Below are positions 1 through 47,004 of a stretch of DNA of 47,004 nucleotides, one piece after another. The position numbers were made by a program, and so were the translations under genes. Within the stretch, counting starts at the first letter, position 1. Each line of letters starts with the position of its first letter. This stretch comes from a virus: the IMG/VR virus record IMGVR_UViG_3300037430_000014, positions 1 through 47,004 of that record; one strand, written 5' to 3'. The notes under the pieces were generated by a model, which did not search any database, had not been told where the DNA came from, and was given only the letters and a program-made list of their open reading frames with translations.

Positions 1-227
1 CGAATCCCACCCACTAGGCTGCTACCCTGCCGCGCGGTCAGTTCGAGCACGAGTCTCTCGGGTCCCCAGGAGGGCCATCTATGGGCCGTCGCTACACCGG
101 TCGATTCAACGCGAGCACGATCCCCGCAACCAACGCGATCGACGTCTTCGAGTACACCGCGCCCTCGACCGGCATCGCCAAGGTGGTGGAGTGCTGCTTT
201 GGCATCGTCGGCACGGCGAAGTTCGGG
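1..227. repeat. Terminal direct repeat, left copy
   Basis: These 227 bases recur at 46778-47004. The first 80 (end of the upstream reading frame, a TACCCT box, the Shine-Dalgarno site) are identical. The coding part differs at positions 128, 158, 161 and 170 only, all third codon positions and all silent. This fits a circular or terminally redundant genome assembled from two closely related variants, or a second, nearly identical gene copy in a longer molecule. Positions 1-17 read as the last codons (N-P-T-H-stop) of the gene that ends at 46794, which favours circularity. Confidence 0.9.
23..28 (+). promoter_or_regulatory. TACCCT box, possible -10 element
   Basis: TACCCT lies 52 bases before the ATG at 81, in the only gap between the end of the upstream structural gene and this gene. 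The same CTACnCT core recurs in other gaps (31229, 34341, 36369, 42883, 43174, 43296). No good -35 box is visible here, so a promoter role is inferred only from recurrence. Confidence 0.3.
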
Positions 228-584
228 GACGCGCAATCGGAGGGGATCAACGTGTCCTTCGTGCGCGGCAGCTCGGGCAGTACCAGCGGCTCGGGCGGCT
301 CGAGCTTGACGCCCGTCGCCCACGAGGACGGCGACGCGGCGGCCGACGGCGTGCTCGAGGCGCTCAACACGACCGTGATGGTCGCGGGCGGTGGCTCGGT
401 CACGACCTGTTGGGACGAACCCTTCTTCCTGCAACTCGGCTTCGCCTACCGGCCCAAGGACGGGATCGAGTGGTTCGTCTCGCCGTCCAACCGCTTCGCG
501 GTGCGCCTGCCGGTCGGCCCTGCGACCGTGCTCACGACCATAGTGGCCGGGCACTTCACGTTCGAGGAGATCGGCGGCGCGTAG
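81..584 (+). CDS. Small structural protein, beta-rich, probable virion surface or fibre component
   Basis: The 167-residue product has no catalytic motif. It resembles, from memory, a widespread family of uncharacterised phage proteins of 130-170 residues that begin M-G-R-x-Y and carry a Gly/Ser-rich SGSGGS loop followed by N-T-T and G-G-G turns; both signatures are visible (residues 68-76 and 96-105). Alternating hydrophobic residues suggest beta strands. The start is well supported: AGGAGG at 68-73 sits seven bases upstream of ATG. It lies between two related large structural genes (44920-46794 across the junction, and 610-2166), so a shared particle role is likely. The first 49 codons are duplicated at the right end of the window with silent changes only, so the protein is under purifying selection. 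Confidence 0.7.
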   Translation: MGRRYTGRFNASTIPATNAIDVFEYTAPSTGIAKVVECCFGIVGTAKFGDAQSEGINVSFVRGSSGSTSGSGGSSLTPVAHEDGDAAADGVLEALNTTVMVAGGGSVTTCWDEPFFLQLGFAYRPKDGIEWFVSPSNRFAVRLPVGPATVLTTIVAGHFTFEEIGGA

Positions 585-609
585 GCGACCCCGGTAGGGG
601 CGCGCCGTC

Positions 610-2166
610 GTGGTCGATCAGATCGCGGTCGTCACGTTCACGACGCCGGCGGCGACCGGCCTCCTGTCCGTCACCTCGCCGCTGATCACCGAGGCGTTCT
701 CGGCGGCGCTCCTGATCTTCACCCGCGAGGAGTCGGACGGCACCGACAACAGCCATGCGGTGCTGGGCTATGGGTTCATCGCGCCCGACGGCGCGACGCC
801 GCCCAACGCCTCCATCTGCATCCAGATCGACAACTCCTCGACGCGCACCACGCCCGACGCGAACACCGTGCACGATGGCGGGGGCGGGGCGAACGCGCTG
901 AGCGCGGCCAACGGGGTCGGCACGACCCTCGTGATCGGCGCGAGCTACAACGCCTCGGTCGCGGGCGGGGTACAGCTCAACTTCACGGTCGTCAACCTCA
1001 CGGGCGGCCCGGCCGGCGGCCCCGTGCGGGCGAAGTGCACCGCCATCCTGTTCGCGGGCCTCGCGCGAGCGCACGTGAACCAGTGCACCTCGTCGGTGGG
1101 CGGCACCGCCGAGGCCGTGGGCGACACCGTCAACTTCCGGCCGGACCTGGTCTTCTTCTCGGCGTCCGACGCGGCCTCGACCACCAACCACGCCGACGGC
1201 CTCGTGACGCTTGGGGTCGCGATCGACCGTGCCGGCGCGCCCCAGGTCTCGAGCTACATCAACTTCGACGACGCGACCGAGCCGACCGACGCGGACGGGG
1301 TCGCGCACACGGCGAAGTGCTACTCCCACCAGCTCCCGATCGTGGCGCGCACGGCGGAGTCGGTGACGTGCGCGATCACCGCCACGGGCTTCACGCTGAC
1401 CTCCAGCGCGGGCTCGCCCGACGCCAACTACCTCGCGCTCAAGTTCACCTCGAGCGCGGTGCGCCTTGCCTGCGCCCAGCACGCGGTGGCGGCCGCGACA
1501 GGGCCGCAAGCGTTCAACGCCTTCACGTTCACGCCCGACTTGGTCGTGGGCATGGTGGTGCCGCTCGCCGCCGCCGACTCCCAGACCGACGGGCCGACGG
1601 CATCGGCGGGCGGGTACTTCGTGACAGGGCGCTACGGCTCGAGGGCCTACACGGTGCACGCCGAGGAGGGGAAGACCGTCGGGGCGGCGGCCTCGTTCAA
1701 CACGCACACGCGCCAGGAGGACGTGGCCCTCCTGCTCTACAACCACACCGGCACGATCATCCAGCGGGCGACCTGGACCGGGGCGAGCGGCGCGGGTGGG
1801 TTCATCCTCGACTTCTCGGTGGCGAGTGCGGTCTCGCGCATGATGGCCCTTGGGATCCAGCTCCAGCCGCAGGGCGCGCGCAAGGGGGGTAGGCGGCCGC
1901 GGAAGATCGTCACGCGGGCGGCAGCCCCTCGGGCGGGACGCGCGAGCGTAGGCCGTCCTGGAGCGTCCAGGCTGCACCTCTTCCGGGCCTGGTTCCGCCG
2001 CCGGGCCGAGCAGCTCGAGGCGCTCTTCTACCGCCGGCCGCCGATCCCCAACTCCGTGCCCGAGCCCGAGGACGTGCCGGAGGGCGCGATCGGGGACAGC
2101 GCGATGGGCGGATCGGACCGCGGATCGAACGCTCAGGCTGGCTCGGAGGACGGCGCGACGAGATGA
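610..2166 (+). CDS. Large structural protein with basic C-terminal region, paralogue of the 44920 gene
   Basis: The 518-residue protein looks like a virion surface protein. Residues 1-420 are rich in Thr, Ala, Val and Gly with alternating beta-type periodicity and two similar halves (DLVFFSASDAA and DLVVGMVVPLAAA both follow an F-x-P-D turn). Residues 425-475 are Arg/Ala-rich and probably disordered. The end carries IGDSAMGGSDRGSN, almost identical to the end of the protein encoded at 44920-46794, so the two are paralogues or share a tail-anchoring module. Start is GTG at 610 with a weak upstream site (GGTAGGGG). It follows the small structural gene by 25 bases and its stop overlaps the next gene's ATG. 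No enzyme motif is visible. Receptor-binding or capsid-decorating roles are both possible. Confidence 0.65.
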   Translation: MVDQIAVVTFTTPAATGLLSVTSPLITEAFSAALLIFTREESDGTDNSHAVLGYGFIAPDGATPPNASICIQIDNSSTRTTPDANTVHDGGGGANALSAANGVGTTLVIGASYNASVAGGVQLNFTVVNLTGGPAGGPVRAKCTAILFAGLARAHVNQCTSSVGGTAEAVGDTVNFRPDLVFFSASDAASTTNHADGLVTLGVAIDRAGAPQVSSYINFDDATEPTDADGVAHTAKCYSHQLPIVARTAESVTCAITATGFTLTSSAGSPDANYLALKFTSSAVRLACAQHAVAAATGPQAFNAFTFTPDLVVGMVVPLAAADSQTDGPTASAGGYFVTGRYGSRAYTVHAEEGKTVGAAASFNTHTRQEDVALLLYNHTGTIIQRATWTGASGAGGFILDFSVASAVSRMMALGIQLQPQGARKGGRRPRKIVTRAAAPRAGRASVGRPGASRLHLFRAWFRRRAEQLEALFYRRPPIPNSVPEPEDVPEGAIGDSAMGGSDRGSNAQAGSEDGATR

Positions 2167-2399
2167 TGGGCGCCGCCATGGTGATGCTTCCGAAGCACGA
2201 GGAGTTCACGCGCGCGCTGCGCCCGCTGACGCCGCCGGAGAAGCTCCTCGGCAACGGGAAGGCGATCGAGCTCGACGCGGCGGACCTCGCGTACCTTGAG
2301 AAGCTGTACCCGCAGCCGCCTTACTCGCTGTTCTCGTGGTTCCCCAACCTGCTCAACTGGGGCCCGCCGCCTCCCGCTGGTTGGCTCGATCTCCCATGA
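2163..2399 (+). CDS. Small hypothetical protein
   Basis: This 78-residue product is not recognised. It has an acidic, helical middle (ELDAADLAYLEKLYPQ) and an aromatic/proline-rich C-terminus. It starts with ATGATG overlapping the stop of the preceding structural gene, and ends in a four-base ATGA overlap with the next gene, so it is coupled on both sides. Existence as a gene is supported by this tight coupling and by lack of a competing frame. It could be a small virion or morphogenesis factor; function unknown. Confidence 0.6.
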   Translation: MMGAAMVMLPKHEEFTRALRPLTPPEKLLGNGKAIELDAADLAYLEKLYPQPPYSLFSWFPNLLNWGPPPPAGWLDLP

Positions 2400-2656
2400 A
2401 CTTCTCGCGCCGCGGACTCCTCGGGCTCGCGCTCGGCCTGCCCTTCGCGCTCAGGCAGACGAAAGCGCTCGAGTTCATGGGCGTGCCGCTCGAGCGCGAG
2501 CGACTCGACGTCCTCAGGCCCTACGCGAAGAACATCGACGAGTGGGTAGCTGCGAACCTTCCGGAGCACTCGATCGGCCTCTACATGGACTTCATGGAGA
2601 ACGTGAGCCCGACGTACGTCAACCGGGACGGGATGGCGGCCTTCCTGAGGAGCTAA
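2396..2656 (+). CDS. Small exported protein with twin-arginine-like signal
   Basis: The 86-residue product begins with SRRGLLGLALGLPFAL, a positively charged twin-arginine motif followed by a hydrophobic stretch, and has a possible cleavage site after TKA (residues 22-24). This resembles a Tat signal peptide; a Sec signal with two arginines is the alternative. The mature part is about 60 residues, acidic, with no motif I recognise. The ATG at 2396 overlaps the previous stop (ATGA). An export signal on a phage protein between structural and packaging genes is unusual. It may act at the membrane in lysis or superinfection control, but nothing in the sequence proves that. Confidence 0.6.
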   Translation: MNFSRRGLLGLALGLPFALRQTKALEFMGVPLERERLDVLRPYAKNIDEWVAANLPEHSIGLYMDFMENVSPTYVNRDGMAAFLRS

Positions 2657-3085
2657 ATGCCGGCCTACCGCGTCTGGTACCACAAGGTCTACGAGGGGGT
2701 CGACTGGATCCCGCTCGACCGCTTCGTGAAGGCCAACCGCGACGCCTTCCAGGCGGCCGACATCATCGACATCGACATCCGCATCTTCGATGCGCGCTTC
2801 CGTGACCGAGACGTGGTCTTCGAGCGCCTCGCGATCTCGCCCGGCGCGGGCGTCCTCGGACCGATCTTCAACACGCTGCAGGTCGATGGCTTCTGGACGC
2901 CTGGCCCCCCGGGGTACAACAGCCGGCACACGCTCTCGGCCGTGAGCTTCGCGGCCTTCATCGTGCCCTTCGTGCCCGAGCCGCAGCACCACTACCGGAC
3001 CGAGATCGCGCTCAACACGGTCGCCGAGGGGCGCGTGTACTCGGTGCACGACTACGAGGTGATGTCGGTGTTCTCCGAGCCGTGA
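2657..3085 (+). CDS. Hypothetical protein
   Basis: The 142-residue product is not recognised. It looks like a compact alpha/beta protein with a central strand-rich part (AADIIDIDIRIFDARFRDRDVV split across residues 34-55) and many aromatic residues. Its ATG directly follows the TAA of the preceding gene, and its stop overlaps the GTG of the next gene, so it belongs to the same operon leading into terminase. There is no membrane segment or catalytic signature. Confidence 0.65.
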   Translation: MPAYRVWYHKVYEGVDWIPLDRFVKANRDAFQAADIIDIDIRIFDARFRDRDVVFERLAISPGAGVLGPIFNTLQVDGFWTPGPPGYNSRHTLSAVSFAAFIVPFVPEPQHHYRTEIALNTVAEGRVYSVHDYEVMSVFSEP

Positions 3086-3390
3086 AGGGCAAGAAACGCT
3101 CCCGCGTCGAGCGCCTGCTCGGCAAGGCCCGCACCGCGGGCATGGACACGCTGAGCGCCTCGGAGCGTCGCCAGCTACGCAAGGGACTCGGCCACGCCTC
3201 GGGCCAACCCTGGAGACTTCCTGGACGGCAGGGCAGCCGGGAGGTCAAGCTGCTCACAGGCAAGCTGAAGGACGCACCCGATGGCATACCGCAAGGGCCC
3301 GAAGAAGAACGAGCCGCGCAAGCGGACGAAGCAGGAGCGGTTGACGCCCTTCGTGCAGAAGCTGCTCGAGACGGCAATCGCGTGCGGTAA
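3082..3390 (+). CDS. Hypothetical basic protein overlapping terminase small subunit
   Basis: The 102-residue product begins at a GTG that overlaps the previous stop (GTGA). Residues 1-60 are basic and look like genuine protein (SRVERLLGK, LSASERRQLRKGL); the last 37 codons overlap the start of the small terminase gene in another frame and are Ala/Glu-rich. An overlap of 110 bases is longer than elsewhere in this genome. Either the gene is real and overlapping, or the terminase starts later. Without it, about 195 bases would be empty in a tightly packed operon. Confidence 0.45.
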   Translation: MKGKKRSRVERLLGKARTAGMDTLSASERRQLRKGLGHASGQPWRLPGRQGSREVKLLTGKLKDAPDGIPQGPEEERAAQADEAGAVDALRAEAARDGNRVR

Positions 3391-3859
3391 CCACTTCTCG
3401 ACAGCCTGCAAGGCCGCGGGCGTCCGAGAGGAGACCTTCGAGAACTGGCTCGACAAGGGCACGCGCGGGGATCCGAAGTACGTGGCCTTCGCCAAGGCGA
3501 TCGAGAAGGCCGAAGCCGACAGCGAGGCGCTCGCCGTCGACATCATCCGCGCCGCCGCGACCGGGCTCGTCACGTCCGAGCGGTTCATGGACTCGGACGG
3601 GTTCACCTCGACGAAGACCACCGAGGTCAAGGACTGGCGCGCCGCCGCCTGGCTCCTCGAGCACCGCTTCGGGATGCGCTGGGCGGCTGCGCGGAAGCTG
3701 AAGTTCTCCGGCGCGCTCTCGACGCGGCAAGAGGTGATCGTGCACGACGCTGGCGACGCGGGCGACATGGTCGAGTTCGACGACGAGGGGAACCCGGTGA
3801 TCATCGGCGACGAGAACGACTACGAGGGGCCGGAGAGCGACGAGGAGGGCGAGGAGTGA
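3281..3859 (+). CDS. terS: Terminase small subunit
   Basis: The 192-residue protein is the likely DNA-recognition subunit of the packaging motor. Residues 20-75 contain the typical small-terminase pattern: a helix-turn-helix (ACKAAGVREETFENWLDKG) followed by an acidic helix with AFAKAIEKAEAD, as in many phage TerS proteins. The C-terminal 40 residues are strongly acidic, as in tails that contact the large subunit. An AAGGA site lies about nine bases before ATG 3281. One small gene separates it from the large terminase. The assignment rests on the HTH pattern and the position next to terL. Confidence 0.8.
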   Translation: MAYRKGPKKNEPRKRTKQERLTPFVQKLLETAIACGNHFSTACKAAGVREETFENWLDKGTRGDPKYVAFAKAIEKAEADSEALAVDIIRAAATGLVTSERFMDSDGFTSTKTTEVKDWRAAAWLLEHRFGMRWAAARKLKFSGALSTRQEVIVHDAGDAGDMVEFDDEGNPVIIGDENDYEGPESDEEGEE

Positions 3860-4119
3860 GGGACCAATCGAAGGGCCTGAAGAGCCGGATCGCCGCGCGC
3901 GACGAGAAGGGCCAGATGCAGGAGGACCGCCAGCTTCTGGCCGAGCTCGAGCTCGCCAACGTCGCCTACGACTGGGAGAAGGACGTGCTCGAGGAGGTGA
4001 GCCGGCGCCTCTACCACGAGCAGCGCGCGCTTTTCGAGCACCAACGACGCTCGGCGCGCGAGATCATCGGCAGGCGCCGCGGGCGGCCGGGACCGCCGCG
4101 CATCGCCGACGACGAGTGA
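3856..4119 (+). CDS. Small hypothetical protein between terminase subunits
   Basis: The 87-residue charged product is predicted to be almost entirely helical (QEDRQLLAELELANV, VLEEVSRRLYHEQRALFE), with an Arg-rich C-terminus. It starts with GTG overlapping the small terminase stop and ends in a GTGA overlap with the large terminase. It may act with the packaging complex because of this position; no family is recognised. Confidence 0.65.
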   Translation: MRDQSKGLKSRIAARDEKGQMQEDRQLLAELELANVAYDWEKDVLEEVSRRLYHEQRALFEHQRRSAREIIGRRRGRPGPPRIADDE

Positions 4120-6551
4120 GCTCGCCGCTCTCGATCTCGCGCCAGTACCACGCGCATGGCGCGATCAAGTACCTGTTCCGCTGGTTGAACGGCACCGAGA
4201 TGCCGCCCGAGGAGGCGATGATCGTCGGGCCCGCGGGCTGCGTTGCGGGCGAGACGGAGCTGTGGGATCCGATAGCTGGGCGTGGACGCCGGATCGACGA
4301 ACTGTGCAGGAGTGGAACTAGGCCGTGGGTGCAGACGCTCAACGGCCCTGAGCTCGCCACCGTCCCCTTCATGAAGGGGATTGCCCCGCTCTATCGCGTC
4401 ACGCTGGCGTCTGGGGCTTCGTGCCTGGCAACAGCCGACCATCGCTTCCTCGCGCGCGGCCCTTCGTCGTGCCGGGTCTACGTCCGAGTTTCCGACCTCG
4501 AAGCGGGGATGGCCCTCGCTTCGTTCCCGTCAGCTCGTGCCGCAGGTGCTCTCCGTTCGACGAGAACAGCTCCAGGTTCTCCGGACGGTTGTCACAACGA
4601 ACGCCGTTCACGTGATGAACGACCTCTTTTCGCGCCAGGGCGCGGCCGAGCTTCTTCTCCATCACCAGACGATGCTCGCGGACGCAGCCCTTGTTGTTCG
4701 CTTCTGGATGCTCAGGCTTCCACACGAGAACGTAGTCATCCGCATCGCGGTGTCGCCCGCCCCGCCAGGCTGGATTCAAAGGACCAACCTTCGACCGTCC
4801 CCGCATCTTCGGCCGCTTGCTCCTATCAATCTGGATCCCGTGGCGCTTCAAGTACTCTGCAACCCGACCAAGCGACGTGCCACCTACGGCCTGGGCAATC
4901 ACGGCCAGGGTCGCACCCTCGCGAGCGAGTCGCACCACCGTGGCGTGATGCCTGTGACACGCAGACTCAGGCCCCTTTCGCGTCTTCGAGTCCATCGCCT
5001 GATTCTACGCTTCTGTGGGACGAGATTGTTGATATCCGCTACGAACGGACAGACGCATACTTTGATTTGAGCGTGCCCGTCGCTGGGCATTATGTTGGCG
5101 ACGGCATTTACAGTTCAAACACAGGAAAGTCATTGGGCGTGGGCAAGTTTATTTGGGGCTTCATGTCGCGGTGGCCTGGCACGCGCGTGCTCGTCCTGCG
5201 CAAGACGCGCGTCTCGCTCAATGACTCGTGGCTCGACACCTTCGAGAACGAGGTGCTGTTCCCGAGCCACCCCGCCGTTGGGACGCTGCAGCGCCAGAAC
5301 CGCACGCGCTACACGCACGAGAACGGCTCCGAGCTGATCCTCGCGGGCATGGATCAAAAGCGGCGGCTTTTCTCGACGCAGTACCACATCATCTACGTCA
5401 ACGAGATGACCGAGCTCACGGAGCAGGAGTGGATGAGCCTGCACCGCGCGTTGCGCCGCCCTGGCGGGCCGGGCTGGCACCTCTTGATCGGCGACGCGAA
5501 CCCCGATGCCGAGTTCCACTGGGCCAACCGTCGCTTCCCCGACCCGATGCCGTACGGGAAGCGCCGCGCGACGCGCTCGGGCCGCATGCGGATCCTGTCC
5601 TGGCACAAGGACAACCCGATGCTGTCGGAGAGCGAGCAGGGCCGCCAGTACCTGCACCGGCTCGATAAGCAGCTCGTCGGGCACATGCGCGACCGGCTCT
5701 TCCTCGGCCTGTGGCGCACGGCCTCGGGCCTGATCTACCCGATGTACAACTCGCGTGTGCACCTCCAGACCGGGCGCCTCGCCTGGCAGATGGACGCCTT
5801 CGACAAGCCGCTCCGCGGCGAGCCGGTGACGCTCGAGCTACCCGACCTTGGCTACTCGACCGAGCTCAACTGGTTCGACGGCGGGGTCGACTTCGGATGG
5901 ACGAAGCCCGGCGCGCTCGAAATCTGGGGGCACGACTCCGAGAAGCGCGGATTCCGCACCGCCGAGGTATACCGCAAGGGCAAAGACCTCGATTGGTGGG
6001 GCGACTGGGTCGCGGACCTCTACGAGGAGTTCCGAATGCGCTACGTCGTCGCCGACTCGGCCGAGCCGCGCTCGATCGAGCACTTGAACGACCACCTGGC
6101 CGAGCGCGGGGTGCCGCGGATCGTGCGCGGGGTCGAGAAGCCCAAGCGCAAGATCATCATGTTCAACGCCGTGCGCGAGGCGATGCGCGCGAAGCACGAC
6201 GGCGTGCCCTCGTTCTTCCTCCTGCGCGACTCGCTCCGCGGCGGGCGTGACCCGGACCTCGACAACGACTCCATGCCCTGCACGCTGGAGGAGGAGATCC
6301 CGGGCCTCGTGGTCGCGAGCCCGCGAGAGACGGAACGGGGCGAAGTACACTTCGAGGAGGAAGACGAGGCGTGTCCCAACCACGGCTGCGACGCGGCCGG
6401 CTACGAGCATCTCGAGGCATGGAAGAAAGACCTGAGCAAGCGCAAGGACCGGCCGGAGCGCCCGATCGAGGCGGCCTTCGAGGCCCTGAAGGAGTCGGCC
6501 TACGACCTGGCGAAGAAAGAGCGCCTCTCGCGCGGGGAGGACCGCGACTAG
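4116..6551 (+). CDS. terL: Terminase large subunit interrupted by an intein
   Basis: This 811-codon frame encodes the ATP-driven DNA packaging motor and nuclease. The Walker A motif is split: GPAG (residues 38-41) is followed by a 294-residue intein (42-335), then TGKS (336-339). Removing it gives a 517-residue protein, normal for TerL. Downstream are a Walker B-like segment (IIYVNE, 425-430), a coupling segment (GDANPD), and nuclease acidic residues in VDFGW (Asp592) and VVADSAEP (Asp647). The GTG start overlaps the previous stop. Until the intein splices out, the ATP-binding loop is broken, so packaging should depend on splicing. Codons right after the intein are richer in A/T than the rest of the gene. 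The identification as TerL is firm. Confidence 0.93.
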   Translation: MSSPLSISRQYHAHGAIKYLFRWLNGTEMPPEEAMIVGPAGCVAGETELWDPIAGRGRRIDELCRSGTRPWVQTLNGPELATVPFMKGIAPLYRVTLASGASCLATADHRFLARGPSSCRVYVRVSDLEAGMALASFPSARAAGALRSTRTAPGSPDGCHNERRSRDERPLFAPGRGRASSPSPDDARGRSPCCSLLDAQASTRERSHPHRGVARPARLDSKDQPSTVPASSAACSYQSGSRGASSTLQPDQATCHLRPGQSRPGSHPRERVAPPWRDACDTQTQAPFASSSPSPDSTLLWDEIVDIRYERTDAYFDLSVPVAGHYVGDGIYSSNTGKSLGVGKFIWGFMSRWPGTRVLVLRKTRVSLNDSWLDTFENEVLFPSHPAVGTLQRQNRTRYTHENGSELILAGMDQKRRLFSTQYHIIYVNEMTELTEQEWMSLHRALRRPGGPGWHLLIGDANPDAEFHWANRRFPDPMPYGKRRATRSGRMRILSWHKDNPMLSESEQGRQYLHRLDKQLVGHMRDRLFLGLWRTASGLIYPMYNSRVHLQTGRLAWQMDAFDKPLRGEPVTLELPDLGYSTELNWFDGGVDFGWTKPGALEIWGHDSEKRGFRTAEVYRKGKDLDWWGDWVADLYEEFRMRYVVADSAEPRSIEHLNDHLAERGVPRIVRGVEKPKRKIIMFNAVREAMRAKHDGVPSFFLLRDSLRGGRDPDLDNDSMPCTLEEEIPGLVVASPRETERGEVHFEEEDEACPNHGCDAAGYEHLEAWKKDLSKRKDRPERPIEAAFEALKESAYDLAKKERLSRGEDRD
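4239..5120 (+). mobile_element. Intein in TerL Walker A motif, with antisense endonuclease insert
   Basis: The element runs from Cys42 to Asn335 of the terL frame. Block A is CVAGETEL. Block B is ATADHRF with Thr106 and His109. Block F is YFDLSVPVAGHYVGDG, and the end is IYSSN followed by Thr as the +1 residue. The residue before the last Asn is Ser rather than the usual His. N- and C-terminal splicing parts are about 98 and 37 residues. Between them (about residues 140-298) the sense translation is Arg/Ser/Pro-rich and unlike any endonuclease, because the opposite strand encodes an HNH protein. The sense frame nonetheless stays open throughout. Splicing competence is inferred from the conserved blocks. 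Confidence 0.9.
4399..4995 (-). CDS. HNH homing endonuclease encoded antisense inside the intein
   Basis: The 198-residue protein is a full-length HNH endonuclease of the type found free-standing in phages. Residues 15-55 form a helix-turn-helix-like DNA-binding part (TLAVIAQAVGGTSLGRVAEY). Residues 85-100 have the usual DDYVLVWKPEHP lead-in. The HNH core is 105-155: VREHRLVMEKKLGRAL, EVVHHVNG (His127, His128, Asn130), CDNRPENLEL (Asn136, Asn140). The tail is basic. The core maps to about 4531-4698, just outside the N-terminal splicing domain; only the tail overlaps block B. ATG 4995 lies close to the start of the C-terminal splicing domain (about 5010). No strong Shine-Dalgarno is visible. 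It would cut intein-less terL alleles, by analogy with known homing nucleases. Confidence 0.88.
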   Translation of the reverse strand: MDSKTRKGPESACHRHHATVVRLAREGATLAVIAQAVGGTSLGRVAEYLKRHGIQIDRSKRPKMRGRSKVGPLNPAWRGGRHRDADDYVLVWKPEHPEANNKGCVREHRLVMEKKLGRALARKEVVHHVNGVRCDNRPENLELFSSNGEHLRHELTGTKRGPSPLRGRKLGRRPGTTKGRARGSDGRLLPGTKPQTPA

Positions 6552-6565
6552 CGCTCGCCGACGTC

Positions 6566-7069
6566 GTGCGGATGCCGGCGGGCGAGGCGAAGCTCGGAGC
6601 CGACCGCTGGAACTTCATCGTGGACCCCGCGGTTGCCCAACCATCGGACCTCCTGCGCGACGCCGTGACCGTCCTGGTCGAGAACGCGATCCTGTGGCTC
6701 CGCCACGAGCGGCGGCGCGCGCACATCTGGGTCACCGGGCACAGTCAGACCCTGACGCACCCGGATCGGTTCCCGCGCGAGATCGCCGTCTGGGGCGTCC
6801 CCAAGGACGAGGCGACCTTTGCCATGCATCACGTCCAGTTCTGGCCCCTCAACCCGAACATGATCATCGGGCCCGGCGGGGTGCCGCGGGAGGCCCCCGC
6901 CTTCTTCCTCGCCCTGGAGCTCGCCTGCGCGACGCTCGGGGCGAAGCGCGTGCGGGTCTTCGGCTCGCACTCCTGGCGCGCGCCCGAGGAGCGCTGGCAG
7001 CGTTGGACGCTGGCTCAGTGCGTCCGGATCGGCGGCGCGCGCGGGGTCGAGATCGAGCGCATCCGGTAG
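6566..7069 (+). CDS. Hypothetical protein, possible Rossmann-like nucleotide or sugar-binding domain
   Basis: The 167-residue product starts at GTG 6566 or ATG 6572; 14 bases separate it from the terL stop. It has two hydrophobic strands (HIWVTGHSQ, and AKRVRVFGSHSW) and a helix LALELACATLGAKRV. That last pattern resembles the A-x-x-x-G-A-K/R-R-I/V-x-L-x-G segment of a Rossmann-like phage protein group related to DUF115/MptE. The resemblance is from memory and weak. It is a cytosolic protein without a membrane segment, located between the terminase and a run of small basic proteins. Confidence 0.6.
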   Translation: MRMPAGEAKLGADRWNFIVDPAVAQPSDLLRDAVTVLVENAILWLRHERRRAHIWVTGHSQTLTHPDRFPREIAVWGVPKDEATFAMHHVQFWPLNPNMIIGPGGVPREAPAFFLALELACATLGAKRVRVFGSHSWRAPEERWQRWTLAQCVRIGGARGVEIERIR

Positions 7070-7115
7070 CCGAGGCCACTTGAACCAGGGTGACGGCGGG
7101 AGCAGACTGCCGGCC

Positions 7116-7460
7116 ATGCAGACCCCCGGTCACGGCAGTAAGGGCAGCTACCGAAAGCAGGTGCTTCACATGAAGGGACCCGGACGAGTCGGTGTCACGC
7201 CGAAGCAGGTCTCCCTCGACGCTGGCGGCATCCGCAAGAAGGGTGGGGGCGGGAACATCCGCAAGACCGGCGAGCTCTCCTACGGGGGCGGGCGGCCGAA
7301 GTCGACCGGCGGGGGGCGCACGGGGACCGCCCACTTCGGGGAGAACGTCGGGAACAACGGCGGGCCGGGCTGGGCGGCCCCCAAGCAGATCTCGCGCAAC
7401 GGGTTCCGTGACCCGAGCGCCTCGGGCAAGCGCAAGGGCTTCTCCGAGCGGGGCAAGTAG
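7116..7460 (+). CDS. Gly/Lys-rich basic protein
   Basis: The 114-residue product is strongly basic and rich in Gly, Lys and Ser (GGIRKKGGGGNIRKTGEL, GRPKSTGGGRTGTAHFGENV), so it is probably largely disordered and could bind nucleic acid. ATG 7116 is chosen; in-frame TTG 7080 and ATG 7170 are alternatives. It is the first of three consecutive small basic genes just upstream of the portal, which suggests head-associated or DNA-associated roles. No family is recognised with confidence. Confidence 0.6.
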   Translation: MQTPGHGSKGSYRKQVLHMKGPGRVGVTPKQVSLDAGGIRKKGGGGNIRKTGELSYGGGRPKSTGGGRTGTAHFGENVGNNGGPGWAAPKQISRNGFRDPSASGKRKGFSERGK

Positions 7461-7462
7461 CC

Positions 7463-7672
7463 GTGGCGCGCTCCCAGCGGATCCCGGCGCGCCTCGCGCG
7501 CCAGAAGCGGGTCGGGCCGGCGGCGCAGCTCCGCTACGAGTCCGACGAGCGCTTCGCACGCGAGCAGATGAAGGCGAAGCTCTCGGCCCAGAACAAGCCC
7601 AAGGGCGTCGCCCGGCGCGGGCGTGGCGAGACGGGCATGAACGCCGGCACGATCGGCCGCGCGCGCTTCTAG
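7463..7672 (+). CDS. Small basic protein
   Basis: The 69-residue product (GTG start two bases after the previous stop) is rich in Arg, Lys and Gln, with a helical centre (YESDERFAREQMKAKLSA) and a Gly/Arg-rich end. It is likely nucleic-acid or head associated, judging only from charge and position between two other basic genes. Function unknown. Confidence 0.55.
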   Translation: MARSQRIPARLARQKRVGPAAQLRYESDERFAREQMKAKLSAQNKPKGVARRGRGETGMNAGTIGRARF

Positions 7673-7681
7673 ACCCATCCC

Positions 7682-7834
7682 ATGCCCTCCAAGACGAAGC
7701 GCCAGCGCGGGGCCATGTTCGCCGCGTGCGCGGGGAAGAGCCGCATCGGGATCCCCCAGAGCGTCGGGTGCGAGTTCGCCGCGGCCGACCGCAAGAAGGC
7801 GCACGCGAAGAAGCGCAAGCGGCGCGGGCGGTAG
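7682..7834 (+). CDS. Very small basic protein of a common phage family
   Basis: The 50-residue product begins MPSKTKRQRGAMFAAC and continues with KSRIGIPQSVGCEFAAADR, then a Lys/Arg tail. This matches, from memory, a frequent uncharacterised phage family with the pattern MPSKSxxQxRxMAA followed by GIPxxVxxEFxxAD. The conserved pattern makes the gene credible despite its length. It ends seven bases before the portal start. Confidence 0.65.
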   Translation: MPSKTKRQRGAMFAACAGKSRIGIPQSVGCEFAAADRKKAHAKKRKRRGR

Positions 7835-7841
7835 GCCCTCG

Positions 7842-9740
7842 ATGCTGAAGGCCGCAAGTCAGGCGAGCCTCATGCTCCAGGAGATTCGCTCCGCGGAGGA
7901 GTGGATCGCGGGCTTCTTCCAGGACTGGGACAACCGGATCGCCCGCTACCACGGGCCCGGATGGCGGCCCGCGGGGACGACCGGCGAGAGCGAGCCGGAC
8001 CCCGAGAACTTCTCGTATGAGTGGGCCGCCAACTACTTCCCGAAGCTCGTGCTCGGGAACCCGCGTGTGCGCATCTCCACCACGCGCACCGGCGTCGAAC
8101 GTCTGTTCGTGAAGGCGCACGAGCTCGCGCTCAACCGCTGGATCCGCGAGACGAAAATGAAGGTCTTGAACGAGAAGCTCGCGATCGACTGGGGGCACCA
8201 TCGGGCGATCTGCCTGATCCTCCCGGCTCAGGATTCGCTCTACTCCGACCTCGACGACCCGAAGAACTGGCCGAGCGCGAAGCGCGTGTCGCCCAAGCGC
8301 TACGTCTACGACGTCCAGGCGATCGAGAAGGAGGAGGAGCTTTGGCGCGGGTACAAGACGCGCCACCAGCGCCACGAGCTCCTCGAGCGCGCCGACGACG
8401 AGCCCAAAGAGGGGTGGATCACGAGCGCCATCAAGGCACTCGGCCAAGAGGCGGGCATGGACGAGATGCGCCCGAGCGGCCGCGGTCGCGACGGTGCGCC
8501 CGAGCGCGACGAGGTCGTGCTCTACAACGTGTGGGTGCGCGACTACGAGCCGACGAAGGCCGACCGTGCCTTCTTCGGCGAGGAGGCGTGGGACAGGAAA
8601 GACCGCGTCGGGGCGTGGCTCACGCTCGGGGTCGCGGGCGACGACGTGTCCGACTGGGTGCGCCGGCCCTTCCCGTACTGGGGCCACCGCCGCGGGCCCT
8701 TCGTGATCATCGACGGGTACATGATCCCCGACGAGCCCGTTGGCCTCGCCCAGATCCCCGCGGTCGAGTACCAGACCCGCGAGCTCAACAAGCACGCGCG
8801 CGGGCTCTCGCGCGCCATGGCCTCGTACAAGCGCGGAGTGCTCGTCGACGGCTCGGACCCCGAGTTCTCCGAGAAGATCGAGAGCTTCAAGGACCAATTC
8901 GTGGTCGGGCTCGACGGCCTGACCGACGTGAAGAGCAAGGTCATGCAGATCGAGCTCGGCGGTGCGACCGAGCTCCACATCACACACAACGAGCTCCTGC
9001 GCGACCGCGTCAACCGTGCCTCCGGCATCACCGACGTGCGCGGGAAGGGGCTCACCGACCCGCGCGTGACGGCGACGGCCGACAGCATCGCGGACGAGGG
9101 CATGCGCGACCGCACGGGCTTCCCGCAGGGCAAGTTCATCGACGGGATCAACGAGATCCTCGAGAACGCTAGCTACTACATGGCCCACGACAACACGCGC
9201 ACCGAGCTCGGGCCCGAGGCCCTGCGCGTGCTCCGCGACCCCGAGAGCGGGAAGCCGATCGAACAGGCCGTGTACTACGGCGGCGGCATGGACGACGACG
9301 CCGCCGCCTGGTTCGACTCGCTCTCCATGACGATCGAGGCTTACTCGATGGGCCAGACGAGCGAGCAGCTCGAGCAGCAGCGCGTGCTCCAGCTCATGAA
9401 CACTGTCGCGGTGCTGATCCCGATGATGGCTCAGTACCCCTTCGTCCTGTGGGACGACCTCATTGAGACGCTCGGAGAGATGATGAACATGGAGAACCTC
9501 GGGGACTACTTCGACCCCGAGGCGCTGGCGCAGTTCCAATCGTTGATGCTCCAGGGCCAGGAGATCACGGCGCAGTCGGGCGGGGGCAAGGCGCAGCCGC
9601 GCCTGAACCGTGACGTGTCGCGCATGCTCGGCGGGAGGCAACAGGTGCCGAAGGCCGGCAACCTGCTCGGGTCGCTCCTCTCCTCGGCCCAGACCGCGCG
9701 CCAGGGCGCGCAGCCGGTCTTCCAGGGGGCGGGCGCGTGA
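7842..9740 (+). CDS. Portal protein
   Basis: The 632-residue protein is the probable portal, the dodecameric ring through which DNA enters and leaves the head. Evidence is size, position (after terminase, before scaffold and capsid), and sequence character: an N-terminal aromatic helical part, FSYEWAANYFPKLVLGNPRV, a central wing and stem with AVEYQTRELNKHARG and DRVNRASGITDVRGKG, and a Gln-rich C-terminal helix (EQLEQQRVLQLMN) ending in a flexible tail. The pattern fits portals of short-tailed phages with separately encoded adaptors. The stop overlaps the next GTG. No unusual features. Confidence 0.8.
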   Translation: MLKAASQASLMLQEIRSAEEWIAGFFQDWDNRIARYHGPGWRPAGTTGESEPDPENFSYEWAANYFPKLVLGNPRVRISTTRTGVERLFVKAHELALNRWIRETKMKVLNEKLAIDWGHHRAICLILPAQDSLYSDLDDPKNWPSAKRVSPKRYVYDVQAIEKEEELWRGYKTRHQRHELLERADDEPKEGWITSAIKALGQEAGMDEMRPSGRGRDGAPERDEVVLYNVWVRDYEPTKADRAFFGEEAWDRKDRVGAWLTLGVAGDDVSDWVRRPFPYWGHRRGPFVIIDGYMIPDEPVGLAQIPAVEYQTRELNKHARGLSRAMASYKRGVLVDGSDPEFSEKIESFKDQFVVGLDGLTDVKSKVMQIELGGATELHITHNELLRDRVNRASGITDVRGKGLTDPRVTATADSIADEGMRDRTGFPQGKFIDGINEILENASYYMAHDNTRTELGPEALRVLRDPESGKPIEQAVYYGGGMDDDAAAWFDSLSMTIEAYSMGQTSEQLEQQRVLQLMNTVAVLIPMMAQYPFVLWDDLIETLGEMMNMENLGDYFDPEALAQFQSLMLQGQEITAQSGGGKAQPRLNRDVSRMLGGRQQVPKAGNLLGSLLSSAQTARQGAQPVFQGAGA

Positions 9741-10108
9741 GGCTGATCCATGTGATGTACTTCCCCCGCGGCGACTACCGCCGCGAGGCGGGCATCCTCG
9801 AGACCTTCAAGGACGGCGAGGAGCCCGAGACCTTCGAGCGCGACGGGGTCACCTACGTGCGCCAGCACCGCCAGGGGCGGAGGACGGGACACCGCTCGCC
9901 CTCGACCGACACGATCATGCCCTTCGTGTCCTACTCGCTCCCGAAGTTCTGGCCCTACGCGCCCAAGCACGACGCCAAGGGGCGGTGCATCTTCAACTCG
10001 CGCCGGGAGGCCGAGGAAGCCTGCGCGCGGGCGCGCCATGCGGGCGAGATGGTGCACTACAACCCCAAGCAAGACCTCGAGTCGGACCACGACGCCGGGC
10101 CCGACTAG
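9737..10108 (+). CDS. Hypothetical protein downstream of portal
   Basis: The 123-residue product is coupled to the portal by a GTGA overlap. It begins with a strand-like LIHVMYFP and has a short motif RCIFNSRREAEEACARA, a pattern like 'gkrvfnsraEaeea' in small phage proteins that carry an N-terminal zinc ribbon elsewhere; here the ribbon cysteines are absent. Possibly a head-associated accessory protein; function unknown. Confidence 0.6.
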   Translation: MRLIHVMYFPRGDYRREAGILETFKDGEEPETFERDGVTYVRQHRQGRRTGHRSPSTDTIMPFVSYSLPKFWPYAPKHDAKGRCIFNSRREAEEACARARHAGEMVHYNPKQDLESDHDAGPD

Positions 10109-10148
10109 CTTGAGGATTGCTGAGCGTCGCGGTAGGTTTCGACCCACC

Positions 10149-10565
10149 ATGACGCTGAAAATCCTTCCCAGAGGGTCTCGCCTGAAGGTCAAAGTTCTCT
10201 CCATGGAGATGAAGACCGAGGGCGGCATCATCATCCCGCGCGCCGAGCTCGGAGGAGGCGGGGAGCCCGCGGCCGAGGAGCAAATGGCCGCGATCGCGAA
10301 GAACGCGCTCCCGACCTTGCAGCTCGCCGACATCCTCGACGTGGGCGAGGGCACGTGGAACATGCAGACCGGCGAGTACAACGGCTCGCGATACAAAGCC
10401 GGGCAGCGCGTCTTGTTCCGCTGCGGCCCGACTTCTCAGGTGCACGTCGACCTCGTCCCGCCCACGTGCGGCGGCAAGAGCGGGGAGATGCTGATTCAGG
10501 AGAGCCTCGTCGCGGCTGTCCTGGAAGGCGAGATCAAGGACGCGACGGGAAAGCTGATCACATGA
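10149..10565 (+). CDS. GroES-like co-chaperonin
   Basis: The 138-residue protein fits the GroES/Cpn10 beta-barrel pattern. It has LKILPRGSRLKVKVLSME at the N-terminus, the mobile-loop segment KTEGGIIIP (residues 22-30), ADILDVGEGTW, AGQRVLFRCGPTSQVHVD, and a final strand ending LVAAVLEGE, in the same order as Cpn10. It is about 40 residues longer than bacterial GroES, with an insert of about 30 residues after the mobile loop. Known precedents are T4 gp31 and related phage co-chaperonins, which replace host GroES for capsid folding. Position just upstream of scaffold and major capsid genes supports that role here. No GroEL is encoded, so host GroEL would be the partner. Confidence 0.75.
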   Translation: MTLKILPRGSRLKVKVLSMEMKTEGGIIIPRAELGGGGEPAAEEQMAAIAKNALPTLQLADILDVGEGTWNMQTGEYNGSRYKAGQRVLFRCGPTSQVHVDLVPPTCGGKSGEMLIQESLVAAVLEGEIKDATGKLIT

Positions 10566-10828
10566 CGCCCACGCCCAAGAAGACCCAGCCCGTTCGCACC
10601 ATCGAGGACGCCGATCCGCTCGGCGTGAAAGGCGGAAACGAGCGCTTCACCCAGCTCGAGAGCGGGAAGCGCACCAAGCTCGAGGTGCTGCGCGACCGCC
10701 TGCTCGACCTGTCGCCGACCGAGGTGCGCCGGGCCGTCGAGTGCTTGCGCGCGCACCCCGATGGCGAGTACGTCGTCGACATGCTGAAGCGCGCGATCGC
10801 CGCGCCCGCTTCTCGTGAAGAAGCGTAA
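10562..10828 (+). CDS. Hypothetical protein
   Basis: The 88-residue product overlaps the co-chaperonin stop (ATGA). Residues 34-88 look like a compact helical domain (LEVLRDRLLDLSPTEVRRA, VVDMLKRAI). No family is recognised. It and the next two genes form a tightly packed string of small proteins before the scaffold. Confidence 0.55.
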   Translation: MTPTPKKTQPVRTIEDADPLGVKGGNERFTQLESGKRTKLEVLRDRLLDLSPTEVRRAVECLRAHPDGEYVVDMLKRAIAAPASREEA

Positions 10829-11099
10829 GCCGGCGAAGCCCAAGCGCCTGACGAAGCTCCAGCGCAAGGAGATCATGCTGGACGCCGCGATCCAGAAGGC
10901 TCGCCTCGCGGAGCAGCGCGCGGTCGAGCTCGGCGAGGAGAACGAGCGGCTCGGCTACGTCCGGCGTCTCGAGAAGCGGATTCTCGCGCTCGACATCCAG
11001 GAGCTTATGGAGCTCTTCAGCGGCATCGGGCGGAGCGAGTACGGACAGCACGTGCTTCGGCTCCTGCGCAAGGCCGTGGAAGAAGCCGAGCTCCCGTGA
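10815..11099 (+). CDS. Hypothetical coiled-coil protein
   Basis: The 94-residue product has a Lys-rich start and a long amphipathic helix (IMLDAAIQKARLAEQRAVEL and onward) typical of a short coiled coil. It begins at a GTG inside the end of the previous gene (14-base overlap) and ends with a GTGA overlap with the next. Function unknown. Confidence 0.55.
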   Translation: MKKRKPAKPKRLTKLQRKEIMLDAAIQKARLAEQRAVELGEENERLGYVRRLEKRILALDIQELMELFSGIGRSEYGQHVLRLLRKAVEEAELP

Positions 11100-11275
11100 A
11101 GTCGATCGACAAGCAGGTGACCCGCTGGGCCGCGCGCGGCTTCACGAAGGTGCTGCTCTACGGACGCTGGTACGCGCTCGAAAAGGGCCAGCACTACCGC
11201 GTGAAGTACAACCGCGCGGCGCCCGGCAAGTCCGAGCTCGTGCGCGTCCTGTACCTCTCACCACCCGTAGCGTAG
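11096..11275 (+). CDS. Very small hypothetical protein
   Basis: The 59-residue frame starts at GTG overlapping the preceding stop. The product is basic with several aromatic residues (FTKVLLYGRWYALEKGQHYR), consistent with a small folded beta domain. The four-base overlap and continuous reading without gap support it. Function unknown. Confidence 0.5.
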   Translation: MKSIDKQVTRWAARGFTKVLLYGRWYALEKGQHYRVKYNRAAPGKSELVRVLYLSPPVA

Positions 11276-11319
11276 GGGCTTGCGATCCCCCCCACCCGGG
11301 GGGTAGACCGTCGGCCACC

Positions 11320-12516
11320 ATGACGAAGCTACGGAACCGGCGGCAAGACGCTCCGACCATCGACGACAGCGTGGCGGAGCTCGCCACGATCGCGAAGCAG
11401 GACAGAAGCGTCGCGCGCGAGCGCGTGGCCGGCGGGGACACCAAGGCCGAGGCCGAGGAAGCCGCCCTGCCTGCCCAGCGCGAGGCGTACGAGCGCGCCA
11501 TGGGCCGGAAGCCCGGCCGAGGCCGGCGCGTGCCGCCGATCGAAGCGGAGCCGCCCCCGCGCCGCCGCCGCGCGCTGCAGGTCGACGAGCGCCGCGGGGC
11601 CGAGGACGACGAGGAGGAGGAAGAGGAGGAGGGCCAGCGCACCACGCGCGGCCAACGAGAACTCGACGCCGACGACGAGGAGACAGACCTCGACGACGAC
11701 GCCGAAGACGAAGGGGAAGAGGGGGAGGCCGACGCGGCCCCCTCGCGACGGGCGAAGGACGACCTGAAGAAGGTCCAGAACGCGCTCCGTCGGGTCGACG
11801 CGCCGGATTGGGTGTTCGAGCTGGACGAGAAGCGCCAACGGGAGATCGCAAGGTCGCTCGCGGGCTACCAGTCGAACGTCGATCGCGCCATCACCTCCAA
11901 GGACGAGACCATTCGAGCCCTGACGGCCGCGCTGGCCGGGAAGGGCACGCGAGTTCAAGCCGACGACGAGAGCCACGGGCGGGCGACTCCCCCGGAGGAC
12001 GACCTCGAAGAAGCGGCCACTGAAGTAGCTCGCGCGATGGGAGTGGAATCGGACGAAGGTGCGCGCAAGGCCCTCGTGAAGTTCGGTCAGAAGCTCCGCG
12101 GGAACAACGGCAAGGTCTCGAGCTCCGAGCTCGACTCCCTGCGCGCGAACCTGCGGGATGTGCTGATCAACCAGGGCATCAAGGACGCTCGGCGGGTCTA
12201 CTCCGAGCTCCGGTCCGACAAGGAAGCGGTCGATCGGCTTCGCAAGCGCGCGCTCATGCAAGTGCGCACCGGCGAGTACGAGAACGACCAGGACGCCTCG
12301 CGGCTGATCCGTGACTCGGCTCTGATCGAGTTCGGCCCGCCCGAGAAGCGTCGCCCTGCCGGACGAGCGCTCTCCCGCAAGGGCAGCGCCCCCGTGACGC
12401 ATGAGCGTGTACGCAGGGAACCCCGCGAGCTCCAACAGGGGACGGAGGAGCACGACCGCGCGGTGTTCACGAGCGTCACGCGGCGAGGCCGTGAAGGCTT
12501 CGCAGTGCGCCGCTAG
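11320..12516 (+). CDS. Probable capsid scaffolding protein
   Basis: The 398-residue protein sits directly before the major capsid gene, is highly charged, and has no hydrophobic core typical of an enzyme. Residues 85-145 are an extreme Asp/Glu tract, 145-215 a helical part (DLKKVQNALRR), 230-350 further amphipathic helices (LDSLRANLRDVLINQGIKDA), and the end is Arg-rich. Scaffolds commonly combine acidic disorder, helical coiled coils and a basic C-terminus that docks to capsid. ATG 11320 follows a gap of 44 bases containing a GC-rich inverted repeat. No protease signature is visible. The role is inferred from position and composition. Confidence 0.65.
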   Translation: MTKLRNRRQDAPTIDDSVAELATIAKQDRSVARERVAGGDTKAEAEEAALPAQREAYERAMGRKPGRGRRVPPIEAEPPPRRRRALQVDERRGAEDDEEEEEEEGQRTTRGQRELDADDEETDLDDDAEDEGEEGEADAAPSRRAKDDLKKVQNALRRVDAPDWVFELDEKRQREIARSLAGYQSNVDRAITSKDETIRALTAALAGKGTRVQADDESHGRATPPEDDLEEAATEVARAMGVESDEGARKALVKFGQKLRGNNGKVSSSELDSLRANLRDVLINQGIKDARRVYSELRSDKEAVDRLRKRALMQVRTGEYENDQDASRLIRDSALIEFGPPEKRRPAGRALSRKGSAPVTHERVRREPRELQQGTEEHDRAVFTSVTRRGREGFAVRR

Positions 12517-12571
12517 CTCTCTGTCGTCTAGCTGATAAGCAGTCCCACCGAAAGGAGGACGTGGTAACACC

Positions 12572-13750
12572 ATGTCCGGAGTCGCACTCGCGAACTTCCT
12601 CGACTTTGTCGAGGGGACGACCTCCACGTACGTCAACGGGCCCATGGGCCTGGTGATGGAGGCCGTGAAGAACACGTACTGGTTCGGGCGCTTGATCCAA
12701 GGTCAGCGCGCGAAGAAGAAGATGATCTCGGGCGGCGCCAACTTGCGCCACTCGCTGATCTTCCAGGACTCGGGCCAATTCGAGACCTACCTGCCGGGCG
12801 CAAACCACGTCTGGAGCAACCCGCAGCGGCTCAAGAAGATCCAGGTCGAGTGGCGCTACACGATGGGCCACATGTCCTGGGTCGAGCAGGAGATCATTAA
12901 CAACGAAATCATCGCCTACGGAGACGACGAGGCTCGCTTCTGCGAGTTCGTGAACATCCGCAACGAGAAGGAGACGATCGCCTGGGGTTCGATCTGGAAC
13001 GGTCTCGAGAACCTGCTCTGGCAGGTGCCGTTCCCCGAGGACATGGAGGCCGTCGACGGCACCGAGCCGTACTCCATCCCCGCGGCGATCAACGAGGACA
13101 CCAATGGTCTCTTCAACCCGCGCACCTCCGCGGCGTTCACGACCTTCCAAGGTCTCACCAACACCGACGCGTCGCTTGGCAACCGGTACAAGCCGCAACA
13201 GGTGACCTACACGACCTCCACGGTCAACGACCCGGGGAACATCATCTCCAAGATGGACGACCTCGCGGAGCTGCTCACCTTCGAGCAGCCGCCGACGATG
13301 ACCCAGTACTGGGAGGACCCCCGCTTCAACAAGCAAATGATCGTGACGACCCGCCGCGGGCGCGCGATCTACAAGCAGCTCCTGCGCCAGTCGCAGGATC
13401 ACTTCGTCGCGGGGCCGCAAGACCCGGCCTACCCCGACCCGCAGTACTTCGGCATCCCGATCTCGCGCGCTTCGACGCTCGAGGGGCTCGCGCTCTACAA
13501 CCTCGGCGGCGCCTCGCTCGCCGACGAGTTCGGCGCGACCAACAAGGGTCCGCGGTTCTACTTCTTCAACGCCGAGTACCTGTACCCGGTGTTCCACGCG
13601 CGTCGCTACTTCTACAAGTACGACGTCACCAAGCACCACAACGTGCCGGACACGTGGGTGGCTCCGATCGCGGTCTGGTACAACCTGATCAATCCCAGCC
13701 GCCAGCGTCAGGGCATCCTCTCTCCCTCGGGTTCGGTCTACACCGCGTAA
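12572..13750 (+). CDS. Major capsid protein
   Basis: The 392-residue protein is the likely HK97-fold shell subunit. It has the hallmarks of a capsid in this class: N-terminal helix, GQFETYLPGANHVWSNP, E-loop-like segments, WEDPRFNKQMIVTTRRGRAI, and a C-terminal strand-rich end. Its gene has the strongest ribosome binding site in the window (AAAGGAGG at 12551-12558, 13 bases before ATG) and very uniform codon use, as expected for the most abundant protein. It is flanked by scaffold and decoration genes, and a strong hairpin lies after the latter. The closest family cannot be named without a search. Confidence 0.88.
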   Translation: MSGVALANFLDFVEGTTSTYVNGPMGLVMEAVKNTYWFGRLIQGQRAKKKMISGGANLRHSLIFQDSGQFETYLPGANHVWSNPQRLKKIQVEWRYTMGHMSWVEQEIINNEIIAYGDDEARFCEFVNIRNEKETIAWGSIWNGLENLLWQVPFPEDMEAVDGTEPYSIPAAINEDTNGLFNPRTSAAFTTFQGLTNTDASLGNRYKPQQVTYTTSTVNDPGNIISKMDDLAELLTFEQPPTMTQYWEDPRFNKQMIVTTRRGRAIYKQLLRQSQDHFVAGPQDPAYPDPQYFGIPISRASTLEGLALYNLGGASLADEFGATNKGPRFYFFNAEYLYPVFHARRYFYKYDVTKHHNVPDTWVAPIAVWYNLINPSRQRQGILSPSGSVYTA

Positions 13751-13775
13751 TCGACGCGAGAAAAGGAGAAGAGCA

Positions 13776-14345
13776 ATGTTCATTATCATGCCCTCGCAGT
13801 TCGGGACGGGCTTCCAAGTCCCGACGCAACAAGTGAAGGCGTTTGTGCGTGGCGGGTCCAAGGTCCGCGGCCAGGTCGTCGAGTTCGACTTCGCGAACTC
13901 GGACACGGCCACCACGGACGACAACATGGACGGTGGTGACAACAGCGGCTTCGGCAACGTCATCGCCACCACGACCGCGAGCGCCACGAGCCGGATGAAG
14001 CTCTACGGCATCGTGGAGGGGCCGGGCGAAGGCACGGCCGGGGCTGGCAATACCGTCGCCGACGACGCGCTCGCGATCGTCACGCTGTACGGCGTGACCC
14101 GCGCGCTCGTGTTCGACGCGACCGGCGCCCTCGCGAAGGACGATGACCTGTTCGTGGTGGCCGGCGCTTCGCCGGGCAGCGCGACGGGCCTCGTCGACAC
14201 CGACGCGACCTTCGTGATCGACGTCGAGTACCGCATCGTCGGGAAGTGCCTCGAGACCGTCGCAGACGCGGATCCTGAGATCCTCGCCTCGGTGTGGTTC
14301 TGGGGCGGCTTGCCCTTCGGCGTGCGCCAGAACGCGGCCGCGTAG
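13776..14345 (+). CDS. Probable capsid decoration or head fibre protein
   Basis: The 189-residue product follows the capsid gene by 25 bases with its own strong site (AAAAGGAGAAG before ATG 13776). It is rich in Gly, Ala, Thr, Val and Asp with alternating beta periodicity (GGSKVRGQVVEFDF, LAIVTLYGVTRALVFD) and no catalytic motif, typical of small trimeric decoration proteins. The hairpin at 14354-14393 ends this capsid transcription segment. Head-fibre is an alternative. Confidence 0.65.
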   Translation: MFIIMPSQFGTGFQVPTQQVKAFVRGGSKVRGQVVEFDFANSDTATTDDNMDGGDNSGFGNVIATTTASATSRMKLYGIVEGPGEGTAGAGNTVADDALAIVTLYGVTRALVFDATGALAKDDDLFVVAGASPGSATGLVDTDATFVIDVEYRIVGKCLETVADADPEILASVWFWGGLPFGVRQNAAA

Positions 14346-14353
14346 TTTCCCTC

Positions 14354-14393
14354 GGATCCCGGCGGCGCTCGCGTCATGGCGTCGCCGGGGTCC
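14354..14393 (+). terminator. GC-rich hairpin after capsid genes, possible terminator
   Basis: GGATCCCGGCG at 14354-14364 pairs with CGCCGGGGTCC at 14383-14393 (11 pairs, one G-T) around an 18-base loop. It is the strongest hairpin seen between the capsid genes and the tail genes. There is no run of T after it, only ACTTCCT, so it may attenuate rather than fully stop transcription, which would favour high capsid expression. Confidence 0.4.
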
Positions 14394-14413
14394 ACTTCCT
14401 CGAGCTCCGGGCC

Positions 14414-15397
14414 ATGGCAATCAACCAGGACTATTACCGGTACATCAAGCACGCGCTCGGGGACGCGGACCCCTCGCCTCTCCTCTCCTACGCGGAGATC
14501 CTGAAGCAGGCGGCGGGCTGGCTCGCCTCCGCGCACCAATGGCACTGGCTCAAGCGCCCGCTCCGGCTGCAGCTCCGCGGCACGATCGAGCTTTCGGGCG
14601 CCACGTACACCCATGCGACGCGCACCCTGACGAAGACGGGCGCCTTCGCGACCTACACCTACCTCGCGGGCGACTTGCTCGAGCCGACCGGCGGCACGGG
14701 CGTCACGCTCGCCGCGGCCGAGATCGAGTCACGGACCGACAACGACTCCGTCGTGCTCGTGGCGCCGGGCCTGGGCGCCGCGGCCGACCTGCAAACGGAC
14801 ATCGCCGGGATCCTGCCCAACGACTCCATGGCGCTGCCCTCCGACTTCCTCTCGATGTGGGGCGCCGAGCCCCTGTGGGCGCGCGACTCCTCGACCTCGC
14901 GCATGCGCCTCGTGGATGGCGAGATGCTCACCGCGCACCGGACCGCGACGGTCGAGGTCGATGCCTCCTGGCCCTTCATGGCGACCGTGAGCGAGCGCGT
15001 GGACCGCTCGGACGGGCTCACGGTGCCGGTGCTCGAGCACTACCCGCGCTCGACCGTGAACCAGCCGGACGCCTTCCGCGGCTACTACCGCGCGCGCATC
15101 GTGATCGACGACACGAGCGAGACGGCCGTGGTGCCGATCCCGCGCAACCGGCCGCTGTTCGAGGCGTGCCTGATCCGGGTGGCGCGGATCTTCGCCCTCG
15201 GCTACGAGGAGGGCGACGAGGGCGGCCAGCCGACGATCGAGGAGCAGCTCGAGCCCTTCCGGGCGTCCACGTTCTTCCGCGCGGCCATGCGCGAGGACTC
15301 GCCGCAGCGCACCTACGGGCCGCTCCGCGGCGGCGTCGCGCAGTACGGCCGGAGCTACACCCGCGGCCTCGCGACGGAAGTGGGTGGTCCGAGCTAG
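14414..15397 (+). CDS. Head-tail adaptor protein
   Basis: The 327-residue protein is probably the adaptor that joins portal and tail nozzle in short-tailed phages. The N-terminal half is helical (YRYIKHALGDADPSPLLSY, EILKQAAGWLASA), followed by a beta insert of about 80 residues (THATRTLTKTGAFATYTYLA), and a C-terminal helix-rich part with PTIEEQLEPFRASTFFRAAM. Order of genes (capsid, this gene, nozzle) matches the conserved head-neck order. ATG 14414 was chosen as the first start after the hairpin. Its stop TAG shares the G with the GTG start of the nozzle gene. Confidence 0.65.
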   Translation: MAINQDYYRYIKHALGDADPSPLLSYAEILKQAAGWLASAHQWHWLKRPLRLQLRGTIELSGATYTHATRTLTKTGAFATYTYLAGDLLEPTGGTGVTLAAAEIESRTDNDSVVLVAPGLGAAADLQTDIAGILPNDSMALPSDFLSMWGAEPLWARDSSTSRMRLVDGEMLTAHRTATVEVDASWPFMATVSERVDRSDGLTVPVLEHYPRSTVNQPDAFRGYYRARIVIDDTSETAVVPIPRNRPLFEACLIRVARIFALGYEEGDEGGQPTIEEQLEPFRASTFFRAAMREDSPQRTYGPLRGGVAQYGRSYTRGLATEVGGPS

Positions 15398-18300
15398 TGC
15401 TCGCGAAGACCGATGATGCGGAGTTCGAGCTCCCGCTGCCCCTGGGCGGCGTCTCGGACGACAAGGCGCACTCGAAGCAGGCACCAGGTACCACGCCCGA
15501 GGCGTTCAACAATCGGAGTCAGGACCCGACCAACGGGCGCGAGCGGCCTTCCCAGCGCGCCGGGATGAGCAAGGCGAACGACGTCGCGGTGCAGGACGGG
15601 GTGAAGGTCGCCGAGCTCGTCTCGACGGTCTTCGACGCGCGCAACGTCGAGTACAGCTTCACGCCTGGCGCGGAGTCGGTCGAGTGGTCGAAGCTGAGCG
15701 AGAAGCAGACCGACTCGGTGCCCATGGGGGTCACCGACGACCAGGGCAACGTCTACATCGTCGACAGCGCCACGTCGGTCATGAAGCTCAACGCCGACGG
15801 CGCGATCGTCTGGCAGCTCCCGCTACCCGTCCAGGACACGAGCCATTCGATCCGCTTCATTCACGTCGACGACCTGGGCGACGTGTACGTGGGCGTCTCC
15901 GCGGGCTCGCGGCAGGGTCTCGGGCGCCTGTGGAAGCTCCGGCAGCTCCCTGAGGACGAGATCGAGGTGCGGTGGGAGGTGGCGCTCAACGCCTACGTGG
16001 AGACGGCCAAGGTCCACAAGGACAAGCTCTACACGATCCAGAACGAGCCGGACAATGCTCGCGCGTACGTGCGGGTGTACTCCTCGCTCGACGCGATCCG
16101 ACCTAGGCTGATCCAGGAGTGGCCCGTGCCGTTCCCGGCGAACGACATGGACGTGAGCACGGACGGCGACGTGTTTGTCGCGAGCCCGCCCGTCGACGCG
16201 GAGCCAAATCCGCAGATCGGGACGGAGCGCAGCCCCAACCCCAAGTTCCCGCGCTTCTCCCAGCAGATGCGCGACTGGACGCCCTTCAAGATTGATGGTT
16301 GGGAGAAACGAATCTGGAGCTGGTACAAGGCCAGCCGAATCACGGAGTTCGATGTCGCCGGGCCATTCGTCGAGGGCGCGAAGATCCTGCGGTGGCCCGA
16401 CATCTCCGGGCACGGGCGCCACCTCTACGCGCCCACGTCGATCGGGAAGCAGCCGCCGACAATCTCCTTCGGGGCGATGGGGGTCTCGCCGGTCGTGCGG
16501 TTCAACGGCGTCGACCAGGCGCTGATCTCGGCCTCCAACTCCTCGATCCAGAAAGCCTACGCCGACCAGCAGAAGACGGCGCTCCCGGCCTACGTCGATT
16601 CGATGTTCCTCACGATCATCGTGGTGCGTCCGGAGAAGCGCGACTCGGGCTCGCCCATGTTCGTCTTCGGCCAGGACAACTCGGCCGCGGGCGCCACCGA
16701 TCACATCCTGGTTGCGAACCGGCTTGCCGGCGCTGGGTTCCCGGGCACGTTCGCCAAGGGAAAAATCTGCCACATCGCGACGACCGCCGCGGGCGATCCC
16801 GGCCAGGGGGCTGGCAACTTCCCGCTAGAGGGCAGCTTCGACAACGTCAACGATACCGTGATAGTCGCGATCCTGTGGGACGGCGGGATCTCGCCGGCCG
16901 ACACGACGAAGACCCGCTCCCTCTTCCAGGACAACGGCTTCCCTCGCGACCGCTACCAGGGGCTCGCCAATACGACGCTCGAGCCGACCATCCTCGGCTG
17001 GTGGTCGAACCCCTCGAGCGGCATCGACCACCTGAAGGGCGACGTGGTCGAGTGGATCACGTTCGACCGCATCAACCGGGACTCGCTCACGGAACCGAAG
17101 GTTGTCACGCACGACCACTACGAGACTGGCGGCCCGGCGACGGCGCAGACGGATAACGAGCTCACGCGCCTCGTCGGCTACCTCGCGCACGAGTACGGCC
17201 TGCAGCACCTTCTTCCGCCGGAGCCGGCCGCCAACGCCCACCCCTACGGCCAGCAGCAGCCGGTCCTCGGGGCGCTCGGGGCTCAAGCGGCGGCTGGGCC
17301 GCCCGACGATGGCGTGCTTGGGGCGTCCGGGCGGGCGGAGCGCGCCTTCGGGCTGCTCTCGAAGTACAACCCGCAGGGCGAGCTCGTCTGGGTCGCGAGC
17401 GGCGAGGACTTCGATCCTGACGATCCGCTCAAGAGCGCTGTCGGGTTCGGCTACGGCGTGCGCTGCGACAAGGACGGCAACGTGTTCTCGATGGGGCCGA
17501 CCTTCCCGCTCCTCGCGACGATCGACCAGAGCACGCGCTTCCTGCGCAAGATCATCGACAAGGGCGACACGTTCTCGCTCCTCGTCGCCGATGGGGCCTG
17601 GAGCGTCGTCATCGACGAGCCGACGTACGCCTACCCGCGCATGGACGTCGACTCGTTCGGGAACGTCTACGTGCCGCTCAGCGTGGGCACCGATCGCCTG
17701 CGCGTCTACAAGGGCCTCGACGGGACGCTCCTCTCCCAGGTCGCGGTGGGCGTGCCGCCGCGCCGGCTCTTCTCGGTCGCGATCGACCGGAACATTCCCG
17801 ACTACGGCGAGGATCTCGCCGACCCGATCGCGCGCTTCGTCTACGCCTTCGGCCAGGCGGGGAGCGACCCCTCGCTCCAGGTGACCAAGGTGCGCCTCGT
17901 GCAGGAGTCGCCGATCTCGGGCAGCCCGCGCGAGCACGCGCACCTCGCGATCTCGGGCCAGGGCGAAATTCGCAAGTACGAGCTCGGTGGTGGCTCCATG
18001 AGCACCCCGAGCGGGGCCGTCGGCGCGCTCTCCTCGAGCGCCGTCTACATCCAGGCCGCGAGCGCCTTTGAGCGCATCGTGATCACCGACGGCATCTCGA
18101 AGCTGAAGGTCTACGACCCGCGCCTCGACACGATCTCGTCGCTCGCCTCGACGACCCCGGGCGAGCCGCCGCACGGCTGCAAGATCCTGGAATTCTGGGC
18201 CGGGCGTCTCGTGGGCCTGCGCGCGCCGGGCCTGATCAACGGCGCCTTCAACTGGCTCATGTCGGCGGTCGACGACATCGCCGACTGGAACACGCTCCCG

Positions 18301-19257
18301 GTCGACGGCGGCGCCGCGAGCGCGATCGGGGGCTCGAACGCGGCGGGGCCGGGCATGGTCCCCGACATCCCCAACGCCTTCATCCCCTACAGCGACGACT
18401 TCGCCTACGTGGGGTGCGACCACTCGATCTACAGCCTCTCGGGCAACCCGCGCGACGGCGGGCAATGGGACCTGCTCTCGGACATCACCGGGATCGCCTT
18501 CGGGCGCGCGTGGTGCAAGGACCCCGAGGGGAACGTGTGGTTCATCGGCGCGCGCGGCGGCCTCTTCGTGATCAACCCCGGCGGGCTGCCCAAACGCGTC
18601 TCCGAGTTCAACATCGACCAGCGCCTCGCGACGATCAACTTCGCGACCCACTACCTGCGCCTCGCCTGGAACGACGACGACAAGGGCGTGCACATTCTCC
18701 GCTTCCCCTTCGGGACACCGGGCGCGCCGGTCGAACACTGGTTCTGGGATCGAAAGCGCATGGCGCCCTGGCCCGACACCTTCGGATCCGCGGCCGACCC
18801 TTCGGTCGAGCCGACGGCCGTCTACGTCGTCGACGGCGACGACCCCGACGATCGCAAGCTCCTGCTCGGCGGGCGCGACGGGTTCATTCGGAAGTGGGAC
18901 AAGGACGCGCGCGACGACGACGGGGTAGCGATCGACTGGAACGTGCTCGTGGGCCCGCTCGCCGACTCCAGCGTGCGCGGGGAGACCCGCTTCGTGGGCC
19001 CCAGGATCGTCATGGCGAGCGAGCAGGACGGGGCCTCCTTCGAGCTCTTCTCGACGGACGACCCCTCGGCGCGCGGCGTGGTGCGCCACCGCGGGGAGCT
19101 GCTCGCGGGCCGAAACCCGCTCATGCGCAACCGAATGCGGGGCTCCTACTGCTACGTGCGCGTCCGGAACAGCCTGCCGGGCCAGCGCGGGGCGATTGAG
19201 GAGGCGTGGATGCGCGCGTACCCTGCCGGGGCCAAGCGCATGCGGGAGACCCTCTAG
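15397..19257 (+). CDS. Tail nozzle beta-propeller protein with inserted lectin-like domain
   Basis: The 1286-residue protein is probably the hexameric nozzle at the tail tip. Repeated propeller-blade strands are visible: VTDDQGNVYIVD, VDDLGDVYVGV, DVSTDGDVFVAS, then after a gap CDKDGNVFSMG, DVDSFGNVYVPL and KDPEGNVWFIG. Between the third and fourth blades (about residues 295-618) lies a concanavalin-A/LamG-like domain: WSWYKAS, WPDISGHGRHLY, VVRFNGVDQALIS, then LVGYLAHEYGLQHLLP and HPYG, the usual ending of such modules. The C-terminus (GRNPLMRNRMRGSYCYVRVR) fits nozzle endings. GTG 15397 overlaps the adaptor stop. The lectin-like insert may bind host polysaccharide. Exact propeller topology needs a structure model. 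Confidence 0.72.
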   Translation: MLAKTDDAEFELPLPLGGVSDDKAHSKQAPGTTPEAFNNRSQDPTNGRERPSQRAGMSKANDVAVQDGVKVAELVSTVFDARNVEYSFTPGAESVEWSKLSEKQTDSVPMGVTDDQGNVYIVDSATSVMKLNADGAIVWQLPLPVQDTSHSIRFIHVDDLGDVYVGVSAGSRQGLGRLWKLRQLPEDEIEVRWEVALNAYVETAKVHKDKLYTIQNEPDNARAYVRVYSSLDAIRPRLIQEWPVPFPANDMDVSTDGDVFVASPPVDAEPNPQIGTERSPNPKFPRFSQQMRDWTPFKIDGWEKRIWSWYKASRITEFDVAGPFVEGAKILRWPDISGHGRHLYAPTSIGKQPPTISFGAMGVSPVVRFNGVDQALISASNSSIQKAYADQQKTALPAYVDSMFLTIIVVRPEKRDSGSPMFVFGQDNSAAGATDHILVANRLAGAGFPGTFAKGKICHIATTAAGDPGQGAGNFPLEGSFDNVNDTVIVAILWDGGISPADTTKTRSLFQDNGFPRDRYQGLANTTLEPTILGWWSNPSSGIDHLKGDVVEWITFDRINRDSLTEPKVVTHDHYETGGPATAQTDNELTRLVGYLAHEYGLQHLLPPEPAANAHPYGQQQPVLGALGAQAAAGPPDDGVLGASGRAERAFGLLSKYNPQGELVWVASGEDFDPDDPLKSAVGFGYGVRCDKDGNVFSMGPTFPLLATIDQSTRFLRKIIDKGDTFSLLVADGAWSVVIDEPTYAYPRMDVDSFGNVYVPLSVGTDRLRVYKGLDGTLLSQVAVGVPPRRLFSVAIDRNIPDYGEDLADPIARFVYAFGQAGSDPSLQVTKVRLVQESPISGSPREHAHLAISGQGEIRKYELGGGSMSTPSGAVGALSSSAVYIQAASAFERIVITDGISKLKVYDPRLDTISSLASTTPGEPPHGCKILEFWAGRLVGLRAPGLINGAFNWLMSAVDDIADWNTLPVDGGAASAIGGSNAAGPGMVPDIPNAFIPYSDDFAYVGCDHSIYSLSGNPRDGGQWDLLSDITGIAFGRAWCKDPEGNVWFIGARGGLFVINPGGLPKRVSEFNIDQRLATINFATHYLRLAWNDDDKGVHILRFPFGTPGAPVEHWFWDRKRMAPWPDTFGSAADPSVEPTAVYVVDGDDPDDRKLLLGGRDGFIRKWDKDARDDDGVAIDWNVLVGPLADSSVRGETRFVGPRIVMASEQDGASFELFSTDDPSARGVVRHRGELLAGRNPLMRNRMRGSYCYVRVRNSLPGQRGAIEEAWMRAYPAGAKRMRETL

Positions 19258-19752
19258 ATGGCCGAGCGAGCACGCCAGAGCCGGCGCACGAGCGCGCGGC
19301 ACTCGAACACCATGGCGCGCGGGGACCGCGGCGAGCCGCGCGACCACCGCCGGGAGGACTCGCGGATCACCGAGAACGACCTCGACCCCTCCCAGTTCGA
19401 GCTCGTCGACGGGCGCCTGACCCTGAAGCTCGACACCGAGGCGACGAGGGCGCTCCTCGAAGAGGTGCTCGGCGCGGGCCTCGAGTTCTCCGGGGACGGG
19501 ACGCTCCAGCTCAAGATCGGCGCGACGCTCGGCTACGACCGCTCGGGGCGCCTCGCGGTGACGTTCACGGAGCTCGCGCAGCTCACCGACACCACGATTC
19601 CGGACCCGGCGGCGGCCCCGGCGACGGCCACGATCCTCCGGAACGACCTCGTGGCGAACACGATTCCGGCGCTCCGGACCGCCCTCGAGACGCTCACGGC
19701 GGCCATCAACTCGCTTCTGACCGAGGCTTCGACCAGCGACAGGGGGATCTAG
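19258..19752 (+). CDS. Hypothetical tail-associated protein
   Basis: The 164-residue product starts at an ATG immediately after the nozzle stop. Residues 1-40 are basic and disordered, 45-110 are strand-rich with regular repeats (LVDGRLTLKLD, LQLKIGATLGYDRSGRLAV) like a short fibre stem, and the end is helical (TALETLTAAINSLL). It could be a small trimeric fibre or plug. No catalytic motif. Confidence 0.6.
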   Translation: MAERARQSRRTSARHSNTMARGDRGEPRDHRREDSRITENDLDPSQFELVDGRLTLKLDTEATRALLEEVLGAGLEFSGDGTLQLKIGATLGYDRSGRLAVTFTELAQLTDTTIPDPAAAPATATILRNDLVANTIPALRTALETLTAAINSLLTEASTSDRGI

Positions 19753-19754
19753 CC

Positions 19755-20381
19755 ATGGGCCTCATGAACAGCCTTCGAGGCGAGGGCACGAGCAAGTACC
19801 GCGGCGACCTGCGCAAGCTGATCGGCCAGGAGCGCGAGTCCGATCGGATGTTCGGGGACGTCACGCAGGAGCAGCTCACGAAGGGCCTGCAGGCGCGAAT
19901 TGGCGGGTACGACCAGGCAATCGAGCGCTCGAGCGACGTCTCGCGCGCGGCGCGCCGGGGCGTCCTCCAGCGCGGGAAGCAGCTCGAGAGCGACCTGACC
20001 GCGCGCATGGGCGCCGGGGGCAAGTTCGGGACGACCGCGCTCGACGCGGCCCGGATCGGCCTCCATAGCGCCCTCTCGAGCGACCTCGAGAACATCGACG
20101 CCGGCTTCGCGGACCTCTTCAGCTCGCTCGCCGTCGGCCGCGGTGAGACCGAGGCCGCGGGACGCAGCGCGCTCGGGGCCTTCGCGCAGGACCGCTCGAG
20201 CCAGGAGAGCGAGCTCTACCGCCTGCTCGCCGGCACGGTGAAGACACCCAAGGCCGGCATGCTCGGGGGACTCCTCTCCGCGGGCGGCGCGGCGCTCGGG
20301 ACGATGTTCGGCGGCCCCGTCGGCGGAGCGTTCGGCGGCGAGCTCGGGAGTGCCGTCGGCAGCGGGCTGGAGCGGGACTAG
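19755..20381 (+). CDS. Probable internal virion (ejection) protein
   Basis: The 208-residue protein has an amphipathic helical N-terminal 150 residues (ARIGGYDQAIERSSDVSRAA) and a Gly/Ala-rich hydrophobic C-terminus (GGLLSAGGAALGTMFGGPVG and onward) with GxxxG spacing typical of membrane-inserting segments. That design matches small ejection proteins of short-tailed phages, which leave the head and form a channel across the host envelope. Position between nozzle and two larger ejection candidates agrees. ATG 19755 lies two bases after the previous stop. Confidence 0.6.
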   Translation: MGLMNSLRGEGTSKYRGDLRKLIGQERESDRMFGDVTQEQLTKGLQARIGGYDQAIERSSDVSRAARRGVLQRGKQLESDLTARMGAGGKFGTTALDAARIGLHSALSSDLENIDAGFADLFSSLAVGRGETEAAGRSALGAFAQDRSSQESELYRLLAGTVKTPKAGMLGGLLSAGGAALGTMFGGPVGGAFGGELGSAVGSGLERD

Positions 20382-20386
20382 CCGAC

Positions 20387-20443
20387 ATGATCCCCGCGCG
20401 CCGAAACCTGCACGGGCCCTACCGCGTGAGGGCTCAGGCGTGA
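20387..20443 (+). CDS. Possible 18-residue leader peptide
   Basis: A short frame (MIPARRNLHGPYRVRAQA) fills the gap between two ejection-protein genes and ends in a GTGA overlap with the next start. It may serve only to couple translation. It could equally be chance. Confidence 0.2.
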   Translation: MIPARRNLHGPYRVRAQA

Positions 20444-21807
20444 GCCCGTATATCCAGGGCCAAGGATTTTCTATGGGCCTCCGGCTCGGAGAGGCCCAGG
20501 ACCGCCACAACCGCGAGAAGGCGTACCAGGAGGACCGCGCGCGCGCGCTCCTGCAAGCGCAGGCGGACATCCAGGCCGACGATCAGCTCCTTGCCGCGCA
20601 ACAGCAGCGCGAGGTGGCGGCGGTGCCGGGCGCCGTGCAGCCGGGCTTCGCCGGGCCGATGCAGCCCGAGGTCGAGTCGAAGCAGAAGGAGATCGTCGAC
20701 CGCTTCGCCTACGTGCGCGACGTCGCGAAGCGGATGTCGCCGCAGCACCGCGAGCGGTACCTGCTCGAGCAGAAGGCCGAGTTCCAGAAGGCGGCGACCG
20801 ACAAGGCGCGGAAGACGATCGCCTCGGGGATCCAGGACCGCGTCGCGCAGGGCTCCTACAACTTCCTCGACGAGACCGAGCCCAACCCCGAGATCGACGC
20901 CCGGCTTGAGGCGATCACGACCGCGCTCGACGACCCGAACAGCGACCCTCTCAAGGTCGCCGACCTCGACGCCGAGCTCCTGAAGACCGTTCGGGAGCAC
21001 AACAAGAAGCTGCTCGCGCGTAACCGGGGCACGGCCATGATCGACGGCCAGCTCCAGAAGGCGGTCGACTCTGGCAACTCGGCGCTGGCGAGCTCGCTCG
21101 AGGAGCTCAAGGCGATGTGGGGCACGGGCGAGCTCGACGCCGACGACCTTGTGGACAAGCTCTTCGAGGCCCAGTACGGGCGCAAGACCGCGCGCGCCTC
21201 GGGCCCGACCCCCTACCAGGTGCGCCAGGACGCGATCAAGCTCTGGCAGGCGACCGCCATGAAGCCCGGCCTCCCGAGCGAGGAGGAGCTCGCGCCGTAC
21301 CTCGAGATGGTGGGCGGGCCGCCTCCCGCCGTGCCGCTGAAGCGCGCCGATGTGATCAAGAACGCGACCGGCGGGGGCGCACCGGCGCCGACCGAGGTCG
21401 ACCCTGGCGTCGCGAAGCGCCAGGGCGAGAAGATCCGGGTCGCGAAGACCGAGCGCGAGGAGCAGGCCGGGCGCGCCGCCAAGGCGCAGCCGAAGGCGGC
21501 GGCCGCCGAGCAGCGGCCCCAAGGAGGCCGCCCGCCGCGTCCCTGGGCGAAGCTCGGCCCGAAGGAGCGCCAACAGGCCGAGAAGGACCTGCTCGCCGTG
21601 GCGCGCAAGGGAGGCGACCTGCGGGCCGCGCTGTTTGGTCTGGGCATCCTCGACCCCGACAGCCTGCCCGCCGCCCTGATTCGGAAGCTGCGCCAGCTCG
21701 GGAAGGAGTCCCGCCAGCCGACGACCGTCGGGCGGCCGCAGCACCAGGGCCCGAGCCAACAGATGATCGACATGGCGATGGGGAAGGGCCGCCGACAGGC
21801 CCAGTAG
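20440..21807 (+). CDS. Probable internal virion protein, helical
   Basis: The 455-residue protein is Ala/Gln/Glu-rich and almost wholly helical. It has long coiled-coil-like stretches (RLGEAQDRHNREKAYQEDRA, LLAAQQQREVAAV), a conserved-looking block RMSPQHRERYLLEQKAEFQK, and a Pro/Ala/Lys-rich linker near residue 340. No enzyme motif is visible. In short-tailed phages a helical core protein of this size stands between the small and the giant ejection proteins, the order seen here. GTG 20440 was chosen because it overlaps the upstream mini-frame and starts the first protein-like segment (SPYIQGQGFSMG). Confidence 0.6.
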   Translation: MSPYIQGQGFSMGLRLGEAQDRHNREKAYQEDRARALLQAQADIQADDQLLAAQQQREVAAVPGAVQPGFAGPMQPEVESKQKEIVDRFAYVRDVAKRMSPQHRERYLLEQKAEFQKAATDKARKTIASGIQDRVAQGSYNFLDETEPNPEIDARLEAITTALDDPNSDPLKVADLDAELLKTVREHNKKLLARNRGTAMIDGQLQKAVDSGNSALASSLEELKAMWGTGELDADDLVDKLFEAQYGRKTARASGPTPYQVRQDAIKLWQATAMKPGLPSEEELAPYLEMVGGPPPAVPLKRADVIKNATGGGAPAPTEVDPGVAKRQGEKIRVAKTEREEQAGRAAKAQPKAAAAEQRPQGGRPPRPWAKLGPKERQQAEKDLLAVARKGGDLRAALFGLGILDPDSLPAALIRKLRQLGKESRQPTTVGRPQHQGPSQQMIDMAMGKGRRQAQ

Positions 21808-21811
21808 GCCC

Positions 21812-24800
21812 ATGGGCTGGCTCGACGACTACGAGGCCGCCGCGGGGATCGAGGCGCCGGTCGCGGCGCCGGTCCAGGAGCCCGAGGGGCCGCAGACCGC
21901 GGCGCCAGCCGCCGGTAGCGCCGCGCCGGCTGCGCCCGCCGCGCCGAAGAGCTGGCTCGACGAGTACGAGGCGGAGCTCCCCCCGACCGACACCGAGGCG
22001 ATCCAACAGGCGGCGGGGTCCTTCGCGCGCGGCGTCGCGAGCGTGCCCGCGAGCGTCTCCCAGGCTGTTGGGATCGCGGCCAAGCACTTCGGGGCCGAGG
22101 ACTTCGGCCAGGGCGCCGAGGAGTTCGGGCAGGCGATCACCCAGGTTGCGAAGGACGTGATCCCCGAGGTGTCGCGCCTCTCGGGCAACTTCATGCTCTC
22201 CCAGCTCCCTCAGGCGCTCGGGTCCTCCGTCGGCTTCCTGGTGCCGGGCGGCGCGCTCCAGGCGCTCGGGGTGCCGGCGGTGCTGACGACCATGAGCCTC
22301 GGCGCCGCCGTCCAGGGCGCCGCCCAGTTCGAGGACGCGCGCCTCCACGGGGCCGACGAAGACACCCAGTGGACGGCCTACCTGCTCGGCCTCGGGGTCG
22401 GCACGACCGAAGCCATCCCGCTCGCCGGCATGCTGAAGCGCGCGGACGAGGGCTCCGGCGGGACGCTGAAGCAGGCGCTCGTGCACATGCTCGTCGAGGG
22501 CGTCGAGGAGTTCACGCAGGAGACGGTCTCCCAGGTCGCCTCGAACGTGATCGCCGGCCACGTCCTGAAGTACGACAAGGACCGTGAGATCCTCGAAGGG
22601 GCGCTCGAGAACGGCGCCGCGGGCTTCCTCTCGGGGGTGCTGCTCTCGGCCGGCGCGAGCGCGGCGGCGCATTCGGCCGCGGCCGAGCAGGGGGAAGGCG
22701 CGCCGAAGGAGGACGAGCGCTCAGGGGAGCCACACCGCCGGCAGCCCGAGCGCGTCGAGGCCGAGCTCACGGGGGTGCGCCAGGAGGCGGGGCCGGAGCC
22801 CGAGGCGGCTGCGCCCGCGCCCGAGGCCGAAGCGGCGCCGGCACCCGAGGCCGTGGCTCCGCCCGAGGAGGCCACGCCGGCCAAGGCCGCCCAGGCGGCG
22901 GGCGAGACCTACGCCCACGGCGAGGACCCCGAGTCCTCCATCCCGATCCCGCTGAAGTCGACGCTCTCGAAACCGACCGCCGTCCCGATCTCCGACCTCG
23001 AGCAGAAGCAGCTCGAGCGCTTCAAGGAGGGCGTCACGCCCGAGCGCGTCGAAAAGCTCGCCGAAGCGATGAGGCAGGGGAAGACCATCCCGCCGGTGCT
23101 CGCGATTCGAACGCCGAAGGGCGCGCTGCGCGTGCTCGACGGACACCACCGGATCGCCGCCGCGCAGAGCCTCGGGTACACAAGCGTGCCCGTCGTGATC
23201 GTCGAGGGGCCCGGCGGCGCGGCCGCGAAGGCGAAGGCGGCGCCCAAGCCCGAGCTCCCGACCGGCGACGCCGACCTCGCGCAGGCGGCGCAGCGGCTCG
23301 TGCGCGAGTACGGCGGCGTCCCCGAGGAGGAGGAGGACATGCCGGCCGCGCTGCAGCTCGCCGAGCGCGTGCTCGCCAACCGCCGCGACGCCGGGATCGA
23401 GCCGACCGAGCTCGACACGGCGCTGTCGGAGCTCGTGAAGGCGACGCGCGCGGAACCGGAGATCCCGGGGTCGAGCGAGGAGGGGGCGCAGACGTCGTAC
23501 GCGCAGGCGGCGCTCGCGCGCGCCAAGGCTGCGCTCGCTGGGCCGAAGGCGGCTCCGGTCGAAGAGACGCACGTGACGGAGGAGGGGCGCTTGATGCCCG
23601 GCAAGGGGCCCGAGGGCGCCGCGCGCTCCGGCGTGGAGTGGCTCCGCCGCCAAGCCGAGAAGCGCCTGACCGCGGCAAAGGCGTCGCTCGAACAAGCGCG
23701 CGCCGACACCCGTCCCGCAACGGAGCGCGTCAGGAAGAGCGGCCGCGGGTGGTGGGCGACGACCCTCGGAGGCGGGAAGGTCCCGTCCCCGTTCAAGACC
23801 CGCAAGGAGGCCCTCGAGTTCCTCGCGGGGTCCGACAAGACCATTCTCGAGTTGCGCGCTGATCAGGCTGCGCAAGCGGAGGCCGCGCTCGCCACGGCCC
23901 GCGAGAGAGAGAAAACCGAGAAACCTGTCCCCGCCGCCCCGCAGGCGCCGGTGACGGTTGAGCCGAAGAAGGCCGCCGCGCAGGCGATCTCCGAGGCCGC
24001 GACCGGCAAGCCCTTCACCGCCCGCACCATCCGCGGCCAAGGCCGCAAGGGCACTCCGTACTCGTACGCCGACGGGCCGATCCTCGGACCGGGCCGCTAC
24101 ACAACGAGCGACCTCGAGCACGCCAAGACGTTCGGGCCCACCATCACCGAGCACGACGTCACGCTGCGGAATCCGCTCGTGATCGACAGCGATCAACAGT
24201 GGCGCGACCTGACGAAGAAGGCCGGTTGGGCTTTCCCGAATCCGGAGGGGCAGCCTCGCCCGAAAATCGCTCAGGACGTGAAGCGCCTGCGCGAGCTGAT
24301 CGAGGCGCAGGGCCATGACGGGGTGATAGTGCGCCTGGACCCGAACGACCTCGACAGCACCATGCACAAGGTGTTCGGGGGCGACCAGGTCGTGGAGTTC
24401 GCGGCCGAGCCCGACAGTCCGCGCGAGCGTATACAGCAGGCCGATGAGGCGCTGTCTGCTCTTAGCGAGCAGGAGGAGCCGGATGCGAAGAGCGTGGCTC
24501 GCGCGCGTGCTCAGCGCGCGACCGCCGAGGCGGAGCTTCGCAAGCAGAGGGCCGCCGAGTCGCCCCCTACTCCGACGCCGGCCGAGGAGGCCGGGGTCAC
24601 CGAAGAGAACGAGGACATCGAGGAGGAGCCAGGCGACCAGAGCGTCGCGCTCGACCCGGGCGAGCTCCCGACCGAGATGCAGGCGGCCTACCCCTCCGAC
24701 CCGGCCATGGGCGGGGGCGCGAACCTCGGCAGCTCAATCGGCGGGCGCCTGCTCGGCGCGCTCGAGCCGCCCCCCGAGCCGCCGAAGGGCGGGCCCGTGA

Positions 24801-27800
24801 GCCGGCCTCAGATCATCGAGGCGCTCGCGAAGGTCGTGAAGGCGTCCGGCGGGAAGAGCCCGATCCGATGGGGCCGCATGGCGCAGCGCCGCGCGCGCGG
24901 CATCTTCAAGGTGGAGCCCGAGGTCATTCGTGTGCGTCAGGCGAACAACGTCTCGACCGCGGCGCACGAGGTCGGGCACGCGCTCGAGAAGCACATCCTC
25001 GGGTGGCCGAAGGGCACCCCCTGGAAGAAGGGCCTTGTGGACCGGCCGCTGCAGCGCGAGCTCGTGGCCCTCGGCAAGGTGCTGTACCCGAAGGGCGTCC
25101 CCGGCGGGGGCAGCATAAAGCGCGAGGGCTTCGCCGAGTTCATCCGGCTCTACACGATGGAGCCCGCGAGCGCAGAGGCGAAGGCGCCGCTCTTCTTCAA
25201 GTGGTTCGAGGGGCAGTTCCTCGTGGACGACCGCGCGCCGATCAAGGCGGCGCTGCTCGAGGTGCGGCGCCTCGCCGAGCTGTGGCGCACCCAGGGCTCA
25301 AAGGTGCGCGTCGAGCAGTCGATGGTCGAGCCCACGAGTCTGAAGGAGCAGGCGCGCCGCCTGCGCGAGCGCACGACGGCGGAGGCGGTGACCACGGCAT
25401 GGATCGAGGCCGGCGCGCCGCTCAACGCGTTCGCGCGCGAGGCCGAGCGACGCATGGGGCGCCTGCTCAACCCGAGCGAGGACCCCTTCTACCTGTTCCA
25501 GGCGCTGCGCTCGACGCACTCGGCGCGCGTGCGCCAGATGATCGAGCAGGGCATGGTGAACCTCGCGGGCGAGCGCGTGGGGCCGGCGCTCGACGAGATC
25601 CGCGGCCTCGTCAAGGGCCGGTACAAGGACTTCCTCGTGTACCTGTACGCGAAGCGCTCGATCGCGCTGCTCACCGACCCGAAGGGCGCGCGGGAGCCGG
25701 GCATGTCGATCCAGGACGCTGAGCAGGCGATCACCGAGGTCGGCTCGCCCGAGTTCGAGCTCGCGGCGCAGAAGTTCTACGACTTCGCCGACGGCGCCCT
25801 GAACTACGTCGCGCAGGCGTCGCCGACCATGGCGCGCACGGTCGAGGCGATCCGCGCGCGCGACCCGGGCTCCTACATCCCGCTGCAGCGCGAGTTCGAC
25901 GAGCTCGATTCCATCTGGGCCGAGTCGAAGAAGCGCTCTGGCGTGCGCGCGGGCGGCGGCTCGGTCGCGGCGCGCCTGCGCGGCTCGGGCCGGCGGATCA
26001 AAAACCCTCTGCCGGTGCTGCTCTCCAACGTCGAGCGAATGGTGCTCGCCGCGCACCGTCGGCTCGTGCTCGATCAGGTGATCAAGCTCTCCTCGATCGA
26101 GGGGCTCGGGCACCTCATCGAGGAGGTGCCGGTCGACAAGGTCCCGCATTCGGCGGACGTCGCAACCCTCGTGAAGGAGCTGCAGAAGAAGCACGGGATT
26201 TCCGCGGTGGACGAGGAGGGGAACAAGGTCGACGTCGACGACTTGATGGGCGAGGCGATCACGTTCTTCGCGCCCGCGCAGTTCCCGAAGGGCCAGGACC
26301 CCGTTATCCCGGTGTGGGACGGCGCGCGCGTGCGTTGGTACCAGCTCGATCACCGCCTCGCCTCCATGCTCGCCGGGATGGACGTCTACCGGCTGCCGAA
26401 GGTCGCGGACATCCTCCTTGGCATGCCGGCGCGCGCGTTCCGCCTGGGCACGACAGGCATCAAAGCGAGCTTCGGGCTCGTCACCAACCCGATCCGCGAC
26501 CCGCAGAAGCTCTATCAGATCACGCGCTCGAGCGCGTGGGCCCCGCGGATCTTCCTCGAGTACTTCAAGCAGCTCGGCGTGGCGGGCCTGCACCGCATCA
26601 CCGGCGGCAGGTACAGCTCGCCGTACCTCGACCTCTTCCTGCGCCTCGGCGGCGAGATGGCGCAGCCGCTCGGGATGGACATGCGCCACACCGAGCGCGC
26701 CGCGCGCCGGCTCTTCCAGGGCCGCGCGGTCCGGATCCTCGACCCGCGGAACGCGCTCGACTTCCTGCGCGACCTCCTGCAGTTCCCCGAGACCGCGGCG
26801 CGCCTCACCGAGCTCAAGCTCGTTGCGAAGGATCTCGGGTGGGCGCCGGGCCAGCCCCTGACGATCGACCAATCCCTGCAGCTCCTGCTCGCCTCGAAGC
26901 AAGCGACGGTCGACTTCACCGCCGCGGGCAACCTCGCGCGCGTCATGAACCAAGCCGTGCCGTTCTTCAACGCGCCGATCCAGGGGCTGCGCGCCGACGT
27001 GCGCGCCGCGCGTCGCGCGCCCGGTCAGTACCTCTTCCGCGGCCTCCAGATGACCGCCGCGACGCTCGCGTTGTGGTGGTACAACAAAGACAAGGAGTGG
27101 TATCGCGAGCTCTCCGCGCGAGCTCGGGCACTGTACTGGGCGCTTCCGTTCCAGTGGAACGGGCGCGAAGAGCTCGCACTCCTCCCGCGGGCGCAGGAAG
27201 GGCCGATGCTCTTCGCGTCGATTCCGGAAGCGCTGGCCGATGCCTGGTATCGACAGGACCCGAAAAGCGCGACCCAGTTCTTCTCTCCGATCTTCGATCA
27301 GATCGCGCCGAACGCCGTCCCGGTCATCCCCAAGCAAATCTATGAGTGGGCTGCCAACCGTGACACGTTCTGGGATAGCCCGGTCGTGCCGACGGGCGAG
27401 CTCCGGCGCGCGCCCGAGGAGCAGTACGGCGAGTACACGAGCAGGGCCGCGCGTTTCCTCGGTGGTCTATTCAAGGTCTCGCCGCGGAAGATCGACCACG
27501 CTATCAAAGGCACGTTCGGCGGCGTGGCGCAGGATGTCGTCGACGTCCTCGGCCTCGGTGCGCCGAAGGAGCGTGGCGGCGGCGAGCTCGCCGACCTTCC
27601 CGTGGTCGGGCGCCTCTTCCAGCGCGGCGGGCCGCTCGGCGTCCGGCCGCAGTCGGTCCAGGACGTCTACGACGCGATCGAGAAGGCGGACCAGCGCCAA
27701 GCCTCGACTACAAAGAAGGAAACCGGGGAGGAGCGACAGACTCGGCTCATGCTCGAGGACGCGGGCCAGGCGATCTCGGCGCTCTCCTACGTGCGCGGCG

Positions 27801-27958
27801 AGACGAAGGATGTCGACCAGCGTCGCGAGCTCACGCGCGAGATGGTTGCGATCGCGCAGGAAGCCATGAAGAATGCCAAGGCGGGCACCGCGGTGCGCGG
27901 GCCGCTCCAACAGAAGCGCAAGCAAGCCGAGCGGCTTGAGGAGATCATGAAGCGATGA
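21812..27958 (+). CDS. Giant polyvalent virion protein: ParB-like, ADP-ribosyltransferase-like and metalloprotease-like domains
   Basis: This 2048-residue protein is probably packaged and injected. Visible order: two WLDDYEAA/WLDEYEAE repeats (residues 3-57); hydrophobic helices (100-290); a ParB/Srx-like domain at about 385-470 with DGHHRIAAAQSLGY (Asp443-His446); an ADP-ribosyltransferase-like domain at about 730-870 with GPGRYTTSDLEHAKTFG and HGHDGVIV-type ending; a zincin-like domain with HEVGH at 1052-1056 and a later GFAEF; then a long helical part with NPIRDPQKLYQ and MNQAVPFFNAPIQG, like the LPD38-type domain of large polyvalent proteins. Such fusions are known as 'polyvalent proteins' of phages and conjugative elements, thought to protect incoming DNA from host defences. 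Individual activities are inferred from motifs only. Confidence 0.78.
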   Translation: MGWLDDYEAAAGIEAPVAAPVQEPEGPQTAAPAAGSAAPAAPAAPKSWLDEYEAELPPTDTEAIQQAAGSFARGVASVPASVSQAVGIAAKHFGAEDFGQGAEEFGQAITQVAKDVIPEVSRLSGNFMLSQLPQALGSSVGFLVPGGALQALGVPAVLTTMSLGAAVQGAAQFEDARLHGADEDTQWTAYLLGLGVGTTEAIPLAGMLKRADEGSGGTLKQALVHMLVEGVEEFTQETVSQVASNVIAGHVLKYDKDREILEGALENGAAGFLSGVLLSAGASAAAHSAAAEQGEGAPKEDERSGEPHRRQPERVEAELTGVRQEAGPEPEAAAPAPEAEAAPAPEAVAPPEEATPAKAAQAAGETYAHGEDPESSIPIPLKSTLSKPTAVPISDLEQKQLERFKEGVTPERVEKLAEAMRQGKTIPPVLAIRTPKGALRVLDGHHRIAAAQSLGYTSVPVVIVEGPGGAAAKAKAAPKPELPTGDADLAQAAQRLVREYGGVPEEEEDMPAALQLAERVLANRRDAGIEPTELDTALSELVKATRAEPEIPGSSEEGAQTSYAQAALARAKAALAGPKAAPVEETHVTEEGRLMPGKGPEGAARSGVEWLRRQAEKRLTAAKASLEQARADTRPATERVRKSGRGWWATTLGGGKVPSPFKTRKEALEFLAGSDKTILELRADQAAQAEAALATAREREKTEKPVPAAPQAPVTVEPKKAAAQAISEAATGKPFTARTIRGQGRKGTPYSYADGPILGPGRYTTSDLEHAKTFGPTITEHDVTLRNPLVIDSDQQWRDLTKKAGWAFPNPEGQPRPKIAQDVKRLRELIEAQGHDGVIVRLDPNDLDSTMHKVFGGDQVVEFAAEPDSPRERIQQADEALSALSEQEEPDAKSVARARAQRATAEAELRKQRAAESPPTPTPAEEAGVTEENEDIEEEPGDQSVALDPGELPTEMQAAYPSDPAMGGGANLGSSIGGRLLGALEPPPEPPKGGPVSRPQIIEALAKVVKASGGKSPIRWGRMAQRRARGIFKVEPEVIRVRQANNVSTAAHEVGHALEKHILGWPKGTPWKKGLVDRPLQRELVALGKVLYPKGVPGGGSIKREGFAEFIRLYTMEPASAEAKAPLFFKWFEGQFLVDDRAPIKAALLEVRRLAELWRTQGSKVRVEQSMVEPTSLKEQARRLRERTTAEAVTTAWIEAGAPLNAFAREAERRMGRLLNPSEDPFYLFQALRSTHSARVRQMIEQGMVNLAGERVGPALDEIRGLVKGRYKDFLVYLYAKRSIALLTDPKGAREPGMSIQDAEQAITEVGSPEFELAAQKFYDFADGALNYVAQASPTMARTVEAIRARDPGSYIPLQREFDELDSIWAESKKRSGVRAGGGSVAARLRGSGRRIKNPLPVLLSNVERMVLAAHRRLVLDQVIKLSSIEGLGHLIEEVPVDKVPHSADVATLVKELQKKHGISAVDEEGNKVDVDDLMGEAITFFAPAQFPKGQDPVIPVWDGARVRWYQLDHRLASMLAGMDVYRLPKVADILLGMPARAFRLGTTGIKASFGLVTNPIRDPQKLYQITRSSAWAPRIFLEYFKQLGVAGLHRITGGRYSSPYLDLFLRLGGEMAQPLGMDMRHTERAARRLFQGRAVRILDPRNALDFLRDLLQFPETAARLTELKLVAKDLGWAPGQPLTIDQSLQLLLASKQATVDFTAAGNLARVMNQAVPFFNAPIQGLRADVRAARRAPGQYLFRGLQMTAATLALWWYNKDKEWYRELSARARALYWALPFQWNGREELALLPRAQEGPMLFASIPEALADAWYRQDPKSATQFFSPIFDQIAPNAVPVIPKQIYEWAANRDTFWDSPVVPTGELRRAPEEQYGEYTSRAARFLGGLFKVSPRKIDHAIKGTFGGVAQDVVDVLGLGAPKERGGGELADLPVVGRLFQRGGPLGVRPQSVQDVYDAIEKADQRQASTTKKETGEERQTRLMLEDAGQAISALSYVRGETKDVDQRRELTREMVAIAQEAMKNAKAGTAVRGPLQQKRKQAERLEEIMKR

Positions 27959-29013
27959 GCGACGCCGACCTGATCCGCATAGCTTCCGAGCTCGAGGCGA
28001 ACGCGGCCGAGCTGCGTGCGTTGGCCGGCACGTCGCCGCCGATTCCGCCCCCTACGACGATCAAGGGCGTGTGGACCAGCGCGAACGAGCTCCTGCGCCT
28101 TCCGGCGAGCGGACCGGCGTGGACCGCCCTCCTGTCGTGGGCGAACAAGTCCGCCACACCGCGGGTGTCCGACCAGGACGATGCGAGCGACGTCGTCACG
28201 GTCGCGAAGGCCCTCGTCTACGCGCGCACCGGCGAGACAAAGTACAAGTCCGAGGCCCAGGCCCTGTGTCTCGCTGCCATCGACACCGAGGCTGGGGCTC
28301 GAGCGCTCGCCCTCGGGCGCAACCTGATCGGGTATGCCGTCGCCGCCGATCTGTGCGGGTTCCGCGACCCGACCTTCACCGCCTGGCTCGACCGCATGCG
28401 GCGCTTCCTCACCGTGGACGGACCGAAGACGTTGATCGAATCGCACGAGAAGCGCCCGAACAACTGGGGCACGCACGCCGGGGCCAGCCGCGCGGCGATC
28501 GCGGTGTACCTCGGCGACCAGGCCGACCTCGACCGCTGCGCGCGGGTCTTCCGCGGGTGGCTCGGGGACGCGGCCGCCTACACGGGCTTCGAGTGGGGGG
28601 ACCTCTGGTGGCAGGCGGACCCAGCGCATCCGCTCGGGATCAACCCGCGCGGCGCGATGCGGGATGGGCACTCGATCGACGGCGTGCTGCCGGACGACCA
28701 GCGGCGCGGCGGTCCCTTCGTCTGGCCCCCGCCGAAGGAGAACTACGTCTGGGAGGCGCTCCAGGGCGCACTCGCGCAGGCGCTGGTGCTGAGCCGGGCG
28801 GGCTACGTCGCGTGGGAGTGGAGCGACAAGGCGCTTCTCCGCGCGGTGGCGTGGCTGCATTCGCAAGCGAACTTCCCCGCGGAGGGTGACGACACCTGGC
28901 TGCCGCACCTCGTCAACTGGGCCTACGGCACGACATTCCCGGCCCCCGTTCCGAGCTCGCCCGGCAAGAACGGCGGCTTCACCGACTGGACGCACCAAGG
29001 AAGGCGCGCATGA
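27955..29013 (+). CDS. Alginate-lyase-like polysaccharide lyase, tail associated
   Basis: The 352-residue protein resembles the alpha/alpha-toroid alginate lyase family. Helices line up as LALGRNLIGYAVAADLCG, then the family signature NNWGTHAGASRAAIAVYLGD (Asn169, Asn170, His174), where Asn and His are the usual catalytic residues, and the ending FPAPVPSSPGKNGGF-TDWTH seen in phage members. It would cleave uronic-acid-containing polysaccharide on the host surface by beta-elimination. There is no signal peptide, as expected for a virion component. ATG overlaps the stop of the giant injected protein, and its own stop overlaps the beta-helix spike gene, so all three are co-made. The substrate cannot be inferred. 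Confidence 0.7.
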   Translation: MSDADLIRIASELEANAAELRALAGTSPPIPPPTTIKGVWTSANELLRLPASGPAWTALLSWANKSATPRVSDQDDASDVVTVAKALVYARTGETKYKSEAQALCLAAIDTEAGARALALGRNLIGYAVAADLCGFRDPTFTAWLDRMRRFLTVDGPKTLIESHEKRPNNWGTHAGASRAAIAVYLGDQADLDRCARVFRGWLGDAAAYTGFEWGDLWWQADPAHPLGINPRGAMRDGHSIDGVLPDDQRRGGPFVWPPPKENYVWEALQGALAQALVLSRAGYVAWEWSDKALLRAVAWLHSQANFPAEGDDTWLPHLVNWAYGTTFPAPVPSSPGKNGGFTDWTHQGRRA

Positions 29014-30185
29014 ACCTCGAGACGTTCAACGCCCAGGCGAAGCGCGCCGCGCTGTACCTCGCGAGGCCCCTGCGCCTGAAGGAGATCCCGCTGCCAGAAG
29101 GCGACATCGCCTCCGTCTCGATCGACGCCCCGCCCGGGGCCGCGATCCGCCTGGAGTCCTCGAGCTGGCTCTCGGCCGGGTTCGACGGGGTGCGCCTGAT
29201 CGGGAAGGGCATCGGCCGGACCCAGATCCGGGGCAACATGGCGGACGGGATCTCGCTCCGCGTGGGTCGGCACCCGGGCGTCGTGCAGCTCGAGGGCGTC
29301 TCGGTCGTGTCGGGCTTCTCGCGCGCGATGAACTTCGGGGACCAGAACTTCTCGGGCAAGACCGAGCCGAAGTTCGCGCTGCGCCTGATCGAGTCGCACG
29401 TCTTCGTGCCGCCCCCGGAGGCGCTCCTCGGCGGCCGGGCGAAGTGGGGGATCTTCGGCTACAACTACGACGAGTTCCTGCGCGACGTCGAGCTCGACGC
29501 GACCTTCGCGTCCGAACACGCACGCTACAAGCACGGCTCGGCGTTCCGCGGTGGGCTGTGGTTGCGCGTCAAGGTGCGCGGCTCGGGCGCCGAGAACGAC
29601 AAGACGCGCAGCGACTCGACCGAAACCGCCTGGGCTGGTCCGAACGTGTGGGAGATCCGGCAGAAGTGCTCGTACGGCAACTGGTACCAGACCTGGAGTG
29701 ACCGCGGCGGCGCCGGCATCGTGGTCCAGGGCGGCGCGTCGAATCACCTGATCGAGGACTGCGTCTTCCGCGGCTCGCCGGTGCCCACCAAGTCGAAATG
29801 CATCATGATCTCGGCCGACCCGAGCTCGTACGACATCGCGACCGGCAAGGTCGGGGTCGGCCACGGCAACGGCGACATCGTGGTGCGTCGTACGGTCCTC
29901 TCGGGCTCGATGGACGGCTACTACCACAACACGCTGCTGTCGGTGTACTCGAACGACCCCGGTCAGAAGGCCGCGCGCGCGGTGCTCGTGGATACCTGCG
30001 GGGCCTTCGGACCGAACATGATCCTGTCGTTCCGCGACGTGCCGGTGAACCAGTCGATGGTGGCGCGCTCGAACACGCCCGAGATTACGCGCTACTGCGG
30101 CACGATCGGCGTGGACACGCGCGCCGAGGCGACGATCCCGACAGCGACGCGGCTCGTGCCGGTCTCGGAAGGCTACCGCGCGTGA
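29010..30185 (+). CDS. Right-handed beta-helix tail spike
   Basis: The 391-residue protein has the repeat rhythm of a pectate-lyase-like beta helix: GVRLIGKGIGRTQIRG, VVQLEGVSVVSGFSRAMNFG, GAGIVVQGGASNHLIEDCVF, GDIVVRRTVLSGSMDGYYHN, each with short strands and Asn/Gly turns. The first 45 residues probably attach it to the tail. Such spikes bind and often cleave surface polysaccharide. No single catalytic triad is certain. It is coupled to the alginate-lyase-like gene upstream (ATGA) and to a small membrane protein gene downstream (GTGA). Confidence 0.72.
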   Translation: MNLETFNAQAKRAALYLARPLRLKEIPLPEGDIASVSIDAPPGAAIRLESSSWLSAGFDGVRLIGKGIGRTQIRGNMADGISLRVGRHPGVVQLEGVSVVSGFSRAMNFGDQNFSGKTEPKFALRLIESHVFVPPPEALLGGRAKWGIFGYNYDEFLRDVELDATFASEHARYKHGSAFRGGLWLRVKVRGSGAENDKTRSDSTETAWAGPNVWEIRQKCSYGNWYQTWSDRGGAGIVVQGGASNHLIEDCVFRGSPVPTKSKCIMISADPSSYDIATGKVGVGHGNGDIVVRRTVLSGSMDGYYHNTLLSVYSNDPGQKAARAVLVDTCGAFGPNMILSFRDVPVNQSMVARSNTPEITRYCGTIGVDTRAEATIPTATRLVPVSEGYRA

Positions 30186-30418
30186 GCGCCGGATCCGACG
30201 TCTGGATAGCGGCACTCGCTGCGGTCCCGCCGACGCTGCTCGCGCTGGCGAGCCTGGTCGTCGGGATCCGCAACAGTCGGAAGGTTGAGCAGGTCAGGCA
30301 CGCTACAAACAGCCTCACCGAACAGCTCGTCGCAGCGACCAGAATAGCCAGTTACGCCGAAGGCGCGGCAGGAGAACGCGACCGCGGAGTCCGGAAACGC
30401 GGAAGGCGGAAAAGTTGA
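30182..30418 (+). CDS. Small membrane protein, holin candidate
   Basis: The 78-residue product has one hydrophobic segment (residues 7-28, WIAALAAVPPTLLALASLVV) followed by a polar helix NSRKVEQVRHATNSLTEQLV and a very basic tail. Similar phage proteins with an N-terminal membrane helix and an N-S-x-x-x-x-V-x-x-x-x-N-S pattern are often found in lysis regions, but their function is mostly unproven. GTG overlaps the spike stop. Its stop overlaps the TTG of the endonuclease gene. Confidence 0.55.
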   Translation: MSAGSDVWIAALAAVPPTLLALASLVVGIRNSRKVEQVRHATNSLTEQLVAATRIASYAEGAAGERDRGVRKRGRRKS

Positions 30419-31002
30419 GAGACGTGGCGAAGCGGAGGGAGTGGAAGCGAAAGTACCAGGCGCTGCGCCTGGCTACAGATCCGACGTACAAGGAGAAGCA
30501 CCTGGCCAGCTGCCGCGCCTACTACCAGAAACATCGCGATTCGATAAATCCGCTCAGAAGGGCGCGGAAAAGGGAGTACATGGCCAAACGACGCGCCGCA
30601 AGCGAGGAGCTCAGGGCGTACGGACGAGCCAACGCCAAGGCTTGGGCGGCCAGGAACAGAGCTAGGGCGCGCAAGAACGCCAGGGCCTCCAGGCTGCGCA
30701 CGAAATACGGCATGTCCATCGCCGACTTCGACGCCCGCCTCCTGGCGCAGCGTGGGCTGTGCTCGATCTGCGGAGTGTTGATGACGCCGCCTGCGCGAAG
30801 GGCGCGCGCGAATAGGTCCGGCGTCACCGTGGACCATTGCCACGACACCGGCCGGGTTCGCGGGTTGCTGTGCTACGAGTGCAACCTAGGCCTAGGCGTG
30901 TTCAAGGATTCGCTCCAGCGGCTTCGCGCGGCAGTGGCCTACCTCGAGAAGGACGCATCCATGACGGAATCTTCAGCCAGGGGCGTGGGATGCCGGACAT
31001 GA
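30415..31002 (+). CDS. Endonuclease VII-like HNH nuclease
   Basis: The 195-residue protein carries the recombination endonuclease VII fold signature: RLRTKYGMSIADFDARL, a zinc site CSIC (116-119) and CYEC (153-156), and the active segment VDHCHDTGRVRGLLCYECN (139-157). T4 endonuclease VII resolves branched DNA before packaging; many relatives are free-standing homing nucleases. Residues 1-95 are Arg/Lys/Ala-rich. TTG 30415 is chosen because GGAAGG lies eight bases upstream and it overlaps the previous stop. Base use around the start is poorer in G+C than the neighbours, a possible sign of transfer. Both a resolvase and a mobile nuclease role are possible. Confidence 0.8.
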   Translation: MRDVAKRREWKRKYQALRLATDPTYKEKHLASCRAYYQKHRDSINPLRRARKREYMAKRRAASEELRAYGRANAKAWAARNRARARKNARASRLRTKYGMSIADFDARLLAQRGLCSICGVLMTPPARRARANRSGVTVDHCHDTGRVRGLLCYECNLGLGVFKDSLQRLRAAVAYLEKDASMTESSARGVGCRT

Positions 31003-31190
31003 ATGAGCGTGTGGAACTCCTGGAGCGTCATGTACTCAACCTCGACCGTGAGCAGCCCGGCCTCGTGATCCGCGTAGATCGTCTCGAGTGGTTCGTGCGC
31101 GCCCTGCTCGCCCTCGTGTCGCTCGGCGTCGTGTGGAAGGTCGTGGACGTCGCCGGCCAGTTCATCGCCTCGCAGGCCCTGAAGCCGTAG
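30999..31190 (+). CDS. Small membrane protein with N-terminal heptad helix, holin candidate
   Basis: The 63-residue product has a short coiled-coil-like N-terminus (RVELLERHVLNLDRE) and one membrane segment (FVRALLALVSLGVVWKVVDV). This arrangement resembles the XhlA type of lysis-associated membrane protein. ATG 30999 overlaps the stop of the endonuclease gene (ATGA); an in-frame ATG at 30990 is also possible. Holin function is inferred only from topology and place. Confidence 0.55.
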   Translation: MNERVELLERHVLNLDREQPGLVIRVDRLEWFVRALLALVSLGVVWKVVDVAGQFIASQALKP

Positions 31191-31228
31191 CGGCAGAACT
31201 CGGTAGTGCGCCGCGCCGGCCGATCGCC

Positions 31229-31234
31229 TACCCT
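31229..31234 (+). promoter_or_regulatory. TACCCT box six bases before a GTG start
   Basis: TACCCT ends six bases before GTG 31241, which has no Shine-Dalgarno site. If it is a -10 box, transcription would begin at or very near the start codon, giving a leaderless message. No convincing -35 box is present. Confidence 0.3.
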
Positions 31235-31240
31235 GGGTCC

Positions 31241-31495
31241 GTGAACCAAGAACACGAAGGGCGGCGCGGCAACGATGCCGACGCGCTGGTGCTGATCGGG
31301 CAGGCGCTCGGGCAGATCGAGGTCAAGGTCGATCTCCTCCTGTTCCGCGTGGCCCGCATCCTGCAAATCCTCAACGCGCCAGGTGGCGACCTCTCGGCCG
31401 CGGAAGAAGCCGCGGCTGCGGAGAAACTCAAGGCGGCGCGCAAGCCGCTCGAGGACGCCCTCAAGGCCAACCAACCCCCAAAGCAAGGAGCCTAA
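31241..31495 (+). CDS. Small hypothetical protein
   Basis: The 84-residue product is helical (VLIGQALGQIEVKVDLLLFR, then an Ala/Glu/Lys-rich helix) without a clear membrane segment. Ending with DALKANQPP is a pattern like small phage proteins near holins. Start GTG 31241 follows a TACCCT box and lacks a ribosome site. Function unknown. Confidence 0.5.
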   Translation: MNQEHEGRRGNDADALVLIGQALGQIEVKVDLLLFRVARILQILNAPGGDLSAAEEAAAAEKLKAARKPLEDALKANQPPKQGA

Positions 31496-31497
31496 TC

Positions 31498-31752
31498 ATG
31501 GCGGCCCCCATCCTCGGTGTGCTGATCGACGAAGTGACCCAAGCGCAGGGCGTGATGGCGTCCGCGACGGTCTTCATCAACGGCGTCCCCGGCCTGATCG
31601 CGGCTGCGATCGAGCAGGCGCTTCGGAACGGCGCGACCGAGACCGAGCTCGCGCCGCTGACGGCACTCGAGGCCGAACTCGAGGCCCAACGTACCGCGCT
31701 CGCGGCGGCCCTCGCGGCCAACTCGCCTCCGGGCGAAGCCCGGCGCCGGTAG
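31498..31752 (+). CDS. Small hypothetical protein
   Basis: The 84-residue product starts at ATG 31498 with AAGGAG eight bases upstream. It is Ala/Leu-rich with a moderately hydrophobic centre (VFINGVPGLIAAAIEQAL) and a helical end (LEAELEAQRTALAAALAAN). Its ending resembles that of the preceding protein (AAxANxPP), so the two may be distant relatives. Function unknown. Confidence 0.55.
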   Translation: MAAPILGVLIDEVTQAQGVMASATVFINGVPGLIAAAIEQALRNGATETELAPLTALEAELEAQRTALAAALAANSPPGEARRR

Positions 31753-31765
31753 ACCCGTCTAGAAC

Positions 31766-31806
31766 CGCGCGGCCGCGCTTCCCTGCAGGGGTGGCTCGGC
31801 CGCGCG
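31766..31806 (+). terminator. Hairpin between small genes, possible terminator
   Basis: CGCGCGGCCG at 31766-31775 pairs with CGGCCGCGCG at 31797-31806 (10 pairs). The loop holds a second palindrome, CCCTGCAGGG. The heptamer CTAGAAC flanks both sides of the structure. No T tract follows. It may terminate late transcription or stabilise the 3' end. Confidence 0.4.
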
Positions 31807-31827
31807 CTCGTTGCTAGAACGGGCGGG

Positions 31828-32220
31828 ATGAAGAACCCCATCCTGTTGTGCGTGGCCTCCCTCGTAGCGCTCCTCGTTGTGGCTCTGCTCGTGTCGTCCT
31901 GCGACGCGGCCGGCGCGCGCGAGGCCGCGGCGAACCTCCAGAGCTTCAGCACACTGCTCTCGACGACCATCGCCGACGGCGTCGTGACGCCCGAGGAGGG
32001 CGAGGCGCTCAAGGCGTCGTTCCAGAAGATGGGCGCCTCGCTCGTCGTCGCGATGGAGCCGCGGGGCTTCGACTGGAGCCAGGTCGTCTACGTCGCGATC
32101 TCGGCGCTCCTCGGCGGGAGCGGCGCCATCGCGGCCGCGTCCAGGCTCCCGAATGCCGTCCTGATCGGGAAGGCCGAGGCGGCGGCGCTCGACAAGGCGG
32201 CCGGCATTTCGCCGCGCTAG
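31828..32220 (+). CDS. Small lipoprotein-like membrane protein, possible lysis factor
   Basis: The 130-residue product has an N-terminal hydrophobic segment ending in a lipobox-like LVSSC (Cys25) and a second hydrophobic stretch at about 90-112 (VVYVAISALLGGSGAIAAAS). The part between is helical. A lipid-anchored protein with a second membrane segment could be a spanin-type or holin-type factor. It is the last gene before the change to early genes. No hydrolase motif is seen. Function remains inferred. Confidence 0.55.
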   Translation: MKNPILLCVASLVALLVVALLVSSCDAAGAREAAANLQSFSTLLSTTIADGVVTPEEGEALKASFQKMGASLVVAMEPRGFDWSQVVYVAISALLGGSGAIAAASRLPNAVLIGKAEAAALDKAAGISPR

Positions 32221-32246
32221 CCCTTGCGGGATACGCCGATCCCTCG

Positions 32247-32252
32247 TTGACT
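32247..32252 (+). promoter_or_regulatory. Possible -35 box upstream of recombination operon
   Basis: TTGACT matches a sigma70-type -35 box and lies in the gap before the YqaJ-like gene. The sequence 16-17 bases on (CACCCG / ACCCGA) is a poor -10. A promoter is expected here because the gene set changes from lysis to recombination. Confidence 0.3.
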
Positions 32253-32289
32253 TGGTGACGGCCAGAGTCACCCGAACGAGAGGAATCAA

Positions 32290-33297
32290 ATGGCGTCCAC
32301 GCGAATCGCCGTGGAGCTCCCGCCGATCAACGGTCGGCATAAGAAGGAGCTCGCGGCATGGCTCGACTGCAAGAAGAGCGGCATCGGCGGTTCATCGGCC
32401 GCGGCTGCGGTGGGGCTCGGTAAGTTCGGCTCGAGGCTGCGTCTCTGGGCCGAGATGACTGGTAAGCAGGGCTTCAACGAGCGGGAGGAATCCGAGCGCA
32501 TGCGCTGGGGCAACCTGCTCGAGCAGCGCGTGATCGAGGAGACCGCGCGGCGCGTGAAGGCGAAGTTGCTCAAACCTTCGGCGCACAACAACGAGTGCCC
32601 GAAGGCGTCGCTCCTCGGCCGCTTCGGATTCAAGCCCGGCGGCCAGACGCTGCTCCGGTCCAACGATCGCCACTGGCAGCACTACTCGCCCGACGCGATC
32701 GGCTCGATCGCGGGCGAGCCCGTGCTGATCGAGGCGAAGACGACGTCGGTGTGGTCCGCCGACGAATGGGAGAGCGACCCGCCCGAGCACGTCTACGTGC
32801 AGGTGCACCACGGGTTCGCGACGACCGGGCTCAAGCGCGCCATCGTGGGCGTGCTGATCGGCGGCCAAGAACTCCGCGTCTTCGACATGCGGCGCGAGGA
32901 GGAGGTGTGCTCGCGTCTCAACGAGCTCGAGCGCGTGTTCATGGATGCCGTGGCGAACGACGTGCAGCCCGAGCTCGAGAACCCTGTTCACCCCGACACG
33001 GCCGACGTCCTGAAGCGCTTGCACCCGAAAGACAACGGGCACTCGGTCACGCTGCCCATGGAGGCGGTCGAGGTCGACCGCGAGCTCGAGCTGCTCAAGA
33101 AGCGCGTGAAGGGCGACGAGACGCGCGTCGAGGAGTTGAAGACGCGCCTGAAAGCCTGGATCGGCGACGCGACCTTCGGAGTGGTGCCCGGCGGGTCGTT
33201 CTCGTACTCGTGGCGCACCTACGACAAGGCCCCCGAGGAGAAGCCTCGCGCGGGCTACCAGTACCGGAGACTCGACCGCAAGGAGATCAAGCCGTGA
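32290..33297 (+). CDS. YqaJ-like recombination exonuclease
   Basis: The 335-residue protein belongs to the YqaJ viral recombinase / lambda exonuclease-like PD-(D/E)XK group. Motifs in order: GIGGSSAAAAVGLGKFGS, RMRWGNLLEQRVIEE, the catalytic SPDAIG (Asp135) and VLIEAKTTS (Glu148, Lys150), then HVYVQVHHGFATTGLKRA. It would digest 5' strands to expose single-stranded DNA for the annealing protein encoded next, whose GTG overlaps its stop. A GAGAGGA site precedes ATG 32290. The C-terminal 90 residues form a coiled coil (DRELELLKKRVKGDE) common in this family. Confidence 0.85.
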   Translation: MASTRIAVELPPINGRHKKELAAWLDCKKSGIGGSSAAAAVGLGKFGSRLRLWAEMTGKQGFNEREESERMRWGNLLEQRVIEETARRVKAKLLKPSAHNNECPKASLLGRFGFKPGGQTLLRSNDRHWQHYSPDAIGSIAGEPVLIEAKTTSVWSADEWESDPPEHVYVQVHHGFATTGLKRAIVGVLIGGQELRVFDMRREEEVCSRLNELERVFMDAVANDVQPELENPVHPDTADVLKRLHPKDNGHSVTLPMEAVEVDRELELLKKRVKGDETRVEELKTRLKAWIGDATFGVVPGGSFSYSWRTYDKAPEEKPRAGYQYRRLDRKEIKP

Positions 33298-34130
33298 GTG
33301 ACGCGATCGTGAAGTCGGCCCCCGTAGCCGTTGGAGTCCGCGGAGCCGAACTCGCGGACATCGAGAGCCTGCAACGCCTGGCGACGATGATCGTCGCCTC
33401 CGGCCTCGCGCCGAAAGGCGACCAGATGCCCACCGTGGCGGTGAAGATCCTGCTCGGGCTGGAGCTCGGCCTCCCGCCGATGGCCTCCCTGAAGACCATC
33501 TGCGTGATCAACGGCCGGCCCTCGATCTTCGGGGACGCCGGCAAGGCCCTCCTGCTCGCCTCCGGCAAGCTCGCGAAGGCCCCGGAGATCGCCTGGTTCG
33601 GGACGCCCGACCGGGACGACTGGGAATGCGTGGTGCGCATGGAGCGCGTCGGGATGCCCGGCACCTTCGTCGGGTCCTACTCGGTCGCGGACGCGAAGCG
33701 GGCGAAGCTCTGGGGCAAGGCGGGGCCCTGGACCGAGCACACCCGCAACCAGATCAAGTGGCGCGCCTGGTGGTTCGCCGCGCGCGAGGGCTTCGCGGAC
33801 GTCTTGAGCGGGGTCTCGAGCGCCGAGGAGAGCCTGGACCTCCCGAAGGACGTCGAGGCCGAGGAGGCCCCTAGCGAGCCCCCCAAGGCGCTCGCGGCGC
33901 GCGTGCTGGCGAAGCTCGAACAACAGGCGATCGTCGAACCTGGCGCAACTGGCGAAGCCTGCGAGCCCGAGGACGAGAAAACCGAGGCGCCGCCCGCGGA
34001 GCCGGCGGCCGAGGTAGCCTTTGCGCAGCCCGAGGAGGGCGATGGTCCTCCCCCGGGCTGGAAGCTCGAGGGCGACCCGGTCGCGCACAACCCTCGGGGG
34101 TCGCGCCGGAAGCCTCGCGAGCCTCACTGA
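33294..34130 (+). CDS. RecT-like single-strand annealing protein
   Basis: The 278-residue protein fits the RecT-type annealing family found beside YqaJ exonucleases: LQRLATMIVASGLAPKG, AVKILLGLELGLPPMASL, CVINGRPSIFGDAGKALLL, then NQIKWRAWWFAAREGFADVL. The C-terminal 80 residues are acidic and Pro/Ala-rich, probably disordered, a common site for host SSB contacts. GTG overlaps the exonuclease stop, making a two-gene recombination module that can anneal or concatenate phage DNA. The family call relies on pattern and neighbour. Confidence 0.75.
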   Translation: MSDAIVKSAPVAVGVRGAELADIESLQRLATMIVASGLAPKGDQMPTVAVKILLGLELGLPPMASLKTICVINGRPSIFGDAGKALLLASGKLAKAPEIAWFGTPDRDDWECVVRMERVGMPGTFVGSYSVADAKRAKLWGKAGPWTEHTRNQIKWRAWWFAAREGFADVLSGVSSAEESLDLPKDVEAEEAPSEPPKALAARVLAKLEQQAIVEPGATGEACEPEDEKTEAPPAEPAAEVAFAQPEEGDGPPPGWKLEGDPVAHNPRGSRRKPREPH

Positions 34131-34260
34131 TCGGGGAAGCACGTCGCGCCACCGCCTGGGTTGACTCTCTGGCAGGGGAACCATCGGCGCGCGCGGGCTT
34201 CCCTTGGGCGCGGTCGAGCCAACGAATCCTCTCCCCCCGGCTCGATCGCGCCCTTTCCAT

Positions 34261-34290
34261 CTCGGGCGCCAGAAAGGGGAAGGGCCCGAG
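34261..34290 (+). terminator. Hairpin, possible terminator of recombination operon
   Basis: CTCGGGC at 34261-34267 pairs perfectly with GCCCGAG at 34284-34290 around a purine-rich 16-base loop. It lies between the recombination genes and the next promoter. No T tract follows. Confidence 0.35.
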
Positions 34291-34318
34291 GAACCCCGCC
34301 GGGCACTCGGACCCTTCC

Positions 34319-34346
34319 TTGACCAAGGAAGCCTCTCGGCTACCCT
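34319..34346 (+). promoter_or_regulatory. Sigma70-like promoter for replication operon
   Basis: TTGACC (34319-34324) and TACCCT (34341-34346) are 16 bases apart. This is the only TACCCT box in the window with a near-consensus -35 at normal spacing. The predicted start of transcription is close to ATG 34357. The sequence TTGACCAAGGAA also occurs at 42012-42023. Confidence 0.55.
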
Positions 34347-34356
34347 GCCGCGCTCT

Positions 34357-34434
34357 ATGACCTACGCGACGGATGGGATCCTAGCCGGCCCCGCCCACCG
34401 CCGCCACCCTTCTAGGGCCGGAACGAGGGCGTAG
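34357..34434 (+). CDS. Possible 25-residue leader peptide
   Basis: A short frame beginning MTYATDGILAGPAH starts ten bases after the TACCCT box and stops two bases before the next gene's ATG. It could be a leaderless leader peptide that couples translation. Its small size makes chance likely. Confidence 0.25.
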   Translation: MTYATDGILAGPAHRRHPSRAGTRA

Positions 34435-34436
34435 GC

Positions 34437-35366
34437 ATGCCGGAGAGCCCTGGCGGAAGGCGGCCCTGGTTCAAGTTCTGGCCGTCCGACTGGCTCGGTG
34501 ATCCGAAGCTGAAGGTGTGCTCGCGCGCGGCGCGCGGCCTCTGGATCGAACTCTGTTGCCTCATGCACGAGGGCAACCCGTACGGGCACTTCTCGCACCA
34601 GGACGACGCGCTCGCGATCGCGCTCGGCGGCGACCCGCGCGAGATCGCGGAACTCGTGGCCGAGCTCGAGCGCGCGGGCGTGCTCTCGAGGACGAGCGAA
34701 GGGGTGATCTTCTCGCGCAGGATGGTGAGGGACGAGGCGCACCGTCTGCGGGGCTTCGAGGACGGCATCAAGGCGAACAAACCGAAGGACCCCTCCACCC
34801 CACCCCTCCACCCTCCCCCCCCACCGGTTGGGGGACCCCGCGCGGAGCCTCTGACCTCTGAGTCTTCTCTTACCTCTGATCCGGCTCCTACCTCCGATCC
34901 GGTTCCTACCACCAAGAGCAAGAACACACCCTCGCTACGCTCGGGTGTGCGGCGCGCAAGCGCGCCGGGTCTCCCCGGGATCGAACCTGAGGCGCCCAAG
35001 CCTGCCCGAGAGCTGAGCGAACGCCAGGTTGACGGCTTCACGGCGCGCGCGGTTTGGTGCCGCTGCTGGCTCGCGAAGTACGGCTCGGCCTACATCGGCC
35101 TCAAGGACCGCAGGAGCGCCGCCATACGCAGCGCGTTCGTCCAGTTGGGCCGAGACGAGGCCGAGCTTGAGCGCCTCGTGGTGGCCTTCCTGGAGGCCCC
35201 ACCGTTCAAGCACCGGGAGAACCCCGACCCGGTCGCCTTCTTGGATTCACTCCCGGCGATCCGCGCCGGGCTCAACGGATCCTCGAGCCGCGAGCGCCTC
35301 AACCCGCAGAGGGAGCGCCAGCGCAGGGGCATTGATGAGCTGAACCGATGGAAAAACACCCCATGA
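34437..35366 (+). CDS. Replication initiator-like protein
   Basis: The 309-residue protein has an N-terminal winged-helix-like domain typical of phage replisome organisers (WFKFWPSDWLGDPKLKVCSR, ARGLWIELCCLMHE, then ELVAELERAGVLSRT and GVIFSRRMVRDE). A Pro/Ser/Thr linker follows (residues 118-165), with three imperfect T-S-D-P repeats encoded by near-repeated DNA at about 34855-34912. The C-terminal domain is helical (AAIRSAFVQLGRDEAELERL). It would bind an origin and recruit a helicase loader. It starts the operon behind the promoter at 34319. The family assignment comes from the pattern of the first 100 residues. Confidence 0.65.
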   Translation: MPESPGGRRPWFKFWPSDWLGDPKLKVCSRAARGLWIELCCLMHEGNPYGHFSHQDDALAIALGGDPREIAELVAELERAGVLSRTSEGVIFSRRMVRDEAHRLRGFEDGIKANKPKDPSTPPLHPPPPPVGGPRAEPLTSESSLTSDPAPTSDPVPTTKSKNTPSLRSGVRRASAPGLPGIEPEAPKPARELSERQVDGFTARAVWCRCWLAKYGSAYIGLKDRRSAAIRSAFVQLGRDEAELERLVVAFLEAPPFKHRENPDPVAFLDSLPAIRAGLNGSSSRERLNPQRERQRRGIDELNRWKNTP

Positions 35367-35824
35367 CGCCCGAACGAAAAGCTTTCTGGACCGCAACGCT
35401 CAGCACCTTCGCGGTGCTCTGGCCGTTCTTCGATCCGTCGCCCGCCATGGCCGACGTGTACGACACGCTCCTGGCCGACCTCGAGCTTGGTGAGCTCGAG
35501 CGAGCGGTTGTGAGCATCCTCAAAACCACGACATCGAAGGACGCGCCCAAGCCGGGTGAGATCCGCGAAGCGGTCGAGGGCAAGCTCACGTGGGTAGACG
35601 TGTGGCAACGCGACCTGTGGGGCTCGCTCACGCTGAAGAACGGCGCGCGCGTGAGCGTCGGCCGCAAGCAGGTGCGCGTGCGGGAAGGCGAGGAGCCGCC
35701 GCTCCTGCTCTCGTGGGGCACCGTCGATGACGAGCACTGGGGCGGCGTGCGTCCCGGCAAACCCGAGCCGCTCATGCTGCCGCGCTCGCTCACCGACCGG
35801 ATTGGCAACGGGCCATCGCAATGA
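35363..35824 (+). CDS. Possible helicase-loader-like protein
   Basis: The 153-residue product (ATG 35363 overlaps the previous stop; ATG 35348 is an in-frame alternative) has an N-terminal helical domain FWTATLSTFAVLWPFFDP, then VVSILKTTTSKDAPKPGEIRE. The pattern of a helical start followed by 'x-P-x-P-G-E-I-R' is common in N-terminal parts of phage replication accessory proteins. The C-terminal part is strand-rich. The next gene encodes a similar arrangement. Function inferred weakly. Confidence 0.5.
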   Translation: MTPERKAFWTATLSTFAVLWPFFDPSPAMADVYDTLLADLELGELERAVVSILKTTTSKDAPKPGEIREAVEGKLTWVDVWQRDLWGSLTLKNGARVSVGRKQVRVREGEEPPLLLSWGTVDDEHWGGVRPGKPEPLMLPRSLTDRIGNGPSQ

Positions 35825-36357
35825 TCCCCGCGCGCATCGCCGACCTCGTCGAGCTCCTGCAGGCGGAACATCCAACGTGGGCGCCCGACGAGCGGCAGCT
35901 CGGCGTGTGGACCCACGTGCTCGGCGCGCTCCCATGGCCGACGCTCGAGGCCGCCGGCCGCCGGTACCTCGCAAACGAGGCGGGCCGGCCGCAGCTCGCG
36001 AAGTTCCTGAAGTACCTACCGCCCGGCGCCGCGGCTCGAGCGCGCGGCGAGCCGGGCGAGAGCTCGAGCGCGTTCGAGCGCACCCGCGAGGACACCTTCG
36101 GAACGATCCTCGCCTCCTGCCTGTTCGACGGGCAGCAGCTCGCGAGCCCGTACCGTTCCCAATCCTGGCACGTCGACGCCTACCAGGCATGGCGCCGCGA
36201 GGGCCGAGGTGTGCTCGCCCCGCCGCCGTCCTGGAGAGAGCCCCACCACACGCCGGCCACGCTGCTCGCGTTCCTGGACCGCTTCGCCGGGATCAGCTCG
36301 AGCGGCGCAACCGTGATCGAGCTCGAGATTCCCTTCGACGCCCCTTCCCAAGAGTGA
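35821..36357 (+). CDS. Possible helicase-loader-like protein, second member
   Basis: The 178-residue product has VWTHVLGALPWPTLEAAGRR followed by ANEAGRPQLAKFLKYLP, again the helical 'work out, then feed' pattern of replication accessory N-termini seen in the previous gene. The rest is Arg/Ser-rich. ATG overlaps the previous stop. It may be a distant relative of its upstream neighbour, though identity by eye is low. Confidence 0.5.
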   Translation: MIPARIADLVELLQAEHPTWAPDERQLGVWTHVLGALPWPTLEAAGRRYLANEAGRPQLAKFLKYLPPGAAARARGEPGESSSAFERTREDTFGTILASCLFDGQQLASPYRSQSWHVDAYQAWRREGRGVLAPPPSWREPHHTPATLLAFLDRFAGISSSGATVIELEIPFDAPSQE

Positions 36358-36386
36358 CCGGACGTGCCTACGCTGGGTGGGCCTTG

Positions 36387-36917
36387 GTGACGAAGACGCG
36401 AAAAGAGCGCCGGCCGGACCCGCCCCCGAAGCGCTCGCAGATGGTGATGTGGGTGGTCCCCCACGGCATCGTGCACGGCGGCAACGGTGCCGGCACGCTG
36501 CTAAAACTCGCGCATTGCGCCGCCACGCTCGTGCGCGCTTATGCCGAGCGCGCAGACTTCGACGACGATCACAACAAGACGCGCGAGGATCTCGTCGCCG
36601 AGAACATCGTCAACCTCGTCTTCGAGGCGAAGGGCGCGCAGGAGACCGCGGTGCTGTCGGCCGAGAAGCCCGACAACCACCCCGACGTGCTGCTCGCCTT
36701 CAGCTCCTCCATTGAGGACGGCATCGACATCTCGGTGTCGCCGATGCTCACCGAGCAAGAGCTCCGACGCGCCGCGAACTACCTGCTCATGCTCACGTAC
36801 GTGCAGCTCCGGCGCGTGCGCTTCGTCGACTCATGGGAGGAGTACGGCGGCTGGATTGTGGCGCTCGCGTCCGAGACCTTCACGAGCGACGACGCGCCGG
36901 AGGATCCTTTCGCGTGA
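36387..36917 (+). CDS. Hypothetical protein
   Basis: The 176-residue product starts at GTG 36387 (GGGTGG eight to thirteen bases upstream); GTG 36354, which overlaps the preceding stop, is an in-frame alternative adding 11 residues. The body is an alpha/beta mixture with AENIVNLVFEAKGAQETAVL and RRAANYLLMLTYVQLRRVRF and an acidic end. Not recognised. A TACGCT box lies at 36369-36374. Confidence 0.6.
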   Translation: MTKTRKERRPDPPPKRSQMVMWVVPHGIVHGGNGAGTLLKLAHCAATLVRAYAERADFDDDHNKTREDLVAENIVNLVFEAKGAQETAVLSAEKPDNHPDVLLAFSSSIEDGIDISVSPMLTEQELRRAANYLLMLTYVQLRRVRFVDSWEEYGGWIVALASETFTSDDAPEDPFA

Positions 36918-37126
36918 AGCAACAGCTCCTGTACCTCAAGAGCCTCGCCGAGCGCTCGCCGCCGCTCCCGCGCGGGGTGCGCAACAGCCGCGAGGCGCTC
37001 TTCTACGAGAAGGCGCGCGAGTTCGTGCCGGCACTCGTGATCGAGGTGCTCGAGCTCCGAGAGACACGCGAGAAGCTCGAGGCCGAGCTCGCGAAACACG
37101 TGATCGACTCGAAAAGGAAGGGATAG
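36914..37126 (+). CDS. Small hypothetical protein
   Basis: The 70-residue product is helical with a C-terminal coiled coil (VIEVLELRETREKLEAELAK). GTG overlaps the previous stop. Function unknown. Confidence 0.55.
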   Translation: MKQQLLYLKSLAERSPPLPRGVRNSREALFYEKAREFVPALVIEVLELRETREKLEAELAKHVIDSKRKG

Positions 37127-37130
37127 GGCG

Positions 37131-37316
37131 ATGGACGGCGAGCACGACGACGACTGCCGCGAGTGGGCCTGCTCCGTCTGCCACTCACGCCGCGATGGTT
37201 GGGGGCCCGAGGGTCGCCAGTGCTCCGGCTGCGCGCCGGTGTGCATCGAGTGCGATCGGCCGCTTCAGTTTGGCGAGATCGAGCGGTGCGAACGCTGCGT
37301 TGAGGTTCTCACGTGA
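37131..37316 (+). CDS. Small cysteine-rich zinc-binding protein
   Basis: The 61-residue product has nine cysteines, arranged as C9, CSVC (14-17), CSGCAPVCIEC (31-41) and CERC (53-56). Two zinc-ribbon sites are likely. It may bind nucleic acid or another protein. AAGGAAGGG precedes ATG 37131 by about ten bases, and the stop overlaps the resolvase GTG, so it may work with that enzyme. Confidence 0.6.
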   Translation: MDGEHDDDCREWACSVCHSRRDGWGPEGRQCSGCAPVCIECDRPLQFGEIERCERCVEVLT

Positions 37317-37861
37317 CGGAGTCGATCATCGTGGGCATCGACCCGGGCGCGAAGGGTGGCATCGCCATCCTCGGCCCGGGGCCGCGCGTGCGCCTGATCA
37401 AGACGCCCGACACCGACCAAGACTTGGTCGACTACATCCGCTCGGCCGGCGCCACCTTCGCCGTGCTCGAGCAGATGCAGCCGCGCCCAACCTACTGGGT
37501 CTCCTCCACACTCGGGCCGCAGCGCTCGATCCTGAAGTCGACCGTGCTGCTCTACGGCCGGTACTCGCTCGCGCGCGGAGTCCTCTCGGCGCTGCGCATC
37601 CCAACCGAGGAGGTGCTCCCGCAGCACTGGCAGAAGCTCATGCGCTGCGGGCGCCAGTCGAAGGAGTCCCGCGGCTCGGCCGAGCACAAGCGCGCGTTGA
37701 AGCAGAAGGCCGAGCAGCTCTTCCCAGGCACCAAGGGGCTCACGCTGCAAACCTGCGACGCCCTGCTCCTCGCCGAATTCGGCCGGCGCATTCAAACCGG
37801 CGCCGCGGCCCCGCAAGAGCTCACGCCGACACTCGACTCCGGACACGACGACATCCCATGA
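37313..37861 (+). CDS. RuvC-like Holliday junction resolvase
   Basis: The 182-residue protein has the RNase H-fold RuvC pattern: VGIDPGAKGGIAIL (Asp10), FAVLEQMQPRP (Glu53), a helix LLYGRYSLARGVLSALRIP, a strand-loop EVLPQHWQKLM, and the last acidic residue in LQTCDALLLAEFGRR (Asp149). This kind of resolvase cuts four-way junctions in recombining phage DNA before packaging. It is coupled to the zinc protein upstream (GTGA) and to a membrane protein downstream (ATGA). Length is normal. Confidence 0.82.
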   Translation: MTESIIVGIDPGAKGGIAILGPGPRVRLIKTPDTDQDLVDYIRSAGATFAVLEQMQPRPTYWVSSTLGPQRSILKSTVLLYGRYSLARGVLSALRIPTEEVLPQHWQKLMRCGRQSKESRGSAEHKRALKQKAEQLFPGTKGLTLQTCDALLLAEFGRRIQTGAAAPQELTPTLDSGHDDIP

Positions 37862-38580
37862 AGAACCTTTCCGTGCCGCTGCTCTTCATCGCCTGGCTCT
37901 ACGTGTTCTGGTGGTTCTTCGATCGACAGCATCGCTCCGAAGAGAGCGCGCAACGAGCTTGCGAAACCGCTCGGGCACCGGCCCCCTCTCACCAAGGACG
38001 TCCGGTCTCTCCTCCCTCTCCTCGACCGGACGAGGCCGGTGCCCTTTCTTTCTCGGTGGAGGCCGCAACACCGCTCCTCAGCGAGCATGAGGTGTCCCAC
38101 GTCGCGGCCTCCACCGGGTCTCCCTTCGTCGACCTCTGCGCCGAGGCCGAGGAGACCTGGCAACCCACCGCGGCCGGGCTCTTCGACCTCACGACCGAGC
38201 AATGGTCGCAACCCGGGTTCATCGAGCTCACCGCCGCGGAGGCGCGTGCGCTGCTCCCCGACTTCGGCGAGGGCCGCCCGCCCGACACGATCTTCGCGCT
38301 CTTCGGCGGGTTCCCGACGCTCGAGGACTGCGCGGCCGGCCTGCGCGACGAGAGCGTGCGCGCGCAGCTTGAGGCCGTGTGCGAGTGGAACCTTGTGATC
38401 GCCGACATGGAGGCGGCCCCGCTCTCGCGCCGGACGAAGCAAACCGAGGCGCTGCTCGTGCAGCTCCGCCGGACGCGCGCCGCGCGCACGACGAGCCTCA
38501 TGGAGGCACTCGACCGCGTGGGGCCGTATCGAAACTGGGCGCTCGTCTCCAGGCTGTTCAACGAGTGGGAACGGGAATGA
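37858..38580 (+). CDS. Membrane-anchored hypothetical protein
   Basis: The 240-residue product has an N-terminal membrane segment (residues 5-21, SVPLLFIAWLYVFWWFF), then a Pro/Ser-rich linker and a soluble helical part of about 150 residues (LEAVCEWNLVIADMEAAPLS). Its last codons lie in a repeat that recurs 912 bases downstream. Not recognised; its function could be at the host membrane. Confidence 0.55.
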   Translation: MKNLSVPLLFIAWLYVFWWFFDRQHRSEESAQRACETARAPAPSHQGRPVSPPSPRPDEAGALSFSVEAATPLLSEHEVSHVAASTGSPFVDLCAEAEETWQPTAAGLFDLTTEQWSQPGFIELTAAEARALLPDFGEGRPPDTIFALFGGFPTLEDCAAGLRDESVRAQLEAVCEWNLVIADMEAAPLSRRTKQTEALLVQLRRTRAARTTSLMEALDRVGPYRNWALVSRLFNEWERE

Positions 38581-38609
38581 CCGACTGGGCGAAGCGGGCG
38601 CGCGAACTC
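38555..38609 (+). repeat. Left boundary repeat of duplicated block, copy 1
   Basis: This 55-base stretch matches 39467-39521 with 7 differences. It spans the last codons of the membrane protein gene and the first of the next gene (MTDW). In copy 2 the former stop-region is no longer a gene end, so copy 1 is probably the original. Confidence 0.8.
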
Positions 38610-39455
38610 TTGGCAATACCCAAGAACCGGGCGCGCGAACTCTTGGCGATCTACATTGTCGACGGCGCGCTCCAACTCGGCAGCGAGATGGCGGATGCGC
38701 GCGCGGAGGAGATCGCGCAGGCCATCGAGAGCGGTGAGCATGGCGTCACAAACAACACGGCGCACGCTGCGGTCGCCCGCTCGACGATCCCGAAGCTGCC
38801 GCCAGGCTTCACGCCTCTCCCGAAGAGCGAAGCATTCGATCAGGTCGAGATCGACGTAGAGGCGGCATTCGACGCGGCGGTCGACAAGGAAGAGGCGGAG
38901 CTTATCGACCGCGGGCGCGAGGCCGCGTCCGCCATCCGCGCCGACGAGCGCAGGCAATGCCTTGGCGTCCTGGTGGAGATCGCGAATCAGCTCACCGCCA
39001 TCCCCGCCATGTCGCAGAGCCGGACCATTCGCGATCTTATCGAATACGTCGAGCGAGAGGTTGGGCACTGGCGAGAGATCCTCGCGCCGAAACCGAAGAC
39101 CCGCGAGCACGAACAGTTCCGCAAGGCCGAAGCCTTCTTCCGCGCCGACGAGCGCGAGAAGACTTGCGAGGCGATTGGAGCTGCGATTGATAGGTGGGCA
39201 GATCAGACGAGCGCGCCGCACATCGCAAGCGCTGCCGCAGACATGGCGCGCGACTACGCCAAGCCTGCGCCCAAGACCCGCGAGCAAGTCCTGGAGGAGG
39301 CGCTGCGCGTGATTCAGAAGCAGGCAACGCCGAGCGTTGCCATTGAGGCCAAGTGTGTTGTGGCAGACTGCATCGAGATCGCGCGCCGCGCACTGGAGTA
39401 CAAGCCGGCACCCGGTAGGGAAGCCGGTCGCACCAAGGAAGAAACCCAACCATGA
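38577..39455 (+). CDS. Hypothetical helical protein, first copy of duplicated block
   Basis: The 292-residue product begins MTDWAKRARELLAIPKNRARELLAIY with an internal duplication of RARELLAI (residues 7-14 and 18-25), and is mainly helical and charged. Two similar segments (ILAPKPKTREHEQF and KPAPKTREQVLEEALRVI) recur, and the latter is shared with the next gene. The end EIARRALEYKPAPGREAGRT is split over two frames in the second block. No family is recognised. ATG overlaps the preceding stop. Confidence 0.6.
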   Translation: MTDWAKRARELLAIPKNRARELLAIYIVDGALQLGSEMADARAEEIAQAIESGEHGVTNNTAHAAVARSTIPKLPPGFTPLPKSEAFDQVEIDVEAAFDAAVDKEEAELIDRGREAASAIRADERRQCLGVLVEIANQLTAIPAMSQSRTIRDLIEYVEREVGHWREILAPKPKTREHEQFRKAEAFFRADEREKTCEAIGAAIDRWADQTSAPHIASAAADMARDYAKPAPKTREQVLEEALRVIQKQATPSVAIEAKCVVADCIEIARRALEYKPAPGREAGRTKEETQP

Positions 39456-39462
39456 AAGCCCC
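39405..39462 (+). repeat. Right boundary repeat, 58 bases, copy 1
   Basis: Perfectly identical to 39862-39919. It spans the last codons of one gene (PAPGREAGRTKEETQP-stop) and the first of the next (MKAP). Confidence 0.9.
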
Positions 39463-39466
39463 GGAT

Positions 39467-39521
39467 GTTCAACGAGTGGGAGCGGGAATGACCGACTGGC
39501 GCAAGCGGGCGATCGAGCTCC
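39467..39521 (+). repeat. Left boundary repeat of duplicated block, copy 2
   Basis: Second copy of 38555-38609, 48 of 55 bases identical. The former end of the membrane protein gene is here read in another frame (VQRVGAG). Confidence 0.8.
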
Positions 39522-39709
39522 ATCTAGAAGTTAGGCGCTGGAAAGCCATGCTCGCGCCGAAGCCAAAGACCCGCGAGCAAGTCCTTGAAGAGGCGTTGCG
39601 CGAGATCGCGGCGATCACGTTCCCGACCGGCGAGATGAACCCACCCCGCGGCGGGGGCCAATACCTGCCCATCGAAATCGCGCGTCGCGCGCTGGAGTAC
39701 AAGCCATGA
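39488..39709 (+). CDS. Short paralogue of the 38577 gene
   Basis: The 73-residue product begins MTDWRKRA and contains LAPKPKTREQVLEEALREI and EIARRALEYKP, all matching the gene at 38577-39455, but lacks its 200-residue middle. ATG 39488 is chosen by homology and shared ribosome site (GGGAGCGGGA); ATG 39452, which overlaps the previous stop, would add 12 residues that come from the duplicated boundary. Confidence 0.6.
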   Translation: MTDWRKRAIELHLEVRRWKAMLAPKPKTREQVLEEALREIAAITFPTGEMNPPRGGGQYLPIEIARRALEYKP

Positions 39710-39912
39710 GCGGGATTCTCGTCGAGTTTGCCGACGATGAGTCTCCTGAGGAGGCGCAGGCAAAGATGGAGCGAATAGCGGCCTGGTTACGTGCTCACCC
39801 ATGGCATCCGCTCTCCTCGTGGATGCTGCCGCCGGGCGAAAGGCACTGGCTCGATCGAACACCGGCACCCGGTAGGGAAGCCGGTCGCACCAAGGAAGAA
39901 ACCCAACCATGA
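39706..39912 (+). CDS. Small hypothetical protein in duplicated block
   Basis: The 68-residue product (ATG overlaps previous stop) has an acidic start (FADDESPEEAQAKMERIAAW) and ends PAPGREAGRTKEETQP, identical to the end of the 38577 product. It appears to arise from about 155 bases inserted into, or lost from the other copy of, the duplicated block. Function unknown. Confidence 0.5.
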   Translation: MSGILVEFADDESPEEAQAKMERIAAWLRAHPWHPLSSWMLPPGERHWLDRTPAPGREAGRTKEETQP

Positions 39913-39919
39913 AAGCCCC
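39862..39919 (+). repeat. Right boundary repeat, 58 bases, copy 2
   Basis: Perfect copy of 39405-39462; here the ATG within it starts the secreted protein gene. Confidence 0.9.
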
Positions 39920-40349
39920 ATCGTTAGCCGCACTCGCGGCACTCGCTCTCGCTCCATCACTGCTCGCCCAGGAGATCCCGAACGGATCGGAATGGACGGG
40001 CGGCGGCAGCAACGAGACGGTCACGGTGAACGTGACCGATCCATTCTGGTCCGGACAGACCACGGTGACGTTCAAGGTGACCGACCCAAGCGGCGCGTCA
40101 GGCATCGGCAACGGGTCGGAGGGCCCGACGAGTACGCCGCTCACCCCGACAGTCGACAACGGGGACGTCGTGACAACGCCCGACGGCTCCCAGTTTCGCC
40201 CGTTCCGCGGGAAGACCCAGCGCAAGGGCGCCGATGGCCAGTGGCGCAACATGCGCCTGAAGAAGAAACCCAAGCCCAAGGGGAAGACCACGGGCTCGAC
40301 CTGGATGCTGCCCGGTAACAACGTCGTGGGCATCCCGTTCCCTCTGTAA
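39909..40349 (+). CDS. Secreted or periplasmic hypothetical protein
   Basis: The 146-residue product has a clear Sec signal peptide (residues 1-20, APSLAALAALALAPSLLA, cleavage before QEIP). The mature part is Thr/Ser/Gly-rich and strand-like (ETVTVNVTDPFWSGQTTVTF), followed by a Lys-rich basic stretch (KKKPKPKGK). It is not recognised. An exported protein in the early region could alter the host envelope, for example against superinfection, but no evidence proves it. An AAGGAAGAAA site lies in the upstream repeat. Confidence 0.6.
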   Translation: MKAPSLAALAALALAPSLLAQEIPNGSEWTGGGSNETVTVNVTDPFWSGQTTVTFKVTDPSGASGIGNGSEGPTSTPLTPTVDNGDVVTTPDGSQFRPFRGKTQRKGADGQWRNMRLKKKPKPKGKTTGSTWMLPGNNVVGIPFPL

Positions 40350-40354
40350 TTCCA

Positions 40355-40501
40355 ATGGCGTCGGCCTCCAGCATTCTCGACCGAATCGTAGTGGTTAGTG
40401 GCGGATGCTGGAGGCTGACAACCGTCAGGCCACCCATCAGGCTGCGCGCGCCGAACAGCAGCGGCTATGTCCGCAAGAAGCAGCAAGAGGCCCCCCATTG
40501 A
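40355..40501 (+). CDS. Short protein resembling the N-terminus of an HNH endonuclease
   Basis: The 48-residue product (SILDRIVVVSGGCWRLTT and onward to NSSGYVRKKQQEAP) resembles the opening of phage HNH nucleases of the 'R-I-x-V-x-x-G-C-W-x-W' type, but stops before any catalytic residue. It may be a nuclease remnant. The stop overlaps the TTG of the next gene. Confidence 0.35.
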   Translation: MASASSILDRIVVVSGGCWRLTTVRPPIRLRAPNSSGYVRKKQQEAPH

Positions 40502-41313
40502 CCGACAGCGACTCCATCGAGCCCCGTCCGTCATGGGACGGGCGGGGCTCACGCCACGAGGCCGGAGACTCCTCCGACTTGTCGGATGCGATCTTGGACG
40601 TGTGGCGAGAGCGCGCCAACAAAGCGCGAGCAGCCGGCGAGCAGCGCGAGCAGGAGCTAGTCGAGCTCCAGGCACGCTACGACGAGCTCGCCGCGATCAA
40701 CGCGGAGTTGCGCGCCAACGTGGACATCTATCAGAGCGACATCGCCGCGCGCGAGCGGGAGCTAGACGCGGAGCGACTGAAATCTATGCAACTCGCGGCG
40801 GGTCTCGACTTTCGAACGCGAGAGCGAGACGATGCCAGACGGTTTGGTGAAGAGGCGGCCACTCGCTACAACGCCTTATTGAGTGACTCACAGAAGTACA
40901 CGCTCACCTGCGCGTTCTGCGGCCACGAGTATCCGCCCGGCACGCCGCCGACGCAGCACGAGGCGCTCACCGCGCACGTTCACGCCTGCGAGAAGCATCC
41001 GCTCCGCGCCGAGCTCGACGCGCGCGAGCGCAGGATCGCGGAGCTGGAGCGACTAGCCGCCCTGGGAGAAGCTGCTGTCTCGCGTCTTGATGCGTTTGCT
41101 GCGTCGCAGGCGAGGCGGGACCATCTTAGCGACAAGCTTGCCATCGTTGCCGACGACATCAGGAGGACAGCTAGAATCCTCGGCCTGCTGGACGAAAAAG
41201 ACCGCGCCGCCATTGCCGCCGCGAAGTGGAAGCCGGAAGCCGCCGCTCGACTGATGGAGCTTCTCCTACGTCCGACTCCGGGCGATATCATCCTGGATCG
41301 AGAGAGCAAGTGA
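40498..41313 (+). CDS. Coiled-coil protein with C2H2-like zinc site
   Basis: The 271-residue product has an N-terminal coiled coil (residues 30-130; ERANKARAAGEQREQELVEL and onward), a zinc-finger-like site CAFCGHEYPP then HEALTAHVHACEKHP (about residues 142-174), and a second coiled coil. Similar 'C-x-x-C...H-x-x-x-C-x-x-H-P' sites occur in early phage proteins of unknown role. TTG 40498 overlaps the previous stop (TTGA). It ends the plus-strand early operon. Confidence 0.6.
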   Translation: MTDSDSIEPRPSWDGRGSRHEAGDSSDLSDAILDVWRERANKARAAGEQREQELVELQARYDELAAINAELRANVDIYQSDIAARERELDAERLKSMQLAAGLDFRTRERDDARRFGEEAATRYNALLSDSQKYTLTCAFCGHEYPPGTPPTQHEALTAHVHACEKHPLRAELDARERRIAELERLAALGEAAVSRLDAFAASQARRDHLSDKLAIVADDIRRTARILGLLDEKDRAAIAAAKWKPEAAARLMELLLRPTPGDIILDRESK

Positions 41314-41317
41314 GGGG

Positions 41318-41935
41318 CTAGCTCGGCCGCCCCTTCGGCCGCCCGCCCCTGCGCCCGCCGTCCTTCGGCGGGATCGCGACGTCGCTGTCCGGCAACTTTC
41401 GCATGCCCTGAGGCCGCACCGGCGGCAGCTTCACGTTCGGATCGCCCCACGCGGGATCCCAGCGCTCCTCGCCCTCCGTGCCTCCAGGCGGCTCAAGGCG
41501 CTCGCCACGCCCGCCGGCGCGAGCGCGGGGCGGCTCGAGCTCGGTCTCCTCCTCGAAGCTCGTAGGCACCGCCCCGACCGTGGCCGGGTCGGGCAGCGTC
41601 GGGAGCCGGCGCATCTGCCGGCGTTGCATCCGATCGAGCTGCGCCTCGATCCGCCCTTTCGCGTGCGAGATGCTCGCCTGCAGCCGGAGGCCGCGGTCCT
41701 TGTTGCCGCTCTCGAGCACCTCGGCCGCCCATTGCTCGGCGTGCTTGATCAGGAAGAGCGAGCGCGCGAGCGGCTCGTCGATGTCGAAGTACCGCGCCGC
41801 GAGGTGCCTCCGCGCCCAGTCTCGGAAGGACGCGATCTCGGGCGCCGGCACGCCCGCGACCTCGATCTCCCCTCGCCCGAGAACCGGGGAACTCTGGATG
41901 TCGCCGCCGCGCCGCGCTTGAGAACGTCGTGTCAT
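41318..41935 (-). CDS. Hypothetical protein, minus strand
   Basis: The 205-residue product has a helical core (FRDWARRHLAARYFDIDEPL, LFLIKHAEQWAAEVLESGN, ISHAKGRIEAQLDRMQRR) between disordered Arg/Pro/Gly-rich ends. No DNA-binding motif is certain. ATG 41935 was chosen as the first start giving protein-like sequence; no Shine-Dalgarno is visible. It is one of only two minus-strand genes outside the intein. A regulatory role is conceivable. Confidence 0.55.
   Translation of the reverse strand: MTRRSQARRGGDIQSSPVLGRGEIEVAGVPAPEIASFRDWARRHLAARYFDIDEPLARSLFLIKHAEQWAAEVLESGNKDRGLRLQASISHAKGRIEAQLDRMQRRQMRRLPTLPDPATVGAVPTSFEEETELEPPRARAGGRGERLEPPGGTEGEERWDPAWGDPNVKLPPVRPQGMRKLPDSDVAIPPKDGGRRGGRPKGRPS
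41324..41341. terminator. Hairpin between convergent genes
   Basis: CGGCCG at 41324-41329 and again at 41336-41341 can pair around CCCCTT. It lies where the plus-strand early operon and the minus-strand gene meet and could act on both strands. Confidence 0.35.
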
Positions 41936-42086
41936 GGTGCCGAAGAGGCTAGCGAGCCTCCCCGCGAAAGAACAACCCGGGGTAGGCTGGTAGCGGGTAG
42001 GAGCGTTTCCCTTGACCAAGGAATCACCCATGAAACTGCGCCGCATCGTCTCAACCCTCGCTCGGGCGCCTGCGGGTCGGGCTCGT
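41936..42086. other. Gap between the two minus-strand genes
   Basis: 151 bases with no gene. On the minus strand it reads CCTACCCG, CTACCAG and CCTACCCC in close succession, similar to the TACCCT boxes, and on the plus strand TTGACCAAGGAA at 42012-42023. A promoter for the 41935 gene may lie here. Confidence 0.4.
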
Positions 42087-42431
42087 TTACGCGCCGGTGA
42101 CCTCGCCCGAGCGGATCCAGCCGTGCCAGTGCGTGCGCAGCGAGCCGTCCGGCTGCGAGTCCTGCACGTGGATCGACGGCTCGACGGTGAGCGTGTCGAA
42201 GGTCTCGCCCGTACGCTTCCACCAGGTCTTGCCGTCGCGACCCGAGCGCGGGACCTTCGGCAGCCCGTCGACAGGGTTCTCGAACCACACCGCGAGCGCG
42301 CAGGGATCACCGTGCACGGGACAGTCGAACATGACGCCCATCCCCGAGCGCCCCTCGGCGTCGTGCTCGACGCCATGCGCGTCGAGCCAGCGCCCACGGA
42401 TCCAATTCGGGTGCAGGTCGACGAGCTTCAT
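42087..42431 (-). CDS. Small phage protein of a common unnamed family, minus strand
   Basis: The 114-residue product has the order LHPNWIRG, GMGVMFDCPVHGDPCALAVW, FENPVDGLP, WWKRTGETFDTLTVEPSIHV and HWHGWIRSGEVTG. This order matches, from memory, a widespread uncharacterised phage family ending in HWHGxIxxGEV. A Cys/His site (DCPVHGDPC) may bind metal. The conserved pattern supports the gene strongly, but function is unknown. Confidence 0.7.
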   Translation of the reverse strand: MKLVDLHPNWIRGRWLDAHGVEHDAEGRSGMGVMFDCPVHGDPCALAVWFENPVDGLPKVPRSGRDGKTWWKRTGETFDTLTVEPSIHVQDSQPDGSLRTHWHGWIRSGEVTGA

Positions 42432-42466
42432 GGGCTCGAGTCTACAGGGGAGACCCGGAGCCGTCG

Positions 42467-42601
42467 ATGGAAGACCTCGCGATCACCGAGCGCCTGCAAA
42501 AGGCCGGCGAGCTTCTCGGCATCCCGCTCATGGATCACCTCGTAATCGGGCACGGATCCTACGTCGCGCTCCGTTCGCGCATGCGCTGGCCCGGTCAATG
42601 A
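42467..42601 (+). CDS. RadC-like C-terminal mini-protein
   Basis: The 44-residue product (ITERLQKAGELLGIPLMDHL, then VIGHGSYVALRSR) matches the last helix and strand of the RadC/JAB domain, where 'x-A-x-x-L-G-I-x-x-L-D-H-x-I-x-G' is a standard ending. The metal-binding HxH segment is absent. It is either a decayed RadC gene or a stand-alone mini-gene. ATGA overlap with the next gene suggests it is translated. Confidence 0.5.
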   Translation: MEDLAITERLQKAGELLGIPLMDHLVIGHGSYVALRSRMRWPGQ

Positions 42602-42729
42602 GCACCGAGGCCATCGTCTGGATCGCCGTCCTCGTCTGGCTCGTGCTGATCGCCCTCTTCCTGCTCTTCCTCGCCGGAGGCGCCTCGCATCGCAAGAAGC
42701 AAGAGGACGCGCGCGACAAGCCCCGGTGA
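42598..42729 (+). CDS. Small single-span membrane protein
   Basis: The 43-residue product has one membrane segment (AIVWIAVLVWLVLIALFLLF, residues 4-23) and a basic tail (HRKKQEDARDKPR), so the C-terminus should face the cytosol. ATG overlaps the RadC-like stop. A 13-codon GTG frame (42726-42767, IPSKPKRKRPAR) follows directly and may be chance. Confidence 0.5.
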   Translation: MSTEAIVWIAVLVWLVLIALFLLFLAGGASHRKKQEDARDKPR

Positions 42730-42950
42730 TCCCGTCGAAGCCCAAGCGAAAGCGCCCGGCGCGCTGACGTTCCACGTGGAGCACTGAAAGAGGCCGGGAG
42801 CCGCCAAGCCCATTCCCTGCCCGACGGCCCCCGGCCAACGCCCGCCCAAGGCGCGCGTGCACACTCTAGCCGCCCGACGCTACACTGGCCCACGCCAAGC
42901 CCATCCCCGGCATGCTGCGCGGGGAGATCCCGCGAGAACCGTTCGAGCCA

Positions 42951-42972
42951 GGCCCACACTACGAAGTGGGCC
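42951..42972. terminator. Perfect hairpin in intergenic region
   Basis: GGCCCAC at 42951-42957 pairs with GTGGGCC at 42966-42972 around ACTACGAA. It may be a terminator or a protein-binding site; no T tract follows. Confidence 0.35.
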
Positions 42973-43149
42973 AAGTTGTGCAGGGTCATGAAACACCGGG
43001 GTGGGCTGGTCTGATCTCACGGAGCGCGAAGCGCGGAGGGGGTAGGGGGGAGGATGTAGGTGCTCGTCACTGGGCAGGTGTGGGTCCGGGATCCGGGCTC
43101 CAATCCGATCCGAGGGCAGGGCGCTGACACGCACGCGCGCGGGGTGCCC

Positions 43150-43179
43150 TTGCTTCCGCGCAGGCGCGCTAGCTACCCT
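43150..43179 (+). promoter_or_regulatory. Possible promoter upstream of sulfatase operon
   Basis: TTGCTT (43150-43155) and TACCCT (43174-43179) are 18 bases apart. Both boxes are imperfect, but the arrangement is like the one at 34319-34346. It would give a long leader before the sulfatase start at 43517. Confidence 0.35.
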
Positions 43180-43204
43180 CCGCCCGCCGGTGCGGCGCGC
43201 GCCC

Positions 43205-43219
43205 GCCGGCCTGGCCGGC
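43205..43219. repeat. 15-base inverted repeat, possible operator
   Basis: GCCGGCC-T-GGCCGGC is a perfect palindrome around one T. It follows the TACCCT box at 43174 by 25 bases, a position where a repressor or activator could bind. Confidence 0.3.
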
Positions 43220-43516
43220 TGTCCCCAGCCCGCTCAGGTCGGCTCGGTGCACGCCCTCGCCGGTGGAGCCTGCGAAGCGTGTGCAACCACGTGACTACCC
43301 TGGTGCCCGGGACCCCTCATGGCTTGATCGGCCAGGAGGCGGGTCTCGAGGGCCGCGCCCACCAAGAGGCGCTTGCCGACTCGGGATCCTTGGGAGGCTC
43401 AGCAGGGGGCGACCCCGGCCGTGCGCGAGCGGCCAGTGCTGAAGACCCGGAGGGCCGCTTGCGGCCCCGTGGGCTCCGACCCTTCAACCGCGGCGCGTGA
43501 CGAGGAGCTCGAAGGC

Positions 43517-44923
43517 ATGATCGGCAAGGGCACGGCGGTCTCGGCTGGGTTGCTGCTCGTCGCGGGGGTGGCGCTGGTCGTCACGCAGCACGGGCTGCGG
43601 CGCTCCCTGCGCCCGGCCGGCGCGCCCATCACGTTCGCCCCTCGGGCGCCCGAGGCTGGCCCTGGGAACGCGCTGGTCGTCGTGTGGGACGACGTGAGCG
43701 CCGACGACGTGGCGGACCTCGAAGCCAAGCTCGCCGCCCTGGGCCTGCCCTGCGCGATCCAGGGGCTCGCGGACGGGGGCGTGTCCTTCGCGAAGGCGTA
43801 CGGGGCGCCAGTGTGCTCGCCCTCGCGCTGGTCGCTGCAGGGTTCCACGTGGCACTTCGACGAGTGCGGCATCGGGTGCGACCCCATGCCCGGGGCCGAG
43901 TTGAGCGCAGGGCTTGAGTCCATGGCCGAGCTCGCCGGCCGCGCCGGGGTGACGCACCGCGGGTTCTTCGGCAAGTGGCACCTCGGGGGCGCGCCATCGG
44001 GCGGCTCGTACCTCCAGGCGCCCTACGAGCACGGCTACACCTACGCCGACTGGACGCCCGGCAACATGAACGCGCCAGGCGGCGCCGAGGGCTCGTGCGG
44101 GGGCACGGGGTACACGTCCTGGTTCTTCGTGCCGGACGGGACAGACCCAGCTCGGGCGGGGCTCACGACGCTCTACAACCCCACGATGATCCTCGGGCGG
44201 CTGCTCGCCTGGCGCGACACGCTCACGGGCTCGAGCGAGTCGCATCTCGCGGTGTGGAACGTGTCCCTGCCGCATGCGCCCTTCCACACGGTGCCCTCGA
44301 GCGCGCGCCCTCCTGGCTACCCCGCCATCGTGATCAGCGACCACGACCGTTACCTGCAGATGCTCGCGACCGCTGACTACGAGCTCGGCCTCTTCCTCGC
44401 CGGCATCGACCTCGCCGATTGGCTCGTGATCGTCGTGGGCGACAACGGGACGCCGCAGCAGGTAGCGCCCGACCCCTTGAGGGCGAAGACCACGACCTTT
44501 GAGCGCGGGGTGCGCGTGCCATTCGTGATGGCGGGCGCCGGGCTCACGCACTACGACTCGCCGCGCCTGGTGCACCTCGCCGACGTTCTGCCGACGCTCG
44601 CCGAGTACTGGGGCGTGAACCCTCCGGCTGGGATCGACGGGCTCTCGGTCGTGGGCGGGGCCGTGCACCCCTTCGTGCTCACCGGGCAGTCGGGAGGCTG
44701 GTTCGGGGGCAACCCCGCGGTGCCAGGGGACTGGGCCGCGATCGGCCTGGGTGCCTCGGGCTGGTGGAGCCTGCGCCGGCATGGGCTGCCCTCGTTGCCG
44801 GTCGCCGAGGAGCTCTACGACTTGAACGCCGACCCCGAGCAGATGAGCCCGCTCGACCCCGCGACGAAGCCGGCGTTGAGCCAGTACCTGCGCGCGAAGC
44901 TCTTGGCGGAGGGCCTGCCCTGA
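43517..44923 (+). CDS. Sulfatase (arylsulfatase family) with N-terminal membrane signal
   Basis: The 468-residue protein has the full set of type I sulfatase signatures. VVVWDDVSADD (Asp58, Asp59) binds metal. VCSPSRWSLQGS holds the C-x-P-S-R motif whose Cys100 must be oxidised to formylglycine. FFGKWHLGG (Lys153, His155) is the second signature. VVGDNGTP (Asp309, Asn310), GVRVPFVMAGAG, HLADVLPTLAE and ELYDLNADPEQ follow in family order. Residues 7-24 form a signal or anchor (VSAGLLLVAGVALVVTQ). ATG 43517 has GAGGAG upstream; the earlier in-frame part is not protein-like. Activation needs a host formylglycine-generating enzyme. It is translation-coupled to the structural gene at 44920, so the enzyme may be on the virion or at the infected cell surface, removing sulfate from polysaccharide. 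Confidence 0.88.
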   Translation: MIGKGTAVSAGLLLVAGVALVVTQHGLRRSLRPAGAPITFAPRAPEAGPGNALVVVWDDVSADDVADLEAKLAALGLPCAIQGLADGGVSFAKAYGAPVCSPSRWSLQGSTWHFDECGIGCDPMPGAELSAGLESMAELAGRAGVTHRGFFGKWHLGGAPSGGSYLQAPYEHGYTYADWTPGNMNAPGGAEGSCGGTGYTSWFFVPDGTDPARAGLTTLYNPTMILGRLLAWRDTLTGSSESHLAVWNVSLPHAPFHTVPSSARPPGYPAIVISDHDRYLQMLATADYELGLFLAGIDLADWLVIVVGDNGTPQQVAPDPLRAKTTTFERGVRVPFVMAGAGLTHYDSPRLVHLADVLPTLAEYWGVNPPAGIDGLSVVGGAVHPFVLTGQSGGWFGGNPAVPGDWAAIGLGASGWWSLRRHGLPSLPVAEELYDLNADPEQMSPLDPATKPALSQYLRAKLLAEGLP

Positions 44924-46794
44924 TCATCCGGTCGCCGAACGCGGCGGCCCCGACGACCGGCACGCTGCCCGTCTCGCAGTCGATCACCTCGGCCTCAGGC
45001 CCTGGCTCGAACAAGACCCCGATGGCGGCGCTGTTCCGCGGCAGCGCGGGGACGGCCTTGGGCACGCCGGTGAACGCGCACCGCGTCCTCTGGGGCATGA
45101 CGGACGGGACGACGAAGCGGGCCCTCGGCGCGATGGCCGAGAACAACCAGCTCACGAGCAACCAGGACTGCCGCACGCGGATCAGCAACACGCACGTGAT
45201 CGACGCGCCCTTGGGCGCCTCGGGTGCGGTCAACGGCCTTGCCGAGTTCACGTCCTTCATCACCGGCGGGGCGACGATCTCGTGGACGGACCTGCTCAAC
45301 GCGGCGTCCATCTTCGCGCCGGTCAACTTCTACGACCTCTCGAACGTGACGGTCGTGGAGTTCACGCACACGGGGGCGCAGAACGCGACGCAAAGCGTGC
45401 CGGATCTCGGGTACGTGCCCGACTTCGCCATCTTCTACTCGCACTGGAGCGCCTACGCGGCCGACTCCGACACCGCGGACGGGCGCACGGGCTACGGGTG
45501 GGCGATCAGGCGGCTGGACGGCTCGATCCAGCAGTGGTGTTGGAACGATCAGAACCAGGACCGGGCGGCGCTCGACTTCGCGGGCGCCTCGTCCCTGCGG
45601 GATGACACGTGCGTGTGGCAGGTCGACGAGACGACCGACGGCAGCGCGCTCGAGCTCACGACCTGGAGCACCACGCCGACGTTCACGAAGCGCAACGCGG
45701 CGGCGAACGTGTCGACGGCGATCCTGTTCGGGCGGTTCAAGGAGCGCCGGCAGCTCTTCGCGGGGATCCTGCCGACGACCGATCCGGGCGGTGGTGCGCC
45801 CTGGCTCGACACGTCCACGACGGGCCAGAAGCTGATCACGTGCGGGGTGTCGCCGGCCGCCTACTTCATCGTGGGCACGACGCTCGGGACGAAGAACAGC
45901 ACCAACCGCAGCAACTCGATCCGCTCGCAGTTCTCCGAGGGGGTGTGGACGGGGTCGGAGGAGACCTGCATCGGCGCCCAGGCGGGGGACACCAACGGGG
46001 GCATCCCGGCCAACTCGGCGACCCGGAGCCAGACCTCGGCGAAGATCGTGCACGTCCTGAAGAGCGTGAACGGGGCGGGCGGGGGCGCCGCGGTGTCCGA
46101 CTGGGAGGCGTCCCACGTCGCCGCGGAGGCGACAGGGCCGAGGGTCAATATCGACGTGAACTCGGCCGCGGGGCGCCTCTCGGCCATCGTCGTCATCGGC
46201 GGGGTGCTGACGCCAGCGCCGCGCGCGCGCCAGGCGCCCGTCCGGCTGCCCGCGCGGGCCCGCCCTGCCCGGATCGTGCATCCGGTGCACCGGCGCGTCA
46301 CGGCGAAGCACGAGCTTGCCGCGCACGGCCCTGCGCAGCCTGCGCCCTCGAGGGTGCAGCTCCCGCACGTCAAGGTCGGGCACCGCCGGCACGCCCAGGC
46401 GCCTGCGCCCTCGCCGGCCCAGGCGAGCTCGAGGGCGCCCTCGCCGACCCATGCGCACCCCTCGAAGCTCGGGCGCACCGCGAGGCACGCGGCCCCACGC
46501 CCGGCGATGCGGGCGCCCGCGATCCCCCGGCCGCCGAGCCTCGGCTCGCCGCCGGTGCGCGTCGGGCCGCGCTCGCCCCGCCAGGCGGCGACGCGGTTCA
46601 TGCTGCTCATGCTCTGGGACCGCCAGCAACGCGAGCGGCGCGAGTCGTGGCGCCGCCAGCTCCTCGAGATGGCCGAGCAGACGGCCTTCGAGCGGGTCAA
46701 AACCGACTTCCGGGGCTCGAACGCCATGGCGGGCTCGGAGATCGGCGACAGCGCCATGGCGGGCTCCGACAGGGGATCGAATCCCACCCACTAG
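44920..46794 (+). CDS. Large structural protein with basic linker, paralogue of the 610 gene
   Basis: The 624-residue protein is beta-rich for about 430 residues (ATISWTDLLNAASIF, VPDLGYVPDFAIFYSHWSAY), followed by a long Ala/Pro/Arg/His-rich disordered linker (about 435-565), a helix (RRESWRRQLLEMAEQTAF), and the end AMAGSEIGDSAMAGSDRGSN, nearly identical to the end of the 610-2166 product. No ATG or GTG precedes the conserved start. The best choice is CTG 44920, whose CTGA overlaps the sulfatase stop as ATGA or GTGA do elsewhere. ATG 45022 would lose a conserved N-terminal strand. A virion surface role is likely. Confidence 0.65.
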   Translation: MIIRSPNAAAPTTGTLPVSQSITSASGPGSNKTPMAALFRGSAGTALGTPVNAHRVLWGMTDGTTKRALGAMAENNQLTSNQDCRTRISNTHVIDAPLGASGAVNGLAEFTSFITGGATISWTDLLNAASIFAPVNFYDLSNVTVVEFTHTGAQNATQSVPDLGYVPDFAIFYSHWSAYAADSDTADGRTGYGWAIRRLDGSIQQWCWNDQNQDRAALDFAGASSLRDDTCVWQVDETTDGSALELTTWSTTPTFTKRNAAANVSTAILFGRFKERRQLFAGILPTTDPGGGAPWLDTSTTGQKLITCGVSPAAYFIVGTTLGTKNSTNRSNSIRSQFSEGVWTGSEETCIGAQAGDTNGGIPANSATRSQTSAKIVHVLKSVNGAGGGAAVSDWEASHVAAEATGPRVNIDVNSAAGRLSAIVVIGGVLTPAPRARQAPVRLPARARPARIVHPVHRRVTAKHELAAHGPAQPAPSRVQLPHVKVGHRRHAQAPAPSPAQASSRAPSPTHAHPSKLGRTARHAAPRPAMRAPAIPRPPSLGSPPVRVGPRSPRQAATRFMLLMLWDRQQRERRESWRRQLLEMAEQTAFERVKTDFRGSNAMAGSEIGDSAMAGSDRGSNPTH

Positions 46795-47004
46795 GCTGCT
46801 ACCCTGCCGCGCGGTCAGTTCGAGCACGAGTCTCTCGGGTCCCCAGGAGGGCCATCTATGGGCCGTCGCTACACCGGTCGATTCAACGCGAGCACGATCC
46901 CCGCGACCAACGCGATCGACGTCTTCGAGTACACGGCACCCTCGACTGGCATCGCCAAGGTGGTGGAGTGCTGCTTTGGCATCGTCGGCACGGCGAAGTT
47001 CGGG
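46778..47004. repeat. Terminal direct repeat, right copy
   Basis: Copy of positions 1-227 with four silent differences. Includes the TACCCT box (46800-46805) and AGGAGG site. Confidence 0.9.
46858..47004 (+). CDS. Partial second copy of the small structural gene
   Basis: The first 49 codons are present and give exactly the same residues as the gene at 81-584. The reading frame runs off the window end. Either this is the same gene seen again after circular wrap-around, from a slightly different genome variant, or a true second copy. Confidence 0.75.
   Translation, partial: MGRRYTGRFNASTIPATNAIDVFEYTAPSTGIAKVVECCFGIVGTAKFG

Follow-up and report, generated by a model that had tools for sequence, protein, structure and literature searches.

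The window, by which we mean the whole stretch of DNA that was analysed, is a 47,004-base IMG/VR virus record with a GC content of 0.69. Its terL gene is a single open reading frame on the + strand (4116-6551; 811 amino acids, zero stops), and the assignment as TerL is supported by phrog_3717 (E=2e-8) and TIGR01547 (E=3e-10). The frame contains an intein that splits the Walker A P-loop of TerL (GPAG/C...N/TGKS, slashes marking the intein boundaries), and a gene for an HNH nuclease lies on the opposite strand of the same DNA (Table 1). Pfam Intein_splicing (PF14890) matches the TerL frame with E=4e-5 and the intein alone with E=3.5e-6; NCBIfam intein_Nterm matches TerL residues 42-112 with a score below its cut-off. 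The GC content of the intein is 0.62, compared with 0.69 for the genome.

Table 1. Features of the interrupted terL gene and of the strand opposite the intein
Feature	Positions	Strand	Basis
TerL N-extein, 41 aa, ending with the first half of the P-loop (GPAG)	4116-4238	+	CGPAGTGKS in the intein-less relative Thermobifida phage P1312
Intein of 294 aa (Cys1 to Asn294) with Thr at +1	4239-5120	+	PF14890; invariant residues; AlphaFold/Foldseek mini-intein fold
N-terminal splicing half (intein residues 1-96) with blocks A and B	4239-4526	+	pLDDT ~92-98
Sense linker, stop-free, predicted disordered	4533-5003	+	pLDDT mostly 37-50; sense dN/dS in close homologue pairs
C-terminal splicing half (intein residues 257-294) with blocks F and G	5007-5120	+	pLDDT 94-98
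TerL C-extein, starting TGKS, stop codon included	5121-6551	+	Open reading frame; phrog_3717; TIGR01547
HNH nuclease gene (very likely a homing endonuclease), 198 aa, ATG at 4995	4399-4995	-	HNH_3; phrog_20891; invariant catalytic positions
Helix-turn-helix-like DNA-binding region (predicted), HNH residues 12-51	4843-4962	-	AlphaFold helices, pLDDT ~90; Foldseek GcrA, weak E
HNH_3 nuclease core, HNH residues 108-146, with EHRL, EVVHH and DNRPENL	4558-4674	-	Pfam; homologue alignment
Sigma-70-like site 94 bp upstream of the HNH start, TTGAAC-18-CATAAT	5089-5118	-	Candidate only; one found, shuffle mean 0.1

The intein meets the class 1 criteria of C1, TADH at 65-68, N294 and T+1. It is also, as the class requires, inserted in frame into a host protein that is intact outside it, and precise intein-less alleles exist. 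C1, H68, D276, Y285 and N294 are invariant in our alignment of 16 inteins. The criterion of a penultimate His is not met by the window copy, which has Ser293 (...IYSSN/T, 5111-5119, + strand); most homologues have His. The missing His does not exclude class 1, because mycobacteriophage class 1 inteins without it are mentioned in the literature (PMC5050341), and Ser293 may slow C-terminal cleavage of the window intein. The HINT fold criterion is met as a model prediction: in the AlphaFold model, residues 1-96 and 257-294 have pLDDT mostly above 90 and the intervening part has ~37-50, giving confident splicing halves and a disordered linker. Foldseek matches this model to the NpuDnaB and Mtu RecA mini-inteins (E 3e-7 to 2e-6), with which the profile search concurs. 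The criterion of an in-frame endonuclease is not met; the sense linker, predicted to be disordered, contains no nuclease domain in a Pfam search. A group I or group II intron was also considered and is rejected, since a search of both strands of 3800-5600 against Rfam gives no match at E values up to 0.1.

The protein encoded on the opposite strand matches HNH_3 above the cut-off (E=3.4e-11) and phrog_20891 (E=5e-26), and H108, E124, H128, N136, N140 and H150 are invariant across 21 divergent HNH homologues. Its AlphaFold model shows four helices in an HTH-like arrangement at the N-terminus and a confidently predicted HNH core; against solved structures, Foldseek returns weak matches, with the GcrA DNA-binding domain on top and I-HmuI among them. 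The HTH-like helices, and the NUMOD1/NUMOD3 modules that are present in some relatives (loci L004 and L040), meet the criterion of a separate DNA-binding module. We consider it very likely that this protein is a homing endonuclease of the HNH_3 type, its cleavage and homing being inferred. The conserved HNH domain sits between both splicing halves, and the last ~43 codons, a low-complexity tail, overlap the block-B coding half. An earlier note, made without database searches, had placed splicing half-motifs at TerL residues 42-112 and about 299-335 and had described the HNH gene as filling exactly the gap between them; the motifs held (with Pfam Intein_splicing, and with NCBIfam below cut-off), whereas the exact fit failed in detail because of the overlapping tail. 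Failure to confirm the HNH similarity by profile search, an outcome that would have refuted the note, was not observed, as HNH_3 and phrog_20891 both confirm it.

A Shine-Dalgarno match (p<=0.1) precedes the best antisense start in 28 of the 56 lineages described below, where 10% would be expected; the example in locus L038 is AGGAGGAGAAT-ATG. No clear Shine-Dalgarno was found at the HNH start of the window, and the promoter scan that gave the sigma-70-like candidate of Table 1 found none upstream of the HNH gene of Pectobacterium phage Ymer (L009). We therefore regard independent translation of the nuclease, in the absence of transcript data, as likely for the family, given the Shine-Dalgarno matches in half of the lineages, and as unproven for the window copy. 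With Ser293 and without a clear Shine-Dalgarno, the window copy may splice or express poorly. The suggestion of the earlier note that the nuclease can be expressed independently of terL thus holds in part: the signal is present in many homologues and absent from the window copy.

When the HNH protein is held fixed and its codons are redrawn, 5.6 sense stops are expected in the window and none is seen (probability ~0.004). At 69% GC this is only suggestive, because one further antisense phase is also open by chance (3.3 stops expected). Since the window alone would not settle the question of dual coding, relatives were sought. A direct search of viral contigs gave no relatives of the whole window TerL. 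The window HNH was compared by tblastn with phage records, and viral and bacterial contigs were then scanned with the retrieved HNHs, using an alignment of a six-row HNH subset as the full 21-row alignment was too divergent. The best tblastn matches are to a cluster of phages of Pectobacterium and Dickeya. Isolates with the arrangement include Pectobacterium phages Ymer, Abuela, Sabo, Koroua, Amona, Taid and Pappous, and Dickeya phage Setonix. In Ymer, the HNH gene is antisense within a 754-aa 'hypothetical protein' at the terL position, which carries P-loop intein blocks; Setonix and Taid have the same layout. The arrangement is also present in Pseudoalteromonas phage PHS3 (L060, 2700-4826).

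We classified 170 loci, of which 133 have an HNH gene antisense to a frame bearing an intein N and/or C block. These 133 loci, drawn from three database searches and defined by the block test, amount to ~56 non-redundant lineages, and GC among the homologues spans 0.29 to 0.69. The phase of the overlap is identical in all 133, with HNH codon positions 1/2/3 opposite sense positions 1/3/2. Both splicing blocks were found at 77 loci, 76 of which have one open sense frame, so that a split intein or a broken host gene can be rejected. The sole exception, L165, has one TAA in the sense frame at ~3487, outside the HNH match, which could be either a real inactivation or a sequence error. The arrangement is not confined to the P-loop. 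A second, Walker-B-like site of TerL is occupied in L004/L005 and L034/L035, and at L040 (2811-8342, - strand) an antisense-HNH intein, its HNH bearing a NUMOD3 motif, lies outside terL in a large DEAD/Helicase_C protein. The single terL frame of L005 (3698-7591, - strand; IMG/VR 3300034062_002324) apparently holds three inteins: one at the P-loop with an in-frame LAGLIDADG endonuclease, one with an antisense HNH at the Walker-B-like site, and a mini-intein near the C-terminus.

The homologues show that both strands are under selection, the nuclease being under purifying selection and the sense linker being kept open. Over 9,553 codons in the 56 lineages, stops in antisense phases 0, 1 and 2 number 378, 460 and 0, against 404, 394 and 338 expected from synonymous redraws. 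Avoidance is absent from 33 free-standing HNH controls, in which 118, 146 and 140 stops are observed and 124, 153 and 149 expected. The constraint reaches the nuclease protein itself, because Phe followed by Ile, Met, Thr, Asn or Lys makes a sense stop unavoidable in this phase: such pairs account for 0 of 165 Phe residues in the antisense HNHs and for 18 of 57 in the controls. Synonymous choice shows the same pressure, Ile preceding a codon that starts with A being encoded by ATA in 52 of 52 cases in the antisense HNHs and in 26 of 58 in the controls. Substitutions in 15 close pairs fall on HNH codon positions 1/2/3 in the numbers 147/128/500. In the HNH frame, dN/dS is ~0.1-0.3 in most close pairs and reaches ~0.6 in one with six changes; in the sense frame, it is near or above 1 in most scorable pairs, with a maximum of ~2.7. 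The overlap makes a simple dN/dS approximate, but the direction is not in doubt. The substitution pattern and the contrast in dN/dS indicate that the HNH is the selected protein and that the sense linker need only be readable.

Sampling by HNH was to be avoided, and we therefore also defined a sample by a splice junction, searching 2.9 million viral contigs for DNA encoding HHNSGKS (HHN/SGKS). This returned 98 contigs, 90 of them inteins, and 63 of the 90 have an antisense HNH. The phase is again identical (63 of 63). Over 12,574 codons it contains 0 stops, whereas the two alternative phases contain 522 and 513. Same-strand HNHs of this family were looked for in the 90 inteins and none was found, and a same-strand HNH in HHN/SGKS inteins is rejected on that basis. 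The remaining inteins that were examined include mini-inteins or inteins with an in-frame LAGLIDADG endonuclease, several apparently in other proteins. The sample is limited to a single junction motif, includes near-copies and contains some truncated inteins.

The proposals of the earlier note on the coding arrangement fared well against these data. An intact antisense HNH inside an unsplit intein held, as a recurrent arrangement and not a single oddity, and so did the claim that the sense frame is kept open, on the strength of stop depletion across homologues (0 versus 338 expected). The search of phage and metagenome sequences that it had proposed as a check was positive, both in the 133 loci and in the junction sample. 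It had also named two outcomes that would count against it, a sense frame broken in homologues and an HNH frame decayed everywhere; the former was not observed except at L165, and the latter was not observed at all, the HNH frame being conserved.

Empty sites can be identified. Klebsiella phage HSE3 and Escherichia phage KW1E_UTAR read KHPAFVAGFGTGKSQT (KHPAFVAGFG/TGKSQT), and the 288-aa intein of Ymer is inserted between the G and the T of this site. The site used in the window is an uninterrupted GPAGTGKS in two intein-less relatives, Thermobifida phage P1312 and Streptomyces phage Dagobah. HNHs that are 60-64% identical (up to 64% over 231 aa) are found in exteins without BLAST similarity to each other. 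Support for homing is only indirect and homing is thus inferred, from this disjunct distribution and from the related HNHs in unrelated exteins. In a tree of HNH sequences the antisense HNHs cluster (5 label changes compared with 27.6 in shuffles), and a single clade of all 58 antisense HNHs is not rejected (p-AU 0.63), its likelihood being better than that of the free search. The tree rests on 132 columns and is weakly resolved, with few well-supported branches. The simplest reading, and a likely one, is a single origin in one fixed phase, though this is not proven.

We suggest that the element is very likely a mobile intein of the TerL P-loop with an antisense homing endonuclease at the usual place of nuclease insertion; its splicing, antisense transcription, cleavage specificity and homing are inferred. 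On this model, the terL strand would be translated straight through the intein, the splicing halves would fold into a HINT domain around the disordered linker, and the intein would excise and restore GPAGTGKS. The opposite strand of the linker DNA would give an HTH-HNH nuclease, which would cleave the P-loop sequence of terL genes that lack the intein, and the element would be copied in during repair. The splicing half of the mechanism rests on motifs and fold, and the cutting and homing half on knowledge of the family and on distribution. The computed results are the open frames, the common phase, the avoidance of stops, the purifying selection and catalytic residues of the nuclease, the empty sites and the occurrence of related elements in unrelated TerLs.

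The main alternative is that the HNH targets the intein itself, having invaded a mini-intein at the place of endonuclease insertion, and moves between mini-inteins instead of carrying the whole intein into empty terL. Mini-inteins ending HHN/SGKS without an HNH are present in the junction sample, and at the methylase locus L073 an antisense HNH stands alone, with no recognisable intein blocks, which shows that insertion of such HNHs does not require an intein. However, the difference between close relatives is the entire intein with its HNH and not the HNH alone, and the constant phase, together with the single clade that is not rejected, argues against repeated separate invasions; we consider this alternative unlikely. 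The HNH might instead be a packaging factor that works with TerL and not a homing enzyme. HNH proteins near terminases can be needed for packaging, as is reported for those of the HK97 gp74 type encoded next to terminase genes, and the HNH described here is nearly always within terL. Relatives with the same TerL and no intein, however, lack an HNH at this place, the HNH also occurs in the DEAD/Helicase_C protein of L040, and homing HNHs typically carry HTH and NUMOD modules such as those seen here. We find a packaging role very hard to reconcile with these observations.

It could also be argued that the antisense HNH is a decaying relic and that the sense frame is the sole functional one. The sense frame is indeed open, and the window HNH has a low-complexity C-terminus and no clear Shine-Dalgarno. 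Against this, the catalytic residues are invariant over the 21 divergent homologues, and the HNH frame has a low dN/dS, whereas that of the sense frame approaches or exceeds 1 in most pairs. A decayed HNH is rejected on the substitution pattern and the catalytic conservation, and we regard the relic explanation as very improbable. Finally, long antisense open reading frames are common in GC-rich DNA such as the window (GC 0.69), and the HNH frame might have arisen by chance. The profile-level similarity to HNH proteins, the same arrangement at GC 0.29-0.42 and the 0 stops in 9,553 codons speak against this, and a chance frame, rejected on the low-GC homologues and the free-standing controls, is all but excluded.

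The preferred reading, an intein with an antisense homing endonuclease, can be compared with known systems. Canonical bifunctional inteins share the two splicing halves, the insertion into a conserved active-site motif and the placement of the nuclease in the linker; canonical LAGLIDADG or HNH inteins, however, have the endonuclease within their own reading frame, as a domain of the intein protein, whereas the nuclease of the window intein is a separate protein encoded antisense. In the reported 'fractured genes' (Dassa et al. 2009), a split intein likewise has a separate, free-standing nuclease gene between its splicing halves. The host gene is broken in two there, but the terL frame of the window passes unbroken through the nuclease gene. 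Homing endonuclease genes can also lie on the antisense strand of nuclear group I introns, which likewise puts an antisense nuclease within a self-removing element. Such introns need no dual coding, because intron RNA need not be translated, whereas the whole sense frame must stay open here. The nearest published case is the ShiLan domain (Arsenault, Gosselin and Gogarten 2025, PMC11855218), an HNH inserted out of frame into a DNA methylase of phages. It resembles the present element in that the HNH is hidden in an insertion, the host frame is open and homing is inferred; the HNHs are distant relatives. The ShiLan HNH lies on the strand of the host gene in another frame, with no intein splicing domain according to its authors. 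The window HNH is antisense and inside a recognisable intein, so the ShiLan-type criterion of a same-strand HNH without a splicing domain is not met. At L073 (1523-4489, - strand; a Nitrospira MAG contig), an HNH_3 gene is antisense in an open N6_N4 DNA methylase frame with the same overlap phase, and no intein blocks were found; it is an antisense counterpart of the ShiLan insertion. L077 (75-3587, + strand; a Dehalococcoidales MAG contig) has two in-frame HNH domains in a 1171-aa protein without intein blocks.

The intein and the HNH are both of known kinds, and it is likely that their arrangement is new. In the literature that we searched, which left out most subscription journals and the preprint 10.1101/2025.01.02.630785, no published intein with an antisense endonuclease was found, and within that scope the suggestion of the earlier note that the arrangement is undescribed held. 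That preprint, on Actinobacteriophage inteins with a non-canonical architecture, could describe something related. A bolder reading, which we also think probable, is that mobile inteins with an antisense endonuclease form a class of their own, abundant and so far undescribed, founded by a single antisense capture of an HNH in one fixed phase. The class would have spread, in diverse phages, through TerL P-loops, a second TerL site and a helicase, would form the majority at HHN/SGKS in viral metagenomes, and would persist by strict dual coding, the nuclease sequence being constrained because stops in the opposite frame must be avoided. The arrangement is a third way for inteins to carry the enzyme inferred to spread them, besides having it in frame or having none. 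It is also a clean natural case of antisense dual coding, one strand encoding a selected enzyme and the other merely staying open, so that the price of the overlap can be measured. Nuclease expression would be separated from that of the host gene, which may bear on the timing of homing relative to the late packaging genes.

The arrangement appears to be common and yet to have been overlooked, since where two genes overlap gene callers retain only one. Annotation errors consequently arise for terL, a common phage marker gene. In the record of Pseudoalteromonas phage PHS3, a truncated TerL and an HNH gene are annotated; the true TerL frame is open through the HNH gene to the N-extein, and the terL of this phage is therefore misannotated.

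Follow-up and report, generated by a model that had tools for sequence, protein, structure and literature searches.

A predicted formylglycine-type sulfatase encoded beside a fibre-like gene in an uncultivated tailed phage

The virus record IMGVR_UViG_3300037430_000014 carries a gene whose product we identify with near-certainty, from its profile, fold and residues, as a formylglycine-type sulfatase of the S1 family. Phages are well known to encode enzymes that trim host glycans; to our knowledge, removal of sulfate by phages has hardly been described. What appears to be new here is that a phage sulfatase keeps its catalytic residues intact and that its gene is coupled to that of a fibre-like protein across diverged phages; already known are the kind of enzyme and an unnamed related family in PHROGs, phrog_19870. 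That the pair is kept in distant viruses suggests that some phages chemically trim the sulfated coat of their host.

Results

The phage genome

The window, as we call the whole 47,004-base stretch analysed (GC 69%), has clear phage hallmarks: genes for the small and large terminase subunits, RecE- and RecT-like genes, a polyvalent protein gene and repeated ends. The first three of these, judged from sequence, mark it as a tailed phage. The 227-base end repeat (Table 1) indicates that the record is self-closing or terminally redundant, which would place the run of genes containing the sulfatase before window 81-2166. The relative that we term L009 has the gene order of the closed window: its homologue of the sulfatase's downstream partner is followed by a 172-residue gene and then by a homologue of window 610-2166. 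The 172-residue gene is a counterpart of window 81..584 by position. A search for sigma-70-like promoters found none, 0.1 being expected.

Two large genes drew attention in their own right. The 2048-residue polyvalent protein (window 21812-27958), relatives of which are present in the records of L009, L021 and L014, has an LPD38 domain, a sub-threshold ParB match and a weak match to virion RNA polymerase. In the 811-residue frame of the terminase large subunit (window 4116-6551) similarity to terminases begins near residue 334. Residues 89-332 match Intein_splicing weakly (4.2e-5, short of the Pfam threshold), so the terminase may contain or be preceded by an intein.

Table 1. Positions of the sulfatase gene, its neighbours and other features in the window
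Feature	Position	Strand	Remarks
Third gene of sulfatase run if the record closes	81..584	+	167 aa
Fourth gene of the run	610..2166	+	518 aa; L009 homologue 47% identical, same order
Alginate-lyase-like protein, possible partner enzyme	27955..29013	+	352 aa; PF05426 2.3e-8, over cut-off
GAGGAG, probable ribosome-binding site	43502..43507	+	9 bases before ATG; from sequence
S1-type sulfatase gene	43517..44923	+	468 aa; ATG 43517, stop TGA 44921-44923
N-terminal hydrophobic segment GLLLVAGVALVV, signal peptide or anchor	43547..43582	+	12-residue Kyte-Doolittle mean 2.9
C-S-P-S-R formylglycine motif, Cys100 to Arg104	43814..43828	+	Cys and Arg kept in 11/11 viral copies
Partner gene, fibre-like, function putative	44920..46794	+	CTG start overlapping sulfatase stop; about 624 aa
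Terminal repeat	46778..47004	.	repeats window 1-227 (227 bases), 4 mismatches

The sulfatase and its fold

Codon-position GC (0.69/0.54/0.93) and the probable ribosome-binding site argue that the sulfatase reading frame is genuine; the coding score is highest from ATG 43517, the same frame being open further 5' to TTG 43373. The protein matches the Pfam Sulfatase profile, PF00884, over residues 51-366 with 65.4 bits against a cut-off of 25 (E = 6.8e-18). Non-sulfatase members of the alkaline phosphatase superfamily fell below their cut-offs: PF01676 with 14.4 of 24.3 bits (E 0.027), PafA with 11.1 of 650, iPGM with 10.5 of 330.65, and a weak match to PehA. The sequence-only reading, which had recognised the main sulfatase signatures and the C-x-P-S-R site, is borne out: the best profile is a sulfatase and not the non-sulfatase superfamily member that would have told against it.

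Structure prediction, which that reading had proposed as a check, gave a confident S1 sulfatase fold. The model, computed from a 20-sequence alignment, has a pLDDT of 86.5 and a pTM of 0.88, with most of residues 6-33 at low confidence; in structure comparison it scores Z 32-38 over residues about 47-468, the C-terminal part of the sulfatase fold included, and the 50 matches listed are all sulfatases. The best PDB matches by Foldseek are carrageenan and other S1 sulfatases (best 8.3e-23). By profile, the nearest solved relatives are 7stt (a Pedobacter yulinensis sulfatase), 9fo1 (S1_16) and the S1_19 carrageenan sulfatases 6prm, 6psm and 9hh3; most of the nearest are carbohydrate sulfatases, including some for carrageenan and GalNAc. 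Several sub-families (S1_16, S1_19, S1_25) differ by no more than about 2.5 Z units, with identities of 19-22%; with solved sulfatases only some 20% identical and sub-families tied, the substrate cannot be named.

Conservation of the catalytic set

S1 sulfatases carry the formylglycine motif C-x-P/A-x-R. The signatures seen in the window protein are D58-D59, C100-S-P-S-R104, G152-KWH155, H253, D309-N310 and K324, from which we take ten positions (Cys100 plus D, D, R, K, H, H, D, N and K) to have the catalytic and metal-binding roles familiar from the S1 family. In the residue-conservation alignment, from which 16 rows were dropped for length, these ten are invariant in 11/11 viral copies; all lie within the 28 invariant columns of 421 (hypergeometric p = 3e-13). 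A twelfth viral copy, L144, keeps the catalytic positions likewise when read by eye. Loss of Cys100 in relatives, named beforehand as a result that would speak against a sulfatase, was not seen: the residue is kept in all 12 viral copies, and in 77 of 78 viral and cellular rows. The motif proline is kept in 10 of the 11 aligned copies, and L144 has CSASR. In L014 (7890-9077) the motif reads CSQSR, glutamine replacing proline, with the remaining catalytic positions kept.

Relatives and their genomic settings

Scans of viral contigs with single proteins, sulfatase or terminase, found no relative; only alignment queries did so, giving 10, 10 and 6 loci. Removal of repeats and of L016, L017 and L018, which were judged bacterial-type from their lower similarity though their contigs are in the viral collection, left eleven viral relatives. 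Identity to the window sulfatase is 53% for L009 and L010, 47% for L021, 38% for L022, 35% for L011, and 27-33% for L012, L013, L014, L015, L024 and L144. Among 50,697 deposited phage records tblastn gave no sulfatase match at 1e-3; loosening the threshold to E 10 brought seven weak matches. Used as queries, the L015 and L014 copies brought up 20 and 3 records. Most are faecal contigs lacking annotation, and some of the others resemble pieces of bacterial genomes catalogued as phages. The expectation that viral sulfatases are rare thus fits the deposited phages, but it has to accommodate phrog_19870, already in PHROGs (6.8e-11).

A tree of 43 rows was built from 27 of the first 31 genome loci, L016 and L017 entered as 'cell', three plasmid rows and eleven viral rows, the window included; L144 was found later than the tree, the residue alignment and the hydropathy count, and was added by eye. 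The window falls in an all-viral clade with L009, L010, L021, L022 and L011 (96/93). A single viral origin for all phage sulfatases was rejected for the eleven viral rows (AU p = 0.00136), so that phages probably acquired sulfatases more than once. Two Planctomycetota copies (L032, L033) stand among the viral rows and L015 among the bacterial ones, with long branches in play; the bacterial relatives come from Planctomycetota, Bacteroidota, Myxococcota and others.

Several related sulfatase genes lie near packaging, head or baseplate genes: terminase and portal in L010 and L012, a virion structural protein in L014, a head protein in L024, and in L021 a terminase upstream on the opposite strand. 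The L022 record has genes for the major head protein, tail tube and tape measure, together with a DUF4055 gene that corresponds to a portal gene in L010. In L015 the sulfatase is one of a series of very large genes; upstream of it, within one block, stand Baseplate_J (PF04865 2.5e-16; phrog_6) and a wedge-like gene. A setting near virion genes, as the sequence-only reading had it, thus finds partial support in relatives. For a place within a tail or baseplate module the support comes from L015; in the window the neighbours match no named tail family in Pfam or PHROG.

The downstream partner gene

At the sulfatase stop the start codons ATG, GTG and TTG are all absent; overlap of the two genes requires CTG 44920, the alternatives being GTG 44764 or ATG 45022. 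Because L009 and L021 carry GTG at exactly this place, followed by a conserved I-I-R, CTG 44920 is likely the homologous start and the overlap is conserved. The overlap first noticed between stop and start thus stands, with the reservation that in the window it depends on a CTG. Partner homologues lie directly 3' of the sulfatase in L009 (61%), L021 (46%), L014 and L011 (29%), and also in L144, making 6 of 12 viral records with the window; in L022 the homologue is some 15 kb from the sulfatase. A profile search of the records, using a profile built from sulfatase neighbours with L144 and L022 outside it, found none in L010, L012, L013, L015 and L024. Four further viral loci (L135-L138) have partner relatives with no sulfatase seen within the available stretch, so the partner protein does not depend on the sulfatase.

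The partner has no Pfam or PHROG match, and its gene none among deposited phages. Its model, a poor one (pLDDT 58), shows beta structure throughout, apart from a long helix and a low-complexity tail, and its relatives terminate in repeats; it is by appearance fibre-like, and probably a particle-surface protein. Foldseek returned nothing at E <= 0.001, which leaves glycan binding a guess. No named fold was assigned: in a further structure comparison the top score was Z 7.2, for a C1q-type trimer complex, and lectin and phage tailspike entries ranked lower, which we took as no result. The 'structural gene' and 'late operon' of the sequence-only reading were thus inferred ahead of any family match to the partner or any sigma-70-like promoter.

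Another kind of gene adjoins the sulfatase in L012 (3698-4036) and L013 (9185-9541), a small lipoprotein-like gene directly 3', which in L012 overlaps the stop by 4 bases. Small lipoproteins of similar look occur in L010, L127, L130 and L122.

The N-terminal segment, maturation and companion enzymes

The window sulfatase begins with a hydrophobic segment. A hydrophobic N-terminal 12-mer (Kyte-Doolittle average over 2.0) is present in 8 of 11 viral copies and L144 looks signal-like by eye, giving 9 of 12, with cleavage and topology judged by hydropathy and by eye only; L021 has a lipobox-like LAAC. L009, L014 and L015 lack a hydrophobic start and begin at or just before the core strand. With nine of twelve copies so equipped, export or membrane anchoring appears no less likely than incorporation into the virion, which stays plausible for some copies, L015 above all. 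For the window copy the data lean to the alternative once raised from its membrane segment, action at the infected cell surface.

No Pfam-family match to a formylglycine-generating enzyme was found among the 36 other window proteins, so maturation would depend on the host. Eight phage records likewise yielded none (0/8) in a weak search, the same method having missed the sulfatase itself. On a faecal contig catalogued as phage, which may be bacterial (L007, 883-3857), a membrane sulfatase is directly followed by a gene that by eye resembles an anaerobic sulfatase-maturing radical-SAM enzyme.

The proposal that desulfation opens the way for lyases is weakly supported: the genome has an alginate-lyase-like gene, in whose product no signal peptide was seen, and homologues occur in 1 of 10 related records, that of L022, with two such genes. 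These two (L121), an 818-residue protein with metallophosphatase, PKD and alginate-lyase-like parts (6462-8918) and a second lyase-like protein (5030-6205), lie between portal-type and head genes and have signal-like starts.

Discussion

The explanation that we prefer, at about even odds, is that a host-matured sulfatase, exported or anchored late in infection, desulfates a glycan of the host surface or matrix alongside the fibre-like protein. On this account the gene would make a working formylglycine-dependent enzyme, whose Cys100 would be converted in the cytoplasm by the formylglycine-generating enzyme of the infected cell; the N-terminal hydrophobic segment would then export or anchor it, probably late. 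At the cell surface, and after lysis, it would strip sulfate esters off a sulfated surface or matrix polysaccharide of the host, for which a sulfated coat is assumed. The fibre-like neighbour may bind the same kind of glycan, and the pair could tune binding and release: fewer progeny would be trapped on coat debris, fewer would re-adsorb, and the alginate-lyase-like enzyme might attack more easily. The copies without a hydrophobic start, 3 of 12, count against it. We also consider, tentatively and as rather improbable, that the two proteins form a conserved receptor-processing pair, a glycan-binding fibre translationally coupled to an enzyme that desulfates the receptor, in which the host's formylglycine-generating enzyme would decide whether the phage clears its own receptor; such a pair would be comparable to a binding protein with a receptor-destroying enzyme.

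That the sulfatase is instead a component of the virion, on tail or surface beside the fibre-like protein, desulfating the host coat at adsorption and so enabling binding or depolymerisation, is unlikely but to be taken seriously. Coupling to the fibre-like gene would suit it, as would the L015 copy, downstream of Baseplate_J and free of a signal segment, and the L009 and L014 copies, which also have none. Hydrophobic N-terminal segments are, however, unusual for tail proteins, and the window copy and eight other viral copies carry one; nor was fusion to a virion domain seen. An auxiliary metabolic role, in which the infected cell would gain sulfate or sugar released from sulfated glycans in its surroundings, seems improbable. 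Polysaccharide sulfatases are common in Planctomycetota, Bacteroidota and Myxococcota, phyla among those supplying the bacterial relatives, but the gene is accompanied by a fibre-like gene instead of recognised genes for uptake or catabolism, and this pairing is kept across diverged phages. In favour of such a role, a review (PMC10029852) counts sulfatase among the sulfur-cycle genes of groundwater viruses.

Activity on a non-sulfate ester, phosphonate or phosphodiester, would make the protein another hydrolase of the alkaline phosphatase superfamily. Promiscuity is common in that superfamily and there are the sub-threshold PF01676 (0.027) and PehA matches, yet PF00884 is so far ahead, and the 50 structural matches listed so uniformly sulfatases, that we regard this as very improbable. 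Hardest of all to credit is that the gene is inert cargo or a bacterial one misassembled into the record. Bacteria do have sulfatases in abundance and the record is an uncultivated contig, but gene order and overlap recur in other viral records, the clade that holds the window copy is all-viral, and none of the catalytic residues is missing.

If the enzyme is active, sulfated bacterial coats would be under direct attack by phages, through an enzyme requiring post-translational modification by the host, and such phages would be a new source of carbohydrate sulfatases. The open-access literature searched, subscription papers being outside our scope, yielded no characterised phage sulfatase, only the mention in the review cited above. 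Papers on related topics report alteration of host sulfatase activity after lysogeny (PMC6359870), a phage-encoded formylglycine-generating enzyme (PMC10232697) and an FGE-sulfatase domain in tail proteins (PMC12724379), and treat bacterial sulfatases (PMC9853417) and bacterial capacity (PMC7416419).

Compared with known systems, the window protein shares with S1 sulfatases (PF00884) the fold, the C-x-P-S-R motif, the metal- and sulfate-binding residues, the length and the C-terminal part; it differs in being phage-encoded, in its coupling to a fibre-like gene and in its identity of about 19-22%. The phage family phrog_19870, for which no function is given, matches the N-terminal third of the protein. 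Proteins of giant viruses annotated as sulfatases (Yasminevirus, Tetraselmis virus 1; BFVD) have the same fold, but belong to viruses of eukaryotes and are 11-14% identical. The polysaccharide depolymerases and deacetylases borne on phage tails are alike in acting on host surface glycans and in being encoded near tail or surface genes; unlike them, the sulfatase would strip a decorating group and need maturation of its cysteine by the host, and it often has an export-like start.
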